A stretch of 64,000 bases of DNA, from the IMG/VR virus record IMGVR_UViG_3300046737_000169, positions 1-64,000 of that record. One strand, written 5' to 3'. Positions 1-64,000 of this stretch are shown here, piece by piece. The position numbers were made by a program, and so were the translations under genes. Numbering within the stretch: the first letter of the stretch is position 1; the number at the start of each line of letters is the position of its first letter. Under the pieces are notes generated by a model. The model did not search any database and had not been told where the DNA came from. It was given only the letters and a program-made list of their open reading frames with translations. The stretch is from a virus.

Positions 1-164
1 TGGGAGACACGATTACGCACACCGAGGTATTCGGCACCAACGTGAAGGCGCCGGCCTACTGGCTCCCCATTAAAGGGACCGGCCTGCAGATCGTCAAGAC
101 CGGCGCTCCGGCGACCGGCGGCACCTCCATCGACTACGCGATCCACTACGTTTTCGAGGGATGA
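1..164 (+). CDS. C-terminal end of a phage virion protein (partial)
   Basis: The frame is open from base 3 and ends at a TGA that overlaps the ATG of the next gene (ATGA, 161-164). The visible 53 residues end in YAIHYVFEG. Turn-forming and beta-type residues dominate, and the coupling to a structural gene suggests a head or tail component. The upstream part lies outside the window, so no family can be named. Confidence 0.6.
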   Translation, partial: GDTITHTEVFGTNVKAPAYWLPIKGTGLQIVKTGAPATGGTSIDYAIHYVFEG

Positions 165-2065
165 GCCTCTCCGAACTCAAGCAGCGCGCGGTACAGGATC
201 TGAGGGGCTCGTGGACACGGGCCCGTACGGAGCCGAAGGGCTCGCGCGCTCAAAACACCTTCCAGACCAATCGGGCCTCGCGGGCCGAGAACGTGCGCTA
301 CGACGGGGGCCGGGTGATCGGCCGCGACGGGTTCATCCCTGACGACATGGCCACCGGCAAGATGACCATGATGTATCAGTGGCTGGCCTATGGGAGCGTG
401 CCCACCAACTTCCTGGTCACCTTCGAGAATGGCGCGATCCGGGTGCGTGACCTCTACTTCCGGGTCCAGAAGTTTACGGCCGAGGCGTTCCCGCTCGCCT
501 ATGGGGCCACGGTGGTCGAAGGCGCCAACCGGCTCTACATCGCGCTCTACAACAGCGACTTCACGAGCTCCTACGAAACGCGCATCCTCTATCCGACCGC
601 CACGACCGGTTTCATCGACAAAGCCTTCATGGGGCCGATGTCGGTGATGCCGGTCATCTCCGAGCCGTACGCGGGCCTGGTCACCGCGGGCGCGCACAAG
701 TGGGGCTACATCATCACCTCGCGCTCCGGTTCCCAGTTGCTGCCGTCGCCCTACCTGGGCGCGATCTTCTCGCCGGTCCTGTTCACCTCGGCGCCCTCGA
801 AGACGGCGCGCGTGGCGGTGACGGCGCTGTGGCCGGCCGATGCCCAGTTCATCTCGCCGATCATGACCACGATCGAAAATCAGGAGAAGTTTTTCATCGT
901 GCCAGGCACCGAGGCTTCGGTGACTCCGGGGTTCACCTCCACCGTGGAGATGGATGTATCGATCGACGACCAGACGCTCGAGGCAAGCGCTACCGAGGTC
1001 ACCGATCAGTTCCAGTACATGACGCAGATGGGCGGCGTGGGACCATTCAAGCCCTTCAACCTGGCGCAACTGGGCCGGCGCATCGCCTACTTTGTCGGCA
1101 ACAAGGTCTATATCTCGGACCAGGACGACTACGAGCGCGTGACCGAGGACCAGCACGTCCTCCAGGTTCCCGGCCAGAGATGGCTGGTGACCGCCTGCCA
1201 CATCCGCGGAGTGAATTACTTTTTCGGCCCCAAGTGGACGTATGCGGCGGTCGATAACGAAGACGTTCCGGTGCTCTGGGCCGCGCCGTATTCGGTCTCG
1301 CAGACACTGGGCACCACCGCCGTTCACGGCGTGTGCGTGACCACCACCGGCGATATGGCCTGGGTGGCGAACGAGTACGGCCTGTGGGACATGCACGGCG
1401 CCTACGACGACGTGCCGGTCTCGGACATGAACGAGCCCGAGTGGCGGCGCATCAATTGGGGCGTGGCGCAGATCACGCTCTGGATCGTCGACGATCCGAT
1501 CGCCCAGCACGTCTGCGTCTACGCGCCGCTCGATAACGCCACGGTCAATTCGCACCGGCTCACCTGGTCCTACTCGCGCGGGCGCGGCCCCACCCAGGTC
1601 GACTTCTCGCTCGATACGCTGCCGGCTTCCTCGGCGGCAATGGTGCGCGAGACCGCCTCGCAGCGCTCTCGCCTGTGGCAGGGCCCCAACGCCGCCACGC
1701 CGATCCTGATTGAAACCGTGGATGCGCTCGACGACAACGGGGCTCCCATTGTGGCGCTCTGGGAATCGGGCGAAGTCTTCAAGCGGCGGCGCGAGGCGTC
1801 GTCGATCGACATGAAGATCGGCACCATAGAGGCCAAGGTCAAGGGCGCAGGGCTTCTTCGCACGCGGGTGTACGAAGCCGGCCGCGCTCTCTTTGAAGAT
1901 CTCGCCACGATCCCGCTTGCCGAGCTACCGCGCGACTCGATCGAAATGGGGTGCGATGTGATCAGCCACGATGCCACGATCGAATTTAAAACCAACGGGC
2001 TTTCCGAGCGCATGGACCTCAACGACTTCACCGTGTTTTATGTGCCGTGGCTGACAGGCCGGTAA
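161..2065 (+). CDS. Putative virion structural protein, 634 aa
   Basis: Start ATG overlaps the stop of the upstream gene. Near residues 40-60 it has an N-V-R-Y-D-G-G pattern followed by a conserved-looking R-D-G-F, as in phage head-tail or tail-hub proteins that begin with a beta-rich repeat domain. The body is beta-rich with evenly spaced aromatic and Gly turns (for example GLWDMHG, YFVGNKVYIS), compatible with a beta-propeller. There is no signal peptide or membrane segment. Its place directly before the tail-spike gene supports a tail or neck role. The family is not recognised with certainty; the structural role is inferred from context. Confidence 0.6.
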   Translation: MSLSELKQRAVQDLRGSWTRARTEPKGSRAQNTFQTNRASRAENVRYDGGRVIGRDGFIPDDMATGKMTMMYQWLAYGSVPTNFLVTFENGAIRVRDLYFRVQKFTAEAFPLAYGATVVEGANRLYIALYNSDFTSSYETRILYPTATTGFIDKAFMGPMSVMPVISEPYAGLVTAGAHKWGYIITSRSGSQLLPSPYLGAIFSPVLFTSAPSKTARVAVTALWPADAQFISPIMTTIENQEKFFIVPGTEASVTPGFTSTVEMDVSIDDQTLEASATEVTDQFQYMTQMGGVGPFKPFNLAQLGRRIAYFVGNKVYISDQDDYERVTEDQHVLQVPGQRWLVTACHIRGVNYFFGPKWTYAAVDNEDVPVLWAAPYSVSQTLGTTAVHGVCVTTTGDMAWVANEYGLWDMHGAYDDVPVSDMNEPEWRRINWGVAQITLWIVDDPIAQHVCVYAPLDNATVNSHRLTWSYSRGRGPTQVDFSLDTLPASSAAMVRETASQRSRLWQGPNAATPILIETVDALDDNGAPIVALWESGEVFKRRREASSIDMKIGTIEAKVKGAGLLRTRVYEAGRALFEDLATIPLAELPRDSIEMGCDVISHDATIEFKTNGLSERMDLNDFTVFYVPWLTGR

Positions 2066-2077
2066 GATAATCGAACA

Positions 2078-2311
2078 ATGGCAGCAGACAAGTTGACGGT
2101 CACGTCGATTCGTCCCGACGTGAACACGATCCGCACGCGCGGCACCTTCGAGCTCGTAGCCGAGGCGCTTGACCGGCTCGATGGCAATATGCAGCGAACC
2201 GCCGGCTTCGTGAACGCGATAGACACCGGGACCACCGTCATTGAGGCGCCGCCGGTCGAGCCGCCGCCCGAGGGGGCCATCATGATCCGCGTGGCGTACG
2301 AGAGCTTATAA
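2078..2311 (+). CDS. Small hypothetical virion-region protein, 77 aa
   Basis: Short acidic protein between the structural gene and the tail-spike gene; the stop abuts the ATG of the spike gene. It contains a predicted helix (FELVAEALDRLDGNMQR) and a Pro/Glu-rich linker (EAPPVEPPPEG). Translational coupling suggests it is made with the spike, perhaps as an adaptor or small structural protein. No family recognised. Confidence 0.6.
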   Translation: MAADKLTVTSIRPDVNTIRTRGTFELVAEALDRLDGNMQRTAGFVNAIDTGTTVIEAPPVEPPPEGAIMIRVAYESL

Positions 2312-5300
2312 ATGCCGGGTGATGTTTATTACGTAGATAGCGTCGAACGGACTCTCGAGGGCAAGCTCGGCGAGCGCTTCTCGGTCCTCGACGTGTCGAC
2401 CACGGCGGGCAAGGGCACGCTCGACGAAGCGCCGGTATTCCTGAAGGCGTACGACTCCAAGATCACCAAGGGCGGCGGCTCGATCCATGTGCCGGGCGCG
2501 GTGGGAGCCGGCTACCGCCTCGACCAACCGCTGAACCTCAACGGCACCGTGGCGATCGAGTTTGTGGGCGATGGCCGCGCGTCGAAGATTTTTCGCGGCG
2601 CGAACATGCCGGCGGGCAAGGGCGTGCTCGATTTCACCGGCGCCAAGCACCTCACCTTCCGCAAGCTCCTCTTCGACGGCAACGTCACCACCTCGACCAA
2701 GCTCGATTACTCCGCTTTCGGCAATGACCCGGCGCATCCGTCGCTCAGCACCAATTCGATGTTCTGGCTGCGCGGCGCCGAGGACATTACGTTCATCGAT
2801 TGCGACTTTGAACACACCGGCGGCTACTCCCATTACCTCGACGCGCGCAACGCCCTGGTGAAAGGCGTCCGGTTCATCAACTGCCGGTGGACGAACAACC
2901 GCCCGCACATGCTCGGCACGGCCGGCGACCTGGACTACGGGAGTCCCACCGGGGGCATCCTCTATCAGAACCAGGGCACCGGATCGAGCCGCGTAGAGGA
3001 TCTGACGGTGCGCGGCTGCAAGTTCGCGCGCTCGACCGGCCGCGGCGTCTTCGGCCACGGCTACAGCTTCGACACTCCCCATCAGCGCATCCATGTCGAC
3101 AACAATTCATTCGTGGACATGGGGCTCAATGGAATCGTCTTCGGCAACACGAGCGGCGGAAGCGCGATCGGCAACAGCTTCCGGCGGATCGGTTACATCA
3201 CGATGGACGACACCGGGGCGAGCGCGCCCAAGTGGCACCCAGGCAACCGGCCGAGCGGCATCCGGACATTTGGAGTCGTCAAGCTGCTCCCGATCTCATC
3301 GAACGACTTTGTCAGTGTCAACGGCGCGGCGATCGAAGGCGACGGCTACTGCTACGGCGTGATCTCCGGCAATACGATCCGCGTTCCGCACTCGGGCGAG
3401 CCAGAGTACGCCGAGGATACGATCGGCTCGGCCGGCCCAGGCGGCGCCGGGAACTGGATGCAGGGCGTCGTCACCTCGAACACGGCGAACCGCGAGGGCG
3501 GCCAGGCGGTCACGATCTCTGGGAACAGCTTCGACAACGTGGGCGGCTGGAATATCGGCCTCTACGCGGCGAGGAAGTGTCAGGCAATCGGCAACCTGCT
3601 CATCGTTCCGAGCGCGCCCAAGCAAGTGCCGATCATAATCGGCGGCCAGGGCGCCGGGGCGAATCAGATGGCCACCGAAAATCTGGTCACCGAGAACACC
3701 ATTCACTACGCGCCCGCGACAAGTTCGCCGGCCGTGTTTGAAGATCCGACCGACCGGGCCTTCGTTCCCACCGATAGAAACAACGTCATCAAGAACTACA
3801 TCGTGGGCGCGAACGCCTTCGAGTTCCGGCGCGATCCCAACTCGGTCTCGAGCGCGGCGCTGTTCTTCACGACCTCGAGTGTCGCGACCTCGCAAAGCCG
3901 GCATGGGTTGCAGCGCGAGGGCATAGGCAAGGACTCCGCACTCCGGTTCTACGCGCAGGATGGCGACCCATTCGGCTGGCTGCACATGCAGCTTCAGATG
4001 TACCGAGACGCGGGTGCGCGCGGCCCGCTCCTCAACGTGTCCGAGACCGGTCCAGGCCCCCCGGAGATGATCAACGAGGGCGGCGTGATCACCACCGGGC
4101 CGTACACTACGGCCGTATTCGGCAACGCCATGATCACCGGCAAGCTGATGGGCACCGGGTTCCTGGCCTTGAGTGAGAGCTCGTACTGGGATGTCGAAGC
4201 GAACATGCTCCTGGACGACTGGGCCCTGCTGCGCTGGGACAACATAAACAACAAGTGGCAACAGTCGATCTCGACGGCTGACGGCGCGCGGGTCTGGAGC
4301 GACTTCGGCGCAGGCGGCACCGCGGGCATCCCCGGCGGCTTGAACACGCACGTTCAGTTCAACGACAACGGCGCTTTCGGCGGCGTGCAAGAGTTCACTT
4401 ACGACAAGGGCTCAAAACAGTTGACCCTTCACAGCTATGCCTACAACGGCATCACCATGCCGAATGGCGGGTTCCTGGGCGAAAACGTAAACGTCAAAAA
4501 ATATGCCGCGTTCTCCTTTGTGAACGAGGTATTGACTCCGGCGGGCGCCGACACCTTTAACGAAAAGCTGATGCTCTTCGCCGAGGGACCGGGCGGCACA
4601 CTCCGGCTCGTGCGCGGCCTGGGAGACGACAGTTACGTCGACTGGGATCTCCAATGCCGTGGCATTTGGGTTAGCGGCATGAGTCCAAACAAGGACGACA
4701 TTCTAGCCGAGGACGGCAGCGTCAGGGCGCGTTACCTCACCACCAGGGAATCGCTGATCTTCAAGCAACAGCCAGCTTCCCCACTGCCAGAGCTCTCCGC
4801 TTCGGGCGAGACACGTCTCGCCGCCAACGTGGATGGCCAGATGTACATCTCGACCGATGGGCAAAACTGGGGACCGTTCGGCCTGGGCACACCGGCAGGC
4901 GGGCACCGCCAGATCCAGTACAACAACAATGGCGCGTTCGGGGCAGATGCCTCCCTGATGTACCTGCCGGGGCAGATCTTGGACGTGGGCGGCGGGGTTA
5001 GGATGGACAACCTCTGGTTCTACCAATATCCAGGGACCGAGGCCCCGATAGTATCGGCGCGGGGACAGGTGAAGATCTACGCCAATACTGATGGGCTGAT
5101 GTACATCTCGACGGACGGCCAACCCTACGGGCCTTTCAGCCTCACTCCGGCCGGCTCGGACGGCGAGGTCCAGTTCAACAACAAGGGAGCTTTCGGCGCT
5201 TCCGAGTTCTTCTACTGGGACAATCGCCCCGACCACCTTACTCTGTCGATAACTTGCGTGGCGGGACATCCGGCGATCTCGGTGTCAGGCGGCTGGGTGC

Positions 5301-7495
5301 AATCCGAGGGAGGCTTCCTGACGTTCAACACAGAACCTACGGCCATTCAGGCGCCCGAGGGCGGGGTACGCGCGGCGATTGTCAACGCCAGTAAGTATAT
5401 TTCGGTGACGCAGACACCGAACCTTGTGCCATTGGAGAATGACAGCTTGATCGGGAAGGCTGCTCTGTGGTTCAACTCCGCTAACAACTATGCCTACATG
5501 AGCACCTGGGTGGGTCAAGGTTGGGCTTACTGCGGCATGGTGGTGGGCGAACTGGTGGCCGCCCAGCATGTGACCACTTACAACGGACTCGTGTTCATTC
5601 AGCAAGACCCCGCGCCCCCGGTCTCCGGCGCTAACTCAGTGCGGATTTACGCCAACAAGAACGGCCTGATGTACATCTCGACGAACACCGCGCCCTACGG
5701 GCCTTGGGGCGGCAGCGGGCTTCCTGCCGGGGCGAACGAACAGGTGCAGTACAACAAAGGCGGGGTGTTCGGGGCGGACCCAGGCTTCCGCTGGGCCACG
5801 GGAGCCCAGACCGTGTTCCTGACTAACACTGTCGGCAATTACAGCCTCCGCATGAGCCGTCCTTTGACGGACGGCGCGGTCAGGTCAGGTCATGAGTATG
5901 GGTTCGCCGTGATCAGTGACGGGACGTTCATCGTAGATGATCTGACCTTCGGCCAGAGAATGCTGACCTGGGTTCCGGATAATCAGCCGCCGAACGCTCA
6001 AGGTGGATACACCAATGCGTGGACACAGAACTTCGCGCTGCAGGGGACAATGCAGTGCTTCTACGTAAACGCCGTGGGCGGTTACCCAGGCAGCGGCGTT
6101 GCCCCCGTTGTCAACACGATCCAGGCGGCCTATGGCGGGGTGAGCGCCAGATGGCTGACGGCGACCGAGTCCTTGATCTTCTCCATGCGGGCGCAGCCGG
6201 CTAAGTCTGGGCCCAACGAGATTCGCCTCTACGCGGATTCCAATGGGCAGATGTACATCTCGACGAACCAAGCGGCGTGGGGACCGTTGAGCGGCATTGG
6301 GGGAGGCAGCACTCCCGGCGGCGCCCATCTGCAAGTGCAGTACAATCTCGCCGGGGCTTTCGGCGCGTCCGCCGACTTAGTCTTCGATCCCGGCGCTTCA
6401 AAGACTCTGAACATAGGCGGCGGCTCTTCTGACACGGCCAGCCGGCTCATGACCAACTCGACCGGCATGGCCAGAAACCCCTCCACCGGCCAATTTATAC
6501 CCCCGAATAATGCGGCCGGCGACATTCACTGGAGGCTGCATCGCCCGTGGATTCGCTTCTGGGACATTGGCATAGCTTCTAGCGGTCAGTTCGTCATCCG
6601 CGATGGCTCATACAACGACATGGTGGACCTTTCCATTACGTTCACCTCCGAGGCCACCGGGGCTTCGGTAGTCGTATTTACACCGGGGTATTTCCAGTCC
6701 AATGCGGGCTTCCTGACCACCGGCACGGCCTACAGTAGTGTCGATGCCCGCAACGGCGGCGCTCTCGTCCAAACTCTTTCCTTTGCCCGAATGGCGACGG
6801 AGCCGTCGCGATCGAATGCTGCCGGAACTGCGGGCGCGGCGCCGTACGGAGACGTGAAGCTCTATGCCAACACGAACGGCCAGATGTATATCTCGACCAA
6901 CGGGGCTGCGTATGGGCCGTTTGGCGGCGGTGGCGGTGGCGGCACGCCCGGTGGGGCCGCCACGCAGGTGCAGTTCAATAAGGCGGGCACGTTTGGCGGG
7001 GATGGCGATTTCACCTTCAGCCCAGAGACTTCGGCGGGGGCAAACAACGCAAATTTGAACCTCTGGGGTTATATGCGGTTTGATATGCCCAACGGACGTT
7101 CCTGGCAGATGCATTCGGCCGGGGCCTCCGGACAGAACGCCAAATTCTACATCAGGGACGAGACGTGGGGTCACGACGTATTAGTGTTAGTGCCTAGCTC
7201 TTCACAGTTCAGTGCCGCGGCGGTCTTCGTCTACACGCCTGGATATTTTGAAAGTGCGGCTGGGTTCAATGCGGCCGGGACCGGCTACGATGCCTTCCGC
7301 AGTGCCAGCGGCGGGGTGGTTGTCCAATCCCTGCGGGCCAGACTCTACACTCATATCGGCTCGTGGTATGGCGTACCGACTGCGGCTGGCGGTGACACAT
7401 TATTCCCTTCAAATGGGTGTATGTACCATGATGACCAGACCGGCACCATCAAGGTTCGAGTGAATGGTGCGTGGCGAACCATGAGTACTTTCTAA
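2312..7495 (+). CDS. Tail spike/fibre with beta-helix N-terminal half and repeated modules, 1,727 aa
   Basis: Residues about 45-520 look like a right-handed parallel beta-helix: a pectate-lyase-type start (GGGSIHVPG, then LNLNGT...EFVGDG) and repeated short N/G/V rungs. Such folds bind or cleave surface glycans in phage tail spikes. Residues about 670-1,570 are a modular array in which two motifs alternate: Q-[VI]-Q-[YF]-N-x-x-G-[AVT]-F-G (six copies) and [GN]-[QL]-M-Y-I-S-T-[DN] followed by GP (five copies), each pair framing 170-200 variable residues. The C-terminus ends with a related variant (MYHDDQTG, VRVNGAWRT). The protein very probably trimerises at the host surface. The N-terminal virion-attachment part is short. 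Enzymatic activity cannot be read from the sequence. Confidence 0.8.
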   Translation: MPGDVYYVDSVERTLEGKLGERFSVLDVSTTAGKGTLDEAPVFLKAYDSKITKGGGSIHVPGAVGAGYRLDQPLNLNGTVAIEFVGDGRASKIFRGANMPAGKGVLDFTGAKHLTFRKLLFDGNVTTSTKLDYSAFGNDPAHPSLSTNSMFWLRGAEDITFIDCDFEHTGGYSHYLDARNALVKGVRFINCRWTNNRPHMLGTAGDLDYGSPTGGILYQNQGTGSSRVEDLTVRGCKFARSTGRGVFGHGYSFDTPHQRIHVDNNSFVDMGLNGIVFGNTSGGSAIGNSFRRIGYITMDDTGASAPKWHPGNRPSGIRTFGVVKLLPISSNDFVSVNGAAIEGDGYCYGVISGNTIRVPHSGEPEYAEDTIGSAGPGGAGNWMQGVVTSNTANREGGQAVTISGNSFDNVGGWNIGLYAARKCQAIGNLLIVPSAPKQVPIIIGGQGAGANQMATENLVTENTIHYAPATSSPAVFEDPTDRAFVPTDRNNVIKNYIVGANAFEFRRDPNSVSSAALFFTTSSVATSQSRHGLQREGIGKDSALRFYAQDGDPFGWLHMQLQMYRDAGARGPLLNVSETGPGPPEMINEGGVITTGPYTTAVFGNAMITGKLMGTGFLALSESSYWDVEANMLLDDWALLRWDNINNKWQQSISTADGARVWSDFGAGGTAGIPGGLNTHVQFNDNGAFGGVQEFTYDKGSKQLTLHSYAYNGITMPNGGFLGENVNVKKYAAFSFVNEVLTPAGADTFNEKLMLFAEGPGGTLRLVRGLGDDSYVDWDLQCRGIWVSGMSPNKDDILAEDGSVRARYLTTRESLIFKQQPASPLPELSASGETRLAANVDGQMYISTDGQNWGPFGLGTPAGGHRQIQYNNNGAFGADASLMYLPGQILDVGGGVRMDNLWFYQYPGTEAPIVSARGQVKIYANTDGLMYISTDGQPYGPFSLTPAGSDGEVQFNNKGAFGASEFFYWDNRPDHLTLSITCVAGHPAISVSGGWVQSEGGFLTFNTEPTAIQAPEGGVRAAIVNASKYISVTQTPNLVPLENDSLIGKAALWFNSANNYAYMSTWVGQGWAYCGMVVGELVAAQHVTTYNGLVFIQQDPAPPVSGANSVRIYANKNGLMYISTNTAPYGPWGGSGLPAGANEQVQYNKGGVFGADPGFRWATGAQTVFLTNTVGNYSLRMSRPLTDGAVRSGHEYGFAVISDGTFIVDDLTFGQRMLTWVPDNQPPNAQGGYTNAWTQNFALQGTMQCFYVNAVGGYPGSGVAPVVNTIQAAYGGVSARWLTATESLIFSMRAQPAKSGPNEIRLYADSNGQMYISTNQAAWGPLSGIGGGSTPGGAHLQVQYNLAGAFGASADLVFDPGASKTLNIGGGSSDTASRLMTNSTGMARNPSTGQFIPPNNAAGDIHWRLHRPWIRFWDIGIASSGQFVIRDGSYNDMVDLSITFTSEATGASVVVFTPGYFQSNAGFLTTGTAYSSVDARNGGALVQTLSFARMATEPSRSNAAGTAGAAPYGDVKLYANTNGQMYISTNGAAYGPFGGGGGGGTPGGAATQVQFNKAGTFGGDGDFTFSPETSAGANNANLNLWGYMRFDMPNGRSWQMHSAGASGQNAKFYIRDETWGHDVLVLVPSSSQFSAAAVFVYTPGYFESAAGFNAAGTGYDAFRSASGGVVVQSLRARLYTHIGSWYGVPTAAGGDTLFPSNGCMYHDDQTGTIKVRVNGAWRTMSTF

Positions 7496-7503
7496 GGAGA
7501 TTT

Positions 7504-7929
7504 ATGCACAACATTGTGATTCCCATGAGAGCGCGGCTCTACTTACTCGCGCTGATCGGCCAGGACTCTGGCGGCTTAGAAGATGAGAAGCGGATGACCT
7601 CGACCGACTTACTCTACAAGCTCGAACTGTCCCCCGGAGAAGCGTCTTTGTATGAGACGCCGGTTCCGCAGGGCGGCGCCTATCTGCACCTCGACCGGAT
7701 CGCGCAGGCCGCGCCCCTCTCGGTGGACCTCAGCGGTCCGGAACTGCGGAGAGCGCAGTCCCTGCTCATGGATTGGAAGGGCTACCGTCCCGGCGACGAC
7801 CGCTTCATTCGCCCACTCCTCAAGGACATTCGCACGGCGCTTGAGAGTGAGGAGCCAGGTGGACAGGCCGATGCCCTCCTGCGGGTCACCAACGGCGCAC
7901 CAGTTCCGCGGCAGAAGGCCGCGAGATAG
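7504..7929 (+). CDS. Hypothetical protein downstream of tail spike, 141 aa
   Basis: The start was chosen at 7504 because AAGGAG sits just upstream (7494-7499); an earlier in-frame ATG lies inside the spike gene without a good ribosome-binding site. The product is a soluble, mostly helical protein with an N-terminal segment (RARLYLLALIGQDSGG) and a charged C-terminus. It lies between the spike and other small virion-region genes, so a fibre-assembly or minor structural role is possible. No family recognised. Confidence 0.6.
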   Translation: MHNIVIPMRARLYLLALIGQDSGGLEDEKRMTSTDLLYKLELSPGEASLYETPVPQGGAYLHLDRIAQAAPLSVDLSGPELRRAQSLLMDWKGYRPGDDRFIRPLLKDIRTALESEEPGGQADALLRVTNGAPVPRQKAAR

Positions 7930-7941
7930 AAAGAAGGAACC

Positions 7942-8442
7942 ATGCCAACACCTATGCCGCCAACACCGGCTCCCGTGCCGCCCGCTCCCGTGCCGAAGAC
8001 AATTGATCTGTCGAAGGTCTTCGTTCGCGCCATGCCGGGTTACTTGTACAGCCCGTTCACGAAGAAGCTCTACTACACGAACAACCGGCAGGAAGTCGGA
8101 GCCTCCACGTACGAACGCCCGTGGAGCGTGAGTCCAGGCTACGGATTCGAGACTCCCATTTACCCATTGAACCCGGTGGACTTTCCCACGGCAGAGACGG
8201 CCAACAAGGTGCTTGAGCAGGCACGAGCGTGGTACCCCACGCTTCTCTTTGACGTGATGGCCCCGAAGCCAACCGGGGGCGTCGTCACGCAACTTCAATA
8301 CTGGTTGATCGTTTGGAACGGCGCCGATCTCTATGAGATCTTCTCGTGCGGCTGGTGGGCCTTCGACTGCGACAAGGACGGCGAGACCGCTGCGAAACAG
8401 CAGCGCACCGCCGAGCTTAAGAGCGCCGGATTCTCCGTCTAG
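7942..8442 (+). CDS. Proline-leading hypothetical protein, 166 aa
   Basis: Preceded by AAGAAGGAA at a good distance. The first 20 residues are Pro/Thr/Ala repeats (PTPMPPTPAPVPPAPVP), followed by a compact aromatic-rich domain (PGYLYSPFTKKLYYTNN, CGWWAFDCDKDG). There is no signal peptide. Position suggests a virion-associated or late protein; no family recognised. Confidence 0.6.
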   Translation: MPTPMPPTPAPVPPAPVPKTIDLSKVFVRAMPGYLYSPFTKKLYYTNNRQEVGASTYERPWSVSPGYGFETPIYPLNPVDFPTAETANKVLEQARAWYPTLLFDVMAPKPTGGVVTQLQYWLIVWNGADLYEIFSCGWWAFDCDKDGETAAKQQRTAELKSAGFSV

Positions 8443-8546
8443 GGGAGTAAACTTGGTGCAACTTGCTGGAGCCCGGTTGTCCAATTACTCCAGCGAGGCA
8501 GGGCGGCCGACCCGATGCGGCCGCTCTGTAAAAGAAAGGAGCCCGT
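8443..8546 (+). other. Intergenic segment with two hairpins before the membrane peptide gene
   Basis: Contains CTGGAG...CTCCAG and GGCCG...CGGCC inverted repeats followed by AAAGAAAGGAG, the ribosome-binding site of the next gene. There is no U-tract, so these are more likely processing or mRNA-stability structures than a terminator. Confidence 0.4.
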
Positions 8547-8735
8547 ATGCCAATCATTCAGGTCATGGTGGTCATCATCGTAGTCGGCGTGCTGCTGTAC
8601 TTCGCCAATCTGTATATCCCGATGGCAACGCCGATTAAGCAAATCCTCAACATCGTTGTCATTCTCTTCTTGGTCCTGTGGCTGCTCTCGGTTTTTGGCC
8701 TGCTCCCTGGCGGCACGGTCCCCCGGCTCAAATGA
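8547..8735 (+). CDS. Thivi_2564-like small membrane protein, 62 aa
   Basis: Two hydrophobic segments (residues 3-24 and 33-52) separated by YIPMATPIKQILN, a pattern typical of the small Thivi_2564 family of phage and bacterial membrane proteins (MPI-x5-V-I-I-V-V-G-V start, F-A-N-x-Y-I-P-M centre, W-L-L-x-V-F-G-L-L end). A strong AGAAAGGAG site precedes it. A holin-like or superinfection-related membrane role is possible but unproven; the family itself has no established function that I know of. Confidence 0.75.
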   Translation: MPIIQVMVVIIVVGVLLYFANLYIPMATPIKQILNIVVILFLVLWLLSVFGLLPGGTVPRLK

Positions 8736-8775
8736 CAAATCGTGGTGGTAATGTTTAACGAAAGGATCTAAAGCC

Positions 8776-10359
8776 TTGGCAGCGAAATCCGAGCAATACA
8801 CCCAACAGGACCGAGACTTCGCCATCCGCCGCGGCGACGAACTCAACCAGCAGGCCAAGGACCGCTCTGGCGTAGCGCGCAACCGGCGCGCGAACCAGAT
8901 GGGCTGGCAGGAAGAAGTCTACGGCCCGATGATGACGGGCGGCGGGTACTCGCCTGAAGAGGCCGCGGCGATCCAAGGCGACTACGGCGGCATCGCCACG
9001 ACGCCCGAGGAGTACCAATCAAACCTCCGCACGCAGCAAGAGCAGAATGATTTCGTTGGCGACCCGTGGTCGCGCGCGGCCTACTTCGACAAGGATGCGA
9101 TGGAGGCGCAAACCGCCGGCGACAGCGATCGCGTGCGTGGTGCGATGGGCGGTTACCGCAGCGATGTGCAAGGCGCGCTCGACCCCTACGGTAAAAACCT
9201 GCGAGGGGCTATCGGCGATGAAGCGGCCCAGTCGATCGACCCGGAGTACACCGCGTACCAAAAAGGAGTGATCGGGCGGACCGGTTCTGACCGACGCGCG
9301 GCGGTGGACCCGGCGCTGCTCCGTGCCGATGCCGGTGCGCTCGACACGATCCGCATGAGCCCCGAGGAATATCAACAGACATTGACTGCAGGCGGCAATG
9401 TGATCGGGGAAGGCTATCGCGCCGCGACCGATGATGTCACTCGACGCGCGCGGGCCGCTGGCGTGAACCCTCTCGGCATGGGCGCGATGCGCGATCGCAT
9501 GGAACGGAGTTCGGCTGCCGATCGCGGGGACGCGATGCTCAAGGCGAAGGTTGCCGCTGGTGCGGCTCGCGCCGGCCGCGCGGGGACCGCCGAGGAGATG
9601 CGGCTGCACGGCGAAGAGTCTGCCTCTGACCGGATGGCGCGAGCGGCGATGGAAGCGGGCGACTTTGAGTTCAAGGGCCGGTTCGGCATGGAAGATCAGC
9701 GCCTGGCGGCCGAGAAGGCCAAGCAGGGCGCGCGTCTCCAGGTGGAGAGCGAGCTAGGGAGAGCGGGCCTGGGCGCGGCTTCCGAGCTTGGCAAAGCGGG
9801 TCTCGGCGTCGAAGAGGGCGCCGCGCAACGCGCCCAGCAGCAGCGCCAGTACGGCACCACGCTGGGGACCGAGATGGCGACCGGCATCGAGCGCGACACG
9901 CAGGCGCGCAAGGCGGCGAACACGATGGACCGCCAGGCGCAGGTACGGGCCAACCAGGGCCAGCGTTATGGGCAGGGCATGGGCATCCAGGAAGCCAAGA
10001 GGAGCGGCGCCCTGCAAGTGGCCGAAGGCAAGCGGGCGGACCAGCGCGAGGCGCGCAACTGGCTCAATACCTCGACGGCGCAATCAGCGGCTGAAGAGCA
10101 GGCCGACTACGATCGCGAGCACAACGCTTACTCGCAGCAGGGCGGGCAGATGCAGGGCACCACGCAGGCACAGGCGAACCGCGATGCGCAGCCGAAGTGG
10201 TACGACAAGGTGATCAGCGCCGGTATCGGAGCCGTAGGCGCTGCCTCTGGGGCTGGCCTCATAGGCGGTGCGACGAAGGCAGCAACGAAGATAGCTCCTA
10301 CCGTCGCCAAGACCGCCTTCAAGAACTACGGATACGATCCCTACGGCGATCGCGGGTAA
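8776..10359 (+). CDS. Putative internal virion (ejection) protein, 527 aa
   Basis: The start is TTG at 8776, with GAAAGGA 10 bases upstream and no in-frame ATG that would keep the conserved N-terminus. The protein is rich in Ala, Gln, Arg, Glu and Gly, predicted almost entirely helical, with long polar coiled segments (residues 230-440). A C-terminal Gly/Ala hydrophobic stretch (about residues 478-508) could enter a membrane. This composition and its place before the giant polyvalent gene match internal or ejection proteins of short-tailed phages (T7 gp14-16-type by analogy). The role is inferred. Confidence 0.6.
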   Translation: MAAKSEQYTQQDRDFAIRRGDELNQQAKDRSGVARNRRANQMGWQEEVYGPMMTGGGYSPEEAAAIQGDYGGIATTPEEYQSNLRTQQEQNDFVGDPWSRAAYFDKDAMEAQTAGDSDRVRGAMGGYRSDVQGALDPYGKNLRGAIGDEAAQSIDPEYTAYQKGVIGRTGSDRRAAVDPALLRADAGALDTIRMSPEEYQQTLTAGGNVIGEGYRAATDDVTRRARAAGVNPLGMGAMRDRMERSSAADRGDAMLKAKVAAGAARAGRAGTAEEMRLHGEESASDRMARAAMEAGDFEFKGRFGMEDQRLAAEKAKQGARLQVESELGRAGLGAASELGKAGLGVEEGAAQRAQQQRQYGTTLGTEMATGIERDTQARKAANTMDRQAQVRANQGQRYGQGMGIQEAKRSGALQVAEGKRADQREARNWLNTSTAQSAAEEQADYDREHNAYSQQGGQMQGTTQAQANRDAQPKWYDKVISAGIGAVGAASGAGLIGGATKAATKIAPTVAKTAFKNYGYDPYGDRG

Positions 10360-10371
10360 GGAAAGGAAAAC

Positions 10372-11526
10372 ATGCCAACCAACTGGGTAAACGATCTACC
10401 TCCGGCGGCTCAGGCTCCGACTCAGGGGCTGGCTCCAAAACCTCCAGGGATGCAGCAGCCGCTGATGGGCCAGGGGCAGCCAAGGCCCAGGCCGATGGGA
10501 CGCGCGACGGGCCAGCAGGGCCCTCCCGGTGGTGGCGGCGCTCCAGGCGCCGGACGCTGGTGGCAGAATCCCGGCAGCGCGGTACGTCCTCCCGTGGGTG
10601 CGCCTCCCGGCGCTCCTCCGGCTCCGGCCCAGCAACCGGCGGCACCGCCCCCCGCGGCTCCAGCCGCTGGAGCACCTCCGGCCCCGTACAACGCCGGCGC
10701 CCGTTTCAACCAGCCTCCTGCGGCGGCTCCCGCACCGGCCCCCGCCGCCGGGGCACCTCCGGCTCCGGCTCCGTACAATGCCGGTGCGCGATTCCAGCAA
10801 CCGGCTGCGCCTCCTCCAGCCGCTGCACCTCCAGCGCCGGCTCCGGCGCAGGGCACCTCCCTCCAGGCTGCGCCTTCCGAAGGCAATGCCTCCCAGGCGT
10901 GGGCGGCGGCGATGCAAGGCGCCGGCAGGAACTTCGCCGGAGTGGACCCGGACAGGGCACGGCTGGATCAGATGAGCCGGATGGATGCCGCCAGGAACCC
11001 GAACGCCAGTATGTATGGCAATCCAGGCGGAATGGACCGGCCGGATATGCGGCCTGAACCGGGAGGGGATGACCGAGTGTACAGCACCGTGCAGGACCGC
11101 GATCCTGGCATGTCTGGCGGCGGCAGTTCTATCCGAGCCTGGGGACCGGGCGAGGGCGGACCCGATGCGAGGAATCGCATGGCCCAGATGATGGAGCAAC
11201 AGGATTACAACCGCCGGAGCCGCGCTTTCGGGCCGAAGCCCCCGGCTGGCGTAGCCTCCTACGGCGTGGCTCCGATGGGTGGAGGCGAGTTGGCCGACGC
11301 CGCGGGAAGCCGTGGCTCGGAGGTAGACAACGAGCGCGCGGCAGCCGAGCAGCAGCAGGAGCAGGCGGATCTACCGCAACCCGAGGCTCCTGCGCCGGAG
11401 GGCAGCATTGACCCTGGCCGTGCTGCGATGGGCCTGGGGCGTGGCCTGCCTCCTCCCCGGCGGTCCATGATGATGCAACGGCGGCCGATGCCGATGGGAC
11501 GAGGCCGAGGTCCAGCTTTCTACTAA
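10372..11526 (+). CDS. Pro/Ala-rich putative virion protein, 384 aa
   Basis: Strong GGAAAGGAAAA ribosome-binding site. Residues 15-180 are low-complexity Pro/Ala/Gly with near-repeats (APYNAGARF occurs twice). The rest is Met/Gly/Arg-rich and polar. Likely intrinsically disordered. It sits in the ejection-protein cluster and is probably packaged or injected with the DNA. No enzymatic motif. Confidence 0.55.
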   Translation: MPTNWVNDLPPAAQAPTQGLAPKPPGMQQPLMGQGQPRPRPMGRATGQQGPPGGGGAPGAGRWWQNPGSAVRPPVGAPPGAPPAPAQQPAAPPPAAPAAGAPPAPYNAGARFNQPPAAAPAPAPAAGAPPAPAPYNAGARFQQPAAPPPAAAPPAPAPAQGTSLQAAPSEGNASQAWAAAMQGAGRNFAGVDPDRARLDQMSRMDAARNPNASMYGNPGGMDRPDMRPEPGGDDRVYSTVQDRDPGMSGGGSSIRAWGPGEGGPDARNRMAQMMEQQDYNRRSRAFGPKPPAGVASYGVAPMGGGELADAAGSRGSEVDNERAAAEQQQEQADLPQPEAPAPEGSIDPGRAAMGLGRGLPPPRRSMMMQRRPMPMGRGRGPAFY

Positions 11527-11532
11527 CTACTT

Positions 11533-13125
11533 ATGGCTTACGGCGCGCCAGCATACACACCTTGGGAAGAAGACCCGCTCAATCCGAACGCTCTCGTCTC
11601 GCGACCCGGCCTTAAGCCGCTGGGCCCGCGTCCGGTGGGCGGGCTGATGGGTCCAAATCCCGGCTTCGATCCCGCGCAACAGACCATGCCGATCGACGGA
11701 AGCATGGGCGCTGGCCTGCCTGAAGTTCCCGCTGGTCCCGCCGTGCCGGCGCTGCCTCGTTCAATGAAGCAGGATGACTGGATCTCGGCTCCGAACCCGG
11801 TTCTCGGCGATTGGAGCAACGCTCTCTCGCGCCGCGATCAGATCATCAAAGAGAAGCCTCTGCTGCACGATAAAGAATACGACATGCCTACGTGGCAGAA
11901 GGCGCTGATGACCGCCGCCAATGCCGCCGGGGCGTACGTGAACGCCGGACGCCGGACCCATGTCGATCTGATCGATCAGAAGACCTTGATGCGCCGCCCG
12001 AAGTTCGAGCAGGCGATGGACATGTGGGAGACCAAGGGCAAGGCGATCGACGCGGAGTTGCAGGGCATCCAGGCCAAGTACGGATTGCAGCGCCAGGCGA
12101 GCCAGGACGACCTGGCTCAGCGTCAGTTCAAGCGCCAGCAGGAGGTCTCGCAGGCGCAGATCGAAGAGACGCTGGCGCAGGCCGAGCAGCGGCGCAAGCT
12201 CGCCAACGCGCCGCAGAAGCCATTCGCCGACAGGTGGGGCACGATCAACCCGGAGACCGGCGAGTACTTCAAGCCGCCGGCCTGGGCGATGCCGCAGCCC
12301 AAAGCGCCGCCCACTCCCCACAACGCAACCGCGGAGGACAAGTGGTTCACCGGCACGCCGGAGGAGAAAAAGTCCGCGTTGGAGTGGAAGAAGGCCACCA
12401 TGCGCCCGCGCGGCGAGGGCACTCAGGGCGCCCTGACCACCCTGCAGACGCTCAACCGGCAGGACAAGATCGACAAGAAGGTCGAAGCGATCGACGAGGC
12501 CGAGCGCGGCAAGGCGGTAGGCCCCGGTGGAGACCGGGTTCCCGGCCTGCACGAACAGGCGAAGAAAGTCGGCCAGTTGATCGCCAAGGCCCCGCCGGGC
12601 GCGGTTCCAGAAGACCTGGTCAATCAGTTGAACCAGATCAAGCAGGAACTCGAGGCGGGCTACAAGTACAAAGCGTCCGTGGGCGCCATCACGCAGAAGG
12701 AAGCCGATTCCTACATCCAGGGGCTCCATAAGGATTGGAAGCCTTGGGAGAAGACGGAAAAGCCGGCAGTGAAACCGGAAACGAAGAAGACCGACACCTC
12801 CTCGGTGGCCGGTGCGCCGAAGCCGCCGCCAGCACAGCCCGCAGCGGCACAAACGGCAGCGCCTGGACCGTCCGCGAAGGAAACCTTCGAGAAGGTCTTC
12901 CAGAATGAGACCATCCCGCCTATCCCGGCCGCGCAGCAGCCAGCCAAGCCGCCCACGCCCACCGGGCCGGCTGGTCCTCCACGGCCTCGCGGTGGAGAGT
13001 ACGGGGCTCACAACGAGCCCAAGGTGACCATCGAATTTAACGGGACGAAGTACATGATTCCCCAGTCCCAGGTGGCGGCGGCGCTTGCGGAGAACAAAGG
13101 CGCGCGGGTTGTACCAGCGCAGTAG
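11533..13125 (+). CDS. Putative internal virion protein with coiled coil, 530 aa
   Basis: Begins six bases after the upstream stop. The N-terminal quarter is Pro/Gly-rich. Residues about 115-230 are a long helical/coiled-coil region (K-F-E-Q-A-M-D-M-W-E, then R-Q-F-K-R-Q-Q-E). A second helical region lies at 290-420, and the tail is Pro/Ala-rich. Family not recognised. Composition and neighbours indicate a third ejection-type protein. Confidence 0.55.
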   Translation: MAYGAPAYTPWEEDPLNPNALVSRPGLKPLGPRPVGGLMGPNPGFDPAQQTMPIDGSMGAGLPEVPAGPAVPALPRSMKQDDWISAPNPVLGDWSNALSRRDQIIKEKPLLHDKEYDMPTWQKALMTAANAAGAYVNAGRRTHVDLIDQKTLMRRPKFEQAMDMWETKGKAIDAELQGIQAKYGLQRQASQDDLAQRQFKRQQEVSQAQIEETLAQAEQRRKLANAPQKPFADRWGTINPETGEYFKPPAWAMPQPKAPPTPHNATAEDKWFTGTPEEKKSALEWKKATMRPRGEGTQGALTTLQTLNRQDKIDKKVEAIDEAERGKAVGPGGDRVPGLHEQAKKVGQLIAKAPPGAVPEDLVNQLNQIKQELEAGYKYKASVGAITQKEADSYIQGLHKDWKPWEKTEKPAVKPETKKTDTSSVAGAPKPPPAQPAAAQTAAPGPSAKETFEKVFQNETIPPIPAAQQPAKPPTPTGPAGPPRPRGGEYGAHNEPKVTIEFNGTKYMIPQSQVAAALAENKGARVVPAQ

Positions 13126-13131
13126 AGGGAA

Positions 13132-16100
13132 ATGGCTGATAACCCATTTGCCAAATATGGCGGTGTCCTGGTAGCGGACGGCGAGGACGAGAACCCGTTT
13201 GCCAAGTACGGCGGCGTCAAGGTTGTAGGCCCGCCCAGGCCACATGTCGAGCCTACGCCAACCGGGCCTGCTCCTGCGCCCTGGATCACCGCCGATAAGG
13301 TTCCAGGCGCCGAGCTTACCGGGCTCCCCGGCGTACAGAAAGTCCCGGCTCCATACGATCTCGGCGGTCCTGGCCGAGGTCCAGGCGCCGCGCCGCCGAT
13401 CAGCCCGCTCCAGCAGCCGACGATGCGCGCTGCGACACCGCGCTCGGTCCCTGATTACCTGTCCACAGAAGGCATCACCGGCCTGCCGTACCCTGGCTCC
13501 GGCGGGGTGGTCCCGCCCGAGCCGTACGCTCCTCCTCTGCCCAAGGACGCCGGCCTCGGCGAGCGCGTCTGGAGAGGCGTAACCGACGAAGGTTGGACGC
13601 AAGTTCAAGACTCGATCGCTTCTGGAACCCAGGTGGTGGGGCGGAACATCGATCGAGCCTTTGGTCCTGGGATGATCCGCAACGCGGGCGATAGGCTCGC
13701 CCAGTACGGCGAGGAGTTGGAGTCTGGGCGCGAGTACACGCCGCCCGCCGTAAACCTGGAAGACTGGCTCGCCAAACCCGATCGGTCTGTCGGCGACCTC
13801 GCGACGATGGTCATCGAGGGCGGCGCGAGAACCCTGCCCAACATGCTGGCAACGGTTGGAGCGGGCATGTTGGTTCCCGGCGGCGGCGCCGTACTCTCCT
13901 ACCTGATGAACTCCGGGGAGATCTTCGATAGCCAGGTTAAGGAGGGAATCCACCCTGAGCAGGCGGCGAAAAACGCGGCGGTCTGGGGCGTCCCGGCCAC
14001 GATGCTGGACTACTTCGTTCCAGGGGACATCATCAAGGCTATCAAGGCGAATCCCAAGCTGCCAGCGGAGCTTAAGAAGACCCTCTACAAGCGCGTAGTG
14101 GATTTCGCCAAGGGCACCGGCACCGAGATGTTCACCGAGGGCGCCCAGAACGTCAACCAGGATCTTGCCATGTCGCAGGCGACCGGGAAGCCGATGGACT
14201 GGCGGAAGACGGGCGTAGGGGCCGCCGAGGCCGCGCTCACGGCGGCCGGCCCTGGCGCTGTCGGCCATGTGATGGAGAGCGTCGGCGAGCGCACGCCCGC
14301 CCTGGACGACGTATTGGGCGGCGGCGAACTGGCCGACTACATGCGGAAACGGCAGGAGGCCGGTTTCCAGCCTCTGGAGCAGCCGCAGCCGGAGGACGAC
14401 GGCGGAACGCCTCCTCCTCCAGGAGCGCCTCCCGGTGCTCCCCCAGGAGCGCCTCCTGGGGCACCTCCCGGCGCGCCACCGCCAGGCGCAGGCCCGTTCC
14501 CGCCTCTCCATACGCAACCGCCGCCAACCGAGCCTGGAACGATACCGACGACCGAGCCTGGGGCTCCCGACCAGACACTGCCTCCCGAGACGACGCCCGG
14601 CACCGGCGAGGCGCCTCCCCCGCCCCCTCCGGTACTGCAGGGCGAAGAGCTCTACCAGGCCGCGACCGCCCACGTTGCCGACATCGCCGGGATCGAAGCG
14701 CCCGAGCTTGCCGCGGCGCTGGGTGTTACGCCGAAAGATGCGCAGGCGGTCCTGGAGCGCATGGTGCAGGAGGGCGCGTTCACTCCCAAGGTTCTCAAGA
14801 ACGGCGGCATCTCTTACGTCAATCTACGGCTGAAGCAGGAGCGCGGCGGCATATCGCCGGTCACCTCGCCGATCCAGAAGGGCCAGGCCGAACCGCCGCC
14901 GCCTCCAGGACCAGGAGTGCAGCAGGAGCCGCCGCCGCTGCCGACGCAGCCACCAGCGCCACCGCAGGAAGACGTTTCCCGTGGAACAGAAGAAGACGTT
15001 CCGCCGCCCGAGGTAAGAACCGAGGAGCCGAAGCAGCCCGTCCCAGACGAGGCGGCGGCCAAGCGTCAGGCGTTCATCCGGAACCGCTACGCCAACAAGC
15101 CGGAGAGTTGGTATGGAACCCTCGAAGGCGAAGGCCCCCGGCCTGAGTGGAACGACTTTGTGGAGCGCTTCGCCCGCAGCGATTACGGCGCCGACCTCCA
15201 GGAGGAAGCCAAGCGGGCCATCCAGGAGTTCCGCGGGCTCGAGCCGCCGTCCGATTCAATTCAGCAAGGAAAGGAGCCAGGAGAACAAGGAACCGCACCA
15301 AAGCCGCCAGCATTGGAGCGGGCGCCGCCGCCTGCTCCAGCGGCTCCCGAGGAGAAGGAGCCCATCCCGTCGAGCCCAGAGGGCCGGCCTGTTCCGCCGG
15401 AGCATCCCAACGCAAAGCGGGAAAAGGTCTTCACGACGGCAGGCCGCGAAGTGCCTATCCGCTACGAGATCCGCGAGGCAGACGACCTCGTCAACTCGTT
15501 CGAGCCTAACTATCCGCAGGAGTATCAGCCGCGCGACACCGAGCGGATCGGCACCGAGCAGCGGGTCAAGCAGCGCCAGAGCGACATGAGGCCGGAGCTA
15601 TTCGCCGAGTCTCCGCTCGCCTCCGATGGCGCCCCGATCGTCCTGCCGGACGGCACGGTCATCACCAGGAACCACGGGTCAGAAGCGCTCAAGCGGAACT
15701 ACCGCGAAGGCTCGCCCAAGACCGCCGAGTACAAGCAGTGGCTCGCAGACAACGCGGCCCGCTTTAACTATTCACCCGAGCAGATTGCCGGGATGCAGCA
15801 GCCCATCCTGGTCCGCGTGATGGAGGGGAATGTCCCGGTCAGTGAGGTGATCGAGTTTGCGGGCGAAGCCAACGCGCCCAGCGTAGCCAAAATGAGCGAG
15901 GCCGAAATCGCCCAGCACATGGCTAAGAGGATGACGGGCGCCGTGATGGAAGCGTTTCATCCGACCGAGGACGGCAAGCCCAACATCGAGTTCGTACGGG
16001 AACTGATCAAGGGCCTCACCGTCGAGGACCAGGCTACCTTCATCGACCGCAACGGCAAGCTCTCGCAGGAGGGCGCCAAGATCGTCCGGAACGTCATCTT

Positions 16101-19100
16101 CGCCAAGGCATACCCTGACATGCGCGCGATCGAGCGCATGGCCGAGACCGAGGACGCCAGCCTCCTCAACGTGACCAAGGGGATGCTCTTCTCGGCACCC
16201 AAGGTTGCCATCTTCCAGGATCTGGTTGACCGCGGCGAGCGCTTCGATCTCGGCATTGGCCAGGACATCATCGACGTACTCAACATCCTCGATCAGATCT
16301 CGCGCGAGGGCAGCAGCATTCCGGAATGGAAAGCCCAGCAGAGCATGTTCGGGCGCGATCCGTTCCTGATCCGGCTCCTCGACATCGTCTCGGAGAACAC
16401 CAGATCGGCCAGGAGAATCTCCGATGTCTTCATAGCCTACGCGGAAGTAGCCGATGCGGCCGGCTCTCCCAAGCAGGAGACGATGTTCGGCCCGCCGGAG
16501 ATTCCCGGCAAGTTGGAGATACTGGAGACTGCGCATGAACGGGCAAAAGAGCAATGGGCGGCCAAGCCTAAACGGCGAGACCCGGCGACCGGCAAACCCA
16601 TCGAAGAAGGCGGGCCCGAGGAACAGGCGAAACCCGCAAGTGATGGAGTGGCTAAAGGACCGGATGAAGACGTACGACCCGAAGTACTTCGGGAAGGACC
16701 AGCCAAACCAGGAGCCCCCGGCGCCCAGCAGCCTGGAGGAGTAGAAAAAGGAAAAGGCGTACGCCGCCGGGATCGGCGGCGAGCTATAGACGCCGATGGC
16801 AAGTGGCAGGATGACACCCTCGCCGATATCCCCGGATTGACCGCGCAGGCAACGTTCAAAGAGCCAGGGGTAAGCGGCGTCGTCTGGGTGAACTACGACG
16901 GGATGCGCGTAGTGGAAGCCGCGCTGAACGAGCCGCCGCTGAACGGCATCGCACTTGACGACGTGGGCGTGGTCGACCTCATGTCGGCGCTGGAAGCGCG
17001 CCTCGCCGAAGACGGCCTGTACGAGGAAGAGCGTGCCAAGCTCCAGGAGTTTCACGACCTACTGAGCAAGCACCGCGAGAAGGTAGGGCCCGGCGCCGGT
17101 GTCGAGATCGTCATGGCCGATCCCACGGTGAATGCAGACTTCATTGGGACGGCCCGCGAAGAGAAGCTGCACGCCGCCCAGCGTCAGGCCAAGCTCTCGG
17201 ACGAGACCATCGAAGACCTGATGCTTGAGCCGGAGTTCCACGAGGCATGGGGATGGCTTGAGGATCACGGCTATCCTGATATTGACGCCAAGGGCGCATT
17301 TGAAGAGATCACCGCCAAGGTGCTCGCCGGCCAGGCAATCGGGCTCACCGAGGCCCAACGCATCAAGGTTGCCAAAGCCTACCGCAATGCGCTGATCGCG
17401 GCGCATGGCGCCGAGGCTATCGTTTTATTCCGATACATCAAGTCAGGTGAAGTGAAGGAGACGTTCCGTGGCAGAGAAGCAAAAGAGGAAGGTGCTGGAC
17501 GCGCCGCCGGAGTTCAGTCGGAAGGCGGTGTCGAACTTCAACGCGGCCCAACTGGCGGCCGCGAGGGCGAAGGAGAAGGGGGAGGACGAGGACGCGGCGT
17601 TCGAGAAGTCGCTGAAAGCGAGTTGGGCGGAAAGCGCGGGGAGCAAACCAAAATCGAATTAGAGGAGCAGCCCGACGACCGGGCGATCCTCCAGGGCGAG
17701 CGTCTGACCGCAGGCTTCAACGCTCCGCTCACGCCGGAAGAGAAGCGCGCCAAGCTCAAGCCCGCCAAGGTCGAGCAGACGAGTATGTTCGGCGGCGAGG
17801 AAGAGCCCGCCGAGCGCCAGGGCCGGCTGTTCGCCAAGCGCCAGCATGAGTTCGAGGCGCCGGGGCGCCTGGTCACCTCGAAGACAGCCGAGGAGTTCGG
17901 CTCCACCGACATCCTGATGCCCGGCGAGGGCTTCCGTTTCCCCGAGGCGGTGAAGCGGGCCGCCTCGCTGATCAGGAAGTACCCAGGCTTCCGCGGCAAA
18001 GGGCTCGCCAATCCCCAGGCGGTCATCGACGACTTCGTCAAGCAGATCCGCGAGAACCTGGTCTGGCTCCACGACAAGTACCGGGAGCAGCACGGCGATC
18101 TGATCAAGCGCGCCAAGCTCTGGTACGACGGCGGGCGCAAGATCGCCGAAGGCTTCGCCAAGGAGGCCGGCGTCAAGCCTCACCAGTCCGCCGCGGTCAT
18201 CGCCGTCCTCTCGCCGAAAAAAGACTGGTTCATGAACGTGGACCTGGCGCGGCGCATTCATCAGTTCATGGGCATCGCCGACACCGTGAAGTGGTCCGAC
18301 AAGATGGACGCCGGGTATCGGGCCATGCAGAAATCCAAGGCCAGGAGCGATGCCAGTTCCATCAAGAAGGCCGCTGCGAAAGGGAAGGTCTTCACTCCCA
18401 GCAAGACACTCCCTAACGCCTACCGGCGGATTCGCGGGAAGGCTTTCAGCGAGATCACCAACGCGCAGGACCGGGCCTACTATCTGCGCATGTGGGACGA
18501 GGGCCACAATAGCCGGGACTTCAATGTCCTGACGCCCGAGGGCGAGTCGCGCGGCGTGGCGCGCAACAAGAAGGACACCGCCAACTCGAAGGTGGTCTGG
18601 GCCGGGTACGACGCGATCCGGAAGGCCATGTCGGTTCTCGAGGACGGTTCGGTGGAGAACATCAGCAAGCGCCTGGGCAACCGGCACAAGGTGCGCTCGT
18701 TCTACAACAACATCCTCGATCCCAACTCGAAGAACCTCCACGTCACCATCGACACCCATGCGGTGTCGGCCGGGCTGCTGCGGCCGCTTGGCGAGAGCGA
18801 CCCGGAGGTCAAGCACAACCTGGGCGCGCTCTCGGTGGTAACCGGCGAGGCTCCGACCTACGGCCTGTTCGCCGAAGGCACCAGGGACGCAGCCAAGGAC
18901 CGCGATCTGATCGCCCGCGAGATGCAGTCGATTACCTGGGAGGCGGTGCGCGGCCTGTTTTCCGGCGGTTTCAAGAACGACGCCAACAGAAAAACGCTTG
19001 CGGCGCTCTGGCGGGACGTTGCGCAAGGTAAAATAACGGCTGATGAAGCGAGAGAGCAAATCTTCAAGCTCGCGGGAGGCATTGATCGACCAGCTTGGGC

Positions 19101-22100
19101 AGATCGACTCCCCGATTTTGGAGGACATGATCGAGGAGGGCGCGCCGCTGACGCGCGCGGAGTACCTGGCGAGGGCGTACCCGGAGCAAGACCCGGAGGA
19201 GCCGATGGACTCCGAGCTAGAGGCCGAGATGCCGGCGCTGTTCGTACACCCGGACCTAAGGAAAGATCTCGGCCTGGACGACAGCGAAGCGTAAGAGGCG
19301 AGCCGGTCCCCACCGGCAAGACGGTCGAGGCCCAGACCCACGCCGCCACCGGCGGCAGATTCCCAGACATCATCCGCTTCTCCGATGACCTGAAGAGGGC
19401 GATGGATGGCCTCGTCTTCCACAGCGAAAGCAAAGCGGACCGGAAGGCCGGCAAGCTCGCGGCTGGTTTTAAAACCGGGACGTGGTACATCAACCGGCGC
19501 GGGCTGAGCCTGCTCGCCAAATGGACAGGCTCCGACATGGTCGCGGGAAGCTCGTTCCCGGCCAGTACGGTCCCCCTTCTCATCAAGGTAATCGACGAGG
19601 ATATTGCGTGGATACAGGCCCGCAAGCCGCTCACCCCGCAGGGCCTCGCGGAGATAACCAGGCTCCGCGACCGGCTGGAAGCGTGGGAGAAACTCCCGAA
19701 GGCGACGCCGGACGAGTCGGTGAACTTCTCCTTCTTTGAGCAGGGCGAAAAACGGCACCCTGCCATGCGCGCGACGATCTCCGAGGAGGCGATACATGGC
19801 TTCCAGCGCCTGGCGGCACTCAAGGACGCAACCATCGACGCCCTGATGGATACCGACCTGTTCAAGCGGGCCAAGCAGACGCTCCAGAGGAACGGTTTGT
19901 ACGCCGGCAAAAACAACCGTTCGGTCCTCATGGAAATCACCGCGAAGATCCTGGCGGCCGATCCGGATTACGCCCCCCATATTCCCGAGTTGTTCCGCCT
20001 GCATATCGTCAAAGCCTACCGGGATGCGATCGTTGCCGAGCACGGCGAGGACGGGATCGTTGTTTTCCGGTACATCAAAAAAGGCAAGGAGAAGGATGTC
20101 TTCCAGGGGCGGATGCAACCGCCCATGCCCACCAGACCCGGTGCGCCTACGACCGGGCCGCGGGCACCGCCGCCGCCGCCACGGCCGTCTCCAACCGCTC
20201 AGCCGGTCTGGACGCCCACGGGCAGGGCGACGCAGGCGCCCTTCGACTTCACCAAGAAAGATCCTTACGCGGGCACTACGCCCTCGCCCACGGCCAAGCC
20301 GAGTACTTCGCCCACGCGCAAGCCGGTGCAGCTTCCGCTGTTCCAGCAACTGAAGAAGGCTGGCCTGTTCGCCAGGATTGTCGAAGCGGGCAGGCGGGCG
20401 GACGAGCGGCTCCGCAAGGCCGGCATCTACTCCGGCGCCACGCTGAGCGCCAACCGGTTCCTCGATCCGAAAGTCATCCGCGACATGGCGATCTCGATCG
20501 CCGGCTCGGTTGCTCAGGGCGTCATCGATGCGAGGAACTTCACCTCGTCGATCACCGATAAGTTCGGCAGCGGCGCCCGGCGCGTAGCTCGTCAGGTGTA
20601 CCGCCGCGCGCAGGGGCAGATGAGGCACGCCGCCTCGACCGGGACGCTGAACGCACGCACGCTCGGACCCAATGCCGTGCAGGCCGCCTCGATCGGCGTG
20701 CCGCCTCCCACGACGGCGGTCGCCACCACCACGCCGCAGCAGCAGGCCGCGGCCGCCCTGGATCAGCGCGAGAAGGAAATCTGGGAGCGGATGATGCCGG
20801 CCACCAAGACCGGCGAAGACAGCCTCCTTGAGAAGGGCAGGAAAGGCTGGCAGAGCTTCAAAGCCTTCTTCGACCGGCAGTACTTCCACCTGGCTCACGG
20901 CGCCAGGTTCGCCGAGCTCCGGCAGCGCCTCAACTTCGTGGCCAAGAGCCAGGGCACGTCCCAGCACAAAGCGGCCCAGGCCATCATCGATCAACTCGAG
21001 AAGCTCGACGAGAAGGAGTACATCCAGTTTTTGAAGGTGGTGGTCTACAACGACATGTGGGCGCGCGTCATGCAGCAGACCGCCGAGGGCACGCCGGTGC
21101 TCGACAAGGATCTGTGGTGGGGCATCAAGGACAAGCACGAGCTAGCCAATGTGCGGGCGAAGGTGCGCGCCGATGCCAGGGCCAATCCCAAGGTGACCGC
21201 CGCGCTCGATATGCGCCAGCAGATGTGGCCCAACATTCGCAAGGAATACATCGCCGCCATGAAGAAGGCCGGCGTCGACGTATCGAAGAGCATCAAGCGC
21301 AAAGACTACTTCCGCCATCGCGTCATGAAGCACCAGGATGCCAAGATGGCGGGCAAGGGCGGCGGCTCGCGCTTCAAGCTGCCTACCGCGCGCGGCTGGC
21401 TGAAGAAGGCCCAGGTCAACATCCACGACTACTCGCTCGACTACATCCGCTCGGAGTTTGAAGTCCTCAACGAGATGATGTACGACACCGCACGGGCCAA
21501 ATTTATCGGCTGGCTGAAGGACGAGAGCGGACACAACATCGACAAGCAACTCATGCGCCAGGCGGCGGCGCACAACAAGGCCGTCATCATGCCGACCTTC
21601 GCGCGGATGGCGCGCTACTACAACCGCAAGAACCGCGGCCGCGGCGTCTCGCTGATGACCGCCGAGTCGATGTACCAGAAGATGATGCGGCTCAAGCCGC
21701 GCGATCCAAGCTGGCGTAAGCGCCTCACCATGCGCCTGGCCGGCGCCGAGTATGTGGGGAGCCTGGAGAAGGCGCTCAATACGTTCGCCAAGGACACCCA
21801 CGACATCTACCGGGCCAACGATAAGGACCACTTCTACCTGGCGGCCACGATCCCTGACGCGCTGGCGCGGGCGATCGCCGCCAACGGCACCGGCCAGGTG
21901 CTCGACACCCAACTGAAGAAGATCCTGGCCAAGGGCCAGCGCCAGGGGCAGATGGTGCTCCCCAAGGAAGTGGTCAAGACCCTGCAGGAGTTCATGCAGG
22001 GGCCGACGAGCGATGTCGGCAAATTCGTCGACTCCGTTTCCAGGTGGCCTCTCAACAAGTGGAAGCAACTCAAACTGATTCATCCGGCAGGCGTCGTCAA

Positions 22101-23772
22101 GTACAACCTGCGCAACCTGTCGGGCGATCTGGAGCGCGTGCTGGCCGTCAATCCGCACGCCGTTGCGCATGTCGGCAAGTCCATGAGCGACATCTACGAT
22201 TTCGTGAAGACCGGCAAGATGCCGAGTCCCGAGTTCCAGGAATGGTGGGAACGCGGAGGCATGGACTCCAACCTCCAGGAGGCCGAGGCCGGCGACATCG
22301 ACCGCCTCGCCAAGCTGAAACGCAAGCTGGTCGATCCCGATGTCGGTGCGGCGAAGAAGACGCTGCGCTTGGGCGTGAGGGGATGGAACGCTCTGTGGAG
22401 AGGGCTCCGCACCGGCACCAACATGCGGGAAGGCATCCTGCGCTATGCCACTTTCCTCGAGTACCAGCAGCAGATCGCGGCGAGCACCTCTGGGCGCCCG
22501 AAGAACTTTGGCGCCTCGCGCCGCGAAGAAGTGATGGCGCTCAGGAGCCGCAACGATCGCGCCTACAAACTGTCGAACGACCTGATGCTCGCCTACGACG
22601 AGGTGGGCGTGGCCGGCCAGGAACTCCGGAAAAGGTGGATTCCCTTCTGGAGCTTCCAGGAGCAGAACGCGCGGGCCTACAAGCGGATCATGGTCAACGC
22701 CTGGAAGGACGGCCGGACCTCCGCGTTGATCGGACGAGCCATCGTGGGGAAGACCGCGCGGGTAGGCGCCTACACGATGATGAAGCTCGCCTCGACCTCG
22801 ATGCGGCTGCTGATGCTCAAGACGCTCACCGAGCTCTGGAACAACTACGCCTACGACGACGAGGAAGAGGATCTGCCGGAGAGCGTGCGCAAGTCGACCC
22901 ATATCATCCTGGGCCGAGACTCGAACGGCAAGGTGCGAGTGTTCTCGCGCCTGGGCACCATCGACGATCTGCTTGAGTGGGGCGGCCTGGATGCGGCGCC
23001 GTTCTATGCGCGCGAGTACATGAACGGGCGCATGGACTTCGCCGATCTGAAGGACCAGATGATCGGCCATCTCCTGCCCAGGCTGCGCGGCGGCCTTCCG
23101 GTTCCCAAGGCGGCCTTCAACAAGGTCTGGCAGAGCATCACTCCGTACATCAAAACGACGGCGGAACTGGGCTATGGCAAGACCTCCTATCCGGACTTCT
23201 TCAAACAGCGAGAGATTCGGGACACCGGCGAGTACATCGCCCGCGAGTTGAACCTGCTTGCCCCCTACAAAGGGTTGATCAAAAAGCCGCAGCCGTCGTT
23301 CTGGACGATGGACAAACTGTCCGAGTTCATGATCTACAAGTACGATCCGAACGAGACGCAGTACAACTCGTTCCGCTACGACAAGGTGGCCAAGTGGGCG
23401 GTGGAGAACGGGCACGACACCTCGGGCGGCGGCATGTCGCTGAAGAAGTCGGCCGAGGCGCTCTACGATATCCGCATGGCGATCCGCTACGACGACCAGA
23501 GCGCGCTGGCCGCCGGGATACAAGCCTACAAGGATGCGGACGGCACCAAGCAGAACCTGAAGAAATCAATCCAGCGCCTGCATCCGCTGGGCTCGCTCAC
23601 CAACAAGAAGCTGAAGAAGGAGTTCGAGGACTCCCTCACCGCCCAGGAAAAACGGCAACTCGAAAAGGCTGTAGCATTCTGGGAAGAGCAATTTCATTCC
23701 AAGGAAACCGAAGTGATGGATGTCGCGCAGTCCGAAGGTCTGCCGGCCAAGAAGAAGAAGGGGAAGAAATAA
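13132..23772 (+). CDS. Giant polyvalent (DarB/DdrB-like) virion protein, 3,546 aa
   Basis: A large multidomain protein of the type carried in capsids and injected with phage DNA to counter host defences. The domains seen are: two N-P-F-A-K-Y-G-G repeats at the N-terminus; a small hydrophobic/helical region (220-330); a Pro/Gly linker (420-490); a winged-helix-like segment (504-565); and a DdrB-ParB-like domain (764-1,130; conserved D-G-T-V-I-T-R-N-H). There are two copies of a degenerate zincin-like domain with EExxH and a later EITAK[VI]LA (1,340-1,448 and 2,216-2,325). A standalone-type module lies at 1,507-1,567. At 1,573-1,993 is a domain with F-Y-N-N-I and T-I-D-T-H-A, reminiscent of DUF7178. 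A long helical C-terminus (2,380-3,546) contains a segment like the LPD38-type polyvalent-associated domain (K-R-W-I-P-F-W-S-F-Q-E). Three linkers overlap small +1-frame ORFs. Domain names are by eye. Confidence 0.75.
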   Translation: MADNPFAKYGGVLVADGEDENPFAKYGGVKVVGPPRPHVEPTPTGPAPAPWITADKVPGAELTGLPGVQKVPAPYDLGGPGRGPGAAPPISPLQQPTMRAATPRSVPDYLSTEGITGLPYPGSGGVVPPEPYAPPLPKDAGLGERVWRGVTDEGWTQVQDSIASGTQVVGRNIDRAFGPGMIRNAGDRLAQYGEELESGREYTPPAVNLEDWLAKPDRSVGDLATMVIEGGARTLPNMLATVGAGMLVPGGGAVLSYLMNSGEIFDSQVKEGIHPEQAAKNAAVWGVPATMLDYFVPGDIIKAIKANPKLPAELKKTLYKRVVDFAKGTGTEMFTEGAQNVNQDLAMSQATGKPMDWRKTGVGAAEAALTAAGPGAVGHVMESVGERTPALDDVLGGGELADYMRKRQEAGFQPLEQPQPEDDGGTPPPPGAPPGAPPGAPPGAPPGAPPPGAGPFPPLHTQPPPTEPGTIPTTEPGAPDQTLPPETTPGTGEAPPPPPPVLQGEELYQAATAHVADIAGIEAPELAAALGVTPKDAQAVLERMVQEGAFTPKVLKNGGISYVNLRLKQERGGISPVTSPIQKGQAEPPPPPGPGVQQEPPPLPTQPPAPPQEDVSRGTEEDVPPPEVRTEEPKQPVPDEAAAKRQAFIRNRYANKPESWYGTLEGEGPRPEWNDFVERFARSDYGADLQEEAKRAIQEFRGLEPPSDSIQQGKEPGEQGTAPKPPALERAPPPAPAAPEEKEPIPSSPEGRPVPPEHPNAKREKVFTTAGREVPIRYEIREADDLVNSFEPNYPQEYQPRDTERIGTEQRVKQRQSDMRPELFAESPLASDGAPIVLPDGTVITRNHGSEALKRNYREGSPKTAEYKQWLADNAARFNYSPEQIAGMQQPILVRVMEGNVPVSEVIEFAGEANAPSVAKMSEAEIAQHMAKRMTGAVMEAFHPTEDGKPNIEFVRELIKGLTVEDQATFIDRNGKLSQEGAKIVRNVIFAKAYPDMRAIERMAETEDASLLNVTKGMLFSAPKVAIFQDLVDRGERFDLGIGQDIIDVLNILDQISREGSSIPEWKAQQSMFGRDPFLIRLLDIVSENTRSARRISDVFIAYAEVADAAGSPKQETMFGPPEIPGKLEILETAHERAKEQWAAKPKRRDPATGKPIEEGGPEEQAKPASDGVAKGPDEDVRPEVLREGPAKPGAPGAQQPGGVEKGKGVRRRDRRRAIDADGKWQDDTLADIPGLTAQATFKEPGVSGVVWVNYDGMRVVEAALNEPPLNGIALDDVGVVDLMSALEARLAEDGLYEEERAKLQEFHDLLSKHREKVGPGAGVEIVMADPTVNADFIGTAREEKLHAAQRQAKLSDETIEDLMLEPEFHEAWGWLEDHGYPDIDAKGAFEEITAKVLAGQAIGLTEAQRIKVAKAYRNALIAAHGAEAIVLFRYIKSGEVKETFRGREAKEEGAGRAAGVQSEGGVELQRGPTGGREGEGEGGGRGRGVREVAESELGGKRGEQTKIELEEQPDDRAILQGERLTAGFNAPLTPEEKRAKLKPAKVEQTSMFGGEEEPAERQGRLFAKRQHEFEAPGRLVTSKTAEEFGSTDILMPGEGFRFPEAVKRAASLIRKYPGFRGKGLANPQAVIDDFVKQIRENLVWLHDKYREQHGDLIKRAKLWYDGGRKIAEGFAKEAGVKPHQSAAVIAVLSPKKDWFMNVDLARRIHQFMGIADTVKWSDKMDAGYRAMQKSKARSDASSIKKAAAKGKVFTPSKTLPNAYRRIRGKAFSEITNAQDRAYYLRMWDEGHNSRDFNVLTPEGESRGVARNKKDTANSKVVWAGYDAIRKAMSVLEDGSVENISKRLGNRHKVRSFYNNILDPNSKNLHVTIDTHAVSAGLLRPLGESDPEVKHNLGALSVVTGEAPTYGLFAEGTRDAAKDRDLIAREMQSITWEAVRGLFSGGFKNDANRKTLAALWRDVAQGKITADEAREQIFKLAGGIDRPAWADRLPDFGGHDRGGRAADARGVPGEGVPGARPGGADGLRARGRDAGAVRTPGPKERSRPGRQRSVRGEPVPTGKTVEAQTHAATGGRFPDIIRFSDDLKRAMDGLVFHSESKADRKAGKLAAGFKTGTWYINRRGLSLLAKWTGSDMVAGSSFPASTVPLLIKVIDEDIAWIQARKPLTPQGLAEITRLRDRLEAWEKLPKATPDESVNFSFFEQGEKRHPAMRATISEEAIHGFQRLAALKDATIDALMDTDLFKRAKQTLQRNGLYAGKNNRSVLMEITAKILAADPDYAPHIPELFRLHIVKAYRDAIVAEHGEDGIVVFRYIKKGKEKDVFQGRMQPPMPTRPGAPTTGPRAPPPPPRPSPTAQPVWTPTGRATQAPFDFTKKDPYAGTTPSPTAKPSTSPTRKPVQLPLFQQLKKAGLFARIVEAGRRADERLRKAGIYSGATLSANRFLDPKVIRDMAISIAGSVAQGVIDARNFTSSITDKFGSGARRVARQVYRRAQGQMRHAASTGTLNARTLGPNAVQAASIGVPPPTTAVATTTPQQQAAAALDQREKEIWERMMPATKTGEDSLLEKGRKGWQSFKAFFDRQYFHLAHGARFAELRQRLNFVAKSQGTSQHKAAQAIIDQLEKLDEKEYIQFLKVVVYNDMWARVMQQTAEGTPVLDKDLWWGIKDKHELANVRAKVRADARANPKVTAALDMRQQMWPNIRKEYIAAMKKAGVDVSKSIKRKDYFRHRVMKHQDAKMAGKGGGSRFKLPTARGWLKKAQVNIHDYSLDYIRSEFEVLNEMMYDTARAKFIGWLKDESGHNIDKQLMRQAAAHNKAVIMPTFARMARYYNRKNRGRGVSLMTAESMYQKMMRLKPRDPSWRKRLTMRLAGAEYVGSLEKALNTFAKDTHDIYRANDKDHFYLAATIPDALARAIAANGTGQVLDTQLKKILAKGQRQGQMVLPKEVVKTLQEFMQGPTSDVGKFVDSVSRWPLNKWKQLKLIHPAGVVKYNLRNLSGDLERVLAVNPHAVAHVGKSMSDIYDFVKTGKMPSPEFQEWWERGGMDSNLQEAEAGDIDRLAKLKRKLVDPDVGAAKKTLRLGVRGWNALWRGLRTGTNMREGILRYATFLEYQQQIAASTSGRPKNFGASRREEVMALRSRNDRAYKLSNDLMLAYDEVGVAGQELRKRWIPFWSFQEQNARAYKRIMVNAWKDGRTSALIGRAIVGKTARVGAYTMMKLASTSMRLLMLKTLTELWNNYAYDDEEEDLPESVRKSTHIILGRDSNGKVRVFSRLGTIDDLLEWGGLDAAPFYAREYMNGRMDFADLKDQMIGHLLPRLRGGLPVPKAAFNKVWQSITPYIKTTAELGYGKTSYPDFFKQREIRDTGEYIARELNLLAPYKGLIKKPQPSFWTMDKLSEFMIYKYDPNETQYNSFRYDKVAKWAVENGHDTSGGGMSLKKSAEALYDIRMAIRYDDQSALAAGIQAYKDADGTKQNLKKSIQRLHPLGSLTNKKLKKEFEDSLTAQEKRQLEKAVAFWEEQFHSKETEVMDVAQSEGLPAKKKKGKK
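16535..16744 (+). CDS. Candidate overprinted gene 1 inside the giant gene (+1 frame), 69 aa
   Basis: ATG with GGAG seven bases upstream (16524-16527), read in the +1 frame relative to the giant gene. The product is basic at the N-terminus and ends in a sensible acidic/aromatic segment (VMEWLKDRMKTYDPKYFGK). It covers the linker after the DdrB-ParB-like domain, where the main frame is only charged low-complexity sequence. Whether it is translated is unproven; it is the weakest of the three by codon bias. Confidence 0.35.
   Translation: MNGQKSNGRPSLNGETRRPANPSKKAGPRNRRNPQVMEWLKDRMKTYDPKYFGKDQPNQEPPAPSSLEE
17468..17662 (+). CDS. Candidate overprinted gene 2 inside the giant gene (+1 frame), 64 aa
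   Basis: GTG start with a perfect AAGGAG (17455-17460) seven bases upstream. In this frame nearly every codon ends in G or C, as in true genes of this genome. The main frame here gives Arg/Gly/Glu-rich, shadow-like sequence. The product is helical and charged (SRKAVSNFNAAQLAAARAKE). Its TAG lies exactly where the main frame enters the module that also exists as a free-standing gene at 52,116-52,295. Good evidence for a second coding frame; function unknown. Confidence 0.5.
   Translation: MAEKQKRKVLDAPPEFSRKAVSNFNAAQLAAARAKEKGEDEDAAFEKSLKASWAESAGSKPKSN
19043..19294 (+). CDS. Candidate overprinted gene 3 inside the giant gene (+1 frame), 83 aa
   Basis: ATG start; a weak AAGG lies 14 bases upstream. 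The product is acidic with a natural-looking sequence (SPILEDMIEEGAPLTRAEYL, then a DPEEPMDSELEAEMPAL-type segment) that resembles small S-P-[IL]-L-x(5)-E-G-x-P-L-T-R-E-x-Y-L proteins of phages and bacteria. G/C-ending codons dominate this frame. The main frame (residues about 1,995-2,055) is Gly/Arg-rich with no domain character. Likely a real overlapping gene or a remnant of one absorbed into the fusion. Confidence 0.5.
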   Translation: MKRESKSSSSREALIDQLGQIDSPILEDMIEEGAPLTRAEYLARAYPEQDPEEPMDSELEAEMPALFVHPDLRKDLGLDDSEA

Positions 23773-24003
23773 ATGGTACACGGTCCCTACAAGCGGGCGA
23801 CGGTGATCACGCCGCACGATACCAATCCGATCGGAGTGCCCTGCGAGGCTCTGATCGCAGACACCGGTGGCACGGTGAATGTGGTCGACTTCGCCGGGGT
23901 AACATCCACGATCACACTGGCCACGGGCGTGCCGCTGGAGTTCACGCCGCGCATCGTAAAAACCGGCGGTGCAGCCACTGGCCTCAAGGCGCTTTGCAGG
24001 TAG
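23773..24003 (+). CDS. Small beta-rich virion protein (spike-base-like), 76 aa
   Basis: Starts immediately after the giant gene stop. The pattern T-P-x-D-T-x(6)-C-x-A-L-x-x-x-T-G-G-T-V, then LEFTPRIVKTGGAATGL, resembles small phage spike-base or head-fibre proteins that form one beta-barrel-like domain. No cysteine cluster or membrane segment. Probably a decoration or tail component. Confidence 0.6.
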   Translation: MVHGPYKRATVITPHDTNPIGVPCEALIADTGGTVNVVDFAGVTSTITLATGVPLEFTPRIVKTGGAATGLKALCR

Positions 24004-24013
24004 GATATAAGCC

Positions 24014-24355
24014 ATGCTGGTCGAGGATCTGGAAATCTTTCAGGGCGACGATTACGTTGTGACCGTCACGGTCAGGGACTCGCTCGGGGCGGCGTACAAC
24101 CTCGCCGGCTTCACCGCCAAGGCCCAGGTGCGCCGGCAGCCCGCCGACTCAGGCCCCGTTGTCGCCGAGTTTGGAGCCGCCGTCCAACTGCCGAATCTCG
24201 TCGTCTTGTCCCTCACCAACGCGCAGACCCTCGCCCTGGCCGGCACCTACTACTGGGATGTTCAGATCAAGAGTTCGGCCGGCGCCGTCACGACGCTGGC
24301 CAGGGGGCGCGTCCTCTCCGCGCAGGAAGTGACCCGTGAGGTGGTGATGGCGTGA
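24014..24355 (+). CDS. Baseplate/fibre adaptor-like beta-sandwich protein, 113 aa
   Basis: Starts with a [10 protein letters not shown] pattern, then V-T-V-R-D-S-x-G and Y-Y-W-D-V-Q-I. This is the layout of the N-terminal beta-sandwich of BppU-type baseplate or fibre-adaptor proteins. The stop overlaps the GTG of the collagen-like fibre gene (24352), so the two are translationally coupled; an adaptor between tail and fibre is a reasonable inference. Confidence 0.6.
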
Positions 24356-27300
24356 CGCGGACCATCGAGCTAGATGCGGTAATCGTCAAGCCGCGGCTGA
24401 ACGTCACGATCGATCCGGCGAAAGACTTCATCGTCTCGATGGCAGCCGGGCAGCCGATCCCAGGCCCTCCTGGTCCCCAAGGAGAGCAAGGAATCCCAGG
24501 CCCGGTTGGTCCCCAAGGCCCGAAAGGCGATACCGGCGATACAGGCCCGGTTGGTCCGACCGGAAGTACCGGCAGTACCGGAGCCACTGGCCCCAAAGGC
24601 GACAAAGGCGACAAAGGCGACCAAGGCATCCCCGGAAATACCGGCAGTACCGGCGCCACCGGCGCCCAAGGCCCGCAAGGCATACCCGGCGATCCAGGAA
24701 CCCCAGGCGCCCAAGGCCCCCAAGGCATACAAGGAAATCCCGGCCCCACTGGTGCGACCGGAGCCACCGGTCCGGAGGGCCCCCAAGGCATCCAAGGTGT
24801 CCCAGGTCCAGCCGGCGTCCTGGCGGTTCAGGACGAGGGTATTGCCCTGGCTGGCCGGTCCTCCCTCAACTTCGTGGGTGCGGGCGTTACTGCGACCGAC
24901 GACGGCGCCGGCAACCGGACCACGATCACCATCCCCGGCCTGACCGGCACCGGCGGGCACGTCATCCAGGACGAAGGCACGCCGCTCACCGCCCGTGCGG
25001 CCCTCAACTTCATAGGCGCTGGGGTAACAGCCAGCGACGACGTAGGCAACAGCCGTACCAATATCACGATCGCGAGTTCTCAAACTCCCTGGCTCCAGGA
25101 CATCAACGGCGGCAACTTCAACCTCGGCAACGTCAAAGCCATCGGCGTAGGAGCCAACGCCAACCCCGTCATCGCAGGCGTCTATGTGCAAACCGCTGGC
25201 GCTGGTGCCGCCGGTTTCCGCCACTTCGACTCAGCCACGACCGGCGCTGGGAGCATCATCGTAGGCAACGACCTGGGCCACCTGGGCGGTCTCATACTAG
25301 GTGGATCTCTACTGGCCACTGTCGGCCTACGTGACGTTCTGTCCTTCTACACCCAGTCGGCCACGCCTATCATCTTTGCGACCCAGGAAGTAGAACGCAT
25401 GAGGATCACCGCCGCTGGCCTCATGGGCATCGGCAAGACGCCGGCCACTTACAAATTGGAGGTCTCAGGGGATATAGACGTGACCGGGGTATACCGGATC
25501 AACGGTGTCCCATTATCCGCTGGCGCATCGCAAACGCCGTGGCTGCAGGACATCAACGCCGCCACCTTCAAGCTCAACAACTCTGGCGGGATCGGCATAG
25601 GCGTGGCCTCGCCCACTCAGGCTCTGCACGTAGCCAAAGCAGACAACAACGACGTTATCCTGGTTTCCGGCTCTAGCACCAGCGTGTACATGGCGTTCCA
25701 GTCGAACGCCACGTCCGGCCGCATCACGCACTTTAATGGCTCGGCATGGGGGAATATTCTCCTCGCCCCGTTCGGCGGAAAAGTGGGCATCGGCATCCCC
25801 GCTACGATCAACTACCCGCTCGACGTTGTAGGTGATGTCAACATTTCCGCCGGCAGTGTCTACCGCATCAACGGTGTCCCGCTTAGTACCGGCGTACCTA
25901 CTTCCAGGCAAGTGATCGCCGGGACCGGCCTGTCTGGCGGCGGCGCACTTACCGCGGATGTTACGCTCTCCGCGCTGCCCATGATCGCCAGCGGCGCGAC
26001 TGGGCGCGGCGGCACTGTACCCACGCCAGGAGCTACGGCAGGGACAACTAAGTTCCTCCGCGAGGACGCAACGTGGGGAGTGCCGGTGGGCGCGGCCCAG
26101 ACGCCTTGGCTCACCGATATCAACGGCAACGGTAAGATTCTCTACAGTGTCGCTGCCATAGGCATCCAGGTAGCCAGCCCACAGGTTGCCCTGCAAATAG
26201 CCGGTCAAATCTGGTCAACCGCCGACACGGTCATCCTGGAATACGCCGCCCATAGTAGCGGGTACGGGCGGGTTGGATGCATGAGCTTTCACCCGTTGAC
26301 ACTCTGGACCAACCAATTGGAACGTGTGCGGATCTTAGCGGATGGCAAGGTTGGTATCGGCACGGCGAATCCGCTGAATACATTTCAGGTTCATGCCGCG
26401 ACAGATCAGAATTTGGGCATCCGCCATGACGGGGCCAAGATGGGTATCGGCACATACAACGACGCCGGGACGCTCGGCGTGCCAATGAGCCTCAACGCCT
26501 CGTCATTTGAGTTCTTGACTGGGTCTGTGGGTATTGGAACTGGCAACCTGAGTACGGCCAAGTTAGTTGTCCAGGCGACCGTGGACCGAGTGCTCGTTGT
26601 GCGCGGCGATCCCGCCCCATTTGGCTTTCCCGCTGGCATGTTGGGTCCAATCCTTGCAGGAGTCAGTTCCGATCACTCCACCTTCGAGCCATTCACCATC
26701 GCTGGCTCGTCCATCAATCTGATGACCGGCAACGTGGGCATCAACACGACGGCTCCCGCCCATAGGCTGGACGTAGTTGGCAACTGCAACGTGACCGGCC
26801 AGTACTTGGTCAACGGTGTCCCACTTAGTACCGGCGGCTCCCAAACCCCGTGGACGCAGGACATTGCTGGCGGTGGCTTCACTCTCTCGAGCGCGGGCGC
26901 GGTTGGCTTCGTTAATGTCGGTGCGACGGTACCCGCAGGGCCGGCCATCATGGGTGGTTACGCTGGCGCCGTCATGCTGCTCGTCTCTGGAACCACCGCT
27001 ATTCAGATCAACAATCAGGCGAACAATGTGGGAATCGCCCGTTTCCACAACAGCGCCGGGGTAAGTTTCGGCACCACTTACTACGCCAGTGATCCGGGAG
27101 CAAACGCCCTGAGCGTCGAAGGGCGAATTGGCATCGGCACCACCACTCCCGGCAGCTATAGTGCTGGATTAACGGTCCTCGCTGGAACCGCGGGCAAACA
27201 AATTCAAATTCTAGAACCCGGCGGCAATGGTCAATACCGCCTGGAAATTGGTTATGCCGTCATCAACGGGAACTGGGGCGGACGCATCCAGGCTCTGGTC

Positions 27301-28248
27301 ACAGAGACGCCCTACCAACTGCACCTGAACCCATTGGGCGGCGGGGTCAACATTGGTCCCGCTACCAACATCCCGGCCTGCGGCTTACAGGTGACCGGCG
27401 TAGGCCAAGGAACTGCCTCCCCAACCTTCCCCACTGGCGCTCAAGGCGCAACCCTGCTTGTAAGTGATTCTCTCGGGCCGGGGGCCAGCGGCGGGATGAT
27501 CGTCTTCGGTGCTCGGGGCGGGGACGGATCAGGCTTCTGCGGAATCAAAGGCTATTACCTCGACGGGGGAGGCAACACTGCCGGGGCGATGGGGTTCATG
27601 ACCCGTAAAGTCAACACCGACACGGTTCTCACTAACGTGATGTGGCTTAGTACCGGCGGCTATCTCGGCATCAATACCACTGGGCCAGCCTGCCACCTGT
27701 CAACCGGCAGCGTCCTGGCCACGATCAAGGTTGCCTCATACGACCTGTCCGGTTCCATGTTCGGCATCGGCGTCCAGAGTGCCGTCCTCACCTTTGGCGC
27801 TGGCATCGGCGAGCAGGGCGCGGCAAACATGACCCTCAGTTCCTCTGGGCATCTTGGCATCGGCATCGGCAACGCTGCGTCTGCGCATCGGCTGTCAGTG
27901 ATCCCAACGGCGGGTGTTAATACCTTCGCGTTGGCATCGCAGCAGGTGAAAATCGGTGAGCCGAGTAACATCGCTGGCTATGCCATGACTCTTGGGTATG
28001 GGGCACCAAGTGGCAGATACGGCGGCACCATCCAGGCATGGGACAACGGTGCAGTGGGCACGTTATACCTAAATCCTGGAGGGGGCAATATCGTCATGGC
28101 AAATTCGGCAGCCTGGGGAGCAGACACCGCGAATATGCCGCTTGGGACAATGATGATCTACTACAATCATACGGACGGTCGATTGTACTTCTACGTTAAG
28201 AGAACTGATTCCCAAACAATAAGACAGACTAACTTGTTATTGACATAG
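24352..28248 (+). CDS. Collagen-like tail fibre with repeated modules, 1,298 aa
   Basis: GTG start, overlapping the upstream stop. Residues about 39-153 are Gly-x-y collagen-like triplets ([14 protein letters not shown] type), which form trimeric rods in phage fibres. After it, two related segments A-x-x-x-L-N-F-[VI]-G-A-G-V-T-A (about 165-225) lead into a repeated module with Q-T-P-W-[LT]-x-D-I (four copies) and I-N-G-V-P-L-S or V-N-G-V-P-L-S. These modules resemble head-binding/fibre shaft units. The C-terminus ([20 protein letters not shown]) has no recognisable chaperone domain. Likely the second host-binding fibre. Confidence 0.8.
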
Positions 28249-28263
28249 AGAAAGAAGGTTCCA

Positions 28264-28551
28264 ATGACTTATACAGAGAGCGCCGCCCTCATGAGCGATC
28301 CGGCGTTCCGGGGCCGTGTGCAAGTGGCCGTCTTGAAGTTCGCTGACTCGATCATGATCGAGGCTTCGAGCGTTCCGGCGCACAATACGCGCGAACGCTG
28401 GGCGATCAATACTATGCAGAACCCGCAGATGGTGGCCATGCAGATACAGCCGCCCACGGTCATGGACCCGGCGGTGCAGACGGCCGGCGGCGCCGTGACT
28501 GACGTGGAGTTGCAAGCCGCGGTGGAAGGGGTTGTGAATAAACTACTCTAA
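28264..28551 (+). CDS. Conserved-type small phage protein, 95 aa
   Basis: Preceded by AAGAAGG. Helical protein with Y-T-E-S-A-A-L-M-x-D-P-x-F-R-G-R-V near the start and N-x-R-x-R-W-A in the middle; such proteins are seen near virion genes of phages, with no known function. The stop overlaps the next ATG by one base. Confidence 0.65.
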   Translation: MTYTESAALMSDPAFRGRVQVAVLKFADSIMIEASSVPAHNTRERWAINTMQNPQMVAMQIQPPTVMDPAVQTAGGAVTDVELQAAVEGVVNKLL

Positions 28552-28898
28552 TGCAGAGTCTGACCTTGCCTTTTTACCAGCGCATCATGTTATGGAATGT
28601 GATCGGAAGCCATGCCGCCCCCAACCTCAAGGAAGCCAGCGTTGGCTTGCGCGTCATCGAGAAACTACGGCTCTCCGACCAGGAGCAGACCGAAAGCGAA
28701 TTTACTATCAACGGCCAGCAATACAACTGGAAGCTGCCCAGCGAAACCTACGGGACCAAGACCGTGGACTTTGAAGGCGACGAGGCGAAGGCTCTGGCCG
28801 CGGCGATCGAGGCCGCGCCTACGCGCGTGATGGACGCCGTCTGGTTGCAACCGATCGTCGACAAGCTGAAGGTCTCCCCCAACGGGGCCGGCGCCTGA
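28551..28898 (+). CDS. Hypothetical protein, 115 aa
   Basis: TAATG coupling to the gene before. Mostly alpha/beta and soluble (FYQRIMLWNVIGSH at the N-terminus, a helical ALAAAIEAAPTRVMDAVWLQ near the end). No family recognised; it probably ends the late operon. Confidence 0.6.
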   Translation: MQSLTLPFYQRIMLWNVIGSHAAPNLKEASVGLRVIEKLRLSDQEQTESEFTINGQQYNWKLPSETYGTKTVDFEGDEAKALAAAIEAAPTRVMDAVWLQPIVDKLKVSPNGAGA

Positions 28899-28996
28899 AG
28901 CGCGAGACCACCAAGAGACTGCTTCTCTTTGCAATGATCCTCTACTGGCTCATCAGCCTCTCCGTCCTCTGGGTTGTGACCAAACCTGCCCGTTGA
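28895..28996 (+). CDS. Possible 33-aa single-span membrane peptide (CTG start)
   Basis: Overlaps the upstream stop as CTGA. The open frame encodes a basic N-terminus followed by one strong hydrophobic span (LLLFAMILYWLISLSVLWVV) and TKPAR. An internal ATG at 28934 would give only 20 residues. It may be a real micro-protein (holin or inhibitor type), but the CTG start makes this tentative. Confidence 0.3.
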   Translation: MKRETTKRLLLFAMILYWLISLSVLWVVTKPAR

Positions 28997-29036
28997 CTTT
29001 GCGCAAGGAAACCCAGCATACTAACGTTGCGCAAGA
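28993..29036 (+). promoter_or_regulatory. Promoter and operator pair before the HTH gene
   Basis: TTGACT (28993-28998), 18-base spacer, CATACT (29017-29022). The palindrome TTGCGCAA occurs twice, inside the spacer (28999-29008 region) and again at 29027-29034 right before the ATG. The predicted transcription start leaves only about 7 bases of leader, so the mRNA would be almost leaderless, as for cI-type repressors. Autoregulation through the two palindromes is likely. Confidence 0.55.
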
Positions 29037-29261
29037 ATGGGCAGCAGTAATGGCTTCGGTTCCGCCTCCGAGAGGCTCGCTACTCTCAAGGCTCACCGCG
29101 GCATCCTCAGCCGCATAGCCGGGCAACTGGGAATGTCTACGGCCGCCGTGTCGCGGACGTATCACGGCGTCACCAGGCAGACCAACCCGCGGATCGTCGA
29201 AGCCATCAGGCGAGCCCTCGCTGAAGCGCGGAAAGCGAAAGAGGTGAGGCTAAATGGCTGA
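29037..29261 (+). CDS. Small HTH DNA-binding regulator, 74 aa
   Basis: One helix-turn-helix (about residues 24-46: LSRIAGQLGMSTAAVSRTYH) flanked by basic segments and ending in a charged tail. Cro/LacI-like in length. It has its own promoter with two TTGCGCAA palindromes and no ribosome-binding site. Its 3' end overlaps the recombination operon. Candidate phage repressor or early-late switch regulator. Confidence 0.75.
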   Translation: MGSSNGFGSASERLATLKAHRGILSRIAGQLGMSTAAVSRTYHGVTRQTNPRIVEAIRRALAEARKAKEVRLNG

Positions 29262-30564
29262 TCAAGAACAGGCCCTGGTGCGGGCCGGAGGAGACGTGAC
29301 GCACACCGCCTATGGCGATGTGACTCATCGCTCCGGAGTAGACGTAGCTGCTGCGACCCAGGCGGCACACGCCCAGGCCGCGGTGCAGGCGCGCTACGTG
29401 ATGGCGATCCAGCGCCCGCGCAACGAGGCGAACTTCCGCTCGAAGCTCCTGCTCGAAGTGGACAATCCGGACTTCGCGGCAATCTGTGAATATCGCAGGC
29501 CGGTGGGCAAGGAGAAGAACGCGCAAGGCCAGTGGGTCGACAAGATTGCCACGGGCCCTTCGATCCATCTGTTGCGCACGGCGCTGAGGCTCTTCGGGAA
29601 CAATGGCAGCGAGCCGGCGGTCATCACAGAAACACCGGATCTGCGGATCGGATCGATCACGATTTCTGACTATGAAAATAATTTCCACGTCGTGAGGACA
29701 TTCGTCATTGAAAAAAGGATCGAGAAGCGCGGCTACGAGAACCGCCGGACCAAGCAGGTAGAGCCGCCGCCCGGCCGGGAGATCCTCGGCACGCGCATAA
29801 ACACTGACGGCGAAGAAGTGTACATCGTCCGGATGAACCTGGACGAATTGAGGAAAGAGGAACTTCGTCAGACCGCGCTCGCCAAGCGCGCCGCCGCCGA
29901 GGAGTTCTTGCCCAGGCATATCATTCGGGCCGCTTTAATGAGGGCGGTAGGTGTGATGAAGGATGCGGACGCCAAAGATCCGGCGGCCGCGAAGAACCGG
30001 ATGATCGATGCCTTCGTCGAACTCAAGATCATGGCCAGCGACCTGGAACACTACCTCGGCCATTCGCTCGACCGGCTCTCGACCGACGAGTTGGCCACGC
30101 TGCGCGGTGTCTATTCCCGCCTCTCGAATGAGGAGGTCACCTGGGAAGAGTGCCTCGCCGAGCGCAACCCGGCAGGCAGTACCGAGGAAGCCGAGAAGGT
30201 GCGCGCCCAAAAGCTCGCCGCACTCACCGGCCAGGCTCAAACAGTAACCCACACAGAAGAAGCGAAGGGTAAAAGCGGGGGTGAGAATCCATCTGGCGAG
30301 GCGAAGGTTCCAACTTCGACCGAGCAAGGACCGGTTGGAACGGTCAAAACAGTGGACGCCCCCGCTCCGGACAAACGCTACATCTCGACCGACCAGGCGC
30401 AGGAGTTCGCCCAGGTGATCCACGCCAATAACCTCGACGACGAGCAGATCGCCAAGCTCGTGAAAGCCGGGGGCGCGGATCGCTACGACCAGATGAGGCC
30501 GGACCTCTTCGAGGTGGTCCTGAAGATGGCCCGCGCGACCAAGGGGAAGGGGAACAAGAAATGA
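29254..30564 (+). CDS. Phage recombination/annealing-type protein, 436 aa
   Basis: The N-terminal half has A-V-Q-A-R-Y-V-M-A-I-Q-R-P-R-N-E, then E-Y-R-R-P-V-G and G-P-S-I-H-L. This is the signature of a common phage family with V-Q-A-R-Y and [IT]-x-G-P-S-I that sits in recombination operons and is often proposed to act like a single-strand annealing protein. Residues 300-370 are a polar linker and the C-terminus is helical. The next gene overlaps by four bases and encodes an SbcC-like ATPase. The annealing role is inferred from context only. Confidence 0.55.
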   Translation: MADQEQALVRAGGDVTHTAYGDVTHRSGVDVAAATQAAHAQAAVQARYVMAIQRPRNEANFRSKLLLEVDNPDFAAICEYRRPVGKEKNAQGQWVDKIATGPSIHLLRTALRLFGNNGSEPAVITETPDLRIGSITISDYENNFHVVRTFVIEKRIEKRGYENRRTKQVEPPPGREILGTRINTDGEEVYIVRMNLDELRKEELRQTALAKRAAAEEFLPRHIIRAALMRAVGVMKDADAKDPAAAKNRMIDAFVELKIMASDLEHYLGHSLDRLSTDELATLRGVYSRLSNEEVTWEECLAERNPAGSTEEAEKVRAQKLAALTGQAQTVTHTEEAKGKSGGENPSGEAKVPTSTEQGPVGTVKTVDAPAPDKRYISTDQAQEFAQVIHANNLDDEQIAKLVKAGGADRYDQMRPDLFEVVLKMARATKGKGNKK

Positions 30565-31901
30565 CCCGCCGCCTCAAGTCTGTTGAAATAAAGAACGTTA
30601 AGGGTATCGAATCGCTCACCTTTAGCACCGGCGCCGTGACGGTCCTACGCGGGCGGAACGGCGCCGGGAAATCATCCGCCATCGACGCGCTGGTGAGTGT
30701 CTTTGAGGGAGGCCACGATCCGGCGTTGATCAGGACAGGGGCGAAAGAGGGATCTATCGCCCTGATCCTCGACGACGGCGTGACCATCAAGAAGACCATC
30801 AAGCCGGAGCGCTCGGTCCTGGAGGTCAGGACCGCCGACAAAGGCAAGGTCTCGGCGGAAGCGACCTACGTCAAGAAGCTCGCCAGCGGGCTGAAGTTCA
30901 ACCCGGCCGCCTTCATCTCGATCTCAGGGAAGGAGCGGGCCGCCGAGCTTAGTAAGGTCATGCCGGTGCAGTTCAACGGCAAGGAGGTGAACGCCGCGGC
31001 GAACGAAGCGATCCTCTCCGAGGGCGAAGTGATCGACCAGCAACGCTTCACCCAGATCAGGGACGGGCGCTACGCCTCCAGGACCGACGTGCGGCGCGAG
31101 CAGGAAGCCGCCGAGGGGTTCATCATCGAGACCGAGAAGAGCCTCCCCACGGGCACCAGCGCCTCCTGGCAGGGCGTCGTAGAGATGCTCCGCATCCAGG
31201 TGGGCGAAGCCAAGGCCGGCCTGGAGCGCGAGATTGCCGAGATCGATCGCATGGCTTCCCAGGTGGTCGACGGCCTGCGTGAAGAGCGCGATACCCAGGC
31301 CCGCAAGCTGGAGCAGGAGTACAGAGCCGCCCTGCTAGCCGTCGAAACCAAGTTCCGCGACGAATATGAGCGCGTCATGCTGGGCGTGAACGTCCGGGTA
31401 ACCGAGTTTCGCGAGGCGTCCGCCGCTCAACTCGAGGATCTCTCTACTTCACTCGGCCAAGCCGAGCAATCCCTCGCCGATCAGAACCGCGTCGAAGGCC
31501 AGCGCCAACAACTGGAGAAGATGCGGAAGTCTGCCCAGACCTTGCAGGCGCGGTGGGTCCAACTCGACGGCGCCGTGAAGGGGCTCGACAAGCTCAAGAG
31601 TGAGAAGCTCGCGACACTTCCCATTCCTGGCCTCGAAGTGAGGCTCGACGACCGGAACATGCCGGAGGTCTTTGTCGAAGGCACGCCCTGGCCGCACGTA
31701 AATAAGTCGATGCAGTGCAAGATCGCCATCACGATCGCCGCGCAGGCCCTCGGCGAACTGCCGCTGATGGTGCTCGATGAGGCGGAAGTCCTGGACGACG
31801 ACAGTATGAAGTTACTCACCGAGGCGGCCAAAGACCTGGGGCTCCAGGTCATCATGGCGCGCGTCGAATCCGGCGCCGAGCTACAGGCGGTGGAGGCGTA
31901 A
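30561..31901 (+). CDS. SbcC/Rad50/RecF-like AAA ATPase, 446 aa
   Basis: Walker A G-R-N-G-A-G-K-S at about residues 32-39, preceded by the usual beta-strand/loop (IKNVKGIESL). A helical coiled region lies at 190-340, and the C-terminal Walker B-like segment PLMVLDEAE is followed by a D-loop-type acidic run. It is shorter than bacterial SbcC because the coiled-coil arms are short. It probably works with the neighbouring annealing-type protein in double-strand-break processing or recombination. Confidence 0.8.
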   Translation: MTRRLKSVEIKNVKGIESLTFSTGAVTVLRGRNGAGKSSAIDALVSVFEGGHDPALIRTGAKEGSIALILDDGVTIKKTIKPERSVLEVRTADKGKVSAEATYVKKLASGLKFNPAAFISISGKERAAELSKVMPVQFNGKEVNAAANEAILSEGEVIDQQRFTQIRDGRYASRTDVRREQEAAEGFIIETEKSLPTGTSASWQGVVEMLRIQVGEAKAGLEREIAEIDRMASQVVDGLREERDTQARKLEQEYRAALLAVETKFRDEYERVMLGVNVRVTEFREASAAQLEDLSTSLGQAEQSLADQNRVEGQRQQLEKMRKSAQTLQARWVQLDGAVKGLDKLKSEKLATLPIPGLEVRLDDRNMPEVFVEGTPWPHVNKSMQCKIAITIAAQALGELPLMVLDEAEVLDDDSMKLLTEAAKDLGLQVIMARVESGAELQAVEA

Positions 31902-31902
31902 C

Positions 31903-32346
31903 TTGGCCGGCAGCCTCGATCAGGTATGTAGGTTCTTCGGAATAGGTAAGGCTGGTGTCTCGAAACCGGAGGTGGTTCAACCGATGGGTATCAAAGACCA
32001 AAAACGTTTCGCGGAATTGGACGCGCTGATCAAGGCCGGCTATGGTAACACTCCGCAGGATAAGATCCCGATCGAGGTGCTCGACGCCGTCGAAGCCGGC
32101 GAAGATATCCCTCACAAGGGGCCGGACGAACGGGACGACCGCTGGGCCAGGGAGGTGGGGGAGCCTCTCCGGCCGCCGGCCGAGCGCCCCCCGCTGCCGC
32201 CGGGCAAGCGGGTGACCACCCAGGCGCAGCGCGATCGCATCAATGAGCGCGCCAGGGCCCGGTGGTTTTACAAGTACGGGCCGCGTGACCGGCCAGAGAA
32301 GAAAGAAGGAACCAACGAATGCCAGGATGCCTGTTCCGCGGAGTAG
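31903..32346 (+). CDS. Hypothetical protein in recombination operon, 147 aa
   Basis: TTG start directly after the ATPase stop. The N-terminus could be a small helical domain (LDQVCRFFGIGKAG). The middle is Pro-rich and the C-terminus basic (INERARARWFYKYGPRDR). The 3' end overlaps the next gene by 28 bases. Function unknown. Confidence 0.5.
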   Translation: MAGSLDQVCRFFGIGKAGVSKPEVVQPMGIKDQKRFAELDALIKAGYGNTPQDKIPIEVLDAVEAGEDIPHKGPDERDDRWAREVGEPLRPPAERPPLPPGKRVTTQAQRDRINERARARWFYKYGPRDRPEKKEGTNECQDACSAE

Positions 32347-32822
32347 AGATACTCCACTTAGAACTGCGGGGGATGGAGAATGCCTTCATGACCTCGATGA
32401 AGATGCGAGCCACGCTTTCCCAACCTGTCGCAAAGGAGATGGGTTGGGAGGCGCTGTTAGAGGCGGACGGCTGGGGGCCCAGTTGCGACCTCAAGTCCAG
32501 CGTGGGGAAGGGCAGCGGCACCTTTAAGCCGCATGGCAAGGGCGATGGGGCGATGTCGATCGAGTTCGATTCGATCGTCAAGTTTAAGGGGATCGAGAGC
32601 AACAACGATGCGGGAGGCAACAAGGCCAAGCATAGCGTCGAGTTCGTGCTCAAGACCTCCGGCAAGGACGCCCTGGCGACCCTCTCCCGGTACTGGATGG
32701 ACAATCAGCGCATATTCCACCACCTCCAGGTAAAATTTCATGAATTATTGGACGGCCCCCCCGCGTCTGGGAAGCCCGAGGGTAAGGCCGAGGGTAAGGC
32801 CAGCGCCGGCCTTGAGGAGTAA
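32319..32822 (+). CDS. Hypothetical beta-rich protein, 167 aa
   Basis: AAGAAAGAAGGAA precedes the ATG. The N-terminal two-thirds are beta-rich with G/K-rich loops (SSVGKGSGTFKPHGKGDGAM). The C-terminus has low-complexity GKPEGKAEGKASAG repeats. Position between the ATPase and ParB suggests a DNA-associated role, possibly single-strand binding, but no family motif is visible. Confidence 0.5.
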   Translation: MPGCLFRGVEILHLELRGMENAFMTSMKMRATLSQPVAKEMGWEALLEADGWGPSCDLKSSVGKGSGTFKPHGKGDGAMSIEFDSIVKFKGIESNNDAGGNKAKHSVEFVLKTSGKDALATLSRYWMDNQRIFHHLQVKFHELLDGPPASGKPEGKAEGKASAGLEE

Positions 32823-33686
32823 ATGAAGCTCGAACAGGTTCCGATCGCCAAGATCAAAGTAAGCGGTTTCCGGTACAGGCGGGACGCCGGCGACATCGAG
32901 GCTCTGGCGGCGAACATCGCCGAGCTTGGATTGCTCCAGCCCGTGGGTATCGACAAGTACTACCAGTTGATTTACGGGGCCCGGCGCCTGGAAGCCTGCC
33001 AGTTGCACCTCAACTGGGAGAAGATCCCGGCGGTCATCGTCGATATCGACTCGGTCTTGGCGGGCGAGTATTCCGAGAACGAGTTCCGTAAGAGCTTCAC
33101 GCCGTCCGAGCGATCGGCGATCGGGGCGGCCCTCGAAAAGGAGCTTGCCGGGCGGCATGGCGGCGATCGTACAAAGGGAGCAATTGCATCTCTTGCTAAG
33201 GGGAAGACGACCACCCTCGCCGCCAAGCGGGCCGGGTTCAAGAGCCGGGATACCTACCAGCGCGCCAAGGCCGTCGTCGCCAAGGGCGCTCCCGAGCTTG
33301 TGGCCGCAATGGATGCGGGCAAGGTCTCTATCGACGCGGCCGCCAAAATCGCCTCGCAGCCGAAAGAAGAGCAGAAGCGGATCGTCTCGCTGCCCAAGGA
33401 GCGCCAGCGCGAGATCGTCAACCGCATCCGGAAAACGAAGGCCGACAAGGAGAAGAGCGAGAAGCGCTCCTTTGATCTGCGGGTCTACCGCGGGCTCCAT
33501 GACGCGGTCTCGTTCGTTGCGGACCATCATCAAGATCCCAAGTCCACCTGGGAGGGCTTGCAGCGCGTGAGCGCCTATAAGTTCTCCGAGAACCTCCACC
33601 TCGCCATTGCCTGCTTAGTCAGATTACAAAAGGAGCACCCGAATGCCCCAAGAAAACCTGGGCTTGTTGCGAAGGCAACTCGTTAA
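32823..33686 (+). CDS. ParB-like (ParB/Srx fold) protein, 287 aa
   Basis: Start directly abuts the upstream stop. N-terminal ParB/Srx domain: V-P-I-A-K-I-K, then L-A-A-N-I-A-E-L-G-L-L-Q-P-V-G, and G-A-R-R-L-E-A (the ParB box II-like G-x-R-R). Then E-N-E-F-R-K-S-F-T-P-S-E and an HTH segment (about 105-150). There is no ParA nearby, so a regulatory or CTP-dependent DNA-binding role is more likely than plasmid partition. Overlaps the next gene by 44 bases. Confidence 0.8.
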   Translation: MKLEQVPIAKIKVSGFRYRRDAGDIEALAANIAELGLLQPVGIDKYYQLIYGARRLEACQLHLNWEKIPAVIVDIDSVLAGEYSENEFRKSFTPSERSAIGAALEKELAGRHGGDRTKGAIASLAKGKTTTLAAKRAGFKSRDTYQRAKAVVAKGAPELVAAMDAGKVSIDAAAKIASQPKEEQKRIVSLPKERQREIVNRIRKTKADKEKSEKRSFDLRVYRGLHDAVSFVADHHQDPKSTWEGLQRVSAYKFSENLHLAIACLVRLQKEHPNAPRKPGLVAKATR

Positions 33687-34200
33687 TATCGCCAAAGAAG
33701 AGGTTCGGGCTAGTCTGCGGACTGGCAAGACCGACCGGGAGACCGTGGCGCTGAGAGTCGAAGACCGCGCTTCGACCCTCCTCACGAAACTGGCGCCCGT
33801 GATGGTGAGCGCAGAGTTGCGTAACATCGTCGCGCACTTACTCAAGAAGACAGATATCCGCAGCGGCGAAGAAGAGGAAGAGAAGGCCACCAGCGAAACC
33901 TACCGCCAGATGGAGTTAGCTGAGATGGATGAGTTCCGGGGCATCGACCCGAATGTCACTTATGTGGACAAGCCCGGCCATGTGGCCTACATACCGTACC
34001 TGAAGACCAGGCAGGCGCAGCGCGCGGCGGCCCTGAAATACCTCGACCAGGGCATTGCGGCCGACTTGGAGAAGCGCCAGGCGATGGAAGCCGGCAACGA
34101 CTTCGCCGATACGCTGGTGGAGCTCTACGGGGACGAAGAACTCCTCGATCTCTACGTGAAGTGGAAGACCGCCGATGATGAGCGGGCGTCCAGCGAATGA
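33643..34200 (+). CDS. Hypothetical helical protein, 185 aa
   Basis: AAAGGAG upstream of the ATG, which lies inside the 3' end of the ParB gene. Helical and acidic (GEEEEEKATSE in the middle) with a hydrophobic helix (ADTLVELYGDEELLDLYV) near the end. No family recognised. Overlaps the resolvase gene by ATGA. Confidence 0.55.
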   Translation: MPQENLGLLRRQLVNIAKEEVRASLRTGKTDRETVALRVEDRASTLLTKLAPVMVSAELRNIVAHLLKKTDIRSGEEEEEKATSETYRQMELAEMDEFRGIDPNVTYVDKPGHVAYIPYLKTRQAQRAAALKYLDQGIAADLEKRQAMEAGNDFADTLVELYGDEELLDLYVKWKTADDERASSE

Positions 34201-34901
34201 ACGCCCTGGATACCTGGCGCGCGAGCCTCCCAGACACTCCCGAGGAGCGGCTTCCCAAGCCGCTCAAGTTAGTAATACCTGGCGCTCCGCGTACGAAAAA
34301 GAACAGCCCGGTCCTGATTACTGGAATGACCGATGCCTGGCTGAAGGACTTAGTCATGGACTTCCAACGGGAGTTAGTACCGATCCGGTTCCAGGAGGAG
34401 GCAACCGTCCTCGAATGGCTCCGCAACCGCGAGACGGCCCTGCCGCACCCGAAGTTACTCCCGTCCCAGGCTTACCGGGACTGGGAAGCGGCTGCGATCA
34501 AAGGTGTCTTGCCGGAGCTAGAACCGCTGCGGAAGTATTTCCCGATTAACTACTCCTGTCACTTACTCGCCAAGGTATACCGCGAGCGCGATGCCGGCGA
34601 TTGGTGCGGCTACATGCAGGGCATTGGTGACTTCCTGGAGGACATTGGCGTCCTCGAAGACGACGTGCTCCTGCGCTCGTTCGATGGCAGCCGGCTGCTC
34701 AAAGATGCGGAGAATCCCAGGATCGAATTATGGCTCTTGCCGTATTACCAGGAAACCGGCATGGGGCTGTTCGAGCTACCAGCCAGGGAATGGGCCCAGC
34801 ATGAGGAGCCGGAGCCCGAGGAAGTCGTCTCGGCCGACGAGGAGCAGCGCAGGACCGGGTCCATCCTATACAGCATCTACGGCGGGCGCCGGCATGGATA
34901 G
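34197..34901 (+). CDS. RusA-like Holliday-junction resolvase, 234 aa
   Basis: RusA-family signature: an N-terminal P-G-A-P-R-T-K-K-N-S motif, and a C-terminal block with G-D-W-C, then G-D-F-L-E-D-I-G-V-L-E-D-D, providing the acidic metal ligands. RusA proteins cut four-way junctions made during phage recombination and packaging. It is longer than E. coli RusA (120 aa) because of an insert of about 80 residues (45-115) and a C-terminal tail. Fits the ParB/SbcC recombination operon. Confidence 0.8.
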   Translation: MNALDTWRASLPDTPEERLPKPLKLVIPGAPRTKKNSPVLITGMTDAWLKDLVMDFQRELVPIRFQEEATVLEWLRNRETALPHPKLLPSQAYRDWEAAAIKGVLPELEPLRKYFPINYSCHLLAKVYRERDAGDWCGYMQGIGDFLEDIGVLEDDVLLRSFDGSRLLKDAENPRIELWLLPYYQETGMGLFELPAREWAQHEEPEPEEVVSADEEQRRTGSILYSIYGGRRHG

Positions 34902-35100
34902 GCCAAAGATCATCACCGACCCGACAATCCCCGCGAACATGATCTACTTCATGCCTGACCGCGTGATCGAACAGCTAGCGGACTTAGCTCTCGCGAAGTT
35001 CTGGGGCCGGATCAGCAACGAACAGTTCGAGCGCCGCATGGACGGGATCGTCGAAGAGTACAAGCGCCATATAGGCGTCGTCAGGAACATCGGTGGATAG
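34894..35100 (+). CDS. Hypothetical protein, 68 aa
   Basis: The ATG at 34894 was chosen because the longer frame overlaps the RusA gene. The product is amphipathic and helical (MPDRVIEQLADLALAKFWGR) with an N-terminal I-T-D-P-T-I-P-A. It overlaps its neighbours on both sides, so it belongs to the same operon. Function unknown. Confidence 0.5.
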   Translation: MDRPKIITDPTIPANMIYFMPDRVIEQLADLALAKFWGRISNEQFERRMDGIVEEYKRHIGVVRNIGG

Positions 35101-35251
35101 CAACTGGAAGGACGCCACCGTGGACGAGATCGCGCAGGAGCTTGCCGCTGGGTTTGTTTATCTAGCGAGCAGGATTCGGCAGGAAGATACTGGCGAGGAC
35201 ATCGAGAGTTGTATTCGCCAAATGACAAAAGCGTGGAATAAAGGAAAATGA
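35093..35251 (+). CDS. Hypothetical protein, 52 aa
   Basis: GTG start overlapping the preceding stop. The sequence DEIAQELAAGFVYLASRIRQ suggests a single helix; the stop overlaps the next ATG (ATGA). Too short for family assignment. Confidence 0.45.
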   Translation: MDSNWKDATVDEIAQELAAGFVYLASRIRQEDTGEDIESCIRQMTKAWNKGK

Positions 35252-35643
35252 AAGAACTTACTCAGCACATAGTCGAAGGTGATTCGGCGAATCACCAACT
35301 GAAGATCCAGGTGATGGACGAGCCAGGCGCCGGCGGTGCGTGCCACCGCTACGAAGTTACTGGCTTTAACACCGAGACTAACAAGTCCAAGGAAGGGGCC
35401 GCGTCGAACGGCGTTGTGATCCTATTCCAGAACGGGCCCATCAAGGAGGTTGGCGTCAATGGCGTCACCCATGAGGCGCTCCTGACCATAGTGATCGATC
35501 GCCTCGTAGCGTTTCAGGAAGGGCCGTTCTACTGCTCTGAGAATCAGTTGGCTCTGCAGCACGCAGCGCACTGCCTGAACGCGCTGCAGCTTCGCACCAA
35601 GGCTCGCATCGCCCGCGGCGTGGAAGGGACTCACGAGAAATAA
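35248..35643 (+). CDS. Candidate Acb2/Tad1-type anti-defence protein, 131 aa
   Basis: Shows F-Q-N-G-P-I-K-E-V-G-V-N-G-V-T, then I-V-I-D-R-L-x-x-F-Q-x-G-P-F-Y-C-S-E-N, then a helical hairpin ending R-G-V-E-G-T-H. This pattern is widespread in phages and, as I recall, is annotated as an Acb2/Tad1 domain. Members bind cyclic (oligo)nucleotides and blunt CBASS or Thoeris signalling. The next gene carries a related-looking short hairpin. No test of binding is possible from sequence; the call rests on remembered family pattern. Confidence 0.55.
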   Translation: MKELTQHIVEGDSANHQLKIQVMDEPGAGGACHRYEVTGFNTETNKSKEGAASNGVVILFQNGPIKEVGVNGVTHEALLTIVIDRLVAFQEGPFYCSENQLALQHAAHCLNALQLRTKARIARGVEGTHEK

Positions 35644-35644
35644 C

Positions 35645-35854
35645 ATGGAACCTATCATGCAGTTTTTCGCCTACACACATCTGCCGCTTCACTTGCAGGA
35701 TGTAAGTGAACCGTTCTGCGCGCTGGCCCAGACGATTGTGGCAAGTCTACCGAGGAACCCGGAGCGTACCGTAGCTCTGCGAAAGCTCCTCGAAGCAAAG
35801 GACGCCGCCGTACGTGCCAAGCTCTACAAAGAAAACGAAGCTCCCCAAGGCTAA
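35645..35854 (+). CDS. Candidate Acb2-like helical-hairpin protein, 69 aa
   Basis: Begins with F-F-A-Y-T-H-L-P-L-H-L-Q-D-V-S and ends with R-N-P-E-R-T-V-A-L-R-K-L-L-E-A-K-D-A-A-V-R-A (shown residue by residue), a conserved phage pattern resembling the Acb2-type helical hairpin (R-x-x-A-L-x-K-L-E-E-A). It directly follows another candidate anti-defence gene, so the pair probably works together or against related signals. Overlaps the next gene by 41 bases. Confidence 0.5.
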   Translation: MEPIMQFFAYTHLPLHLQDVSEPFCALAQTIVASLPRNPERTVALRKLLEAKDAAVRAKLYKENEAPQG

Positions 35855-36182
35855 GAGCGAGCCCGAGGAACGGTTCGCGATCGCCTGGCGCACGCTGGGC
35901 GGTCAGAAGCCCGAGCGCGAGTACCGGTTCACGCCTGACCGGAAGTGGCGCTTTGACTTCGCCTGGCCGGAGGTCCGGATTGCAGTCGAGATCGAGGGCG
36001 GCATCAACGAGGGGAAGCACCGCGGCTACCACATGCGAACAAAAGGGTTCCTCAAAGATGCCGAGAAGTATAATCGCGCCAGCACTTTAGGCTGGCGTAT
36101 ATACAGATTTGCCCCGAGCCAGATCCAGCCGGCGGCTCTCGAGGAAATCATCTCGGAGATCAGAAAGTCAGGGCGAGGTTGA
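35814..36182 (+). CDS. Vsr/DUF559-like PD-(D/E)xK endonuclease, 122 aa
   Basis: GTG start inside the preceding gene. Core motif: Y-R-F-T-P-D-x-K-W-R-F-D-F-A-W-P, then V-A-V-E-I-E-G-G, then K-D-A-E-K-Y-N-R-A and W-R-I-Y-R-F. This gives the D ... E-x-E layout of Vsr/DUF559 nucleases. The length fits a single-domain nuclease. Likely role: DNA repair, recombination or debranching during replication. Metal-dependent catalysis inferred. Confidence 0.75.
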   Translation: MPSSTKKTKLPKAKSEPEERFAIAWRTLGGQKPEREYRFTPDRKWRFDFAWPEVRIAVEIEGGINEGKHRGYHMRTKGFLKDAEKYNRASTLGWRIYRFAPSQIQPAALEEIISEIRKSGRG

Positions 36183-36183
36183 C

Positions 36184-36396
36184 ATGGACGACAAAGAGAT
36201 ACTTGAGCGGGTCCGCGAGGCTATAGCCTGCCTGGACGAGGCCCAGCTTGATCTGCCGATGAACACGCGCGAGCAGCGCAAGCTCCACACCCGCATCCAG
36301 GACGCTGGCGATCGGCTCGTGGAGGTCAGGGAAGAACTCCAGGTCCGGATCGGCGCGCAGGAAAACTTGAAGCGTGTGCTTGAGCGTAAATCGTGA
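36184..36396 (+). CDS. Small coiled-coil protein, 70 aa
   Basis: ATG at 36184, two bases after the nuclease stop. Heptad-like charged helix (KEILERVREAIACLDEAQ...RIGAQENLKRVLERK). No catalytic motif. Probably a small DNA-metabolism accessory or replication adaptor. Confidence 0.55.
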   Translation: MDDKEILERVREAIACLDEAQLDLPMNTREQRKLHTRIQDAGDRLVEVREELQVRIGAQENLKRVLERKS

Positions 36397-36404
36397 GAAA
36401 ACCC

Positions 36405-36434
36405 TTGCGAAACGCGCATCTGGTTTGATAAAGT
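36405..36434 (+). promoter_or_regulatory. Promoter TTGCGA-18-TAAAGT
   Basis: TTGCGA (36405-36410), 18-base spacer, TAAAGT (36429-36434) with TTTGA directly before the -10. It matches the layout of the promoters at 57,365 and 60,040. It would drive the replication gene at 36,553. Confidence 0.5.
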
Positions 36435-36479
36435 TACTCCGTTCGACGGAAGCGGCGAGGCTTGATCACCCCGCCGTAC

Positions 36480-36552
36480 GAACGGATTAGCCGGGAGCAG
36501 CCAGGGGGACTCCTATACCCCTGGCTCCCCGGAAGCCCAAATAGGAGGGGCC
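36480..36552 (+). promoter_or_regulatory. Strong hairpin leader before replication gene
   Basis: CCAGGGG and CCCCTGG arms (around 36,508 and 36,521), extended by flanking GGGAGC/GGCTCC, form a long GC-rich hairpin with no U-tract; it is followed by AGGAGGGG before the ATG at 36,553. It could be an attenuator or leader structure controlling the replication initiator. Confidence 0.45.
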
Positions 36553-37491
36553 ATGCGAACCCGCATTCTGAAACCTGGATTCTTCAAGAACGAAACCCTC
36601 GCCGAGCTTGGCTCACACGCCATGCTCCTCTACCAAGGACTCTGGCTGCTAGCTGATCGGGACGGTAGATTGGAGGACCGGCCCAAACGCATCAGGGCCG
36701 AGGTCTTCCCTTACTTCGCAGATCAAAACGTAAACGGGCTTCTTGAATCCCTTGCGAAAGCCGGGTTTATCAAACGCTATGTTGTAGCGGGGAAGGGGTT
36801 CATCTCGATCCCAACGTGGCTCAAACACCAAACTCCTCACCACAAGGAAGCGCCATCAGAGATCCCCCCGAATGAGGGCGGGATTGATGCTTGCGTCAAT
36901 CTTGAGTCAATCTTGAACCAAGATCAAGCCGAGCTTGAACCGAGCATGGATGAAGAGTCCATCTTGAACGGCGCGATCAAGAAGCCTCATTCCTCTATTT
37001 CTATTTCTGTTCCTGTTTCTGTTTCTATTCCTGTTTCTATTCCTGTTTCAGATTCAGTTCCTGTTGCCGCCGCTGAAGCGGCGGGGGAGATTGTTTCCTC
37101 AAAGTTTGTTCTTCTTTCTCCTGATACGGATAAGCCTTCAGTATCAGTAACCCAGCACAAACACAAACCCGTGTACCCAAACGGATTCCAGAACTACCTC
37201 ACGGTCTTCTATGCTGGCGGAAAACTCCTGAGCCCTGACGATGAAAACAAAGCCTTCAGGGCATGGAAAAAGCTGCCACTTGCCGGTCAAATTGCAGCGG
37301 GCGAGAACGCTATTGAGATCGTCAAGGACCGCGAACCAAAATACATTCCCCTCCCGGCCAACCATCTACGAGACAAGCCGTGGACCCGCACCGGACCTGG
37401 GCGCATGGTCCCGCTGCCACCCAAGAGCGCCCGAGAGGCAAACCAACTCGAAGCCGAGCGGCTATTCGATGAACGGAGGAAAACGAGATGA
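36553..37491 (+). CDS. Phage replisome-organiser-like protein, 312 aa
   Basis: N-terminal winged-helix type: R-I-L-K-P-G-F-F-K-N-E-T-L-A-E-L, then L-Y-Q-G-L-W-L-L-A-D-R-D-G-R-L-E-D-R-P and P-T-W-L-K-H-Q-T-P-H-H-K-E. This is the classic signature of phage replication-initiation/helicase-loader N-domains (DnaD/DnaB-like). The middle (residues about 145-175) is a striking S/V/I/P low-complexity run encoded by tandem TTTCTATTCCTG-type repeats. The C-terminus resembles a helicase-loader-type domain. There is no phage polymerase or helicase gene in the window, consistent with recruiting the host replisome. Confidence 0.75.
   Translation: MRTRILKPGFFKNETLAELGSHAMLLYQGLWLLADRDGRLEDRPKRIRAEVFPYFADQNVNGLLESLAKAGFIKRYVVAGKGFISIPTWLKHQTPHHKEAPSEIPPNEGGIDACVNLESILNQDQAELEPSMDEESILNGAIKKPHSSISISVPVSVSIPVSIPVSDSVPVAAAEAAGEIVSSKFVLLSPDTDKPSVSVTQHKHKPVYPNGFQNYLTVFYAGGKLLSPDDENKAFRAWKKLPLAGQIAAGENAIEIVKDREPKYIPLPANHLRDKPWTRTGPGRMVPLPPKSAREANQLEAERLFDERRKTR
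36990..37060 (+). repeat. Pyrimidine-rich tandem repeat in replication gene
   Basis: Imperfect repeats of TTTCTATTCCTG/TTTCTGTTCCTG, strongly T/C-biased, encoding Ser/Val/Ile/Pro (SISVPVSVSIPVSIPV). Almost no G on the plus strand over about 70 bases. It could vary in length by slippage, or lie in an origin-like strand-biased region inside the initiator gene. Confidence 0.6.
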
Positions 37492-37997
37492 CGAGGATGG
37501 AGCACGCGATCAAGAAGGCCGTAGGCGAGTTCGGAATGCTCAAGTACTTCCCGAGCGATGCGGCGTCCAAAGCGGGCGTTATGGAGCTCCTGGAGCGAAT
37601 GGTGAGGACTCCAGAGGAACTGGCTTGGCTCGTCCGTACGATGGTTGATCGTGTGGGCGAATGGCGCGGGCCCAAGGAACTGCGCGGCGTGTTCTGCACC
37701 CGGTTCGCCCCAGCAGACGGCGTCGACGTGGACTGCCTGGAAACGCCCGGCTTCACACCGGAGGCGCTCGAAGGCCGCAGCGCCTACGAGCACGAGGAAC
37801 ACAAGTTCCTGGGCGCTGGCGCCTCAGTGGCGCTTCTGCCGGCGATGGAGGCGAAGTGGGAGGCGTTGCCGCCCGAGAACCCGCCTGAGCCGCCGCCCGT
37901 GCCTGGAGAGCGCCGAGCCGCCCGTCCGCTGAAGCAGATCACCGAGCACAGTGAAGCCGAGATCAACCAGCGGCTCCGCGACATCGGGGCCGCATGA
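37488..37997 (+). CDS. Hypothetical protein, 169 aa
   Basis: ATGA overlap with the replication gene. Helical N-terminal domain (MEHAIKKAVGEFG...ELLERMVRTPEELAWLVRTMVD). Pro-rich C-terminal half (PPENPPEPPPVPGERR) with a possible second helix. Function unknown; cotranscribed with replication genes. Confidence 0.55.
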   Translation: MTRMEHAIKKAVGEFGMLKYFPSDAASKAGVMELLERMVRTPEELAWLVRTMVDRVGEWRGPKELRGVFCTRFAPADGVDVDCLETPGFTPEALEGRSAYEHEEHKFLGAGASVALLPAMEAKWEALPPENPPEPPPVPGERRAARPLKQITEHSEAEINQRLRDIGAA

Positions 37998-38290
37998 CCG
38001 AACCGAACTGGAATTGCCTGCACTGCAAGGGCAGCGCCTACGAGCGCACTTGGCTGCTCATCACCTACACCCGCCATCCAAGCGGAGATCAGAAACACTG
38101 CGAGGAGAATGAAATCACCGAGGAGGCCGCCAAGAAGCTCATGCAAGAGGTCGACGGGCACTTCCAGAAAGTTGTCGACGCCGTGAAGTACTGCCGCTGC
38201 CACTACGGGCGGCATATCAGGCAGATGCGCCTCGCCCGCCTGTCCGAGGAAGAGGACAAAGCCCACCGGGGCAGCAAGAGGGCCTCGTGA
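37994..38290 (+). CDS. Zn-ribbon-like hypothetical protein, 98 aa
   Basis: ATGA overlap upstream. C-L-H-C near the N-terminus and C-R-C-H near residue 70 could bind one zinc; the rest is helical and charged. No known family. Overlaps the next gene (GTGA). Confidence 0.5.
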   Translation: MTEPNWNCLHCKGSAYERTWLLITYTRHPSGDQKHCEENEITEEAAKKLMQEVDGHFQKVVDAVKYCRCHYGRHIRQMRLARLSEEEDKAHRGSKRAS

Positions 38291-38553
38291 GCAAGCAGCG
38301 TGAGTACCGGATGGTCAACTTCGACCAGAGCGAGATCGCGGTGCGGATGATGGAGTCGCTGCATGGCATTAAGAGGCCGCCCGGCATGAGCGCCGAGGAG
38401 GCCATCCGGCATGTGGACCCGACCGTGGCCAAAGAGTACCTGGAGGCGGCCGAGGTGGTCTTCGACTACATGCTGGAGCAGTTGGACGCTACAGGATTTG
38501 TGAAGTGGGCCCGAAAGTACAGGACGTCGGACGAGGACGTGGGCGTTCAGTGA
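38287..38553 (+). CDS. Hypothetical protein, 88 aa
   Basis: GTG start overlapping the upstream stop. Pattern M-V-N-F-D-Q-S-E-I-A-V-R, then a helical core (AEVVFDYMLEQLDA). Last gene of the plus-strand early/DNA operon, ending before a long hairpin. Confidence 0.5.
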   Translation: MSKQREYRMVNFDQSEIAVRMMESLHGIKRPPGMSAEEAIRHVDPTVAKEYLEAAEVVFDYMLEQLDATGFVKWARKYRTSDEDVGVQ

Positions 38554-38557
38554 ATCA

Positions 38558-38622
38558 GGGGAGCCGCTGGCGGAACGAGGTGTCACCGACATTCCGCCGT
38601 GATGGACAACGGCCGGCTCCCC
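38558..38622. terminator. Nested long hairpin between convergent operons
   Basis: Outer arms GGGGAGCCG (38558-38566) and CGGCTCCCC (38614-38622). Inner arms GGCGGAA (38569-38575) and TTCCGCC (38592-38598), with a further small GGTG/CACC pair. It lies exactly between the convergent plus and minus operons and could act as a bidirectional terminator or an RNA structure. There is no long U-tract. Confidence 0.5.
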
Positions 38623-38633
38623 CCGGTCACACT

Positions 38634-39794
38634 CTACCCTGCCTGGTTGGTCAGATCAACGCGCGTACCTGGACCGCCGGCTTTCTTCTTCCGGCCGCCT
38701 CCCTTGGGCCGGCCCTGGCGCCAGCAGTTGCTGTTGTTGAGTTGCCGGCAATGCGTCGAGCAGAACACCGGCTTGCCATGTATCTCTTGGCGGCGGCGCT
38801 GATCCACGGTGCCCTGGAAGGCTTTCTTGCAAGTGCCGCAAGTGAACCAGAATTGCGCTTTCTGGAGGTTCTTCTGATACCACTTGTTGCGGCATTCCCG
38901 TGTGCAGAACTTTGAGTTCCAGCCCATCGGCGCCGGTTGGTAGGTCACGCCGCACCCGTCGCAGACGCGCTCCGGCTGCACATAGACCTCGCGCATGAGG
39001 GCCTGCGCCTTGTGGAGGTGCTCGTCGGCTTCCTTGGACCGCGGCGAGCGGATCGGGTTGGGGATGCCGTCGAAGCCGCCGCCAAAGGTGGCCCCGTGGA
39101 TATGCGCGCGATCGGACAGGTGCTGCGCCACGTCCGGCGTGTGCAGGCCGGTCTTTTTGTTGAACCCGGCGGCGCGCTTGAAGTCGACCGCCTTGATGCC
39201 GTGTGTGAAGTTGACGTGGTTCCCCAGGCGCTTGCCGACCCAGTTGCAGCCGTCGATCAGGCAGGGTAACTCGCCCTGCATGAGGAACTCGTCGTAGCAC
39301 TGGGGCAGGGCGATCTCCTCTGGGTTGGCGACCCAGCGGTCGAAGCGGCCCGCCATGAAGGCCCGGTAGCAGCGGTGGCTGCAGTACTTCTTCTTTCCCC
39401 GCTGGCTGAACTCGACCTGGATCGTCGCTTGGCAGTTCAGGCACGGCTGCTCAATCGTGCCTTCGTGGAGCCGCCCGGTGCGTTTCAGGATACCGGCAGC
39501 GAGAGCCTTCTTCATGTTCTCGGCCGCTTGTTGCTTGAACTGGTCCGAACCGAGGTAGCACTTCAGGCTGCAATACCTCTTCGGCGCCCGCGAGCCGAAC
39601 TCCTTGAGACAGGTTGGACAGGTGTACATGGGCAGCGGCTTGCGCTGCTTGCGGAGGCCGGCGTTGCCGCAGACCGCCGAGCAGTACCCTCGCTTGGTGC
39701 GGTTGTATTTCTTCACTTGCCAGGGCTTGCCCAGGAACTCGGCGCCGCAATGGGTGCAGGGAATATACTTCGGGGCCGGATAGTTGCTGCTCAT
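38634..39794 (-). CDS. Multi-zinc-cluster protein (Ros/MucR-like centre), 386 aa
   Basis: The ATG at 39794 overlaps the stop of the upstream gene (ATGA); an earlier GTG is possible. It has about six CxxC...Cx2-3C clusters, including CTHC, CPTC/CSLKC, CLNC/CSHRC, CDGC/CTREC and CGTC/CSTHC. In the middle is a Ros/MucR-like C-L-I-D-G-C...H-V-N-F-T-H-G-I followed by F-K-R-A-A-G-F. The C-terminus is basic. Such proteins bind DNA or are RNA/protein scaffolds. A six-cluster regulator is unusual. It is the last gene of the integrase operon, so it may control lysogeny. Confidence 0.6.
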   Translation of the reverse strand: MSSNYPAPKYIPCTHCGAEFLGKPWQVKKYNRTKRGYCSAVCGNAGLRKQRKPLPMYTCPTCLKEFGSRAPKRYCSLKCYLGSDQFKQQAAENMKKALAAGILKRTGRLHEGTIEQPCLNCQATIQVEFSQRGKKKYCSHRCYRAFMAGRFDRWVANPEEIALPQCYDEFLMQGELPCLIDGCNWVGKRLGNHVNFTHGIKAVDFKRAAGFNKKTGLHTPDVAQHLSDRAHIHGATFGGGFDGIPNPIRSPRSKEADEHLHKAQALMREVYVQPERVCDGCGVTYQPAPMGWNSKFCTRECRNKWYQKNLQKAQFWFTCGTCKKAFQGTVDQRRRQEIHGKPVFCSTHCRQLNNSNCWRQGRPKGGGRKKKAGGPGTRVDLTNQAG

Positions 39795-40429
39795 GAGGGT
39801 AGCCACTTCTCGAACCGGGCCACGGCCTTGTGCAGCGCCTCGATCCCGCCCTTCTCGGTCCTCGCCACGGCTTCCAAAATGGGAAGTCCACTGTCGATCG
39901 AAGCCTGAACCTCAGCCCTGGTAGCGTCCCGGCCCTCGCAGATCCAGCCCACTTGCTCCGGCTCGCCCATCTGGATGAGCGGGCCCGTATCGGTGCGGAA
40001 GATCTCGTACTCGCGCGTCATCCAGAGCATGGCCACGCCTGGGTTGCGCGTGATCCCCATGCCGCCCACGTTCTCGCGCATCTGCTCGTTGTTGATGAGC
40101 TCGTCCTCGCGGCGCACCATCTTGGGGTTCGACAGGAACGGGCAGTTCTGCGCCGACCAGACCGCGCACTCCGCGTGCGACGGCGGCTCGCTCGAAGTCC
40201 GGTTGACGCCGCACATGGGACCGGCGACAAAGACTTTCCACACGCCCAGGCGTTCGCCGCAGACCCAGCACAGACGCTGCTTGATGGCGCTGATGAACTT
40301 CTGGTTGTCCATCGCCCTGAACTCGGGCTTGCCGTTGACATAGGCGACGAACCAAGGAATGGGAATGCCCTTGTCGGTGAGCTTCAGGGAGCGCATACGC
40401 GCGGGGAGAGTTTCCATGTTGATTGTCAT
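39791..40429 (-). CDS. Hypothetical protein with Cys/His pairs, 212 aa
   Basis: Starts at ATG 40429, which overlaps the stop of the integrase gene (ATGA). A longer frame upstream lies inside the integrase gene. It contains C-W-V-C-G-E-R, C-G-V-N and a later H-A-E-C-A-V-W-S-A-Q-N-C-P-F pattern, reminiscent of phage proteins that bind metal. Role in lysogeny unknown. Confidence 0.6.
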   Translation of the reverse strand: MTINMETLPARMRSLKLTDKGIPIPWFVAYVNGKPEFRAMDNQKFISAIKQRLCWVCGERLGVWKVFVAGPMCGVNRTSSEPPSHAECAVWSAQNCPFLSNPKMVRREDELINNEQMRENVGGMGITRNPGVAMLWMTREYEIFRTDTGPLIQMGEPEQVGWICEGRDATRAEVQASIDSGLPILEAVARTEKGGIEALHKAVARFEKWLPS

Positions 40430-41241
40430 AGCTTGATCGCGTCGCACGCCGGGTTGGCAAGGTCCACGGTGCTTTTGAGGTAGCGGTCCGTGACCGCAAT
40501 GGAGGAGTGCCCCAAGGTCAACTGGATCTGCACAAGATCCGCTTTCCCTTTTAAGGCGAGCCGGGCGAACGTCCTGCGCAAATCGTGCGGCGCTAACTGG
40601 GGCACTCCGATCCGTTGGCCCGCCGCCTTTACGATCGCGTGAATGTGGTCTGCCGTCAACCCTTCCGCGCTCGCCTTCTCCTTCCAGACCCGCCGGAGCA
40701 CCGGCCCGGTGGAGACCTGAGCCGCCTGCAGCCACTCATGAAGCGCCAGGATGGCCCAGGAGGGCAGCGGGACCGTCCGGACCCTGCGCCCCTTCCCTAC
40801 CAGGTCGAGGAGCACCGTGCGGCCGTCGAGCGTCTGTACGTGGGCAACCTGGAGGCTGGCGAGTTCAGACCGCCGGAGCGCGGCGCCGGTCAGGAGGGCT
40901 AACAGGCAACGGTCACGCGCCCCGGCCAGTCCCGGCCCCGGCTCGAGAAGATTGCCCAACTGTCCGAGCGAGAGCCATGTGCCCATCTTCACACCCCGGA
41001 CGGGGAGCGAGCGGATCGCCTCGATCGCCATCATCTCGGCGGCGGGCGCGTTCTGCCGCGCCAGGTGCTTGAGCGCGGCCAGGTGCAGGTTCACCGTCGC
41101 GGGCGCGTATCCGCCGTCGCGCCGCTCGGCCACGTAGGTCTGGATGCCGGCGGCGGTAAGCTCTCGATCGTAGTTGCGCCAGATGGCGGCGTATGCCTCG
41201 CGCGATCGCTTCGCGTTGAGGGTTTCAAGACTCGTGTTCAT
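40426..41241 (-). CDS. Tyrosine recombinase/integrase, 271 aa
   Basis: A complete catalytic set is visible: R in A-L-R-R-S-E-L-A-S, K in L-V-G-K-G-R-R, H-D-L-R-R-T-F, L-G-H-S-S and the tyrosine in D-R-Y-L-K-S. The N-terminal 100 residues are the SAM-like arm/core-binding domain (ATVNLHLAALKHLARQ). Length is usual for a phage/ICE integrase without a long arm-binding extension. It shows the phage is able to lysogenise, unless the gene belongs to an element inserted here. No attachment site was identified. Confidence 0.85.
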   Translation of the reverse strand: MNTSLETLNAKRSREAYAAIWRNYDRELTAAGIQTYVAERRDGGYAPATVNLHLAALKHLARQNAPAAEMMAIEAIRSLPVRGVKMGTWLSLGQLGNLLEPGPGLAGARDRCLLALLTGAALRRSELASLQVAHVQTLDGRTVLLDLVGKGRRVRTVPLPSWAILALHEWLQAAQVSTGPVLRRVWKEKASAEGLTADHIHAIVKAAGQRIGVPQLAPHDLRRTFARLALKGKADLVQIQLTLGHSSIAVTDRYLKSTVDLANPACDAIKL

Positions 41242-41514
41242 TCACTGCGCTCCTTCGGTGCGCGCCAGTATCCGCACCCATTGATCGACCTTCCAGGCGA
41301 TGATGAGCACCGCGGTCATCTCGATGAGCGCCACCAGCACGCGCTCCCACTGAATACTCCACTCGCGATCCTTCTGGCTCCAGTGCTGATACCAGCCCGC
41401 GAAGACCACCAATAGGCCCATCGCCATGACCAGGAGGAACAGCCCGCCGAGCGGTCCGGCCAGATCCTGCAGCGGATGGACGGCGAGGTCGCGCAGGAGT
41501 TCAGGCGGCTTCAA
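41242..41514 (-). CDS. Two-span membrane protein, 90 aa
   Basis: Immediately upstream of the integrase gene on the same strand. Two hydrophobic segments: LFLLVMAMGLLVVFAGWY and VLVALIEMTAVLIIAWKV. No signal peptidase site. Could be a holin-like, superinfection-exclusion or lysogeny-linked protein. No family recognised. Confidence 0.6.
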   Translation of the reverse strand: MKPPELLRDLAVHPLQDLAGPLGGLFLLVMAMGLLVVFAGWYQHWSQKDREWSIQWERVLVALIEMTAVLIIAWKVDQWVRILARTEGAQ

Positions 41515-41828
41515 GCCGCTCTCCGCTTCCGCATGACGTGGACCTTGGCGGGCGGCTCCTCCAGCCCGTACGCCCGCGCATCGAAGTAGTTCGTCAAGGG
41601 CAGGCGCGGGTTCTTCCGGCCGATATCGGTGTGCATGAACTCCTCGTAGGCATCACGCCCTGCGTCGGTGATGCGGAACCCGCGCGCCGGTTTAAACTCG
41701 ATCCACTCGTGGATCAACATCGAGCGGAACGGGCGCTGATCGAAGACCTTGGCCTGCTCGATGGACATATGCTGGCCGCTGGCGAAGAGCTCCAGGAGCG
41801 GGAACTGCCGGTTGGAGAGCCGCGTCAT
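41511..41828 (-). CDS. Winged-helix-like hypothetical regulator, 105 aa
   Basis: ATGA overlap on both sides. N-terminal helix pair (FPLLELFASGQ, IEQAKVFDQ) followed by F-R-I-T-D-A-G-R-D-A-Y-E-E-F, a wing-type end as in small MarR/PadR-like domains. Basic C-terminus. Candidate DNA-binding partner of the integrase operon. Confidence 0.5.
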   Translation of the reverse strand: MTRLSNRQFPLLELFASGQHMSIEQAKVFDQRPFRSMLIHEWIEFKPARGFRITDAGRDAYEEFMHTDIGRKNPRLPLTNYFDARAYGLEEPPAKVHVMRKRRAA

Positions 41829-42127
41829 GCTGCCACCGCCTGGGCTTCCGCCTTCCGCCTTTTGGCGGCGACTTTCATGCGGCGCCGCATCTCAGCCTTG
41901 CGCTCTGCCGGGTCATCAGACCAGCCCCGTTTGGGAGCCGCCACTATGGTATTCCCAATCGGCGCGGCGCTCTTCGGCGGCCGCCCCAGCTTCTTGTGCC
42001 CCTGGAGCGCGGCCAGTTGCTCGCGCAGCCCGTCGACCTCGCGCTGCACGATATCGAGTACGTGAACCATGCCTGGCAGCAGGGCCGCCATGCCCATCTG
42101 CGTGTACGTGGACTCCGTCGTCTTCAT
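41825..42127 (-). CDS. Small basic protein with GRPP motif, 100 aa
   Basis: The start at ATG 42127 avoids a long overlap with the next gene. It has a helix (LDIVQREVDGLREQLAALQG), then K-L-G-R-P-P-K-S (AT-hook-like), then W-S-D-D-P-A-E-R-K-A-E-M-R-R-R and an Ala/Lys-rich tail. Probably a DNA-binding accessory. Confidence 0.55.
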   Translation of the reverse strand: MKTTESTYTQMGMAALLPGMVHVLDIVQREVDGLREQLAALQGHKKLGRPPKSAAPIGNTIVAAPKRGWSDDPAERKAEMRRRMKVAAKRRKAEAQAVAA

Positions 42128-42390
42128 CGTCCGTGCCCCGCGTTGATCGCGGCCACGATGGCGCGTTCCTTCCTGGCTCTCTCCAGGCACTCGCCGCACT
42201 GCGCGCGGGTTGAGCAGTGGACCCACGGCGTATAGAGATCCTTGAGCGCATCGCGCAGGCACTCGCGCGCCGCCGCCTCGGCCTCTTCGACAAAGGAATC
42301 GTTGATGTAGACCGCCGGTGTGGAGTAGTCGTCAACGTACGCCGTCATCGCGGGCATCAAGGTCAGTTCAGTTGCAATATAGACAAGCAA
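42124..42390 (-). CDS. Hypothetical protein, first gene of integrase operon, 88 aa
   Basis: The TTG at 42390 is the start because GAGGTGA lies six bases upstream. The gene begins at the 42.4-kb promoter region and overlaps the next one (ATGA). Acidic N-terminal half, then C-S-T-R-A-Q-C-G-E-C that could bind metal. Function unknown. Confidence 0.55.
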   Translation of the reverse strand: MLVYIATELTLMPAMTAYVDDYSTPAVYINDSFVEEAEAAARECLRDALKDLYTPWVHCSTRAQCGECLERARKERAIVAAINAGHGR

Positions 42391-42404
42391 GTTGCTTCAC
42401 CTCA

Positions 42405-42471
42405 CTCAAAATAATACTGAAACTCTTCATTGACAAGCAAATATATTTTTGTCACCATCTGATTGACGCCC
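42405..42471. promoter_or_regulatory. Divergent promoter region between integrase operon and 42,472 gene
   Basis: Minus direction: TTGTCA, 17-base spacer, TATTTT, then GAGGTGA and the TTG start. The same site read on the plus strand gives TTGACA (42430-42435), but no good -10 follows. An 11-mer CTCAAAATAAT (42405-42415) recurs at 55,243-55,253. AT-rich, unlike the surrounding DNA. Confidence 0.5.
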
Positions 42472-42708
42472 ATGAAAGTGATAGCCACCTCGGTCAGTGA
42501 CGAAGAATTGATAGTCCTGCAGGACCGCGCAGACAAGTCCGGTCTGACGATCGCGGCGATGATCCGCGCGGGCCTGCGCTTACCAGCCGCCCGTAGGCGC
42601 GGGCGCCCAGGCGACGCGGTCAAGTGCAATATCTGCCGGCAACTGGTCAGTATCTCGTCGCTGGCCAAGCACCGGAAGGAGCACAAACTTGCCCTCGGAG
42701 CAGCCTAA
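42472..42708 (+). CDS. Zinc-finger/RHH-like small regulator, 78 aa
   Basis: The ATG at 42472 was chosen over the earlier TTG. N-terminal beta-strand/helix pair like a ribbon-helix-helix (S-D-E-E-L-I-V-L-Q-D-R-A-D). C-terminal C2H2-type finger: C-N-I-C-x(10)-H-x(4)-H. Its position divergent from the integrase operon suggests a lysogeny regulator. Overlaps the next gene. Confidence 0.6.
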   Translation: MKVIATSVSDEELIVLQDRADKSGLTIAAMIRAGLRLPAARRRGRPGDAVKCNICRQLVSISSLAKHRKEHKLALGAA

Positions 42709-42928
42709 CGTACCGAGTCTCGAAGAGCGCATCCTGGCGCTCCTGAAGCATGTCGGAGAACCCGGCCGCTGCCGGGGCTGCGGATTGGCGATCTACTGGG
42801 TCCGTCACCCGGACTCCGGCCGTAACGCGCCGTACGATCCAGACGGTGTGAACCATTTCATCACCTGTCCGCGCGCCGACGACTTCCGGAAGAAGAAGGC
42901 GTTGGCAAAACGAGCCGCCCCGGCGTAA
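42689..42928 (+). CDS. Zinc-binding small protein, 79 aa
   Basis: TTG start with GGAAGGA about 9 bases upstream. Contains C-R-G-C-G-L-A-I-Y-W-V, then P-Y-D-P-D-G and H-F-I-T-C-P, a single zinc-ribbon pattern common in phage proteins that modify or bind small substrates. Followed by a basic tail. Confidence 0.55.
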   Translation: MPSEQPNVPSLEERILALLKHVGEPGRCRGCGLAIYWVRHPDSGRNAPYDPDGVNHFITCPRADDFRKKKALAKRAAPA

Positions 42929-42931
42929 TAT
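42902..42931 (+). promoter_or_regulatory. Strong promoter for the PEP-CTERM gene
   Basis: TTGGCA (42902-42907), 18-base spacer, TAATAT (42926-42931), giving a start near 42,938 and GAGGAG before the ATG at 42,990. A small CCCGT/ACGGG hairpin (42,959-42,971) sits in the leader. It overlaps the 3' end of the previous gene. Confidence 0.65.
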
Positions 42932-42989
42932 CAGGAATCCAGTTTTTTTTGGAAGAGTCCCGTTTACGGGAAAGGGATGAGGAGATCAA

Positions 42990-43685
42990 ATGAAGAAGAT
43001 GTTTCTCGCGTCCGCGCTGGCACTGGCCTGCTCGGCGAATCTGGGAGCCACTCTGCTCAGCACGCTCGTTGCTGGCGGTTCGCTTTCCAATGCCAACATC
43101 ACCATCGATAACTTCGCGTTCACGCGCACTTGCAGCGGCGTCGGCGTATGCGCGCCCTTGGACGCCAGCGGTATTGACGTAACGCTGGTAGGCAATCAGA
43201 TCCGCTTCGCCGGCGGCTTCACCGCCCTTAGCAATGGCGGCTTCGCTACCGCAGATTTCCTCATCGCCTACGATCTTCAGTCCACTCTCGCCATTGGCGG
43301 CGTGGGTCTGCTGTTTAACGGCGCCGTAGTGGGAGATCAGTCCGCCGCCCAAGTGGTCGAGACCGTGCTGGCGACCGTGCCCTTCCTGCACGTCGCCGGT
43401 CAAGCCCAGGTCAACGCGCCCGGCGGCCCGCTCGCTGATGTGGCTATCCTCGACGCCGCCTACCAGGATCTGCGGATCGTCAAGGACATCTTCCTCGTGG
43501 GCTCCGATACCGAGGGCCTCGGCTACGCGACGATCTCGCTGATCGATCAGTTCTACGCCGGACCCGGCGTTGACCCGTTCTGCGTCGATGGGACGTGCGA
43601 CGATGTGCCGGAGCCGGGCACCTACGGCCTGATGGGCTCGGCCCTGATGGGCATCTACCTGATCCGCCGCCGTAGGGTAAGCTAG
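42990..43685 (+). CDS. PEP-CTERM secreted protein (moron), 231 aa
   Basis: A signal peptide (MKKMFLASALALACSANLGA) is followed by a beta-rich secreted domain and a C-terminal PEP-CTERM sorting signal: V-P-E-P-G-T-Y-G-L-M-G-S-A, a short hydrophobic span and RRRRVS. Exosortase of the host would sort it to the envelope. It is flanked by its own promoter and rho-independent terminator, typical of a moron expressed from the prophage. Four cysteines (residues about 45, 52, 196, 201) may pair. It suggests a PEP-CTERM-bearing host lineage. Confidence 0.85.
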   Translation: MKKMFLASALALACSANLGATLLSTLVAGGSLSNANITIDNFAFTRTCSGVGVCAPLDASGIDVTLVGNQIRFAGGFTALSNGGFATADFLIAYDLQSTLAIGGVGLLFNGAVVGDQSAAQVVETVLATVPFLHVAGQAQVNAPGGPLADVAILDAAYQDLRIVKDIFLVGSDTEGLGYATISLIDQFYAGPGVDPFCVDGTCDDVPEPGTYGLMGSALMGIYLIRRRRVS

Positions 43686-43725
43686 AGTCTCTTCCTCCTC
43701 CAGGGAAGCGAAGCTACGAAACTCA

Positions 43726-43773
43726 AAAGGGCGTCCCGGCAACCATCATCACCGGGGAACGCCCTTTTTTTTT
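43726..43773 (+). terminator. Rho-independent terminator after PEP-CTERM gene
   Basis: GGGCGTCCCGG arm, 12-base loop, CCGGGGAACGCCC arm, followed by T9. One of the best-formed terminators in the window. Confidence 0.9.
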
Positions 43774-43790
43774 ATTTCGAGGTGAAACAC

Positions 43791-44585
43791 ATGCTCAAAA
43801 TTTCTGTCCTCGCGACATCGAGCGCCGGCAACGCTACGTTCGTCAGCGATGGAACCACCCGCCTGTTAGTCGATGCCGGACTCTCGCTCTACGACACCGC
43901 CGAGAGGCTCGCCGCGATCGGCGAAGACATCGACCGGATCAACGCCGTGCTCCTGACGCATCCGCATTCGGACCATGCGTTCGGCCTCACTACGCTCATC
44001 AAGCGCTGGCGCCGCGGCGGCGCCTTCGTGCCGGTGTACTGCTCGGCCTCCACATTCGAGGCGCTCGGCCAGATGATTCCGCCGCACTGGTATCGGCACG
44101 TTGCCCAGCACGACGAGTGGAAGGTTGGAGAATTGCACTGCGAGACGTTCGCCGTCGAGCACGACACCGGCGAGCCGCTCGGCTTCACCGTCGCCGATAC
44201 CGGGGGCAGGCGCGCCACGTTCGCGCTCGACCTGGGCAAGATCGACGGCTACCTGGGCGAGTACCTCGCCTGTGCGGAAGTGCTGTTCCTCGAGTCCAAT
44301 CACGATCCGGAGATGCTCGCGGCCGGACCGTACCAGTACAAGCTGAAGCAGCGCATCGCGCAAACGCACTTGTCGAATGCAGCCGCCTGTAAATGGATCG
44401 AGGAGCACATGACCTCGCGTACGGGTCACTTGCTCCTCGGTCACTTATCGAAAACCACCAACGATCCGGAACTGGTGCGCCTGATGGCCATGCGGGCGCT
44501 CAACGAGCGCGGCCTGGATTCGGGCGTCGTCGAAGTGATTGCGCCGGGAGAGCCGCCTTCAGGGCCGCTCGTCATCGACGACTAG
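43791..44585 (+). CDS. MBL-fold hydrolase of WalJ/YycJ type, 264 aa
   Basis: The ATG at 43791 has GAGGTGAA four bases upstream. T-S-S-A-G-N-A-T near the N-terminus and L-L-T-H-P-H-S-D-H-A-F-G provide the HxHxDH zinc site; later H residues (E-H-D-T-G, L-G-H-L-S) complete it. The layout matches WalJ/YycJ-like enzymes, related to 5'-3' DNA exonucleases and phosphodiesterases. In a phage this could process DNA ends, or cleave cyclic nucleotide or defence signals. The function is an inference. Confidence 0.7.
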   Translation: MLKISVLATSSAGNATFVSDGTTRLLVDAGLSLYDTAERLAAIGEDIDRINAVLLTHPHSDHAFGLTTLIKRWRRGGAFVPVYCSASTFEALGQMIPPHWYRHVAQHDEWKVGELHCETFAVEHDTGEPLGFTVADTGGRRATFALDLGKIDGYLGEYLACAEVLFLESNHDPEMLAAGPYQYKLKQRIAQTHLSNAAACKWIEEHMTSRTGHLLLGHLSKTTNDPELVRLMAMRALNERGLDSGVVEVIAPGEPPSGPLVIDD

Positions 44586-44836
44586 CACTCGCAGTTCTGC
44601 CAGGAGCGCCCGCACTCCGAGCAAAGGCCGGTGCGCGGGTGTCCAGCCGCCTGAGCGTAGGTGTCGGTCCAGGGCTCGGTCGTCGCCTCGACGGTCTGGC
44701 GCAGAACCAGGTCGTCGTCCGCCGGCTCAGCCGCCTGAGGTTCAGCCGCCTGAGTCAGCCGCCTCTTCTTCTCGGCGTTGGCCGCCTGCATCCGCGCCAG
44801 GGCCTCGCGTTGCGCGGGCGTCATCGGTATTGCCAT
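44582..44836 (-). CDS. Small protein with Cys-rich C-terminus, 84 aa
   Basis: Ends tail-to-tail with the MBL-fold gene. C-terminus carries C-S-E-C-G-R-S-W-Q-N-C-E-C, a probable zinc-binding end. The helical N-terminus is followed by an Ala/Glu/Pro-rich linker. The QAAE stretch in it is encoded by a short repeat (CAGCCGCCTG on the plus strand) found throughout the accessory block. Confidence 0.5.
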   Translation of the reverse strand: MAIPMTPAQREALARMQAANAEKKRRLTQAAEPQAAEPADDDLVLRQTVEATTEPWTDTYAQAAGHPRTGLCSECGRSWQNCEC

Positions 44837-44849
44837 AGCTTTATTCTCC

Positions 44850-45119
44850 TCACGACTTCGGCCTCTTGGGGCAGTTGGCCCAGTGCCCGCGCAGGGTCGT
44901 CCCGCTGATGATGGCTCCGCAGCCCCACCAGCACTTGACCGACACGCCCTTGGGCCTCCCCAGGTTCCGGGGATCGCCCTTCTTGCGCCCCGGCTTCTTC
45001 TTCGGCGGTCCAGCCGCCCGTGCGGCGCTCACCGAGTTCGGGCACTCGGTGTGGTGCGCCTGATCGAGCCGCTCGAAAATGAACAGCCCGCAATTGCACT
45101 CAACCTGTTGTTGTTCCAC
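44850..45119 (-). CDS. Zinc-finger-type hypothetical protein, 89 aa
   Basis: The GTG at 45119 was chosen because GAGGTGAAGGGA precedes it. Contains C-N-C-G, C-P-N at residue about 31 and C-W-W-G-C-G-x(8)-H-W-A-N-C. K/P-rich basic middle (PPKKKPGRKKG) suggests nucleic-acid binding. First gene behind element A. Confidence 0.5.
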   Translation of the reverse strand: MEQQQVECNCGLFIFERLDQAHHTECPNSVSAARAAGPPKKKPGRKKGDPRNLGRPKGVSVKCWWGCGAIISGTTLRGHWANCPKRPKS

Positions 45120-45123
45120 TCCC

Positions 45124-45187
45124 TTCACCTCTCATTGGGGAAATATCCCAGGAGGAGCGCTCGCAAGCGCCCTCCCTGCGATGCTTA
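45124..45187 (-). promoter_or_regulatory. Intercistronic two-hairpin element A
   Basis: Minus strand: TAAGCATCGCAGGGA (stop codon included), stem GGGCGCT/AGCGCTC with a 4-base loop, then CCTCCTGGGA, loop, TTCCCC and GAGAGGTGAA. It joins the 45,185 gene stop to the 44,850 gene start. One of seven copies with conserved boxes and varying complementary stems. Confidence 0.7.
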
Positions 45188-45355
45188 CCGCATGTTGGCG
45201 ATCATCTGGTTCACCTTGCCTTGCCGCTTGTCCGGCGGCAGCGCGTCCATGATGTGCTGCGCCAGCATGAGCACCGCATGGGCCTCCTGCTTCGACATCT
45301 CGACCGTGATCTTGTCTGTGGTCTTCTTCAACTGGTCCTCGTTTCCCGCGTCCAT
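45185..45355 (-). CDS. Hypothetical helical protein, 56 aa
   Basis: Short helical protein (ITVEMSKQEAHAVLMLAQHI) ending in K-V-N-Q-M-I-A-N-M-R. The start at 45355 is uncertain because no clear GAGGTGA precedes it; a longer frame would overlap the next gene. Its stop is the TAA of element A. Confidence 0.45.
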   Translation of the reverse strand: MDAGNEDQLKKTTDKITVEMSKQEAHAVLMLAQHIMDALPPDKRQGKVNQMIANMR

Positions 45356-45416
45356 CCGGCGATGGATTCGCGCCTGGAGCCGCCCGTCAGGACGGCCCCT
45401 CGGTGCGAGCCCTCCG

Positions 45417-46202
45417 CTACCGCGAGAACGGCTCGACAAAGATCGCGTACTCGCGCCCCTTGCCAATGCCCTCGATGGTCACCGTCTCGCACGCGCCGTC
45501 CATGCCGAACGCTTCCCAGAGTTGCCGGGTCCGCTCGTCGCTCCGGCCTACGGTGAACAGTAAGCTCGGCTCAGGCGCGGGCTCGACCTTGAAGTACATG
45601 CCATCGGCGAACCACTCGGCGAGGTGGGCGTGGACGTGGAACGAGGCGCTGCCGATCTGCATCGTGGAGTACAGCGACACCGGCGCGCCCCCGGTGTCCT
45701 GGACCGGCACGCCGTCGCGGTACTCGTCATCGCCGATAGCCTCCTCGTTGACCTTCCACTCGAAGTCGCTCGCCCTTGAAATGCGCACCACGTCGTCCTC
45801 GTTGTACTCGCCAGCACGCGCACCCGGCTGCGGAATCGGCGAACAGTCCTCACGGTCGCACTCGGACACCTCGCCCGCCCAGTCGCAGTGAGTGCAGTAC
45901 GCGGGCGAGTCCGGCCCCCACTCGCGCGTGTCGTCCTCGACCTCGGTTTCGACATGGTCGATCCCGTGATCGACGATGCGCGCCTCGATGTTCTGCGTCA
46001 CATACAGCTTGTCGGACTTCGCGCACCTGGGGCAGCAGAAACGCGGAGTGTAGATCCCTGCGGCGTCCTTGATTCCGAGCGCCATGCCCGCCCGTTTAGC
46101 CGCCAGCCAATCGTTGTAGCTCATCTGCGTGACGTTGTGCGCCACGTCCGCCTGCCAGTCTTCCACCGGCCACAGAATTTCAGTCGCCTGTTTTACGTCC
46201 AT
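45417..46202 (-). CDS. Hypothetical Zn-ribbon protein, 261 aa
   Basis: GAGGTGAAGTG before ATG 46202. Contains F-C-C-P-R-C-A-K near residue 55 and Y-C-T-H-C-D-W near 100, a probable zinc pair. Acidic middle (ETEVEDDTREWG) and an alpha/beta C-terminal domain (ASFHVHAHLAEWF, LLFTVGRSDE). Function unknown; accessory-region gene. Confidence 0.55.
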   Translation of the reverse strand: MDVKQATEILWPVEDWQADVAHNVTQMSYNDWLAAKRAGMALGIKDAAGIYTPRFCCPRCAKSDKLYVTQNIEARIVDHGIDHVETEVEDDTREWGPDSPAYCTHCDWAGEVSECDREDCSPIPQPGARAGEYNEDDVVRISRASDFEWKVNEEAIGDDEYRDGVPVQDTGGAPVSLYSTMQIGSASFHVHAHLAEWFADGMYFKVEPAPEPSLLFTVGRSDERTRQLWEAFGMDGACETVTIEGIGKGREYAIFVEPFSR

Positions 46203-46366
46203 CACTTCACCTCTTCTTCTTTCTCTTCGCCCAAAAATAGAAACAGCCAGCACTCGGTCCCTTCCACCTCCAGCGTCTCGCCGCTGAGGAGGATCACGCC
46301 GTCGTCGCCTACCCGCTCCTTGACCTTCGCCACAAACCGCCGCAACTCTTTGACCGTGACCGCCAT
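46202..46366 (-). CDS. Hypothetical protein, 54 aa
   Basis: The ATG at 46366 is preceded by GAGGTGAAGTG. It encodes a basic helix (KELRRFVAKVKERVGDDG) and a beta-type end (LEVEGTECWLFLFLG). It overlaps the next ATG by one base (TGATG). Below the usual ORF length cutoff but it has a strong ribosome-binding site. Confidence 0.55.
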   Translation of the reverse strand: MAVTVKELRRFVAKVKERVGDDGVILLSGETLEVEGTECWLFLFLGEEKEEEVK

Positions 46367-46665
46367 CACTTCACCTCAACCTTTCTTCGGTTCTCTAATA
46401 CGTGCGCGATGGCCTGCTCGACCAACGCATCGCCCAGGCGCGCAAAGCGCCGGTCAGCCGCCTGTCGGGCGCGCTTCTCATACTCTTCGCGTGACCACGG
46501 GAGGAACACGGCCCGCCCGCCCAGGCCCTTGGCCTCGATGCGGCACTCTTCGCGCGTCATCAGGTAGCTGAGCCCCGGAGCCTTGAAAGTGTCGCGCCAC
46601 CGGCCCGTGACCGGATCTCGGCGCGAGCCCTGTAGCTTGTACTCAAACACCGGCTTCTTCTTCAT
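46366..46665 (-). CDS. Hypothetical basic protein, 99 aa
   Basis: The ATG at 46665 has GGAGGGGAAGCG upstream; the earlier ATG lies in the next gene. Basic with R-E-E-Y-E-K-R-A-R-Q and a helical C-terminus (DALVEQAIAHVLENRR). Overlaps the next gene at ATG/TGA. Function unknown. Confidence 0.5.
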   Translation of the reverse strand: MKKKPVFEYKLQGSRRDPVTGRWRDTFKAPGLSYLMTREECRIEAKGLGGRAVFLPWSREEYEKRARQAADRRFARLGDALVEQAIAHVLENRRKVEVK

Positions 46666-47207
46666 CGCTTCCCCTCCATCGGACACGCCTCGTCATGCTC
46701 TTCGCCGTACCAGGAGCGGTCGTCGCAGTCGCACACCGGGTCGTAGTCGCTCCAGTGGTTGTCCAGGTGATCGGCCAGATCCTTCGCGCCAGCCGCCCGT
46801 AGCGCGGCGAGGATAGCCGCGTGCTGCTCGCTATCGACCAGCAACTGCCGCACGCCCGTAGGTTCGTCGTCGCCCTCCTCTTCGTCGTTGGCCTTGTCCG
46901 CGCAACCGGGGCAAAGCTCGCGGTCCTCAGAGTCCCATCCCCAGTCGCCTGAGTCGGACGGGTTCACGTCCACGCGCTTGCACTCTTCGCACACGCGGAT
47001 GCCCGCCTCGTCGTTGCCGATCCAGACCCACGCCTGTACGTAGGCCCCGATATCGTCCTCGCCGTCGCGCGACACCGGCGCTTCGTCGTCCACCTCCAGC
47101 GTGCCTTCGTCGTAGTGAACGCGGATGGCCGCTGCCCGGTAGGCGTTGTCCAGGAGTTCTTTGTTGTCCTCGTTCATCGGGCTCGCATCACGAACCTTCT
47201 TTGCCAT
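46662..47207 (-). CDS. Acidic Zn-binding hypothetical protein, 181 aa
   Basis: Start ATG 47207 with GGAGGTGAGGTG. Very acidic. Contains C-E-E-C-K-R near residue 75, C-P-G-C-A-D near 98 and a C-terminal C-D-C-D/C-P-M, suggesting two zinc sites. The sequence E-V-D-D-E-A-P-V-S-R is typical of the acidic accessory proteins in this block. Function unknown. Confidence 0.5.
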   Translation of the reverse strand: MAKKVRDASPMNEDNKELLDNAYRAAAIRVHYDEGTLEVDDEAPVSRDGEDDIGAYVQAWVWIGNDEAGIRVCEECKRVDVNPSDSGDWGWDSEDRELCPGCADKANDEEEGDDEPTGVRQLLVDSEQHAAILAALRAAGAKDLADHLDNHWSDYDPVCDCDDRSWYGEEHDEACPMEGKR

Positions 47208-47401
47208 CACCTCACCTCCCTGGCGCGGGCGCGCTTGCGCTCGCGCATCCAGATATCGTCGTCGCGCCGGTCGTTGTCGCCAACAAGCCAGCCCATCATC
47301 CACATGCTCTGCTCGATCTTGGAGAGCGTAGCGGGCGCTTCGCAGGGAAGTCCCCGCAGGCCCGCCGCGCGCCCGTCATCGGAGACGTTAGGCTTTGCCA
47401 T
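47207..47401 (-). CDS. Small RMF/CrpP-like protein, 64 aa
   Basis: Contains A-A-G-L-R-G-L-P-C-E-A-P-A, then M-W-M-M-G-W-L-V-G-D-N-D-R-R, the G-x(n)-W-x-x-G-W layout of ribosome-modulation-factor/CrpP-type small proteins. Basic tail. A ribosome- or enzyme-binding role is conceivable but only the pattern is visible. Confidence 0.45.
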   Translation of the reverse strand: MAKPNVSDDGRAAGLRGLPCEAPATLSKIEQSMWMMGWLVGDNDRRDDDIWMRERKRARAREVR

Positions 47402-47885
47402 CGCCCTTCACCTCCATGTCAAGCTCCAGCCGCTCGCACAGGTCTTCGAGCGAAATGCCTTCGCAGATGTCGTCGTTTTCGAGTTCGACAACATCGCCGT
47501 CTTCGCCGAAAGCATCCTGCAACTCCTGCTCTAGTTCGTGCAGCGCATCCCAGTAGTGCGACTGCGCCGCCTGCGCCCGTTCGAGTGAATCGCGCACCTC
47601 GCGGTGTGGGTCCGGCTCCGGCTCTTCTTCTGCCGCTGGCCCCTGGTCTGAGAACACCTCGAAGCGCCCGCGCCAGTCTTCCATGAACTCGCCCAGGTTG
47701 TCGTAGATATCCGCCTCGCCGGGTTCGTCGCCCACCTGGACCTGCATACTCGCGCCGCTGTTCTCGCGCAGGTAGACCGGCAACCGGCGCGGCTCTGACT
47801 TGAGCTTGCCGTGCGCGGCGATGTCCGGGGGCAATGCCCCGGCATCGACTATGCCGATTTGAAACGTCACTTTCTTCGCCGCCAT
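47388..47885 (-). CDS. Acidic hypothetical protein, 165 aa
   Basis: ATG 47885 after GAGGTGAAGTG. Beta-rich N-terminus (VTFQIGIVDAGALPPD) and a long acidic helical C-terminus (EELQDAFGEDGDVVELE type). No cysteine cluster. DNA-mimic-like acidity is worth noting, but no homology is evident. Confidence 0.5.
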   Translation of the reverse strand: MAAKKVTFQIGIVDAGALPPDIAAHGKLKSEPRRLPVYLRENSGASMQVQVGDEPGEADIYDNLGEFMEDWRGRFEVFSDQGPAAEEEPEPDPHREVRDSLERAQAAQSHYWDALHELEQELQDAFGEDGDVVELENDDICEGISLEDLCERLELDMEVKGDGKA

Positions 47886-48166
47886 CACTTCACCTCCTCG
47901 AAGCGGATGCGGAACTTCCGCCCGTCCTTCGTTGTGATCTCTTGGCCGTCCTCGAACTCCAGAGAGTTGATGAACATGAGCGTCCCCGGATGGTCAGGGT
48001 CTTCCTCGTCCCCCGGATACTCCAGTCCGTTCACCTCGGCCTCGCGCTCGGCCAGCCGCCGCGCCGCCCCAAATTCGTCGTCGTCCGGCTCGGCCTCCAT
48101 GAGTGCGCCACTCAAGCAGTCCTCATCGGCTCCGTACTCGCGCCACTGCAAAATCGTCAATACCAT
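47885..48166 (-). CDS. Acidic hypothetical protein, 93 aa
   Basis: ATG 48166 was chosen because GAGGTGA lies eight bases before it; an in-frame GTG is too close. N-terminal helix, then a strongly acidic middle (EAEPDDDEFG, GDEEDPDH) and a beta-type end (DGRKFRIRFEEV). First gene behind element B. Confidence 0.5.
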   Translation of the reverse strand: MVLTILQWREYGADEDCLSGALMEAEPDDDEFGAARRLAEREAEVNGLEYPGDEEDPDHPGTLMFINSLEFEDGQEITTKDGRKFRIRFEEVK

Positions 48167-48174
48167 TACCGCTT

Positions 48175-48241
48175 TCACCTCGGGAAGTGTCCCAGGAGTG
48201 GCAGCCGCCCGTGCTGCTGCCCTCCCTGCGATGCTTTCCTA
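48175..48241 (-). promoter_or_regulatory. Intercistronic two-hairpin element B
   Basis: Minus strand: TAGGAAAGCATCGCAGGGA, stem GGCAGC/GCTGCC around a 10-base loop that contains the block-wide repeat ACGGGCGGCTG, then CTCCTGGGA, ACACT, TCCC and GAGGTGAA. Spans the stop at 48,239 to the start at 48,166. Confidence 0.7.
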
Positions 48242-48811
48242 GACCGTCACCGGCACAAACTTCCAGTCCTGGCCCAGCGAGTCCTTCATGTCTTCCAGGC
48301 ACGCATAGTCATCGTCGTCACCGGCCCCCTCCATCGCCACGCGCACCAGACCGTCCGAGAGCCGGTAGACCTTGAACGCAGTTCCCTCGCCGCTCTCAAT
48401 CGAGCCCAGGTGCTCACCCGGATACGGCTGCGGCTCGTCGAACACAAGCACCGGCGGGTCTTCCCACGGCCCCTCGGAATCCCAGTAGTCAACCACCTTG
48501 TCAACCTCGGACATGAGCGGCTCAAGCGCCATGTGGTAGTCGTTGATTACGTCGTAGCCGGAGTTGCCGTAAATCAGGACCACTTCGCCCAGGAGCGCCA
48601 GCCGCCCGTCCGCGTCGCGCGTGGCATCCACATACAGGTGGTCGTCGTCGGTCGTCATGAGCGCGCGCATGATCTCGTTCGCCTTGCGTGATTGCCACAA
48701 GACAATCTCTTCGCCGTTGTGGACGCTGATGTTGTGGCCCCTGGCGAGCGCAGTCTGCACAAACGTGCCGATCACATGCCGCTCGATAAACTGCCTGATT
48801 CTCACTGTCAC
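48239..48811 (-). CDS. Hypothetical acidic protein, 190 aa
   Basis: GTG 48811 has GAGGTGAAGAA upstream and overlaps the previous stop (GTGA). N-terminal R-Q-F-I-E-R-H-V-I-G-T-F-V, then beta strands (HLYVDATRDADGRLALLG, VVLIYG). Pro-rich acidic middle, and a C-terminal D-W-K-F-V-P-V-T-V. Function unknown. Confidence 0.55.
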   Translation of the reverse strand: MTVRIRQFIERHVIGTFVQTALARGHNISVHNGEEIVLWQSRKANEIMRALMTTDDDHLYVDATRDADGRLALLGEVVLIYGNSGYDVINDYHMALEPLMSEVDKVVDYWDSEGPWEDPPVLVFDEPQPYPGEHLGSIESGEGTAFKVYRLSDGLVRVAMEGAGDDDDYACLEDMKDSLGQDWKFVPVTV

Positions 48812-49188
48812 TTCTTCACCTCTTCTTTCGCTTCCTGATTCAGCTTCGCTTCGAGCGCCAACTCGGCCTGGACTACCCGCCTGTACTCGCGCGTGGGCTC
48901 CCAGATGCCGCAGAGGCACTGGAGCAGGTTGTCTCCGGCTGAGTCCCACAGTTCGCAGTAGTAGGCTTTATCCTCCGGCTGAATGATGCCGCTGGGCCGG
49001 TCCAGGTGCGCGTCCTTGTCTATGTCCCACTCGAAATACCAGTCCTGATCGAGCGCGAACCGCTCAGCCGCCGCGAGCTTCTCAGCGGTGCGCACTTTGC
49101 CTTGCTCGGGCGTCTCGCGCGTGTCGTCCCAGGAGTAGCCCGCGTTGTCATAGAAGAACGCCGCCGCGCCCTTCAGAATCGTTGCCAT
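48808..49188 (-). CDS. Hypothetical protein, 126 aa
   Basis: Start ATG 49188 preceded by GAGGTGAAAG. Aromatic-rich (AGYSWDDTRETPEQ, LDQDWYFEWDIDKDAH) with C-L-C-G near residue 92 and a helical C-terminus. First gene of the unit behind the 49.2-kb promoter. Confidence 0.5.
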   Translation of the reverse strand: MATILKGAAAFFYDNAGYSWDDTRETPEQGKVRTAEKLAAAERFALDQDWYFEWDIDKDAHLDRPSGIIQPEDKAYYCELWDSAGDNLLQCLCGIWEPTREYRRVVQAELALEAKLNQEAKEEVKK

Positions 49189-49223
49189 CTTTCACCTCGC
49201 TGCGGGGAATGCCCGCTTACTAG

Positions 49224-49252
49224 ATTGTGCCAGGATCAATAGTCGCGTGCAA
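49224..49252 (-). promoter_or_regulatory. Minus-strand promoter TTGCAC-17-CACAAT
   Basis: Minus: TTGCAC (49247-49252), 17-base spacer, CACAAT (49224-49229). AATAGT...ACTATT inverted repeat overlaps the -35 region, and TTGATCCTGGCA (shared with the 55.15-kb leader) overlaps the spacer. A GCGGG/CCCGC hairpin and GAGGTGAAAG follow before ATG 49,188. Confidence 0.6.
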
Positions 49253-49407
49253 CTATTTTCCTGGGATATTCGGAAAGAATTAGCCGCCTGTCAGCCGCCT
49301 GTCAAAGTTCAGCCGCCCGTGCCGGCAGCCGCCTGTCGCCGCGGGCTGCCGGCGCGAGCGCCGCGCCCTGGCGCGGGACCGGCGCGGGACCGGCGCGCCC
49401 TGGCGCG
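49253..49407. other. GC-rich repeats and strong hairpin, no gene
   Basis: Holds four copies of CAGCCGCC(T/C)GT-type repeats (two with slight variation), the hairpin GCCGGCAGCC...GGCTGCCGGC (49321-49353), and direct repeats of GGCGCGGGACC (49,371-49,400). Probably terminator or spacer DNA after the 49,408 gene. Confidence 0.5.
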
Positions 49408-49584
49408 CTACCCGATGCGCGCCTCGATGGTCGAGAGCAGCAAGTCCGCCTGGATCTGCTGCGTCCAGAACGCCTGGGCAATGCGCGGCGTTTCCCAGGC
49501 CGTCTCGGCGCTCTTCTGGTAGATGTCTATCGCCACGCGCAGCGCGCCCTGAACGACGCGCAATTGTTCTTCGGTCAAGTTCAT
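49408..49584 (-). CDS. Hypothetical helical protein, 58 aa
   Basis: ATG 49584 with GAGGTGAACCG upstream. Single helical protein (EEQLRVVQGALRVAIDIYQK) with E-T-P-R-I-A-Q-A-F-W. Behind element C. No family recognised. Confidence 0.5.
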   Translation of the reverse strand: MNLTEEQLRVVQGALRVAIDIYQKSAETAWETPRIAQAFWTQQIQADLLLSTIEARIG

Positions 49585-49587
49585 CGG

Positions 49588-49649
49588 TTCACCTCGGGGA
49601 AAGTATCCCAGGAGGGGCACTCACCTGAGTGCCATCCCTGCGATGCTTA
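49588..49649 (-). promoter_or_regulatory. Intercistronic two-hairpin element C
   Basis: Minus strand: TAAGCATCGCAGGGA, nearly perfect stem TGGCACTCA/TGAGTGCC with a 2-base loop, then CTCCTGGGATACTTTCCCC and GAGGTGAA. Shortest copy. The TAA is the stop of the 49,647 gene. Confidence 0.75.
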
Positions 49650-50378
49650 TGCCGCCGCCTGCGCGCCCGCGATCTGGATGAGCGCCGCCTGCACCCGCTT
49701 CCGGCCCGCGCCGTGTGCGGCGAAGCCGATCACGATGCGCTCTTCGCGCAGCCGCGCGTCGTCCCAGCACAACCGGCAGCGGATGCACTGCGTGCCGTGG
49801 GTATCGTGCGGGCAGGGCAGCACGGTGAATCCAGCCGCATGTTTCCATGCCTTCGCGCCCGCGTGCGCGGCCACGACGAGCGCCGCCGCCCAACCTTGGG
49901 AGAGTGCCTGCGTCACGTCCGCCGCCGTCTCACACGACGCCAGAACCGACACCGCGCCCCAGGAGGCGCGCTTGACCTTGCGCCATGCGTGGGTGTAGGT
50001 CCAGGCCCGCCGCCGGTCGCGCCGCATGAAACGCTCAGCCGCCCGTGCGACGATGCGCGCCGCGCCGTTGGTCCGGCAGTCGCCCACGATATGGAGCCGC
50101 AAGTCATGCAGGCCCGACAACCGGTCAATCTCGCGCGCCTCTTGCCGCGCGATCAGGAGCGGGTCAACCTGGGCGCGCCGCCCGCCCGCCGCCGCGTTCA
50201 GCTTCGCCGTCTGCATCCCGACGCGGTCCTCTTCGCCGTAGCAGCCGCCGCCGTCAAAGAACGCGCAGCCTGGGTCACATGACGGCTGAGCCGCGCTCGT
50301 ATTCGAGCACGGCCCTGTTTTCGAGTTCCCGCTAATCTCTACCGCTTTGGCGAGCGGCTCGCGTAACGTGGGATTCAC
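49647..50378 (-). CDS. Cys-rich phage protein (gp88/DUF7227-like), 243 aa
   Basis: GTG 50378 overlaps the upstream stop (GTGA). N-terminal S-G-N-S-K-T-G-P-C-S-N-T, then Q-P-S-C-D-P-G-C-A-F-F-D-G-G-G-C-Y. This is the C-P-x-x-C...G-C-Y pattern of phage DUF7227/gp88-like proteins. Later L-C-W-D-D and C-I-R-C-R-L-C cysteines may form a second cluster. Function of the family is unknown to me. Confidence 0.55.
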   Translation of the reverse strand: MNPTLREPLAKAVEISGNSKTGPCSNTSAAQPSCDPGCAFFDGGGCYGEEDRVGMQTAKLNAAAGGRRAQVDPLLIARQEAREIDRLSGLHDLRLHIVGDCRTNGAARIVARAAERFMRRDRRRAWTYTHAWRKVKRASWGAVSVLASCETAADVTQALSQGWAAALVVAAHAGAKAWKHAAGFTVLPCPHDTHGTQCIRCRLCWDDARLREERIVIGFAAHGAGRKRVQAALIQIAGAQAAA

Positions 50379-50626
50379 CGCGCCGCCTCCGCTGGCCGCT
50401 TGTCCCCGGCGAACATCGGCGCGGGCGGAATCCAGCCAAGCTGGGTTAGCACGGCTTCGAGTTCTTCGCAGTCCTCGTCCGTTGAGCACAAGCCCGCCGC
50501 CCATGCCTCACGCGGTCCGCGCGACTCATGCCCGTCAGCCTGCCCGCGCGCCCACCAGCCGCCCGCCGCGCCCAGGCCCGCGACTACCGCCGCGAGCGCG
50601 GCAACCTCAGCCACGCGCCGCCTCAT
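50375..50626 (-). CDS. Membrane-anchored small protein, 83 aa
   Basis: A single N-terminal hydrophobic segment (VAEVAALAAVVAGLGAAGGWW) followed by a soluble Cys-containing part (CSTDEDCEELEAVL). ATGA overlap with the next gene upstream. Could be a spanin-like or exported protein; no other lysis genes lie near, so uncertain. Confidence 0.5.
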   Translation of the reverse strand: MRRRVAEVAALAAVVAGLGAAGGWWARGQADGHESRGPREAWAAGLCSTDEDCEELEAVLTQLGWIPPAPMFAGDKRPAEAAR

Positions 50627-50877
50627 CGGCCCGCCCCTTCCTTCGGAAAGTCGGTGTAGGCGTCGTCAAAGGCGCGCTTGATGACCATGCGCCCGTAGAA
50701 TGGCCCATCCGTCTCGTCGGGCTGGTCCGCCTGCGCCCAGTGCATCAAGTCCTGAATCAGGTCGCGCGCCGTGTCGCCGTCGATCGGGCGCGTCTCATTC
50801 AGGTGCAGGGCATACGCCGTAAGCACCGCCCGCGCGCGCGCCGCGCAGGCTTCGTTCTTCTTCGTCAATACGTACAT
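50623..50877 (-). CDS. Hypothetical protein, 84 aa
   Basis: ATG 50877 behind GAGGTGAACCG (element D). Helical (LTAYALHLNET, DLIQDLMHWAQ) with a D-G-P-F-Y-G-R-M-V-I-K motif. Overlaps the next gene (ATGA). No family recognised. Confidence 0.5.
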   Translation of the reverse strand: MYVLTKKNEACAARARAVLTAYALHLNETRPIDGDTARDLIQDLMHWAQADQPDETDGPFYGRMVIKRAFDDAYTDFPKEGAGR

Positions 50878-50880
50878 CGG

Positions 50881-50956
50881 TTCACCTCGAAAGAATTGGG
50901 AGAAGCCCAGGAGGGACGCGAGCCGCCACGCTCGCGCCATCCCTGCGGTGCTCTCA
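50881..50956 (-). promoter_or_regulatory. Intercistronic two-hairpin element D
   Basis: Minus strand: TGAGAGCACCGCAGGGA, stem GCGCGAGC/GCTCGCG with a 6-7-base loop, CTCCTGGGCTTCTCCC, spacer ATTCTTTC, GAGGTGAA. Ends at start 50,877 and holds the TGA of the 50,954 gene. Confidence 0.7.
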
Positions 50957-51253
50957 AATCGTGCAGCAGCCGCAGCAGGGCGCGTCTTCGCACCGGCCCG
51001 CCTTGTTGCGGGTAAACACCGCGCCACTGCTGAACCGGATCACCGACACTGGCGCGTAAGCATCCCGCCAGTACGGCGAGCGCTGCCCCTTCTTCGCCCG
51101 CGCCCGCCTGGGCGCGCCCGCCTCAACGAGCGCCCGCGCCTCATCGGCCCGCGCATCGGGCACGCGCCACGCTTTGAGCGCCGCATCCCAGTCGCCGCCC
51201 ATAGCGCGCAACTCGGCCCGGTGCGGGTACGTGTTTCCCGTAATCATTGCCAT
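50954..51253 (-). CDS. Phage 'GGxWD' protein, 99 aa
   Basis: N-terminal T-G-N-T-Y-P-H-R-A-E-L-R-A-M-G-G-D-W-D-A-A-L-K-A-W-R-V-P, a recurring phage domain seen in DNA-metabolism proteins (T-Y-P-x-x-x-x-L-K-A-L-G-x-x-W-D-A). Basic middle and a Cys-rich end (CEDAPCCGCC). Start ATG 51253 with GGAGGA upstream. Confidence 0.6.
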   Translation of the reverse strand: MAMITGNTYPHRAELRAMGGDWDAALKAWRVPDARADEARALVEAGAPRRARAKKGQRSPYWRDAYAPVSVIRFSSGAVFTRNKAGRCEDAPCCGCCTI

Positions 51254-51256
51254 TGT

Positions 51257-51451
51257 CTAGTCCTCCTCATCAATGGGCTCATCGGCCCAGTAGTTCGCAT
51301 CAGTGAAAATTTCCGGCCTGTACTGGGCGCGTTTCTTCGCCTCGCACCGGCTGCACACGTAGCCGCAGGCAATGCCGCGTGCGTCATAGAGCACGTAGCG
51401 CGTCTGGCCGGAGCCGCACCCGCACGGGCGTATCGGAGGGAGCCAACTCAT
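51257..51451 (-). CDS. Zinc-ribbon phage protein, 64 aa
   Basis: Pattern C-G-C-G-S-G-Q-T-R-Y-V-L-Y-D-A-R-G-I-A-C-G-Y-V-C-S-R-C, then Y-R-P-E-I-F-T-D-A-N-Y-W-A-D-E-P. It matches a common phage Zn-ribbon family (C-x2-C ... C-x2-C with a Y-R-P-E-I-F-x-D tail). Probably binds zinc; role unknown. Confidence 0.7.
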   Translation of the reverse strand: MSWLPPIRPCGCGSGQTRYVLYDARGIACGYVCSRCEAKKRAQYRPEIFTDANYWADEPIDEED

Positions 51452-51681
51452 GACCGGCCCCCCTTCTTTCTGGCCGCGCGTTCTTCCCGCTCGGCGCGTG
51501 CGAGCAACTTGCTGGCTAGGTCGTAAACGGCGTCATAGGGAACCGCGAGCCTGCGCCGCGTCCCCTTCAATCGCAGTTCAATATGTGATGGGTGCAACTC
51601 GACCAGGAGGGCGCGTGTGCGCCCCTGGTCCCTTTTGAGCGTCGCCGTCTCCCGGCGGACCGGCTTATCGAGGCGCGTCAT
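51448..51681 (-). CDS. Hypothetical basic protein, 77 aa
   Basis: ATG 51681; the stop overlaps the next start (ATGA). Basic N-terminus, then beta-alpha (LLVELHPSHIELRLKG, AVPYDAVYDLASKLLAR). Appears to be a small dimerising nucleic-acid binder, but no family motif is seen. Confidence 0.5.
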   Translation of the reverse strand: MTRLDKPVRRETATLKRDQGRTRALLVELHPSHIELRLKGTRRRLAVPYDAVYDLASKLLARAEREERAARKKGGRS

Positions 51682-51848
51682 TACAGCGGCTCCGATTCGA
51701 TCAGGATTACATCGTTGACCCGGAGCCCGGTCACGCGCCGCGTTTCGCCGTCCGTCTCCACGTACACCGGGCGCGAGCCCGCGCCCTGGACCTGAGCGGT
51801 CCAGAGCAGCTTGGCTAGCTCCGCGCCTGAGAGCGTGTCGATTCTCAC
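51681..51848 (-). CDS. Hypothetical protein, 55 aa
   Basis: GTG 51848 overlapping the previous stop (GTGA) and TAATG with the next gene. Short beta-rich sequence (RPVYVETDGETRRVTGLRV) with an N-terminal helix. Below the ORF length cutoff but consistent with the dense operon. Confidence 0.5.
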   Translation of the reverse strand: MRIDTLSGAELAKLLWTAQVQGAGSRPVYVETDGETRRVTGLRVNDVILIESEPL

Positions 51849-52102
51849 CGTACACCGTCCGGCAGTACAGTCACCTCACCGGCGAGCGTGCCGGGGTAGC
51901 GGTCGCCCGCCGCCATGCGCCCGCCTGGGGACACCGTCACCAGTCCGCGCGCAATGTCCAGCGCGTGATGTACGCTCGGGCCTGCCTCGAAACGGAACCG
52001 CTGCGAGCCGCCGCCGTACCTGGGTTCAAAAGTTTTCTCGACCGTGACGCCCCAACGGCCATCAATCAGGTCAAGATGAACGGACACGATTTGGTTTTCC
52101 AT
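51845..52102 (-). CDS. Hypothetical beta-rich protein, 85 aa
   Basis: ATG 52102 with GAGGTGAAGCG upstream. Beta-rich: IVSVHLDLIDGRWGVTVEKTFEP, then SQRFRFEAG. Probably a small beta-barrel or beta-sandwich. No family recognised. Confidence 0.5.
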   Translation of the reverse strand: MENQIVSVHLDLIDGRWGVTVEKTFEPRYGGGSQRFRFEAGPSVHHALDIARGLVTVSPGGRMAAGDRYPGTLAGEVTVLPDGVR

Positions 52103-52115
52103 CGCTTCACCTCTT

Positions 52116-52295
52116 CTAGAACAACTTCGGCTGCGGGTCCGATACCGGAGCCGCGAACAAACCGCCCTGCTCGACGCGAGCGCGCCGCAGCTTGCGGCGC
52201 TTCTCTTCCGGCGTCAAGGGACAGTCAAAACCAGCCGTCAACTGCTCGCCCAGGAGGCGCGCTTGGTCGTCCGGCTGCTCTTCTATCTCGATCAC
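52116..52295 (-). CDS. Standalone paralogue of a giant-protein module, 59 aa
   Basis: GTG 52295 behind GAGGTGAATC. Sequence I-E-I-E-E-Q-P-D-D-Q-A-R-L-L-G-E-Q-L-T-A-G-F, then C-P-L-T-P-E-E-K-R-R-K-L and V-E-Q-G. It aligns at about 60% identity over 45 residues with residues 1,507-1,553 of the giant polyvalent protein. It ends in Q-P-K-L-F, a QxxLF beta-clamp-type motif. First gene behind the 52.3-kb promoter. Likely to bind a shared partner, such as the sliding clamp. Confidence 0.65.
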   Translation of the reverse strand: MIEIEEQPDDQARLLGEQLTAGFDCPLTPEEKRRKLRRARVEQGGLFAAPVSDPQPKLF

Positions 52296-52311
52296 GATTC
52301 ACCTCTCTTTG

Positions 52312-52340
52312 ACTATACGCCAGTAACAACGATTTGGTTA
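52312..52340 (-). promoter_or_regulatory. Minus-strand promoter TAACCA-17-TATAGT
   Basis: Minus: TAACCA (52335-52340), 17-base spacer, TATAGT (52312-52317), then GAGAGGTGAATC and GTG 52,295. A GTAAC...GTTAC inverted repeat overlaps the -35 box. The same -35/-10 pair with the same spacer occurs at 55,196-55,224. Confidence 0.6.
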
Positions 52341-52360
52341 CTAAATCTTGCGAAATATTT

Positions 52361-52729
52361 TCAGGACTCGGCTTCAACCGTGTGGCGCTCGACTTCCTCC
52401 CCCACAAACGGCTCGCGCGGGTCCGCGTGGACCGTGACCGGCCCGCCGCCGCGCCCGTCGTCGTAGGTCAGCGACACCGCGCCCAGGCACCGGCGCAGGC
52501 CCTCGGCTGCCGCCTCCTGGTCGTTGATCCGCCGCAGGACGATGTTGTACACCTCGGACTCGCCGTCCGAGAGCGTGTGCTTTTCCACCGCCAACCGGCT
52601 GAGGTAGTCCCCGGCCTCGTCTTCGATGTAGATCATTTCCAGCGGAGTGGTGCGGGCGAGCAGTTCTAGCTCGCGCGCAAGGTCCGCCGCCGTCATCACC
52701 ACGGCTGTATGCGTTCTGGTCATCATCAC
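52361..52729 (-). CDS. Hypothetical protein, 122 aa
   Basis: ATG 52729 with GAGGTGAAACGTG upstream (element E). N-terminal helical part (ADLARELELLARTTPLE) and mixed alpha/beta C-terminus with an acidic loop (EDEAGDYLSRL). No family recognised. Confidence 0.5.
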   Translation of the reverse strand: MMMTRTHTAVVMTAADLARELELLARTTPLEMIYIEDEAGDYLSRLAVEKHTLSDGESEVYNIVLRRINDQEAAAEGLRRCLGAVSLTYDDGRGGGPVTVHADPREPFVGEEVERHTVEAES

Positions 52730-52731
52730 GT

Positions 52732-52815
52732 TTCACCTCGAAAAGAATTACGGGAAAGAATCCCACCGGCGCGGGCGCGCCCGGTCACACGCGCCCGCCC
52801 TCTGCGACTCTCTTA
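52732..52815 (-). promoter_or_regulatory. Intercistronic two-hairpin element E (variant)
   Basis: Minus strand: TAAGAGAGTCGCAGAGG, stem GGGCGCG/CGCGCCC, GGTGGGATTCTTTCCC, spacer and CGAGGTGAA. The most divergent copy: box 1 has GAGG for GGGA and box 2 is GGTGGGA for CCTGGGA. The two-hairpin plan is kept. Confidence 0.6.
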
Positions 52816-53118
52816 CCGCTCGCCCGCCAGACACTTGCGCTGGCCTTCGCGCACCGACTCGACAATGGCGCGATGGCGCGCCGTCTCCCAGTCCGCCTCA
52901 TAGCCCGCCATGACCGGCGAGGCCGCCAATGGCCGCACGCTGGACAGTTCGACCCACTGGGCGCCGTCGCCCGCCACCGGCGCCACTTGCAGCCGCTGCT
53001 TACCCCAGGACGCCTTGACATCGATCACCCGGCAGTCAATCCACAGTTCACCGGCGCGCAACTGGCACAACTCGCCCACTGCGCCAATCATCCCCGTTGC
53101 CGTGTAGCGCGTCGTCAC
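52813..53118 (-). CDS. Hypothetical beta-rich protein, 101 aa
   Basis: GTG 53118 overlaps the previous stop. Beta-barrel-like: E-L-C-Q-L-R-A-G-E-L-W-I-D-C-R-V-I-D-V-K, then R-L-Q-V-A-P-V. C-terminal amphipathic helix. Could be OB/SH3-like, but no family recognised. Confidence 0.5.
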   Translation of the reverse strand: MTTRYTATGMIGAVGELCQLRAGELWIDCRVIDVKASWGKQRLQVAPVAGDGAQWVELSSVRPLAASPVMAGYEADWETARHRAIVESVREGQRKCLAGER

Positions 53119-53627
53119 TAGCTCACCTCCGGCTTAATCAGATCGCCGCGCCCGTTGATGCGGATTCCCTTGGACGCGCCCAACTCGGGCTCGACCGGGC
53201 ACTGGATCGCCGCCGCGAGCCGCTCGGCCTTCCGGCGCTTGGCCACGTTCCAGCGCTTGACCACCGGCGGGAATCCCGGCTTCTCTTTGAGCGGGGATAT
53301 CTCACAGCCGAACTCGCACCCGATCCCGTTGCGCTGCCAGTCCAGGTCTTCCGGCTTAGCCTCGTACCATTTCGGCAACGTGACCGGGCGCGACATGATC
53401 CCCAGGTAGCCGTCCGACTCGAAGTAACCCATCACCACCGCCGGTCCGATGTCGTTCATCTCGATGCGGACCATCTGCCCGACTTCGGGCAGCGGGTTCT
53501 CACCGGACCACTTCAGCGCAATCCCGCGCTCATTGTGGAACTCGCGCATGGGCGAGCCCTCATCGTCAATCAGCCGCCCCGTGGCCATTGGCCGGGGGAT
53601 AAAAAACCGCTCTTTCATGCGTTCCAT
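53118..53627 (-). CDS. Hypothetical protein, 169 aa
   Basis: The start at ATG 53627 follows GAGGTGAAAGGTCAGATT; a longer frame reaches into the next gene's region. N-terminal F-I-P-R-P-M-A-T-G-R, beta strands (MVRIEMNDIGPAVVMGYFE), and C-E-F-G-C-E near residue 110. Basic C-terminus. Function unknown. Confidence 0.5.
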   Translation of the reverse strand: MERMKERFFIPRPMATGRLIDDEGSPMREFHNERGIALKWSGENPLPEVGQMVRIEMNDIGPAVVMGYFESDGYLGIMSRPVTLPKWYEAKPEDLDWQRNGIGCEFGCEISPLKEKPGFPPVVKRWNVAKRRKAERLAAAIQCPVEPELGASKGIRINGRGDLIKPEVS

Positions 53628-53637
53628 AATCTGACCT

Positions 53638-53716
53638 TTCACCTCGACAAGAATTTCGGGAAGTCTCCCAGGAGTGGCGCGCGCGATCCGCGCGCCCTCC
53701 CTGCGGTACTTTCCTA
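53638..53716 (-). promoter_or_regulatory. Intercistronic two-hairpin element F
   Basis: Minus strand: TAGGAAAGTACCGCAGGGA, perfect stem GGCGCGCG/CGCGCGCC with GATC loop, CTCCTGGGAGACTTCCC, spacer with GAATTC-like AT run, CGAGGTGAA. The TAG is the stop of the 53,714 gene. Confidence 0.75.
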
Positions 53717-53896
53717 TTCGCCCGCCCGCGCCCAGAAGCGCACCGTACCCATGCGGTCCAACCACTTGATTTGCGCCCGGTAGGACTCGCCGTCCGCCAG
53801 ATACGCCGCGACGTTGAACAGGATCGACGCGCCCACCCCAGGCGCAACCGTGTCGATCCGCTGCAAGATGATCCCGTATGGGCTGAGGCGCGCCAT
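53714..53896 (-). CDS. Hypothetical protein, 60 aa
   Basis: ATG 53896, TAATG-coupled to the next gene. Sequence L-S-P-Y-G-I-I-L-Q-R-I-D-T-V-A-P-G-V-G-A-S-I-L-F-N, with an Ala/Gly hydrophobic centre. No family recognised; possibly membrane-associated. Confidence 0.45.
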   Translation of the reverse strand: MARLSPYGIILQRIDTVAPGVGASILFNVAAYLADGESYRAQIKWLDRMGTVRFWARAGE

Positions 53897-54510
53897 TAGA
53901 AGAGCCTCCCTTGATCGCCCGTCTCGACCGGCGCAGCCTGGGCCGCCTCGGCGAGCTTGACCGCCTCCGCGCCCGCCTTCGAGAGCACCCGCGCCAAGAA
54001 CCCCTCGATCCGGGGAATCTCTTTGTTGAGGTACGCCACCTTGCGGTCGATATCGTCCTGGCACCGCTTGACCCAGACCGCGCCGCCCTCGCCGCGCCGG
54101 TCCAAGCTGCGCTCATGGTCGCCGTTGCGCTCCACGTCGTACACCGGATGAAACAGCCAACTGGACTCGGTGAAAATATCCTTCCCGCCCGCGTCCGCGA
54201 TGAAATAGAGCCCGCTCCCGAAATACTCGCGCCCGCGCGGCATGGCCTCCACCGGCCCGGTGAGAATCTCCAGGTAGTTCCGGTATTTCACCAGCAACTT
54301 CGCATTCTTGCGGTAGAGCGTGCCGAGCGTGGGCGTCGCCTGGAGTATCCGGTCGATACAATCGAGCCCGTACTGCTGAACCAAGCCGTCCTTGTACGTC
54401 ACGCGCGCCACATGCTTAATGCCCTGGCTGCACCGGTCGCAGCACTGAACCGGGGACGCCGTGTAGTAGTACACCGAGCGCACCGCCGTCGTTCCTAAAA
54501 TCTGAGTCAT
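53896..54510 (-). CDS. Cys-containing hypothetical protein, 204 aa
   Basis: ATG 54510 with GAGGTGAGGAAGG upstream. N-terminal C-C-D-R-C-S-Q-G-I and Y-G-L-D-C-I-D, a possible zinc site; long helical C-terminus. Ends in Q-G-R-L-F, a QxxLF sliding-clamp motif like those at 52,116 and in the giant protein. Likely to meet host DNA polymerase clamp; function otherwise unknown. Confidence 0.5.
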   Translation of the reverse strand: MTQILGTTAVRSVYYYTASPVQCCDRCSQGIKHVARVTYKDGLVQQYGLDCIDRILQATPTLGTLYRKNAKLLVKYRNYLEILTGPVEAMPRGREYFGSGLYFIADAGGKDIFTESSWLFHPVYDVERNGDHERSLDRRGEGGAVWVKRCQDDIDRKVAYLNKEIPRIEGFLARVLSKAGAEAVKLAEAAQAAPVETGDQGRLF

Positions 54511-54519
54511 AATTCCTTC

Positions 54520-54594
54520 CTCACCTCGAGTTTTCGGGAAGTCTCCCAGGAGGGAGGCGCGCCCACTCGCCGCGCCCCATCCCTGCGGTACTTA
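54520..54594 (-). promoter_or_regulatory. Intercistronic two-hairpin element G
   Basis: Minus strand: TAAGTACCGCAGGGA, stem GGGGCGCG/CGCGCCTCC (loop GCGAGTGG), CTCCTGGGAGACTTCCC, GAAAACTC, GAGGTGAG. Embeds the TAA stop of the 54,592 gene and the ribosome-binding site of the 53,896 gene. Confidence 0.7.
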
Positions 54595-54834
54595 CCGGAT
54601 GCCCGCGAGCCGCTCGGCGATTTCGCGCTCGCGCTCGGCGAGCACTTCCTTGGCCCGCACAACCTGCTCAGCCGCTACCCATACCTGCACGCGCGGGGGA
54701 GGCAAACGCTTGTCCCTCCACTTGGGATGCTCCATCCGCGAATAGATCCCCGCTGCAATCAGCGAATCGAGCAGGCCCGCCGCCCGCATCCCCGTCGCCG
54801 TCTCGGCAATCAACGTCATCGTCGCCTGCGCCAT
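54592..54834 (-). CDS. Hypothetical protein, 80 aa
   Basis: Helical protein; N-terminal M-T-L-I-A-E-T-A-T-G-M-R-A-A-G-L-L-D-S-L and a basic/aromatic centre (EHPKWRDKRLPPPRVQVWV). C-terminal heptad helix (KEVLAEREREIAERL). Directly precedes element G. No family recognised. Confidence 0.5.
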   Translation of the reverse strand: MAQATMTLIAETATGMRAAGLLDSLIAAGIYSRMEHPKWRDKRLPPPRVQVWVAAEQVVRAKEVLAEREREIAERLAGIR

Positions 54835-54837
54835 GAC

Positions 54838-55137
54838 CTACTTCACCTCCGCAGCCGCTGCCGCCGCCCACGCGCCGTTGCCCGCCTTCGCCTTCTTCGC
54901 CGCCGCCGCCTTCTCACACTCGGCGTCGGTAGTGCAAGCGGCGCGAGTGCACCTCTTGCACTCGCGCAACCCGTGCGCCTCCGCTACCGAACGCTCAGAA
55001 GTGAGCTTGTGAGCCTTCGCGCCCTTCCGGACACTGCACGTCGCGCTCAAGTGATACACCTTCGAGGACGGCCCGAAATGAACCGCCTCCCCGAACATCA
55101 TGCTCGCCAAGAGCAACCCCAAAATTATCGACTTCAT
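54838..55137 (-). CDS. Secreted Cys-rich protein with Ala/Lys tail, 99 aa
   Basis: N-terminal signal peptide (MKSIILGLLLASMMFGEA). Then S-K-V-Y-H-L-S-A-T-C-S-V, then C-K-R-C-T-R-A-A-C, an Ada-like/CxxC exported zinc or disulfide domain. Ala/Lys-rich C-terminus. First gene of the block behind the 55.2-kb promoter. A secreted phage or prophage moron product is likely. Confidence 0.55.
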   Translation of the reverse strand: MKSIILGLLLASMMFGEAVHFGPSSKVYHLSATCSVRKGAKAHKLTSERSVAEAHGLRECKRCTRAACTTDAECEKAAAAKKAKAGNGAWAAAAAAEVK

Positions 55138-55195
55138 CTCTGTCTTCTCACCTCGATCTAGAATTTTCTGCCAGGATCAAACGATCCTACATACG

Positions 55196-55224
55196 ACTAT
55201 ACGACAATGCGAAGGTTTTGGTTA
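55196..55224 (-). promoter_or_regulatory. Minus-strand promoter TAACCA-17-TATAGT (copy 2)
   Basis: Minus: TAACCA (55219-55224), 17-base spacer, TATAGT (55196-55201). Leader has GGATC/GATCC hairpin and TTGATCCTGGCA, then GAGGTGAG before the 54,838 gene. Same promoter plan as at 52,312. Confidence 0.6.
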
Positions 55225-55296
55225 CATATCACACAAAGATTTCTCAAAATAATTTTGTGGCGTTGTAACCGGCTTTATGCTCATACATATATGAGC
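55220..55296 (+). promoter_or_regulatory. Divergent control region and operator of the 55,291 gene
   Basis: Holds GGTTACA...TGTAACC (55220-55226/55264-55270) with an inner CACAAA...TTTGTG, and the perfect 7-bp inverted repeat GCTCATA-CATA-TATGAGC (55279-55296) that covers the start ATG. Plus direction: TAACCG at 55,266, 16 bases, TATATG at 55,288. The gene would be nearly leaderless. Unusually AT-rich. Confidence 0.5.
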
Positions 55297-56136
55297 GCTC
55301 AACCCGGCGCGCTGCCGCCCGCCTTGCGCCCCGGCGCGGGTCGCCTTTGCTCTATCTGCTCTCATCCGGACCGGGACCGCATCGATGCCGCCCTCATTCA
55401 ACCCGGCGTCAACCGCGCTAAATTGGCGGGAAAATTCGGGATCAATGATACTTCCCTCCAGCGACATATGGAAAACCACTTACCTGCTAGACTGGCTCGA
55501 AATGCGGAAGTCCTTGTACGTGAGTCAGATGCGGCGATGGTCAAGTTCGCCATCGCGGAATCCGTCAACCGGATGCGGCGCATACAGAAGAGAGCGGACG
55601 CGCTCGCCCAGGTAGTAGAGGAGCGGGCCGCCGCCGGTGACGCGAGCATCCCAGGTGACCGGACCGGCCTGCTAGTGAAGCGCCCCCGGTCCTACCGGAT
55701 CGGTAAAGACGTGTTCAGGGAAGTCATCGATGTAGAGGTTGACGCCGCGCTGCTCGCAGAAGAGCGCGCCCTGGAGCGCGCCGCCGTCCTCGAAACCGGC
55801 GAGTGGCTCGCTCAGACCGGCAAAGGCCAGTGGGGCACCGGCGCAGGCGGGAACGGTCCACTCGTTGTGGTCCTGGCCTCCGGCCTGCAGCCGCTACCGG
55901 GCGAGAGCCCCGGCGAGGCGCGCCATCGTATAACGGATGCTCGCCGCAAGGTGACCCGGACCGCCGCCGAGCAGGAAACCGTGGGGCAAACCGCCGCCCT
56001 GGCCCTCACCGATATCGAGCTACCCGGCGAAGCCGGGGAGGAGGATACCCGGCAAGGTGCATTAGCGGGTACGTCCCAGGCGAGCCAGGACGCGAGCCCA
56101 GACGTAGCCTACGATGATGACGTAGACGAGACGTAG
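55291..56136 (+). CDS. Small-terminase-like DNA-binding protein, 281 aa
   Basis: The ATG at 55291 was chosen; a longer frame begins upstream without support. N-terminal C-S-I-C-S-H-P-D-R-D-R-I-D-A-A-L, then L-A-G-K-F-G-I-N-D-T-S-L-Q-R-H-M-E-N-H-L. This zinc-knuckle plus HTH pattern is common in phage small-terminase-like or DNA-binding proteins that lie upstream of the large terminase. Helical middle (FAIAESVNRMRRIQKRADAL), acidic end. It sits about 7 kb before the large subunit on the same strand, beside the direct repeats at 56.1-56.3 kb. Confidence 0.5.
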   Translation: MSAQPGALPPALRPGAGRLCSICSHPDRDRIDAALIQPGVNRAKLAGKFGINDTSLQRHMENHLPARLARNAEVLVRESDAAMVKFAIAESVNRMRRIQKRADALAQVVEERAAAGDASIPGDRTGLLVKRPRSYRIGKDVFREVIDVEVDAALLAEERALERAAVLETGEWLAQTGKGQWGTGAGGNGPLVVVLASGLQPLPGESPGEARHRITDARRKVTRTAAEQETVGQTAALALTDIELPGEAGEEDTRQGALAGTSQASQDASPDVAYDDDVDET

Positions 56137-56343
56137 ACTCGAGACGTACCGTAGATGAAGGTGTAGGCCCGCACGCGGAGCCCGCGCGCGAGCCAACCCC
56201 TCCCCCCGCGCCCGCGAACCGGGGCCCCCCGCGCGCCTGCCCAAGGGGTGTTGTCGAGGGCATGTGAAGTACAACGTGGGAAGTGGAGCATGTCGACGGC
56301 ATGTGAAGTCCAGCGTAGGAGTCCAGTGTAGGAGGGGTCTCGA
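56097..56343 (+). repeat. Direct-repeat region after small-terminase-like gene (pac/ori candidate)
   Basis: Three kinds of repeats: GACGTAG/GAGACGTA units (56,100-56,155); a 39-bp period TGTCGA(G/C)GGCATGTGAAGT (56,252 and 56,291); and CCAG(C/T)GTAGGAG twice (56,311 and 56,323). A C-rich/G-rich block sits between. No convincing gene in 56,137-56,343. Position next to the terminase-like gene suits a packaging site; an iteron origin is an alternative. Confidence 0.45.
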
Positions 56344-56487
56344 GTGAAGCGGAAGATGCGGGTGAGGTGGACGTGTTCGGACTATGAGAAGCACGAGCAC
56401 AGGTGGAAGTGGGTGGCGTGGGTGTGTGGGCGGATGCAGTATTTGTGGAGGGTATTTGCGGCCGGCGCACCGCCTGGCCTGAGTTAG
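56344..56487 (+). CDS. Hypothetical basic protein, 47 aa
   Basis: GTG 56344 with GGAGGGG seven bases upstream. Sequence K-R-K-M-R-V-R-W-T-C-S-D-Y-E-K-H-E-H-R-W-K-W-V-A-W-V-C-G-R. Cys and His spacing (C-x(6)-H-x-H-x(7)-C) could form a zinc site. Nearly all codons end in G or C. Too short for family calling, but it has gene-like features. Confidence 0.4.
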   Translation: MKRKMRVRWTCSDYEKHEHRWKWVAWVCGRMQYLWRVFAAGAPPGLS

Positions 56488-56899
56488 TTCCGGATTGTGG
56501 AGGGAGTTTTTGCGGTGTGGTGGAGGGAGTTTTTGCAGAACGGCCAAATTGGCCGATATGGGGTGGGAGAGTGTACTGCTCGGATTTGGAGGGGGATCGA
56601 CAACCGCGGATGATTTTTAATCAACGGGAGTTGATACGGAGCTCGGCCGTGCCGGCCTTGCGGGTAGCTCACGGGGGGAGCTATACCCCCATAAGAGTTT
56701 TGGGTGGGGCCCCGTATTTGAGGGTGGTGGAGGGGTTTTTCCGGATCCGGATCGGGTTGAACGTAGTGTACGGTTACCCCCCCCCTCCGGCCGTTTTTCG
56801 TCTGGCTCAGACGTTGGGGGCGAGGGAATCCCAATGATTTTGACCGTCCGGCGCTTGTTAGGCGGTGCCGGGCCTCACGCTTCGGGAGTTCCGCGGATC
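56488..56899. other. No supported gene; direct repeat of GTGGAGGGAGTTTTTGC
   Basis: A 17-mer (56497-56513) repeats exactly at 56520-56536, a 23-base period. The rest is G-rich with short frames on both strands that lack codon bias. Possible remnants or regulatory sequence. Confidence 0.4.
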
Positions 56900-57319
56900 T
56901 TATTCGCGGCCGCTGGGGTGGATTCCCCAGATAGCTTCGGGGCCCTCTTTACATGCTGGGCCCGTCCCCCTGTTGAGGCTCTCACCGCCAGGGGTTTCTA
57001 TGCGTGGCTTGTCGCTGTAAATCGTACAGGTGTCCGGCTTTCGCTCAGGGCCTGTCGTACTGGCAGCGCTCAGGTTAAAGCTATTGAGGTACTGGCGGCG
57101 CTCGATCAGGCGCTGGCGGGCAAGGGCGCGGTTGACGGCCTCTTTGTTGCCCTGGCAAGCGGAGAACGCGGTCAGGTAGTCGAATTTGGGGTTTTGGGTG
57201 CGGCCCCGGTAGACGAACTTGGTGCCGTCGTTGAGGGGCTTCGGAACTTTACGGGAGGACTTTTTGCTCATAGATCGAGGCCGAACGGTGACCGTCCAGC
57301 CGGGACATTTAAACGTCAC
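56900..57319 (-). CDS. Hypothetical basic protein, 139 aa
   Basis: The GTG at 57319 has AGGAG seven bases upstream; other starts are possible. Basic N-terminal half with K-K-S-S-R-K-V-P-K-P-L-N-D-G-T-K-F, then N-P-K-F-D-Y-L-T-A-F-S-A-C, then A-L-A-R-Q-R-L-I-E. Codons of the first two-thirds end mostly in G/C, which supports it over the plus-strand frame. The C-terminal third is less gene-like. Function unknown. Confidence 0.45.
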   Translation of the reverse strand: MTFKCPGWTVTVRPRSMSKKSSRKVPKPLNDGTKFVYRGRTQNPKFDYLTAFSACQGNKEAVNRALARQRLIERRQYLNSFNLSAASTTGPERKPDTCTIYSDKPRIETPGGESLNRGTGPACKEGPEAIWGIHPSGRE

Positions 57320-57364
57320 AATCATGCTCCTGAAAGCGGTTGCGGTGCAAGCGATTTCTTTTTT

Positions 57365-57394
57365 TTGCGCAAAGCGGAACAGTTGTGATACGCT
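57365..57394 (+). promoter_or_regulatory. Promoter TTGCGC-18-TACGCT
   Basis: TTGCGC (57365-57370), 18 bases, TACGCT (57389-57394), with TGTGA before the -10. It would transcribe about 70 bases that end at the first terminator. Confidence 0.5.
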
Positions 57395-57435
57395 GTGGGC
57401 GACGTTACTCATACGTCGATCGGGAACATTTTAAA

Positions 57436-57471
57436 CGCACGGGTGCCCCCTATCCTGGGGGCGTTCGTGTT
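57436..57471 (+). terminator. Terminator 1 of the promoter-terminator array
   Basis: GCCCCC...GGGGGC arms extended by CACG...CGTG, followed by GTTCGTGTTT. Shares the GGGGGCGTTCGTGTTT tail with terminator 2. Confidence 0.65.
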
Positions 57472-57495
57472 TCTGGGCTCATAAGAGCGGCACGC

Positions 57496-57537
57496 ACACG
57501 CCCTCCAAGATCACTCCTTGGGGGCGTTCGTGTTTTG
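57496..57537 (+). terminator. Terminator 2 of the promoter-terminator array
   Basis: ACGCCCTCCAAG / CTTGGGGGCGT arms with a 6-base loop, followed by TCGTGTTTT. Same tail as terminator 1. Confidence 0.7.
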
Positions 57538-57546
57538 TGATAAGCT
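57518..57546 (+). promoter_or_regulatory. Promoter TTGGGG-17-TAAGCT inside terminator 2
   Basis: TTGGGG (57518-57523), 17 bases, TAAGCT (57541-57546) with TGTGA before it, as at 57,389. It would make a transcript of about 90 bases ending at terminator 3. Overlap with the terminator stem is unusual. Confidence 0.4.
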
Positions 57547-57596
57547 CCTGACTGTCTGTATTGCGGTCTTTCTGTTAGCTGGTATTGGGTAGCGCA

Positions 57597-57642
57597 TACG
57601 CCCCGGAGTTCAAGCCATTTCTCCGGGGCGTACGTGTTTTTT
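57597..57642 (+). terminator. Terminator 3 of the promoter-terminator array
   Basis: Perfect TACGCCCCGGAG / CTCCGGGGCGTA arms (12 bp), 12-base loop, then CGTGTTTTTT. Strong rho-independent terminator. Confidence 0.85.
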
Positions 57643-57676
57643 GGGTGTAGAGTAAGGGGCTGAAGGAGAACTTTCT

Positions 57677-58219
57677 ATGCCTTTAGTCCATGTATCGGGC
57701 TGGTTACAGGCTTCCGAGCTTGAAGGCGGCCAGATCGACAATACTCTTCCCTCGCGGCCGGCGCGGCCGCCTCGTCCGGACAATTCCTTACCGGATAATC
57801 CCTACTATCCGGACAATTCGCTGCCTGGGTGGATCGGCAAGCCGATCGGGAAGCCTCCGGGGAGGCCGGTGTTGCCGGACAACACGTTGCCGCCGCCTTC
57901 CTCGCCTCCGCATCCGTGGCTGCCGGGCGGGTGGGTGCCGGTCGATCCTGGTTATGGGAAGCCGCCGTTGTGGGGATGGATGCCGGGGCCCGATAACGGG
58001 TTGCCGGCGCCTCCTGTGGGGCCTGGGCAGCCTCCGAGCGGTGGTGGTGGAGGGGGCTCGTGGGTGCCGACCGACCCCGATTATGGGAAGCCGGTGCATC
58101 CCTGTCCTCCGCAGGCCGGGACGAAGCCGGTGCAGCCCATCTGGATCTGGATTCCGGCGCCGCCTCCGGACCTCGCCAAGCCGTTGCCTTCTCCCACGCC
58201 CGAGCCCAAGCTCCGGTAA
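57677..58219 (+). CDS. Pro-rich PDN(S/T/G)LP-repeat protein, 180 aa
   Basis: GAAGGAGAA precedes the ATG. The sequence is extremely Pro/Gly-rich with at least five copies of [PI]-D-N-[STG]-L-P and paired W-V-P-[VT]-D-P-[GD]-Y-G-K-P motifs. Proteins with PDNTLP-type repeats recur in environmental phages and are predicted disordered or virion-associated. No enzymatic features. Confidence 0.6.
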   Translation: MPLVHVSGWLQASELEGGQIDNTLPSRPARPPRPDNSLPDNPYYPDNSLPGWIGKPIGKPPGRPVLPDNTLPPPSSPPHPWLPGGWVPVDPGYGKPPLWGWMPGPDNGLPAPPVGPGQPPSGGGGGGSWVPTDPDYGKPVHPCPPQAGTKPVQPIWIWIPAPPPDLAKPLPSPTPEPKLR

Positions 58220-58360
58220 AAGGGTTTGCGGCCGGTCCAAGCCGGGGGTAAGGGTGTACTCGTAGACGCCGGCTTCTTTTCACTGGAGCGCCGCCGGCCG
58301 CAATTCATTCATGGTAGGCTCTACTCCAGATAACGTTCTGTTGGTACTCAAGAGATGAAA

Positions 58361-58400
58361 CGCGCCCGCGGGTGAAATCCCACCATCCGCGGGCGTTTTT
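58361..58400 (+). terminator. Terminator before the 58,430 gene
   Basis: CGCCCGCGG / CCGCGGGCG arms with a 15-base loop and T5. A TGG-TAGGCT extended -10-like site lies about 50 bases upstream (58,311), so a short transcript is possible here too. Confidence 0.75.
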
Positions 58401-58429
58401 CGCGTGGAAGGCGGGATAATCCAGCCTAT

Positions 58430-58636
58430 ATGAAGGAAACCTTACAAAAAGTCCTCGAAGCTGTTCAGCCTCTTGGCTATAACGTCGAAGCCGACGAGGC
58501 CGAAGGCACGCTTCTGGTGAAAATGCGCTGCGAAAAGGGATCGACCGGCCCGGTGCTCCAAGCGGCCCTGGCGACGGGCGCCATCATCCGGAAAACGCGC
58601 GTCTCGCCCGCCGGCTACCAGCTATTCATCGACTAG
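58430..58636 (+). CDS. Small hypothetical protein, 68 aa
   Basis: Alpha/beta protein (LQKVLEAVQPLGYNVEAD, then EGTLLVKMRCE). Converges with the minus-strand gene at 58,626 (11-base overlap of 3' ends). Immediately follows a strong terminator and thus needs its own promoter. No family recognised. Confidence 0.55.
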   Translation: MKETLQKVLEAVQPLGYNVEADEAEGTLLVKMRCEKGSTGPVLQAALATGAIIRKTRVSPAGYQLFID

Positions 58637-59075
58637 CTCTCTCTTCTTCCAGGCGCTCTCTGGCATCGCGCGCGGTGGCATTCAGGCGTACCAACTCCGG
58701 GTCCACGCCGCGGGTGAACAGCTTCTCGCCCTCCTGCGCCGCCGAGTAAGAGAATTCCCGATCCCTGATGAGATCGAAGCGGGCGCGGCGCTGCATGAAG
58801 ATCGTGCCGGCGGCGCCGCCGCCGATCGCCTCGATCGCCGCATCGCAGGCCGACTCGAATGCCTCGACCGCCAAGGTAATCTGTCCGTTCATGGGTTCTC
58901 TCTTTTCCAGTTCCTCTAACTTGATGGCGGCGCGCTGGCCGCAGTCGCGGCAGATGCCGAGTGCGCCGATGGACTTGTGGTAGCAGGTCTTCCACTCGCC
59001 GGGCTGGGGTTCGTCATTCATTTCACGGTCCTCCCTGCGCCATTCCTCGAGACGTTTGGCGAGCGGGTAGCTCAT
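58626..59075 (-). CDS. Hypothetical protein with Cys pair, 149 aa
   Basis: ATG 59075 overlaps the upstream stop (ATGA). N-terminal W-K-T-C-Y-H-K-S-I-G-A-L-G-I-C-R-D-C-G, a zinc-ribbon-like site; helical C-terminus. Last gene of the 58.6-59.9-kb minus operon. Confidence 0.5.
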   Translation of the reverse strand: MSYPLAKRLEEWRREDREMNDEPQPGEWKTCYHKSIGALGICRDCGQRAAIKLEELEKREPMNGQITLAVEAFESACDAAIEAIGGGAAGTIFMQRRARFDLIRDREFSYSAAQEGEKLFTRGVDPELVRLNATARDARERLEEERASR

Positions 59076-59281
59076 AGCACCTTGTCTTCCTCGCAGAAGG
59101 TGGGATCAGGGGAGGGGGCGCGGTGCATGGCCGCGGGCGCATAGCTGATCTCGCGCACGATCCGCGCCAGGTCGCGCGACTCTACGACCGACAGTTTGAT
59201 GCCGGCCGGCGCGTCGAAGACCAGCTTCCACTCATCGTTCTGTTCGAGGACCGTCGTCACTTTGATGCCGTGAATATCCAT
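59072..59281 (-). CDS. Hypothetical protein, 69 aa
   Basis: ATG 59281 after GGAGG. Beta strands V-T-T-V-L-E-Q-N-D-E-W-K-L-V-F-D-A-P-A-G-I-K-L-S-V, then a helix. Overlaps its neighbours on both sides (ATGA). No family recognised. Confidence 0.5.
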   Translation of the reverse strand: MDIHGIKVTTVLEQNDEWKLVFDAPAGIKLSVVESRDLARIVREISYAPAAMHRAPSPDPTFCEEDKVL

Positions 59282-59535
59282 CACGCCTCCTTGGGAAGTA
59301 GTTCCGGCGCCGGGTCTTTCCCTTTTCGCTCGGCGAGCATCCGGCGCCGCGCGGTCAACCTCGATAGTATGCCGCCGGCGTTACGGAAGGCGTATACCCG
59401 GTAGGGGGCCAGGTGCGAGGCCAGGCCCGCGGCGTGGCACCACGGGCACATAAATTCACCGGTCGCCGGGATGAGCGTCACTTCGCGTAAGCGGCACAGC
59501 GGGCATTCGAGGTCAGTCAAGTGATCGGTAGACAT
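59281..59535 (-). CDS. Zinc-ribbon protein, 84 aa
   Basis: C-P-L-C-R-L-R-E...F-M-C-P-W-C-H, a two-pair Cys ribbon, then a helical/basic end (LTARRRMLAERKGK). Probable DNA/RNA- or protein-binding accessory protein. Confidence 0.6.
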   Translation of the reverse strand: MSTDHLTDLECPLCRLREVTLIPATGEFMCPWCHAAGLASHLAPYRVYAFRNAGGILSRLTARRRMLAERKGKDPAPELLPKEA

Positions 59536-59692
59536 CGTGCTCAGAGGGCGGCGGCATCACGTCCCATTTCTCCGTGCCGGGATTCCACAGCATGGGCGCC
59601 TTACAGGTGATGCAGCAGTTGGGCAGGTTCAGCGAGGCAAAGGCGGGCGCGTGTCCGAACACCTTGCAGGCGAGGTTCTTGAGCCACTTCAT
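59513..59692 (-). CDS. Small zinc-binding protein, 59 aa
   Basis: The ATG at 59692 was chosen; the longer frame overlaps the next gene. W-L-K-N-L-A-C-K-V-F-G-H-A-P, then C-C-I-T-C-K-A-P-M, giving one possible zinc site. Overlaps its neighbours on both sides. Confidence 0.5.
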   Translation of the reverse strand: MKWLKNLACKVFGHAPAFASLNLPNCCITCKAPMLWNPGTEKWDVMPPPSEHDVYRSLD

Positions 59693-59940
59693 TTCTTTTT
59701 TATCCACTGCCGCCACTGCATCAGACCGAGATGCTCCATCGTCTTCGACATCGTGCCGTGGCTCGCATTCATGAACTCTTCTTCTGGGATTTCTTTCGCT
59801 TCGTCGATCGAGATGCGCGTGATCTCGAGGCCCCGGTAGGTTCGCGCCGCTTCCGGAAGATTTGGCTTCCTGACGCCGAGCGGGTCGACCTTCTGGGGCG
59901 TGGGATCGGAATGGCGGCAACCGGGGCAATGTTCGCTCAT
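59689..59940 (-). CDS. Hypothetical protein, 83 aa
   Basis: N-terminal C-P-G-C-R-H-S-D, then a short Pro-rich stretch and an acidic helix (ISIDEAKEIPEEEFMNASHG). First gene of the minus operon, ending in W-R-Q-W-I-K-K-K. No family recognised. Confidence 0.5.
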   Translation of the reverse strand: MSEHCPGCRHSDPTPQKVDPLGVRKPNLPEAARTYRGLEITRISIDEAKEIPEEEFMNASHGTMSKTMEHLGLMQWRQWIKKK

Positions 59941-60039
59941 TGGAGTGGGAGCCGGAGACGGGTCTGATGAAAGCGGCTAGTTAGTCAAGGTCCATCCGCT
60001 TCACCGCCCCCGGCCCGGCTTCGATCGTACCATTTTTCT

Positions 60040-60069
60040 TTGCGCAACGAAATCCTTTTGTTGTAGAGT
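60040..60069 (+). promoter_or_regulatory. Promoter TTGCGC-18-TAGAGT
   Basis: TTGCGC (60040-60045), 18-base spacer, TAGAGT (60064-60069); predicted start near 60,076. Same spacing and -35 as at 57,365. Confidence 0.55.
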
Positions 60070-60075
60070 GAAGAG

Positions 60076-60167
60076 GTCGCTTCACCTCGACATTGAGGGG
60101 CTGAGCGTGTCGCCAACGCGCTCGCCCCTCATCCCGCGCCGGGAATGGTGAAGGGCGAGAGGTGAAG
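60076..60167 (+). promoter_or_regulatory. Structured leader that can hide its ribosome-binding site
   Basis: CTTCACCT near the 5' end (60080-60087) is complementary to AGGTGAAG (60160-60167), which covers the ribosome-binding region of the ATG at 60,168. Between them lies a strong hairpin GAGGGGC...GCCCCTC (60095-60130) containing GAGCG/CGCTC, and an ATCCC/GGGAA pair. Candidate translational switch. Confidence 0.5.
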
Positions 60168-60506
60168 ATGGCGAAACTCAAAGACCGCGAGATGGTGACG
60201 CTCACACTCGACCTGTCCCAGGCGGCCGTGCTCACCGGCATCATCGTGAGCGCGCTCTCGCAGATTGAAACGCTGCTCGCTCCCCTGATGTCGAGTTGCA
60301 AAACCATGTGCGAGGCCCAGCACCACCTGTTCAAGATGGCCGATGCCGTCGAGCAGGCCAGCGAAATCGCGCAGATGCTGCCCGAGTCCGGTCCCACCCG
60401 GATGCTCGAAGAGATCGAGGAGCGCCTGCTCAAGCGCCTCGCCAGCCTCATCCGCCTGACCGAGCACGATCACGCCTCGATCGACGATCTGACGGTGGTG
60501 CATTGA
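60168..60506 (+). CDS. Hypothetical helical protein, 112 aa
   Basis: The ATG at 60168 was preferred over GTG 60162. Long helices: VTLTLDLSQAAVLTGIIVSA, EIAQMLPESG, LLKRLASLIRLTEHDH. Predicted soluble helical bundle. Its translation may be controlled by the leader. TGATG-coupled to the next gene. Confidence 0.6.
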   Translation: MAKLKDREMVTLTLDLSQAAVLTGIIVSALSQIETLLAPLMSSCKTMCEAQHHLFKMADAVEQASEIAQMLPESGPTRMLEEIEERLLKRLASLIRLTEHDHASIDDLTVVH

Positions 60507-60730
60507 TGGGACGCTGCCGGATCTGCGGGACCGACCTTGAAAAGGATCTGTTCTCCTACGTGGCGCAAAAGCCGGTGTGTTGTATCTGCACGGCGGCGTA
60601 CGTGGGCGGGGACTTCTCGGAGGCGAAGATCGAGGCGGTGCGGAAGTTTCTGCAACTGGCTCCGGGGGAGTATTTGCCGGCCGAGGCGCTGGCGATGGTG
60701 GCCGGGCGGGTGCTCAGGGGGATGCGGTGA
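60506..60730 (+). CDS. Small zinc-ribbon protein, 74 aa
   Basis: N-terminal C-R-I-C-G-T-D-L, then C-C-I-C-T-A-A-Y, a treble-clef-like pair of C-x2-C; helical second half. Overlaps the next gene (GTGA). Confidence 0.6.
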   Translation: MGRCRICGTDLEKDLFSYVAQKPVCCICTAAYVGGDFSEAKIEAVRKFLQLAPGEYLPAEALAMVAGRVLRGMR

Positions 60731-61185
60731 GTCCCTCGGATCTGGCGTTCCTCAAGGCGCTCGGCATCTCGGAGGGGGAGGTGCAGCCGGCCGCCAGGCA
60801 GTGGAACGACGAGGCGCCGGTGTATGAAACCTGTCCCGAGTGCGGAGGCAAGCGCCACCGCTACCTCGATACGGGGCAAGTGTTCTGCCTCTCCTGCACC
60901 AACCGCAAACAGAGGGAGGAGCGCTACCAGCGGGCGCTCGAGAAGGCGCAGGCGGCGCAGCACGCCATCTATGCCCAGCGCCAGGCTGAAGAAAAACAAA
61001 GGCTGCTCGACCAGGGCCTGGCCTGGATCATCGCCGAGGCGCGGCGCGCCCGCGAGGAGCGCGAAGGCCACGTCCGGTTCCATGAGGAGCGCGACCCCGT
61101 CACCGAGAATAAGTGCCGCGGCTGCGACGCCCCCTGCGGAGCGCACCGCTGGTGCCCGTCCTGCGCCAGGGACAAGTTTCTGTGA
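60727..61185 (+). CDS. Zinc-finger helical protein, 152 aa
   Basis: GTG 60727. C-P-E-C-G-G-K-R near residue 35 and C-L-S-C-T-N at 57 form one zinc pair; C-R-G-C and C-P-S-C near the C-terminus form a second. A long charged helix (residues 64-115) separates them. Unknown function; part of the 60.2-62.0-kb operon. Confidence 0.6.
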   Translation: MSPSDLAFLKALGISEGEVQPAARQWNDEAPVYETCPECGGKRHRYLDTGQVFCLSCTNRKQREERYQRALEKAQAAQHAIYAQRQAEEKQRLLDQGLAWIIAEARRAREEREGHVRFHEERDPVTENKCRGCDAPCGAHRWCPSCARDKFL

Positions 61186-61508
61186 GCGTCCGCGACGATG
61201 TCGAAGCGGTCCGGCAGGGGCTGATGCTCCTGGAACTGGCGCCGGTCACCAGCCGGGTGATCAACGGGCTGATCAAGATCGTGGAAGCCAAGAAACAGGA
61301 ACTCGACCATCAGGTGGCGCTGAACACCGAGCTTCAGAAGGCGATCGGTAAGGAGCGTGACTATCGTGCCGACCTGGAGAAAGCTCTCAATGCCGCGCTC
61401 GCCGAATGGCAGAACTACTTCAGCGCCGAGGGCGAGTTTACGGGCGATACCGAACCGGCACTCAACTTCTACCTGGAAATCGAGAAGATCGCGGGGAAGC
61501 ACCTGTGA
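61182..61508 (+). CDS. Hypothetical coiled-coil protein, 108 aa
   Basis: GTG 61182 overlapping the previous stop. Helical throughout (INGLIKIVEAKKQELDHQ, LEKALNAALAEWQNYF). No motif. Confidence 0.55.
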   Translation: MSVRDDVEAVRQGLMLLELAPVTSRVINGLIKIVEAKKQELDHQVALNTELQKAIGKERDYRADLEKALNAALAEWQNYFSAEGEFTGDTEPALNFYLEIEKIAGKHL

Positions 61509-61672
61509 TCTTCGGCAAGCAGACCCGGTACTGCCCCAATTGCGGTACACAACTCCACGACACAAAGGTCAGTATGGATCACGTCCAGTCCATGATGTGC
61601 TCCAAGGAGTGCCGGGACCAGTGGTCGATGAAGTACGCCCGTTCGATCCTGGGAAAGGATGATCTTGAATAA
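61505..61672 (+). CDS. Small zinc-ribbon protein, 55 aa
   Basis: GTG 61505 overlapping the stop (GTGA). C-P-N-C-G-T-Q-L-H-D...C-S-K-E-C-R-D-Q-W, a classical zinc ribbon/treble clef with a W-S-M-K-Y tail. Typical of phage small accessory proteins. Confidence 0.65.
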   Translation: MIFGKQTRYCPNCGTQLHDTKVSMDHVQSMMCSKECRDQWSMKYARSILGKDDLE

Positions 61673-61997
61673 CACCGGGGCCGACATGCTGTTACTGGAA
61701 TGGCGCGAGCGCTGCGCCGAGAAGGACCGCGAGATCGAGCGGCTCCGCGAGGAGAATCGAGCGCTGGAACTTCAGATGCTTCAGGCATTCCGCTCGGTGC
61801 TCTTCGGCGGCGAGTTGCCGGTGGTCTCCGCTCACGTCACCACCGAGCTCGTCTTGATCGCCAGGGAAGTCAAAGCCAAGACGCGCGAGGCGGTCATCTC
61901 CGGCACGGTCCACTGGATCAGGGAAAACCTGGTCCCATTCGTTCATGATGAGATCATCAACCTTCAATCGGCCACCTCGTCGCCGCGTAAATCGTAG
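61659..61997 (+). CDS. Hypothetical coiled-coil protein, 112 aa
   Basis: N-terminal charged helix (REIERLREENRALELQMLQA), then S-A-H-V-T-T-E-L-V-L-I-A-R-E-V. Overlaps the convergent gene at 61,964 by 34 bases. Unknown. Confidence 0.55.
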   Translation: MILNNTGADMLLLEWRERCAEKDREIERLREENRALELQMLQAFRSVLFGGELPVVSAHVTTELVLIAREVKAKTREAVISGTVHWIRENLVPFVHDEIINLQSATSSPRKS

Positions 61998-62245
61998 ACG
62001 AACAGCGGCGTCAACTCGCCCACATAGGCGCCGAGCGTGTTGAAGTCCAAAAACTCCTCGGCCTCCTCTTCGTCCATGCCGTCGCGTTTGACGAGGATCT
62101 CCACGCACTTTCTGTAGTCGTAGCAGGCGACCGCCTGCCGGCAGGCGCCGGACACGGTGCCGATCAGCGCCTCGTCAAAGCCGTCCGCCATCAGCAACTC
62201 TTCGTTATTCTCGGCCAGGTACTCACGGATTTCTGCGCCAGTCAT
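61964..62245 (-). CDS. Conserved-type phage protein, 93 aa
   Basis: Starts M-T-G-A-E-I-R-E-Y-L-A-E-N-N-E-E, then M-A-D-G-F-D-E-A-L-I-G, C-Y-D-Y-R-K-C-V-E-I-L, and E-E-A-E-E-F-L-D-F-N. This is a pattern often found in phage and bacterial accessory genes. The start is one of several possible ATGs. Function unknown to me. Confidence 0.6.
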   Translation of the reverse strand: MTGAEIREYLAENNEELLMADGFDEALIGTVSGACRQAVACYDYRKCVEILVKRDGMDEEEAEEFLDFNTLGAYVGELTPLFVYDLRGDEVAD

Positions 62246-62298
62246 GCTCAAGAGCATAACCCGAGGTGTTACACTTCCCCTCGAAGGAGCCACACGCT

Positions 62299-63030
62299 TT
62301 GAGCCCTGCTTACGATCCCAATCCCCGCTTTGCGAGCGATCCCAACGTTGCCTACGATCCCAATCTCAATCTCGATCCCAACGCCGATCCCAATCTCCCC
62401 TACGATCCGCGAGCCGGCGTGGAGCCGCGCGTGGAGCCGCTCGTCGTCGCGCCCCCCACCGCCGACCAGTTGATCGTGTTCCTGGTGGCCATCCGGCGCA
62501 TTGCGCCGTTGAGCGCGCGGCGCGTCATCGAAATCATCGACGAGTTTTTCCTCCACTACTTCCCCGATGGTGTGCCCGAGCCGGCGCCGCCCGAGCCTCC
62601 CGCGCCCGTGGACGCAACGATCCCGGTCACCTCGCCGGAGATCCTCGCACTGGCGACGGCGCCGAAAGAACTCGTAGCCGCTCCCGCCGCCGGATCGCTC
62701 ACCTTGAATAGCGCCGATATTTCTTACACGTTCGGGACGCTCGCCTACGTCGACGCCGGCGCCAGCGCCATGATCAAGATCATGTGCGGCGCCGTGGCGC
62801 TCACTTATGACTCGCCGGTCACGTTCATTACGGGCGGCGCTTCTTCCTCGGCGACGTTATCCCTGAGCGGCGCCGTGCCGTCCCCGAATCAGCCGCTGAC
62901 GCTGGCCATCTCAGGCGGTGCGCTCACCGGCGGTGATGGCACGCTCTCGGTCATCCTTAATTACACCGAGGAGGCCGGCGCGGCCCTCGATGCGAGATCG
63001 ATTCCCCCGTATAAGTTTGGAGTTGCCTAA
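62299..63030 (+). CDS. DPN-repeat protein with C-terminal beta domain, 243 aa
   Basis: TTG start with GAAGGAG eight bases upstream. Residues 1-45 hold D-P-N repeats (at least five). A helical/Pro segment follows (45-110), then a beta-sandwich-like C-terminal domain with Ala/Gly/Ser strands. Looks like a virion-surface or head-decoration protein. Right before the terminase cluster. Confidence 0.5.
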   Translation: MSPAYDPNPRFASDPNVAYDPNLNLDPNADPNLPYDPRAGVEPRVEPLVVAPPTADQLIVFLVAIRRIAPLSARRVIEIIDEFFLHYFPDGVPEPAPPEPPAPVDATIPVTSPEILALATAPKELVAAPAAGSLTLNSADISYTFGTLAYVDAGASAMIKIMCGAVALTYDSPVTFITGGASSSATLSLSGAVPSPNQPLTLAISGGALTGGDGTLSVILNYTEEAGAALDARSIPPYKFGVA

Positions 63031-63230
63031 TGCCTGAAGAAGTTGTTGTCGAAGAACGCGAAGTCCTGCCGCCGCCCACGATCGAGGAGCTTCACGCCTT
63101 TCTCCTCCATGTGCGCGAGGCCGCCTATATCGGCGCGCGCGAGACCGCCCTGCTGATCGATGCCTGGCTCATCAAGTATCCGCTCCCCGAGCCGCCGCCC
63201 GAGGACGAGCCCCAGGCCGAGGCGGCGTAA
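63030..63230 (+). CDS. Small acidic protein, 66 aa
   Basis: TAATG-coupled to the previous gene. Acidic N-terminus, a helix (IEELHAFLLHVREAAYIGARE, 21 residues read as one helix in two halves) and a Pro/Glu tail. The helix resembles the helical part of the preceding gene (residues 70-95), suggesting an interacting pair or duplication. Confidence 0.5.
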   Translation: MPEEVVVEEREVLPPPTIEELHAFLLHVREAAYIGARETALLIDAWLIKYPLPEPPPEDEPQAEAA

Positions 63231-63236
63231 CGATTC

Positions 63237-63307
63237 CGGCTGGTAAGGTTCCTTCCAGCCGGGCCAACATCAAGGGCGCGGACAGTGTCCGGACGACTTG
63301 TCCGCGC
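63237..63307 (+). promoter_or_regulatory. Two strong hairpins before the large-terminase gene
   Basis: Hairpin 1: CGGCTGG / CCAGCCG (63237-63262). Hairpin 2: GCGCGGACA / TGTCCGCGC (63276-63307) with a GTCCGGAC palindrome in the loop. TATACT follows at 63,318. Possible promoter-proximal control or terminator of the upstream operon. Confidence 0.5.
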
Positions 63308-63332
63308 TCGTTGGCTTTATACTCCTTCCTAA

Positions 63333-64000
63333 GTGGCCCGCCCCAATAAACCCGCGCTCCCTGAAAGCCAACTCCGTCTGACGCCGCACGAGCAGGCGCT
63401 CCAGGTAGGCTCCTACAACCGCACCAAATTCATTTACAACGGTCAACTGGTGTGGGAGGCCAACCCCGGAATGCAGGAGAATATTTTCTTCTGGTCAAAT
63501 CCCGAGGGCGTCACCTTCGTCGACCCCGTCACGCACTCGCCTCTCCCTCCCAATAAGAAATTCATCTGCGATGAGATATTGGCGGGCGGCCCCCGCGGCG
63601 GCGGCAAGACCTCGGCCGGCATCGCCTGGGCCGCGGCCTACGTGCATAACCCCAAGTACGTGGGCACGCTCCTGCGCCTCTCGAACGAGGCGATGAAGGA
63701 GACGATTGAAAAAGCCTGGGCCATCTACCGCCTGATGGGCGCGGTGAAGAAGGGCAATCCCACTTCATTCCTCTTTCCCACCGGTGCGATGGTGTACACG
63801 GGTTATTTAAAAGACGAACAGTCGTTTGAGCAATACAGGGGGCACGAGTATCATAGGATCGTCATCGAGGAAGCCGAGCAGATTAAAAGCGAAGCTCTCT
63901 ATGCCGCAATCCTGTCGTCGAATCGCACCACGGTGCCGGGATTGCGCCCGCAGATCCTGTTGACGGCCAATCCCGATGGACCCGGCGCCTCGTGGCTCAA
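63333..64000 (+). CDS. Terminase large subunit, N-terminal part (partial)
   Basis: GTG 63333; open to the window edge, 222 complete codons. Walker A G-G-P-R-G-G-G-K-T (about residues 88-96) and a Walker B-like R-I-V-I-E-E-A-E-Q (about 173-181) mark the packaging ATPase domain; the C-terminal nuclease lies outside. The product drives DNA into the procapsid and cuts genome ends. The rest of the head genes should follow. Confidence 0.85.
   Translation, partial: MARPNKPALPESQLRLTPHEQALQVGSYNRTKFIYNGQLVWEANPGMQENIFFWSNPEGVTFVDPVTHSPLPPNKKFICDEILAGGPRGGGKTSAGIAWAAAYVHNPKYVGTLLRLSNEAMKETIEKAWAIYRLMGAVKKGNPTSFLFPTGAMVYTGYLKDEQSFEQYRGHEYHRIVIEEAEQIKSEALYAAILSSNRTTVPGLRPQILLTANPDGPGASWL

Follow-up and report, generated by a model that had tools for sequence, protein, structure and literature searches.

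A family of intercistronic RNA hairpins with hypervariable stems in an unclassified group of uncultured phages

The leftward accessory block of an uncultured tailed phage carries, at seven junctions between its genes, a repeated RNA element whose central stem is certain. This element is a new family of a known sort, the intercistronic phage hairpin, and the combination of a hypervariable stem with conserved flanks makes it unusual. As to its role, we give an even chance to cis-acting punctuation of the leftward polycistronic mRNA, in which the elements would act through processing by a host enzyme of the RNase III type, through end protection, or through both.

The window (the whole stretch of DNA analysed, 64,000 nucleotides) belongs to a 73,764-base IMG/VR virus record in which the large terminase, a tail fibre and other phage families were recognised. 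No close isolate phage was found, terminase identity being below 27% among the matches listed; a DNA-level search for isolate relatives gave no match, and a search of bacterial genomes with the terminase (TerL) found neither a host nor a prophage. Besides the relative G001, the terminase alignment takes in another ten IMG/VR contigs, which are about 84-85% identical, and the carriers of the element are an unclassified group of related uncultured phages. The genes of the leftward block that holds the elements are small, and known domains are absent from almost all of them. The structural half contains one uninterrupted reading frame of 3546 aa, running from 13132 to 23772 on the plus strand.

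All seven minus-strand junctions of the original prediction were found in place, and the shared GAGGTGA precedes the next start in 7/7 copies. The leader overlaps the upstream stop codon or lies at most 4 nt from it. It reads AGCATCGCAGGGA in the copies placed at 45124, 48175 and 49588, AGCACCGCAGGGA in that at 50881 and AGTACCGCAGGGA in those at 53638 and 54520; the leader of the copy at 52732, described earlier as degenerate, proved to be so on reading. The 3' box CTCCTGGGA-N3-TTCCC is exact in four copies, with one mismatch at 49588 and three at 50881, and a scan allowing up to three mismatches returned 17 matches against 7.4 +/- 3.2 expected, a number reached in 0/100 shuffles.

Read in the minus-strand direction, copy 1 (45125..45190) has the stop TAA, the leader AAGCATCGC, the variable stem GGCGCT/AGCGCT, then GGGATATTTCCC and the SD GAGGTGA, and is orthologous to the copy at 64240 in G001. 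The same leader is found in copy 2 (48175..48242; stop TAG, stem GGCAGC/GCTGCC, GGGACACTTCCC, SD), the downstream gene family of which also follows an element copy in G008, and in copy 3 (49589..49650; stop TAA, stem GGCACTCA/TGAGTGCC, GGGATACTTTCCC, SD), for which the minimum-energy and centroid folds are both the long hairpin described below. Copy 4 (50882..50957) has the stop TGA, the leader AGAGCACCGC, which pairs with CTTCTC, and the stem GGCGCGAGC/GCTCGCGTC. Copy 5 (52733..52815) is divergent, with the stop TAA, the stem GGGCGCG/CGCGCCC and an SD; its leader AGAGTC is a perfect complement of GATTCT. Copy 6 (53639..53717) has the stop TAG, the leader AAGTACCGC, the stem GGCGCGCG/CGCGCGCC, GGGAGACTTCCC and a long spacer before the SD, and copy 7 (54521..54596) has its stop TAA within the hairpin base (CCGGTAAGT), followed by the stem GGGGCGCG/CGCGCCTC, GGGAGACTTCCC and the SD. 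Two lesser features lie on the same strand: a decayed relic of a second type, type B (45358..45424; leader GGCTCGCA, a stem and CGCGAATCCATCGC, with no SD after it), and a possible truncated copy (49192..49218; GGGCATTCCCC, then GAGGTGA), a weak match with E = 0.03. The 219-nt gap that holds the latter also contains a promoter-like TTGCAC...CACAAT stretch (49190-49260, minus).

The window holds other repeated or structured sequences. Between 42584 and 50565 on the minus strand the motif CAGGCGGCTG/CGGGCGGCTG is over-represented, with 23 occurrences of MVRGCGGCTR in the window against 7.2 expected; nearly all are on the minus strand in the block, in genes as well as gaps, and four fall within 49281-49335. 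Similar runs of CAGACGGCTGAC occur in G001 (L018 2984-3407), and the motif is possibly a protein-binding or Chi-like site. On the plus strand at 43700-43785, a strong stem rich in GC, with nine T after it (GGGGAACGCCCTTTTTTTTT), resembles an intrinsic terminator and lies directly 5' of a GAGGTGA and gene.

The covariance-model search proposed with the original prediction was carried out, and the corresponding block of the relatives holds strong copies. A first model (R1) served only as a sequence-led search and was replaced by R2. The curated set comprises 42 copies from seven related phage genomes, of which 36 are type A (GGGA...TCCC) and six are type B (GCGA...TCGC, with other letters); the latter include the window relic, and intact type B copies occur in G001, G004 and G008. 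All curated copies share one strand within the leftward accessory block, each extending from the stop codon of the gene upstream to the next gene's GAGGTGA, and strong model matches were found on that strand of the block in all records covering the region and nowhere else in them. A model built from two genomes, those of the window phage and G001, recovered the unused copies of G008 and G004, with matches in a third genome reaching down to E = 1.7e-10. Loose-box pattern scans of IMG/VR yielded mostly chance contigs, the sole new one being L070; a genome-collection match in a Spirochaetaceae MAG (L080) was stemless on reading and is apparently due to chance. In G005, one derivative element (L033:1401-1479, minus) has its leader absorbed into a stem of perfect complementarity, TCGCGCCAGAA/TTCTGGCGCGA, with TTTTT after it, and is terminator-like. 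The loops CTGATTCGGACAG, CTGAGTGTGACAG and CTCTGTCGCAGCAGAG recur at different junctions and in different genomes (copies of L034, L033, L036 and L018), a pattern that suggests exchange of hairpin tops between copies.

Pairing cognate and permuted arms bears out the claim that the arms change from copy to copy and still match each other: cognate main-stem arms gave -20.7 kcal/mol against -12.2 kcal/mol for permuted ones (z = -17; 0/2000). Covariation in the main stem, calculated on a MAFFT alignment that was not fitted to the structure, was 0.324 against 0.179 in shuffled data (0/500), and sliding the partner position lowered it. Both results support a selected RNA structure with compensatory changes, as originally suggested. 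The plan of two hairpins survives in part, as the main stem stands but a separate second hairpin does not appear as the main fold. Minimum-energy folding gives one long hairpin in 37 of the 42 copies, with a median of 22 pairs, and one long irregular hairpin is most likely the main fold predicted for the element. In this hairpin the strand previously assigned to hairpin 2 is paired with bases of the stop codon and those immediately following it, such that the leader (for example GGGAAGCAUC or GGUAAGAGAGUC, and in type B GCGGAAGGU) takes up the entire post-stem strand, TCCC or TCGC included.

Several calculations bear on this lower helix. Pairing of the leader gains 7.5 kcal/mol on average over an unpaired leader; predicted pairs between the leader and the 3' strand number 4.8, compared with 1.3 when leaders are shuffled (p = 5e-11); and own leaders fit the 3' strand better than those of other copies, within genomes too (z = -3.1 to -3.9). 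Column by column, the lower helix taken alone shows weak covariation, with 74/500 shuffles as high and one column pair having 20/33 cells unpaired, and we therefore regard the predicted helix of leader and 3' strand as probable rather than proven. Predicted GGGA/TCCC pairs number 0.71 with the leader present and 3.13 with the leader removed, so that folding models make GGGA/TCCC a fallback pairing for when the leader is unavailable. The hairpin 2 strands change together between types A and B (GGGA/UCCC, CGCGA/UCGCG, UGCGA/UCGCA). The RNAalifold run proposed earlier, made on the MAFFT alignment, found hairpin 2 but did not recover the variable stems, because these do not align. A three-way junction seen in some folds, in which the leader pairs with the SD, gave no cognate signal, is rarer than with shuffled leaders (0.33 against 0.97) and was rejected.

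The intercistronic location that had been claimed is confirmed in the wider set: counting reading frames of at least 40 codons and measuring from stop to stem base, 39 of the 42 copies have an upstream stop 3-20 nt before the stem, and in several the stop codon itself lies within the hairpin base. The SD follows the 3' arm by 0-16 nt in all copies except the relic. The suggestion that translation is controlled through pairing of CCT with AGG in the ribosome-binding site was not upheld. Predicted SD pairing was 0.42 with the leader and 0.42 without it, against 0.51 with shuffled leaders; it does not depend on the element, and SD sequestration is thus unsupported. By the same predictions, the hallmark of a switch that sequesters the ribosome-binding site, an SD that alternates between a paired and a free state, is absent, and the element is predicted to leave the SD no less free than expected by chance.

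With a stop codon, an irregular hairpin of about two helical turns and an open SD, repeated within one block, the elements show a T7-like combination, and we therefore take punctuation as the most likely role. Each element would be an RNA hairpin between cistrons, about 65-80 nt long with some 22 base pairs; the 5' arm would start at or just after the upstream stop and the 3' arm would end 0-16 nt ahead of the next SD. As in the T7 early region, the double-stranded arm could serve as a host RNase III-type processing signal, as an end-protecting barrier, or as both, and the message would be cut or stabilised as smaller units, each opening with a strong, free ribosome-binding site. After a cut, or with a terminating ribosome on the leader, the released GGGA...TCCC strand may fold as a small 5' hairpin. 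No RNase III gene was found when these phages were searched for one, so the host enzyme would be needed. A processing joint remains the best-fitting of the functions first suggested for the junctions. The near-invariant GGGA/TCCC strand of type A is not required by a plain processing hairpin and counts against this reading.

The main rival, to which we assign roughly half that likelihood, is translational insulation: a hairpin after the stop would block ribosome scanning or re-initiation, and a free, strong SD would allow independent initiation downstream, in a block whose other genes mostly overlap or adjoin one another and are probably coupled. It draws its standing from the report that predicted structure immediately 3' of a stop codon correlates negatively with translational coupling (PMC12548453), and it agrees with a hairpin base 3-20 nt past the stop and with an SD that is kept free. 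However, insulation leaves unexplained both an arm length that stays close to 22 nt and the strong conservation of the 3' strand, and it does not exclude processing; punctuation and insulation may act together.

A translation-sensing switch, in which a ribosome at the upstream stop covers the leader, the 3' strand refolds as GGGA/TCCC and two exclusive folds report upstream translation, is unlikely. On the basis of ribosome footprint size, a terminating ribosome could reach the leader, and both the predicted shift of the 3' strand to hairpin 2 on leader removal and the covariation of hairpin 2 between types A and B would suit such a switch. Nevertheless, the equal SD exposure in the two states leaves it without a visible output, hairpin 2 is invariant within type A, and its co-change between types is also explained by the long hairpin. 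Slightly less likely again is a combination of this switch with punctuation, in which the terminating ribosome would flip the 22-bp hairpin, whether nuclease-cut or protected, to the two-hairpin form, and processing at the boundary would depend on upstream translation.

We consider it improbable that the elements are mobile or recombination joints that shuffle gene modules, as proposed for T4-type PeSL cassettes and as the original prediction also allowed. Between relatives the genes of the block are heavily reordered, and a single gene family is found after the element in four genomes, with differing genes ahead of the element, but adjacencies that span an element are conserved no less often (3/14) than the others in the block (17/57; p = 0.74, a small sample), and we therefore make no claim that recombination is driven by the elements. 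Moreover, no promoter was found at the elements, and the hypervariable stems give only short stretches of identity. Least probable is a DNA-level site (promoter, operator or intrinsic terminator) in place of an RNA: the conserved boxes are short and three weak terminator-like calls overlap hairpin 2, but the arms change in a compensatory manner, promoter-like sites are not at elements, terminator-like sites number 11 against 7.4 expected, and orientation is fixed relative to the stop codon and SD.

Among known RNA families, Rfam gave no match at the gathering score in the window and none at E <= 1 in the block, so that this is an RNA motif family without an Rfam match, restricted in these searches to one phage group. 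In layout it resembles both PeSL and SAS/ESAS, but it lacks features that define them. PeSL of T4-like phages are described as composite promoter-terminator motifs that mediate shuffling, and are likewise repeated regulatory stem-loops between the genes of a plastic region (cited in PMC4503421). The present elements differ in having no promoter found and no breakpoint enrichment: no sigma70-type site, the type of early promoter covered, lies at any element, and the adjacency comparison above, on its small sample, shows no concentration of breakpoints. As to a terminator stem-loop, three weak calls fall in hairpin 2, a number no greater than chance in the region. The SAS/ESAS of cluster K mycobacteriophages are repeated, same-orientation elements just 5' of the starts of non-structural genes, some of them imperfect inverted repeats with a variable spacer (PMC3203893), and in repetition, orientation and position they are alike. 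SAS, in contrast, is a fixed 13-bp box, GGGATAGGAGCCC, which with up to two mismatches occurs before starts twice against 2.4 expected, neither time at an element; the arms of ESAS keep a consensus sequence, whereas the arms here vary freely and pair.

The closest likeness is to the R sites of T7, the early-region transcript of which receives five RNase III cuts (PMC4858673). These are irregular hairpins in the gaps of one polycistronic phage transcript, near the upstream stop and before the next SD; when the T7 early gaps were folded, three of five formed hairpins of 21-26 bp in this stop-to-SD setting, and two of five, folded as excised, had no such hairpin. The corresponding features here are the position between stop codon and next SD (39/42) and the irregular hairpin, which spans about two helical turns (37/42 folds; median 22 bp). 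Unlike the T7 sites, the elements have hypervariable stems with conserved flanks on both sides and more numerous copies, and cleavage is suggested by analogy; a search of the phage collection with 53600-54620, which holds two copies, gave no match, and no sequence similarity to the T7 sites was seen. T7 is the textbook case for the question of intercistronic hairpins, and the present family adds dozens of naturally occurring compensatory versions of a single hairpin, with a constant spacing to the stop and start codons. These provide a ready-made mutational series for the role of such hairpins in phage operons, whether processing, protection or insulation, as well as natural parts for insulating ribosome-binding sites.
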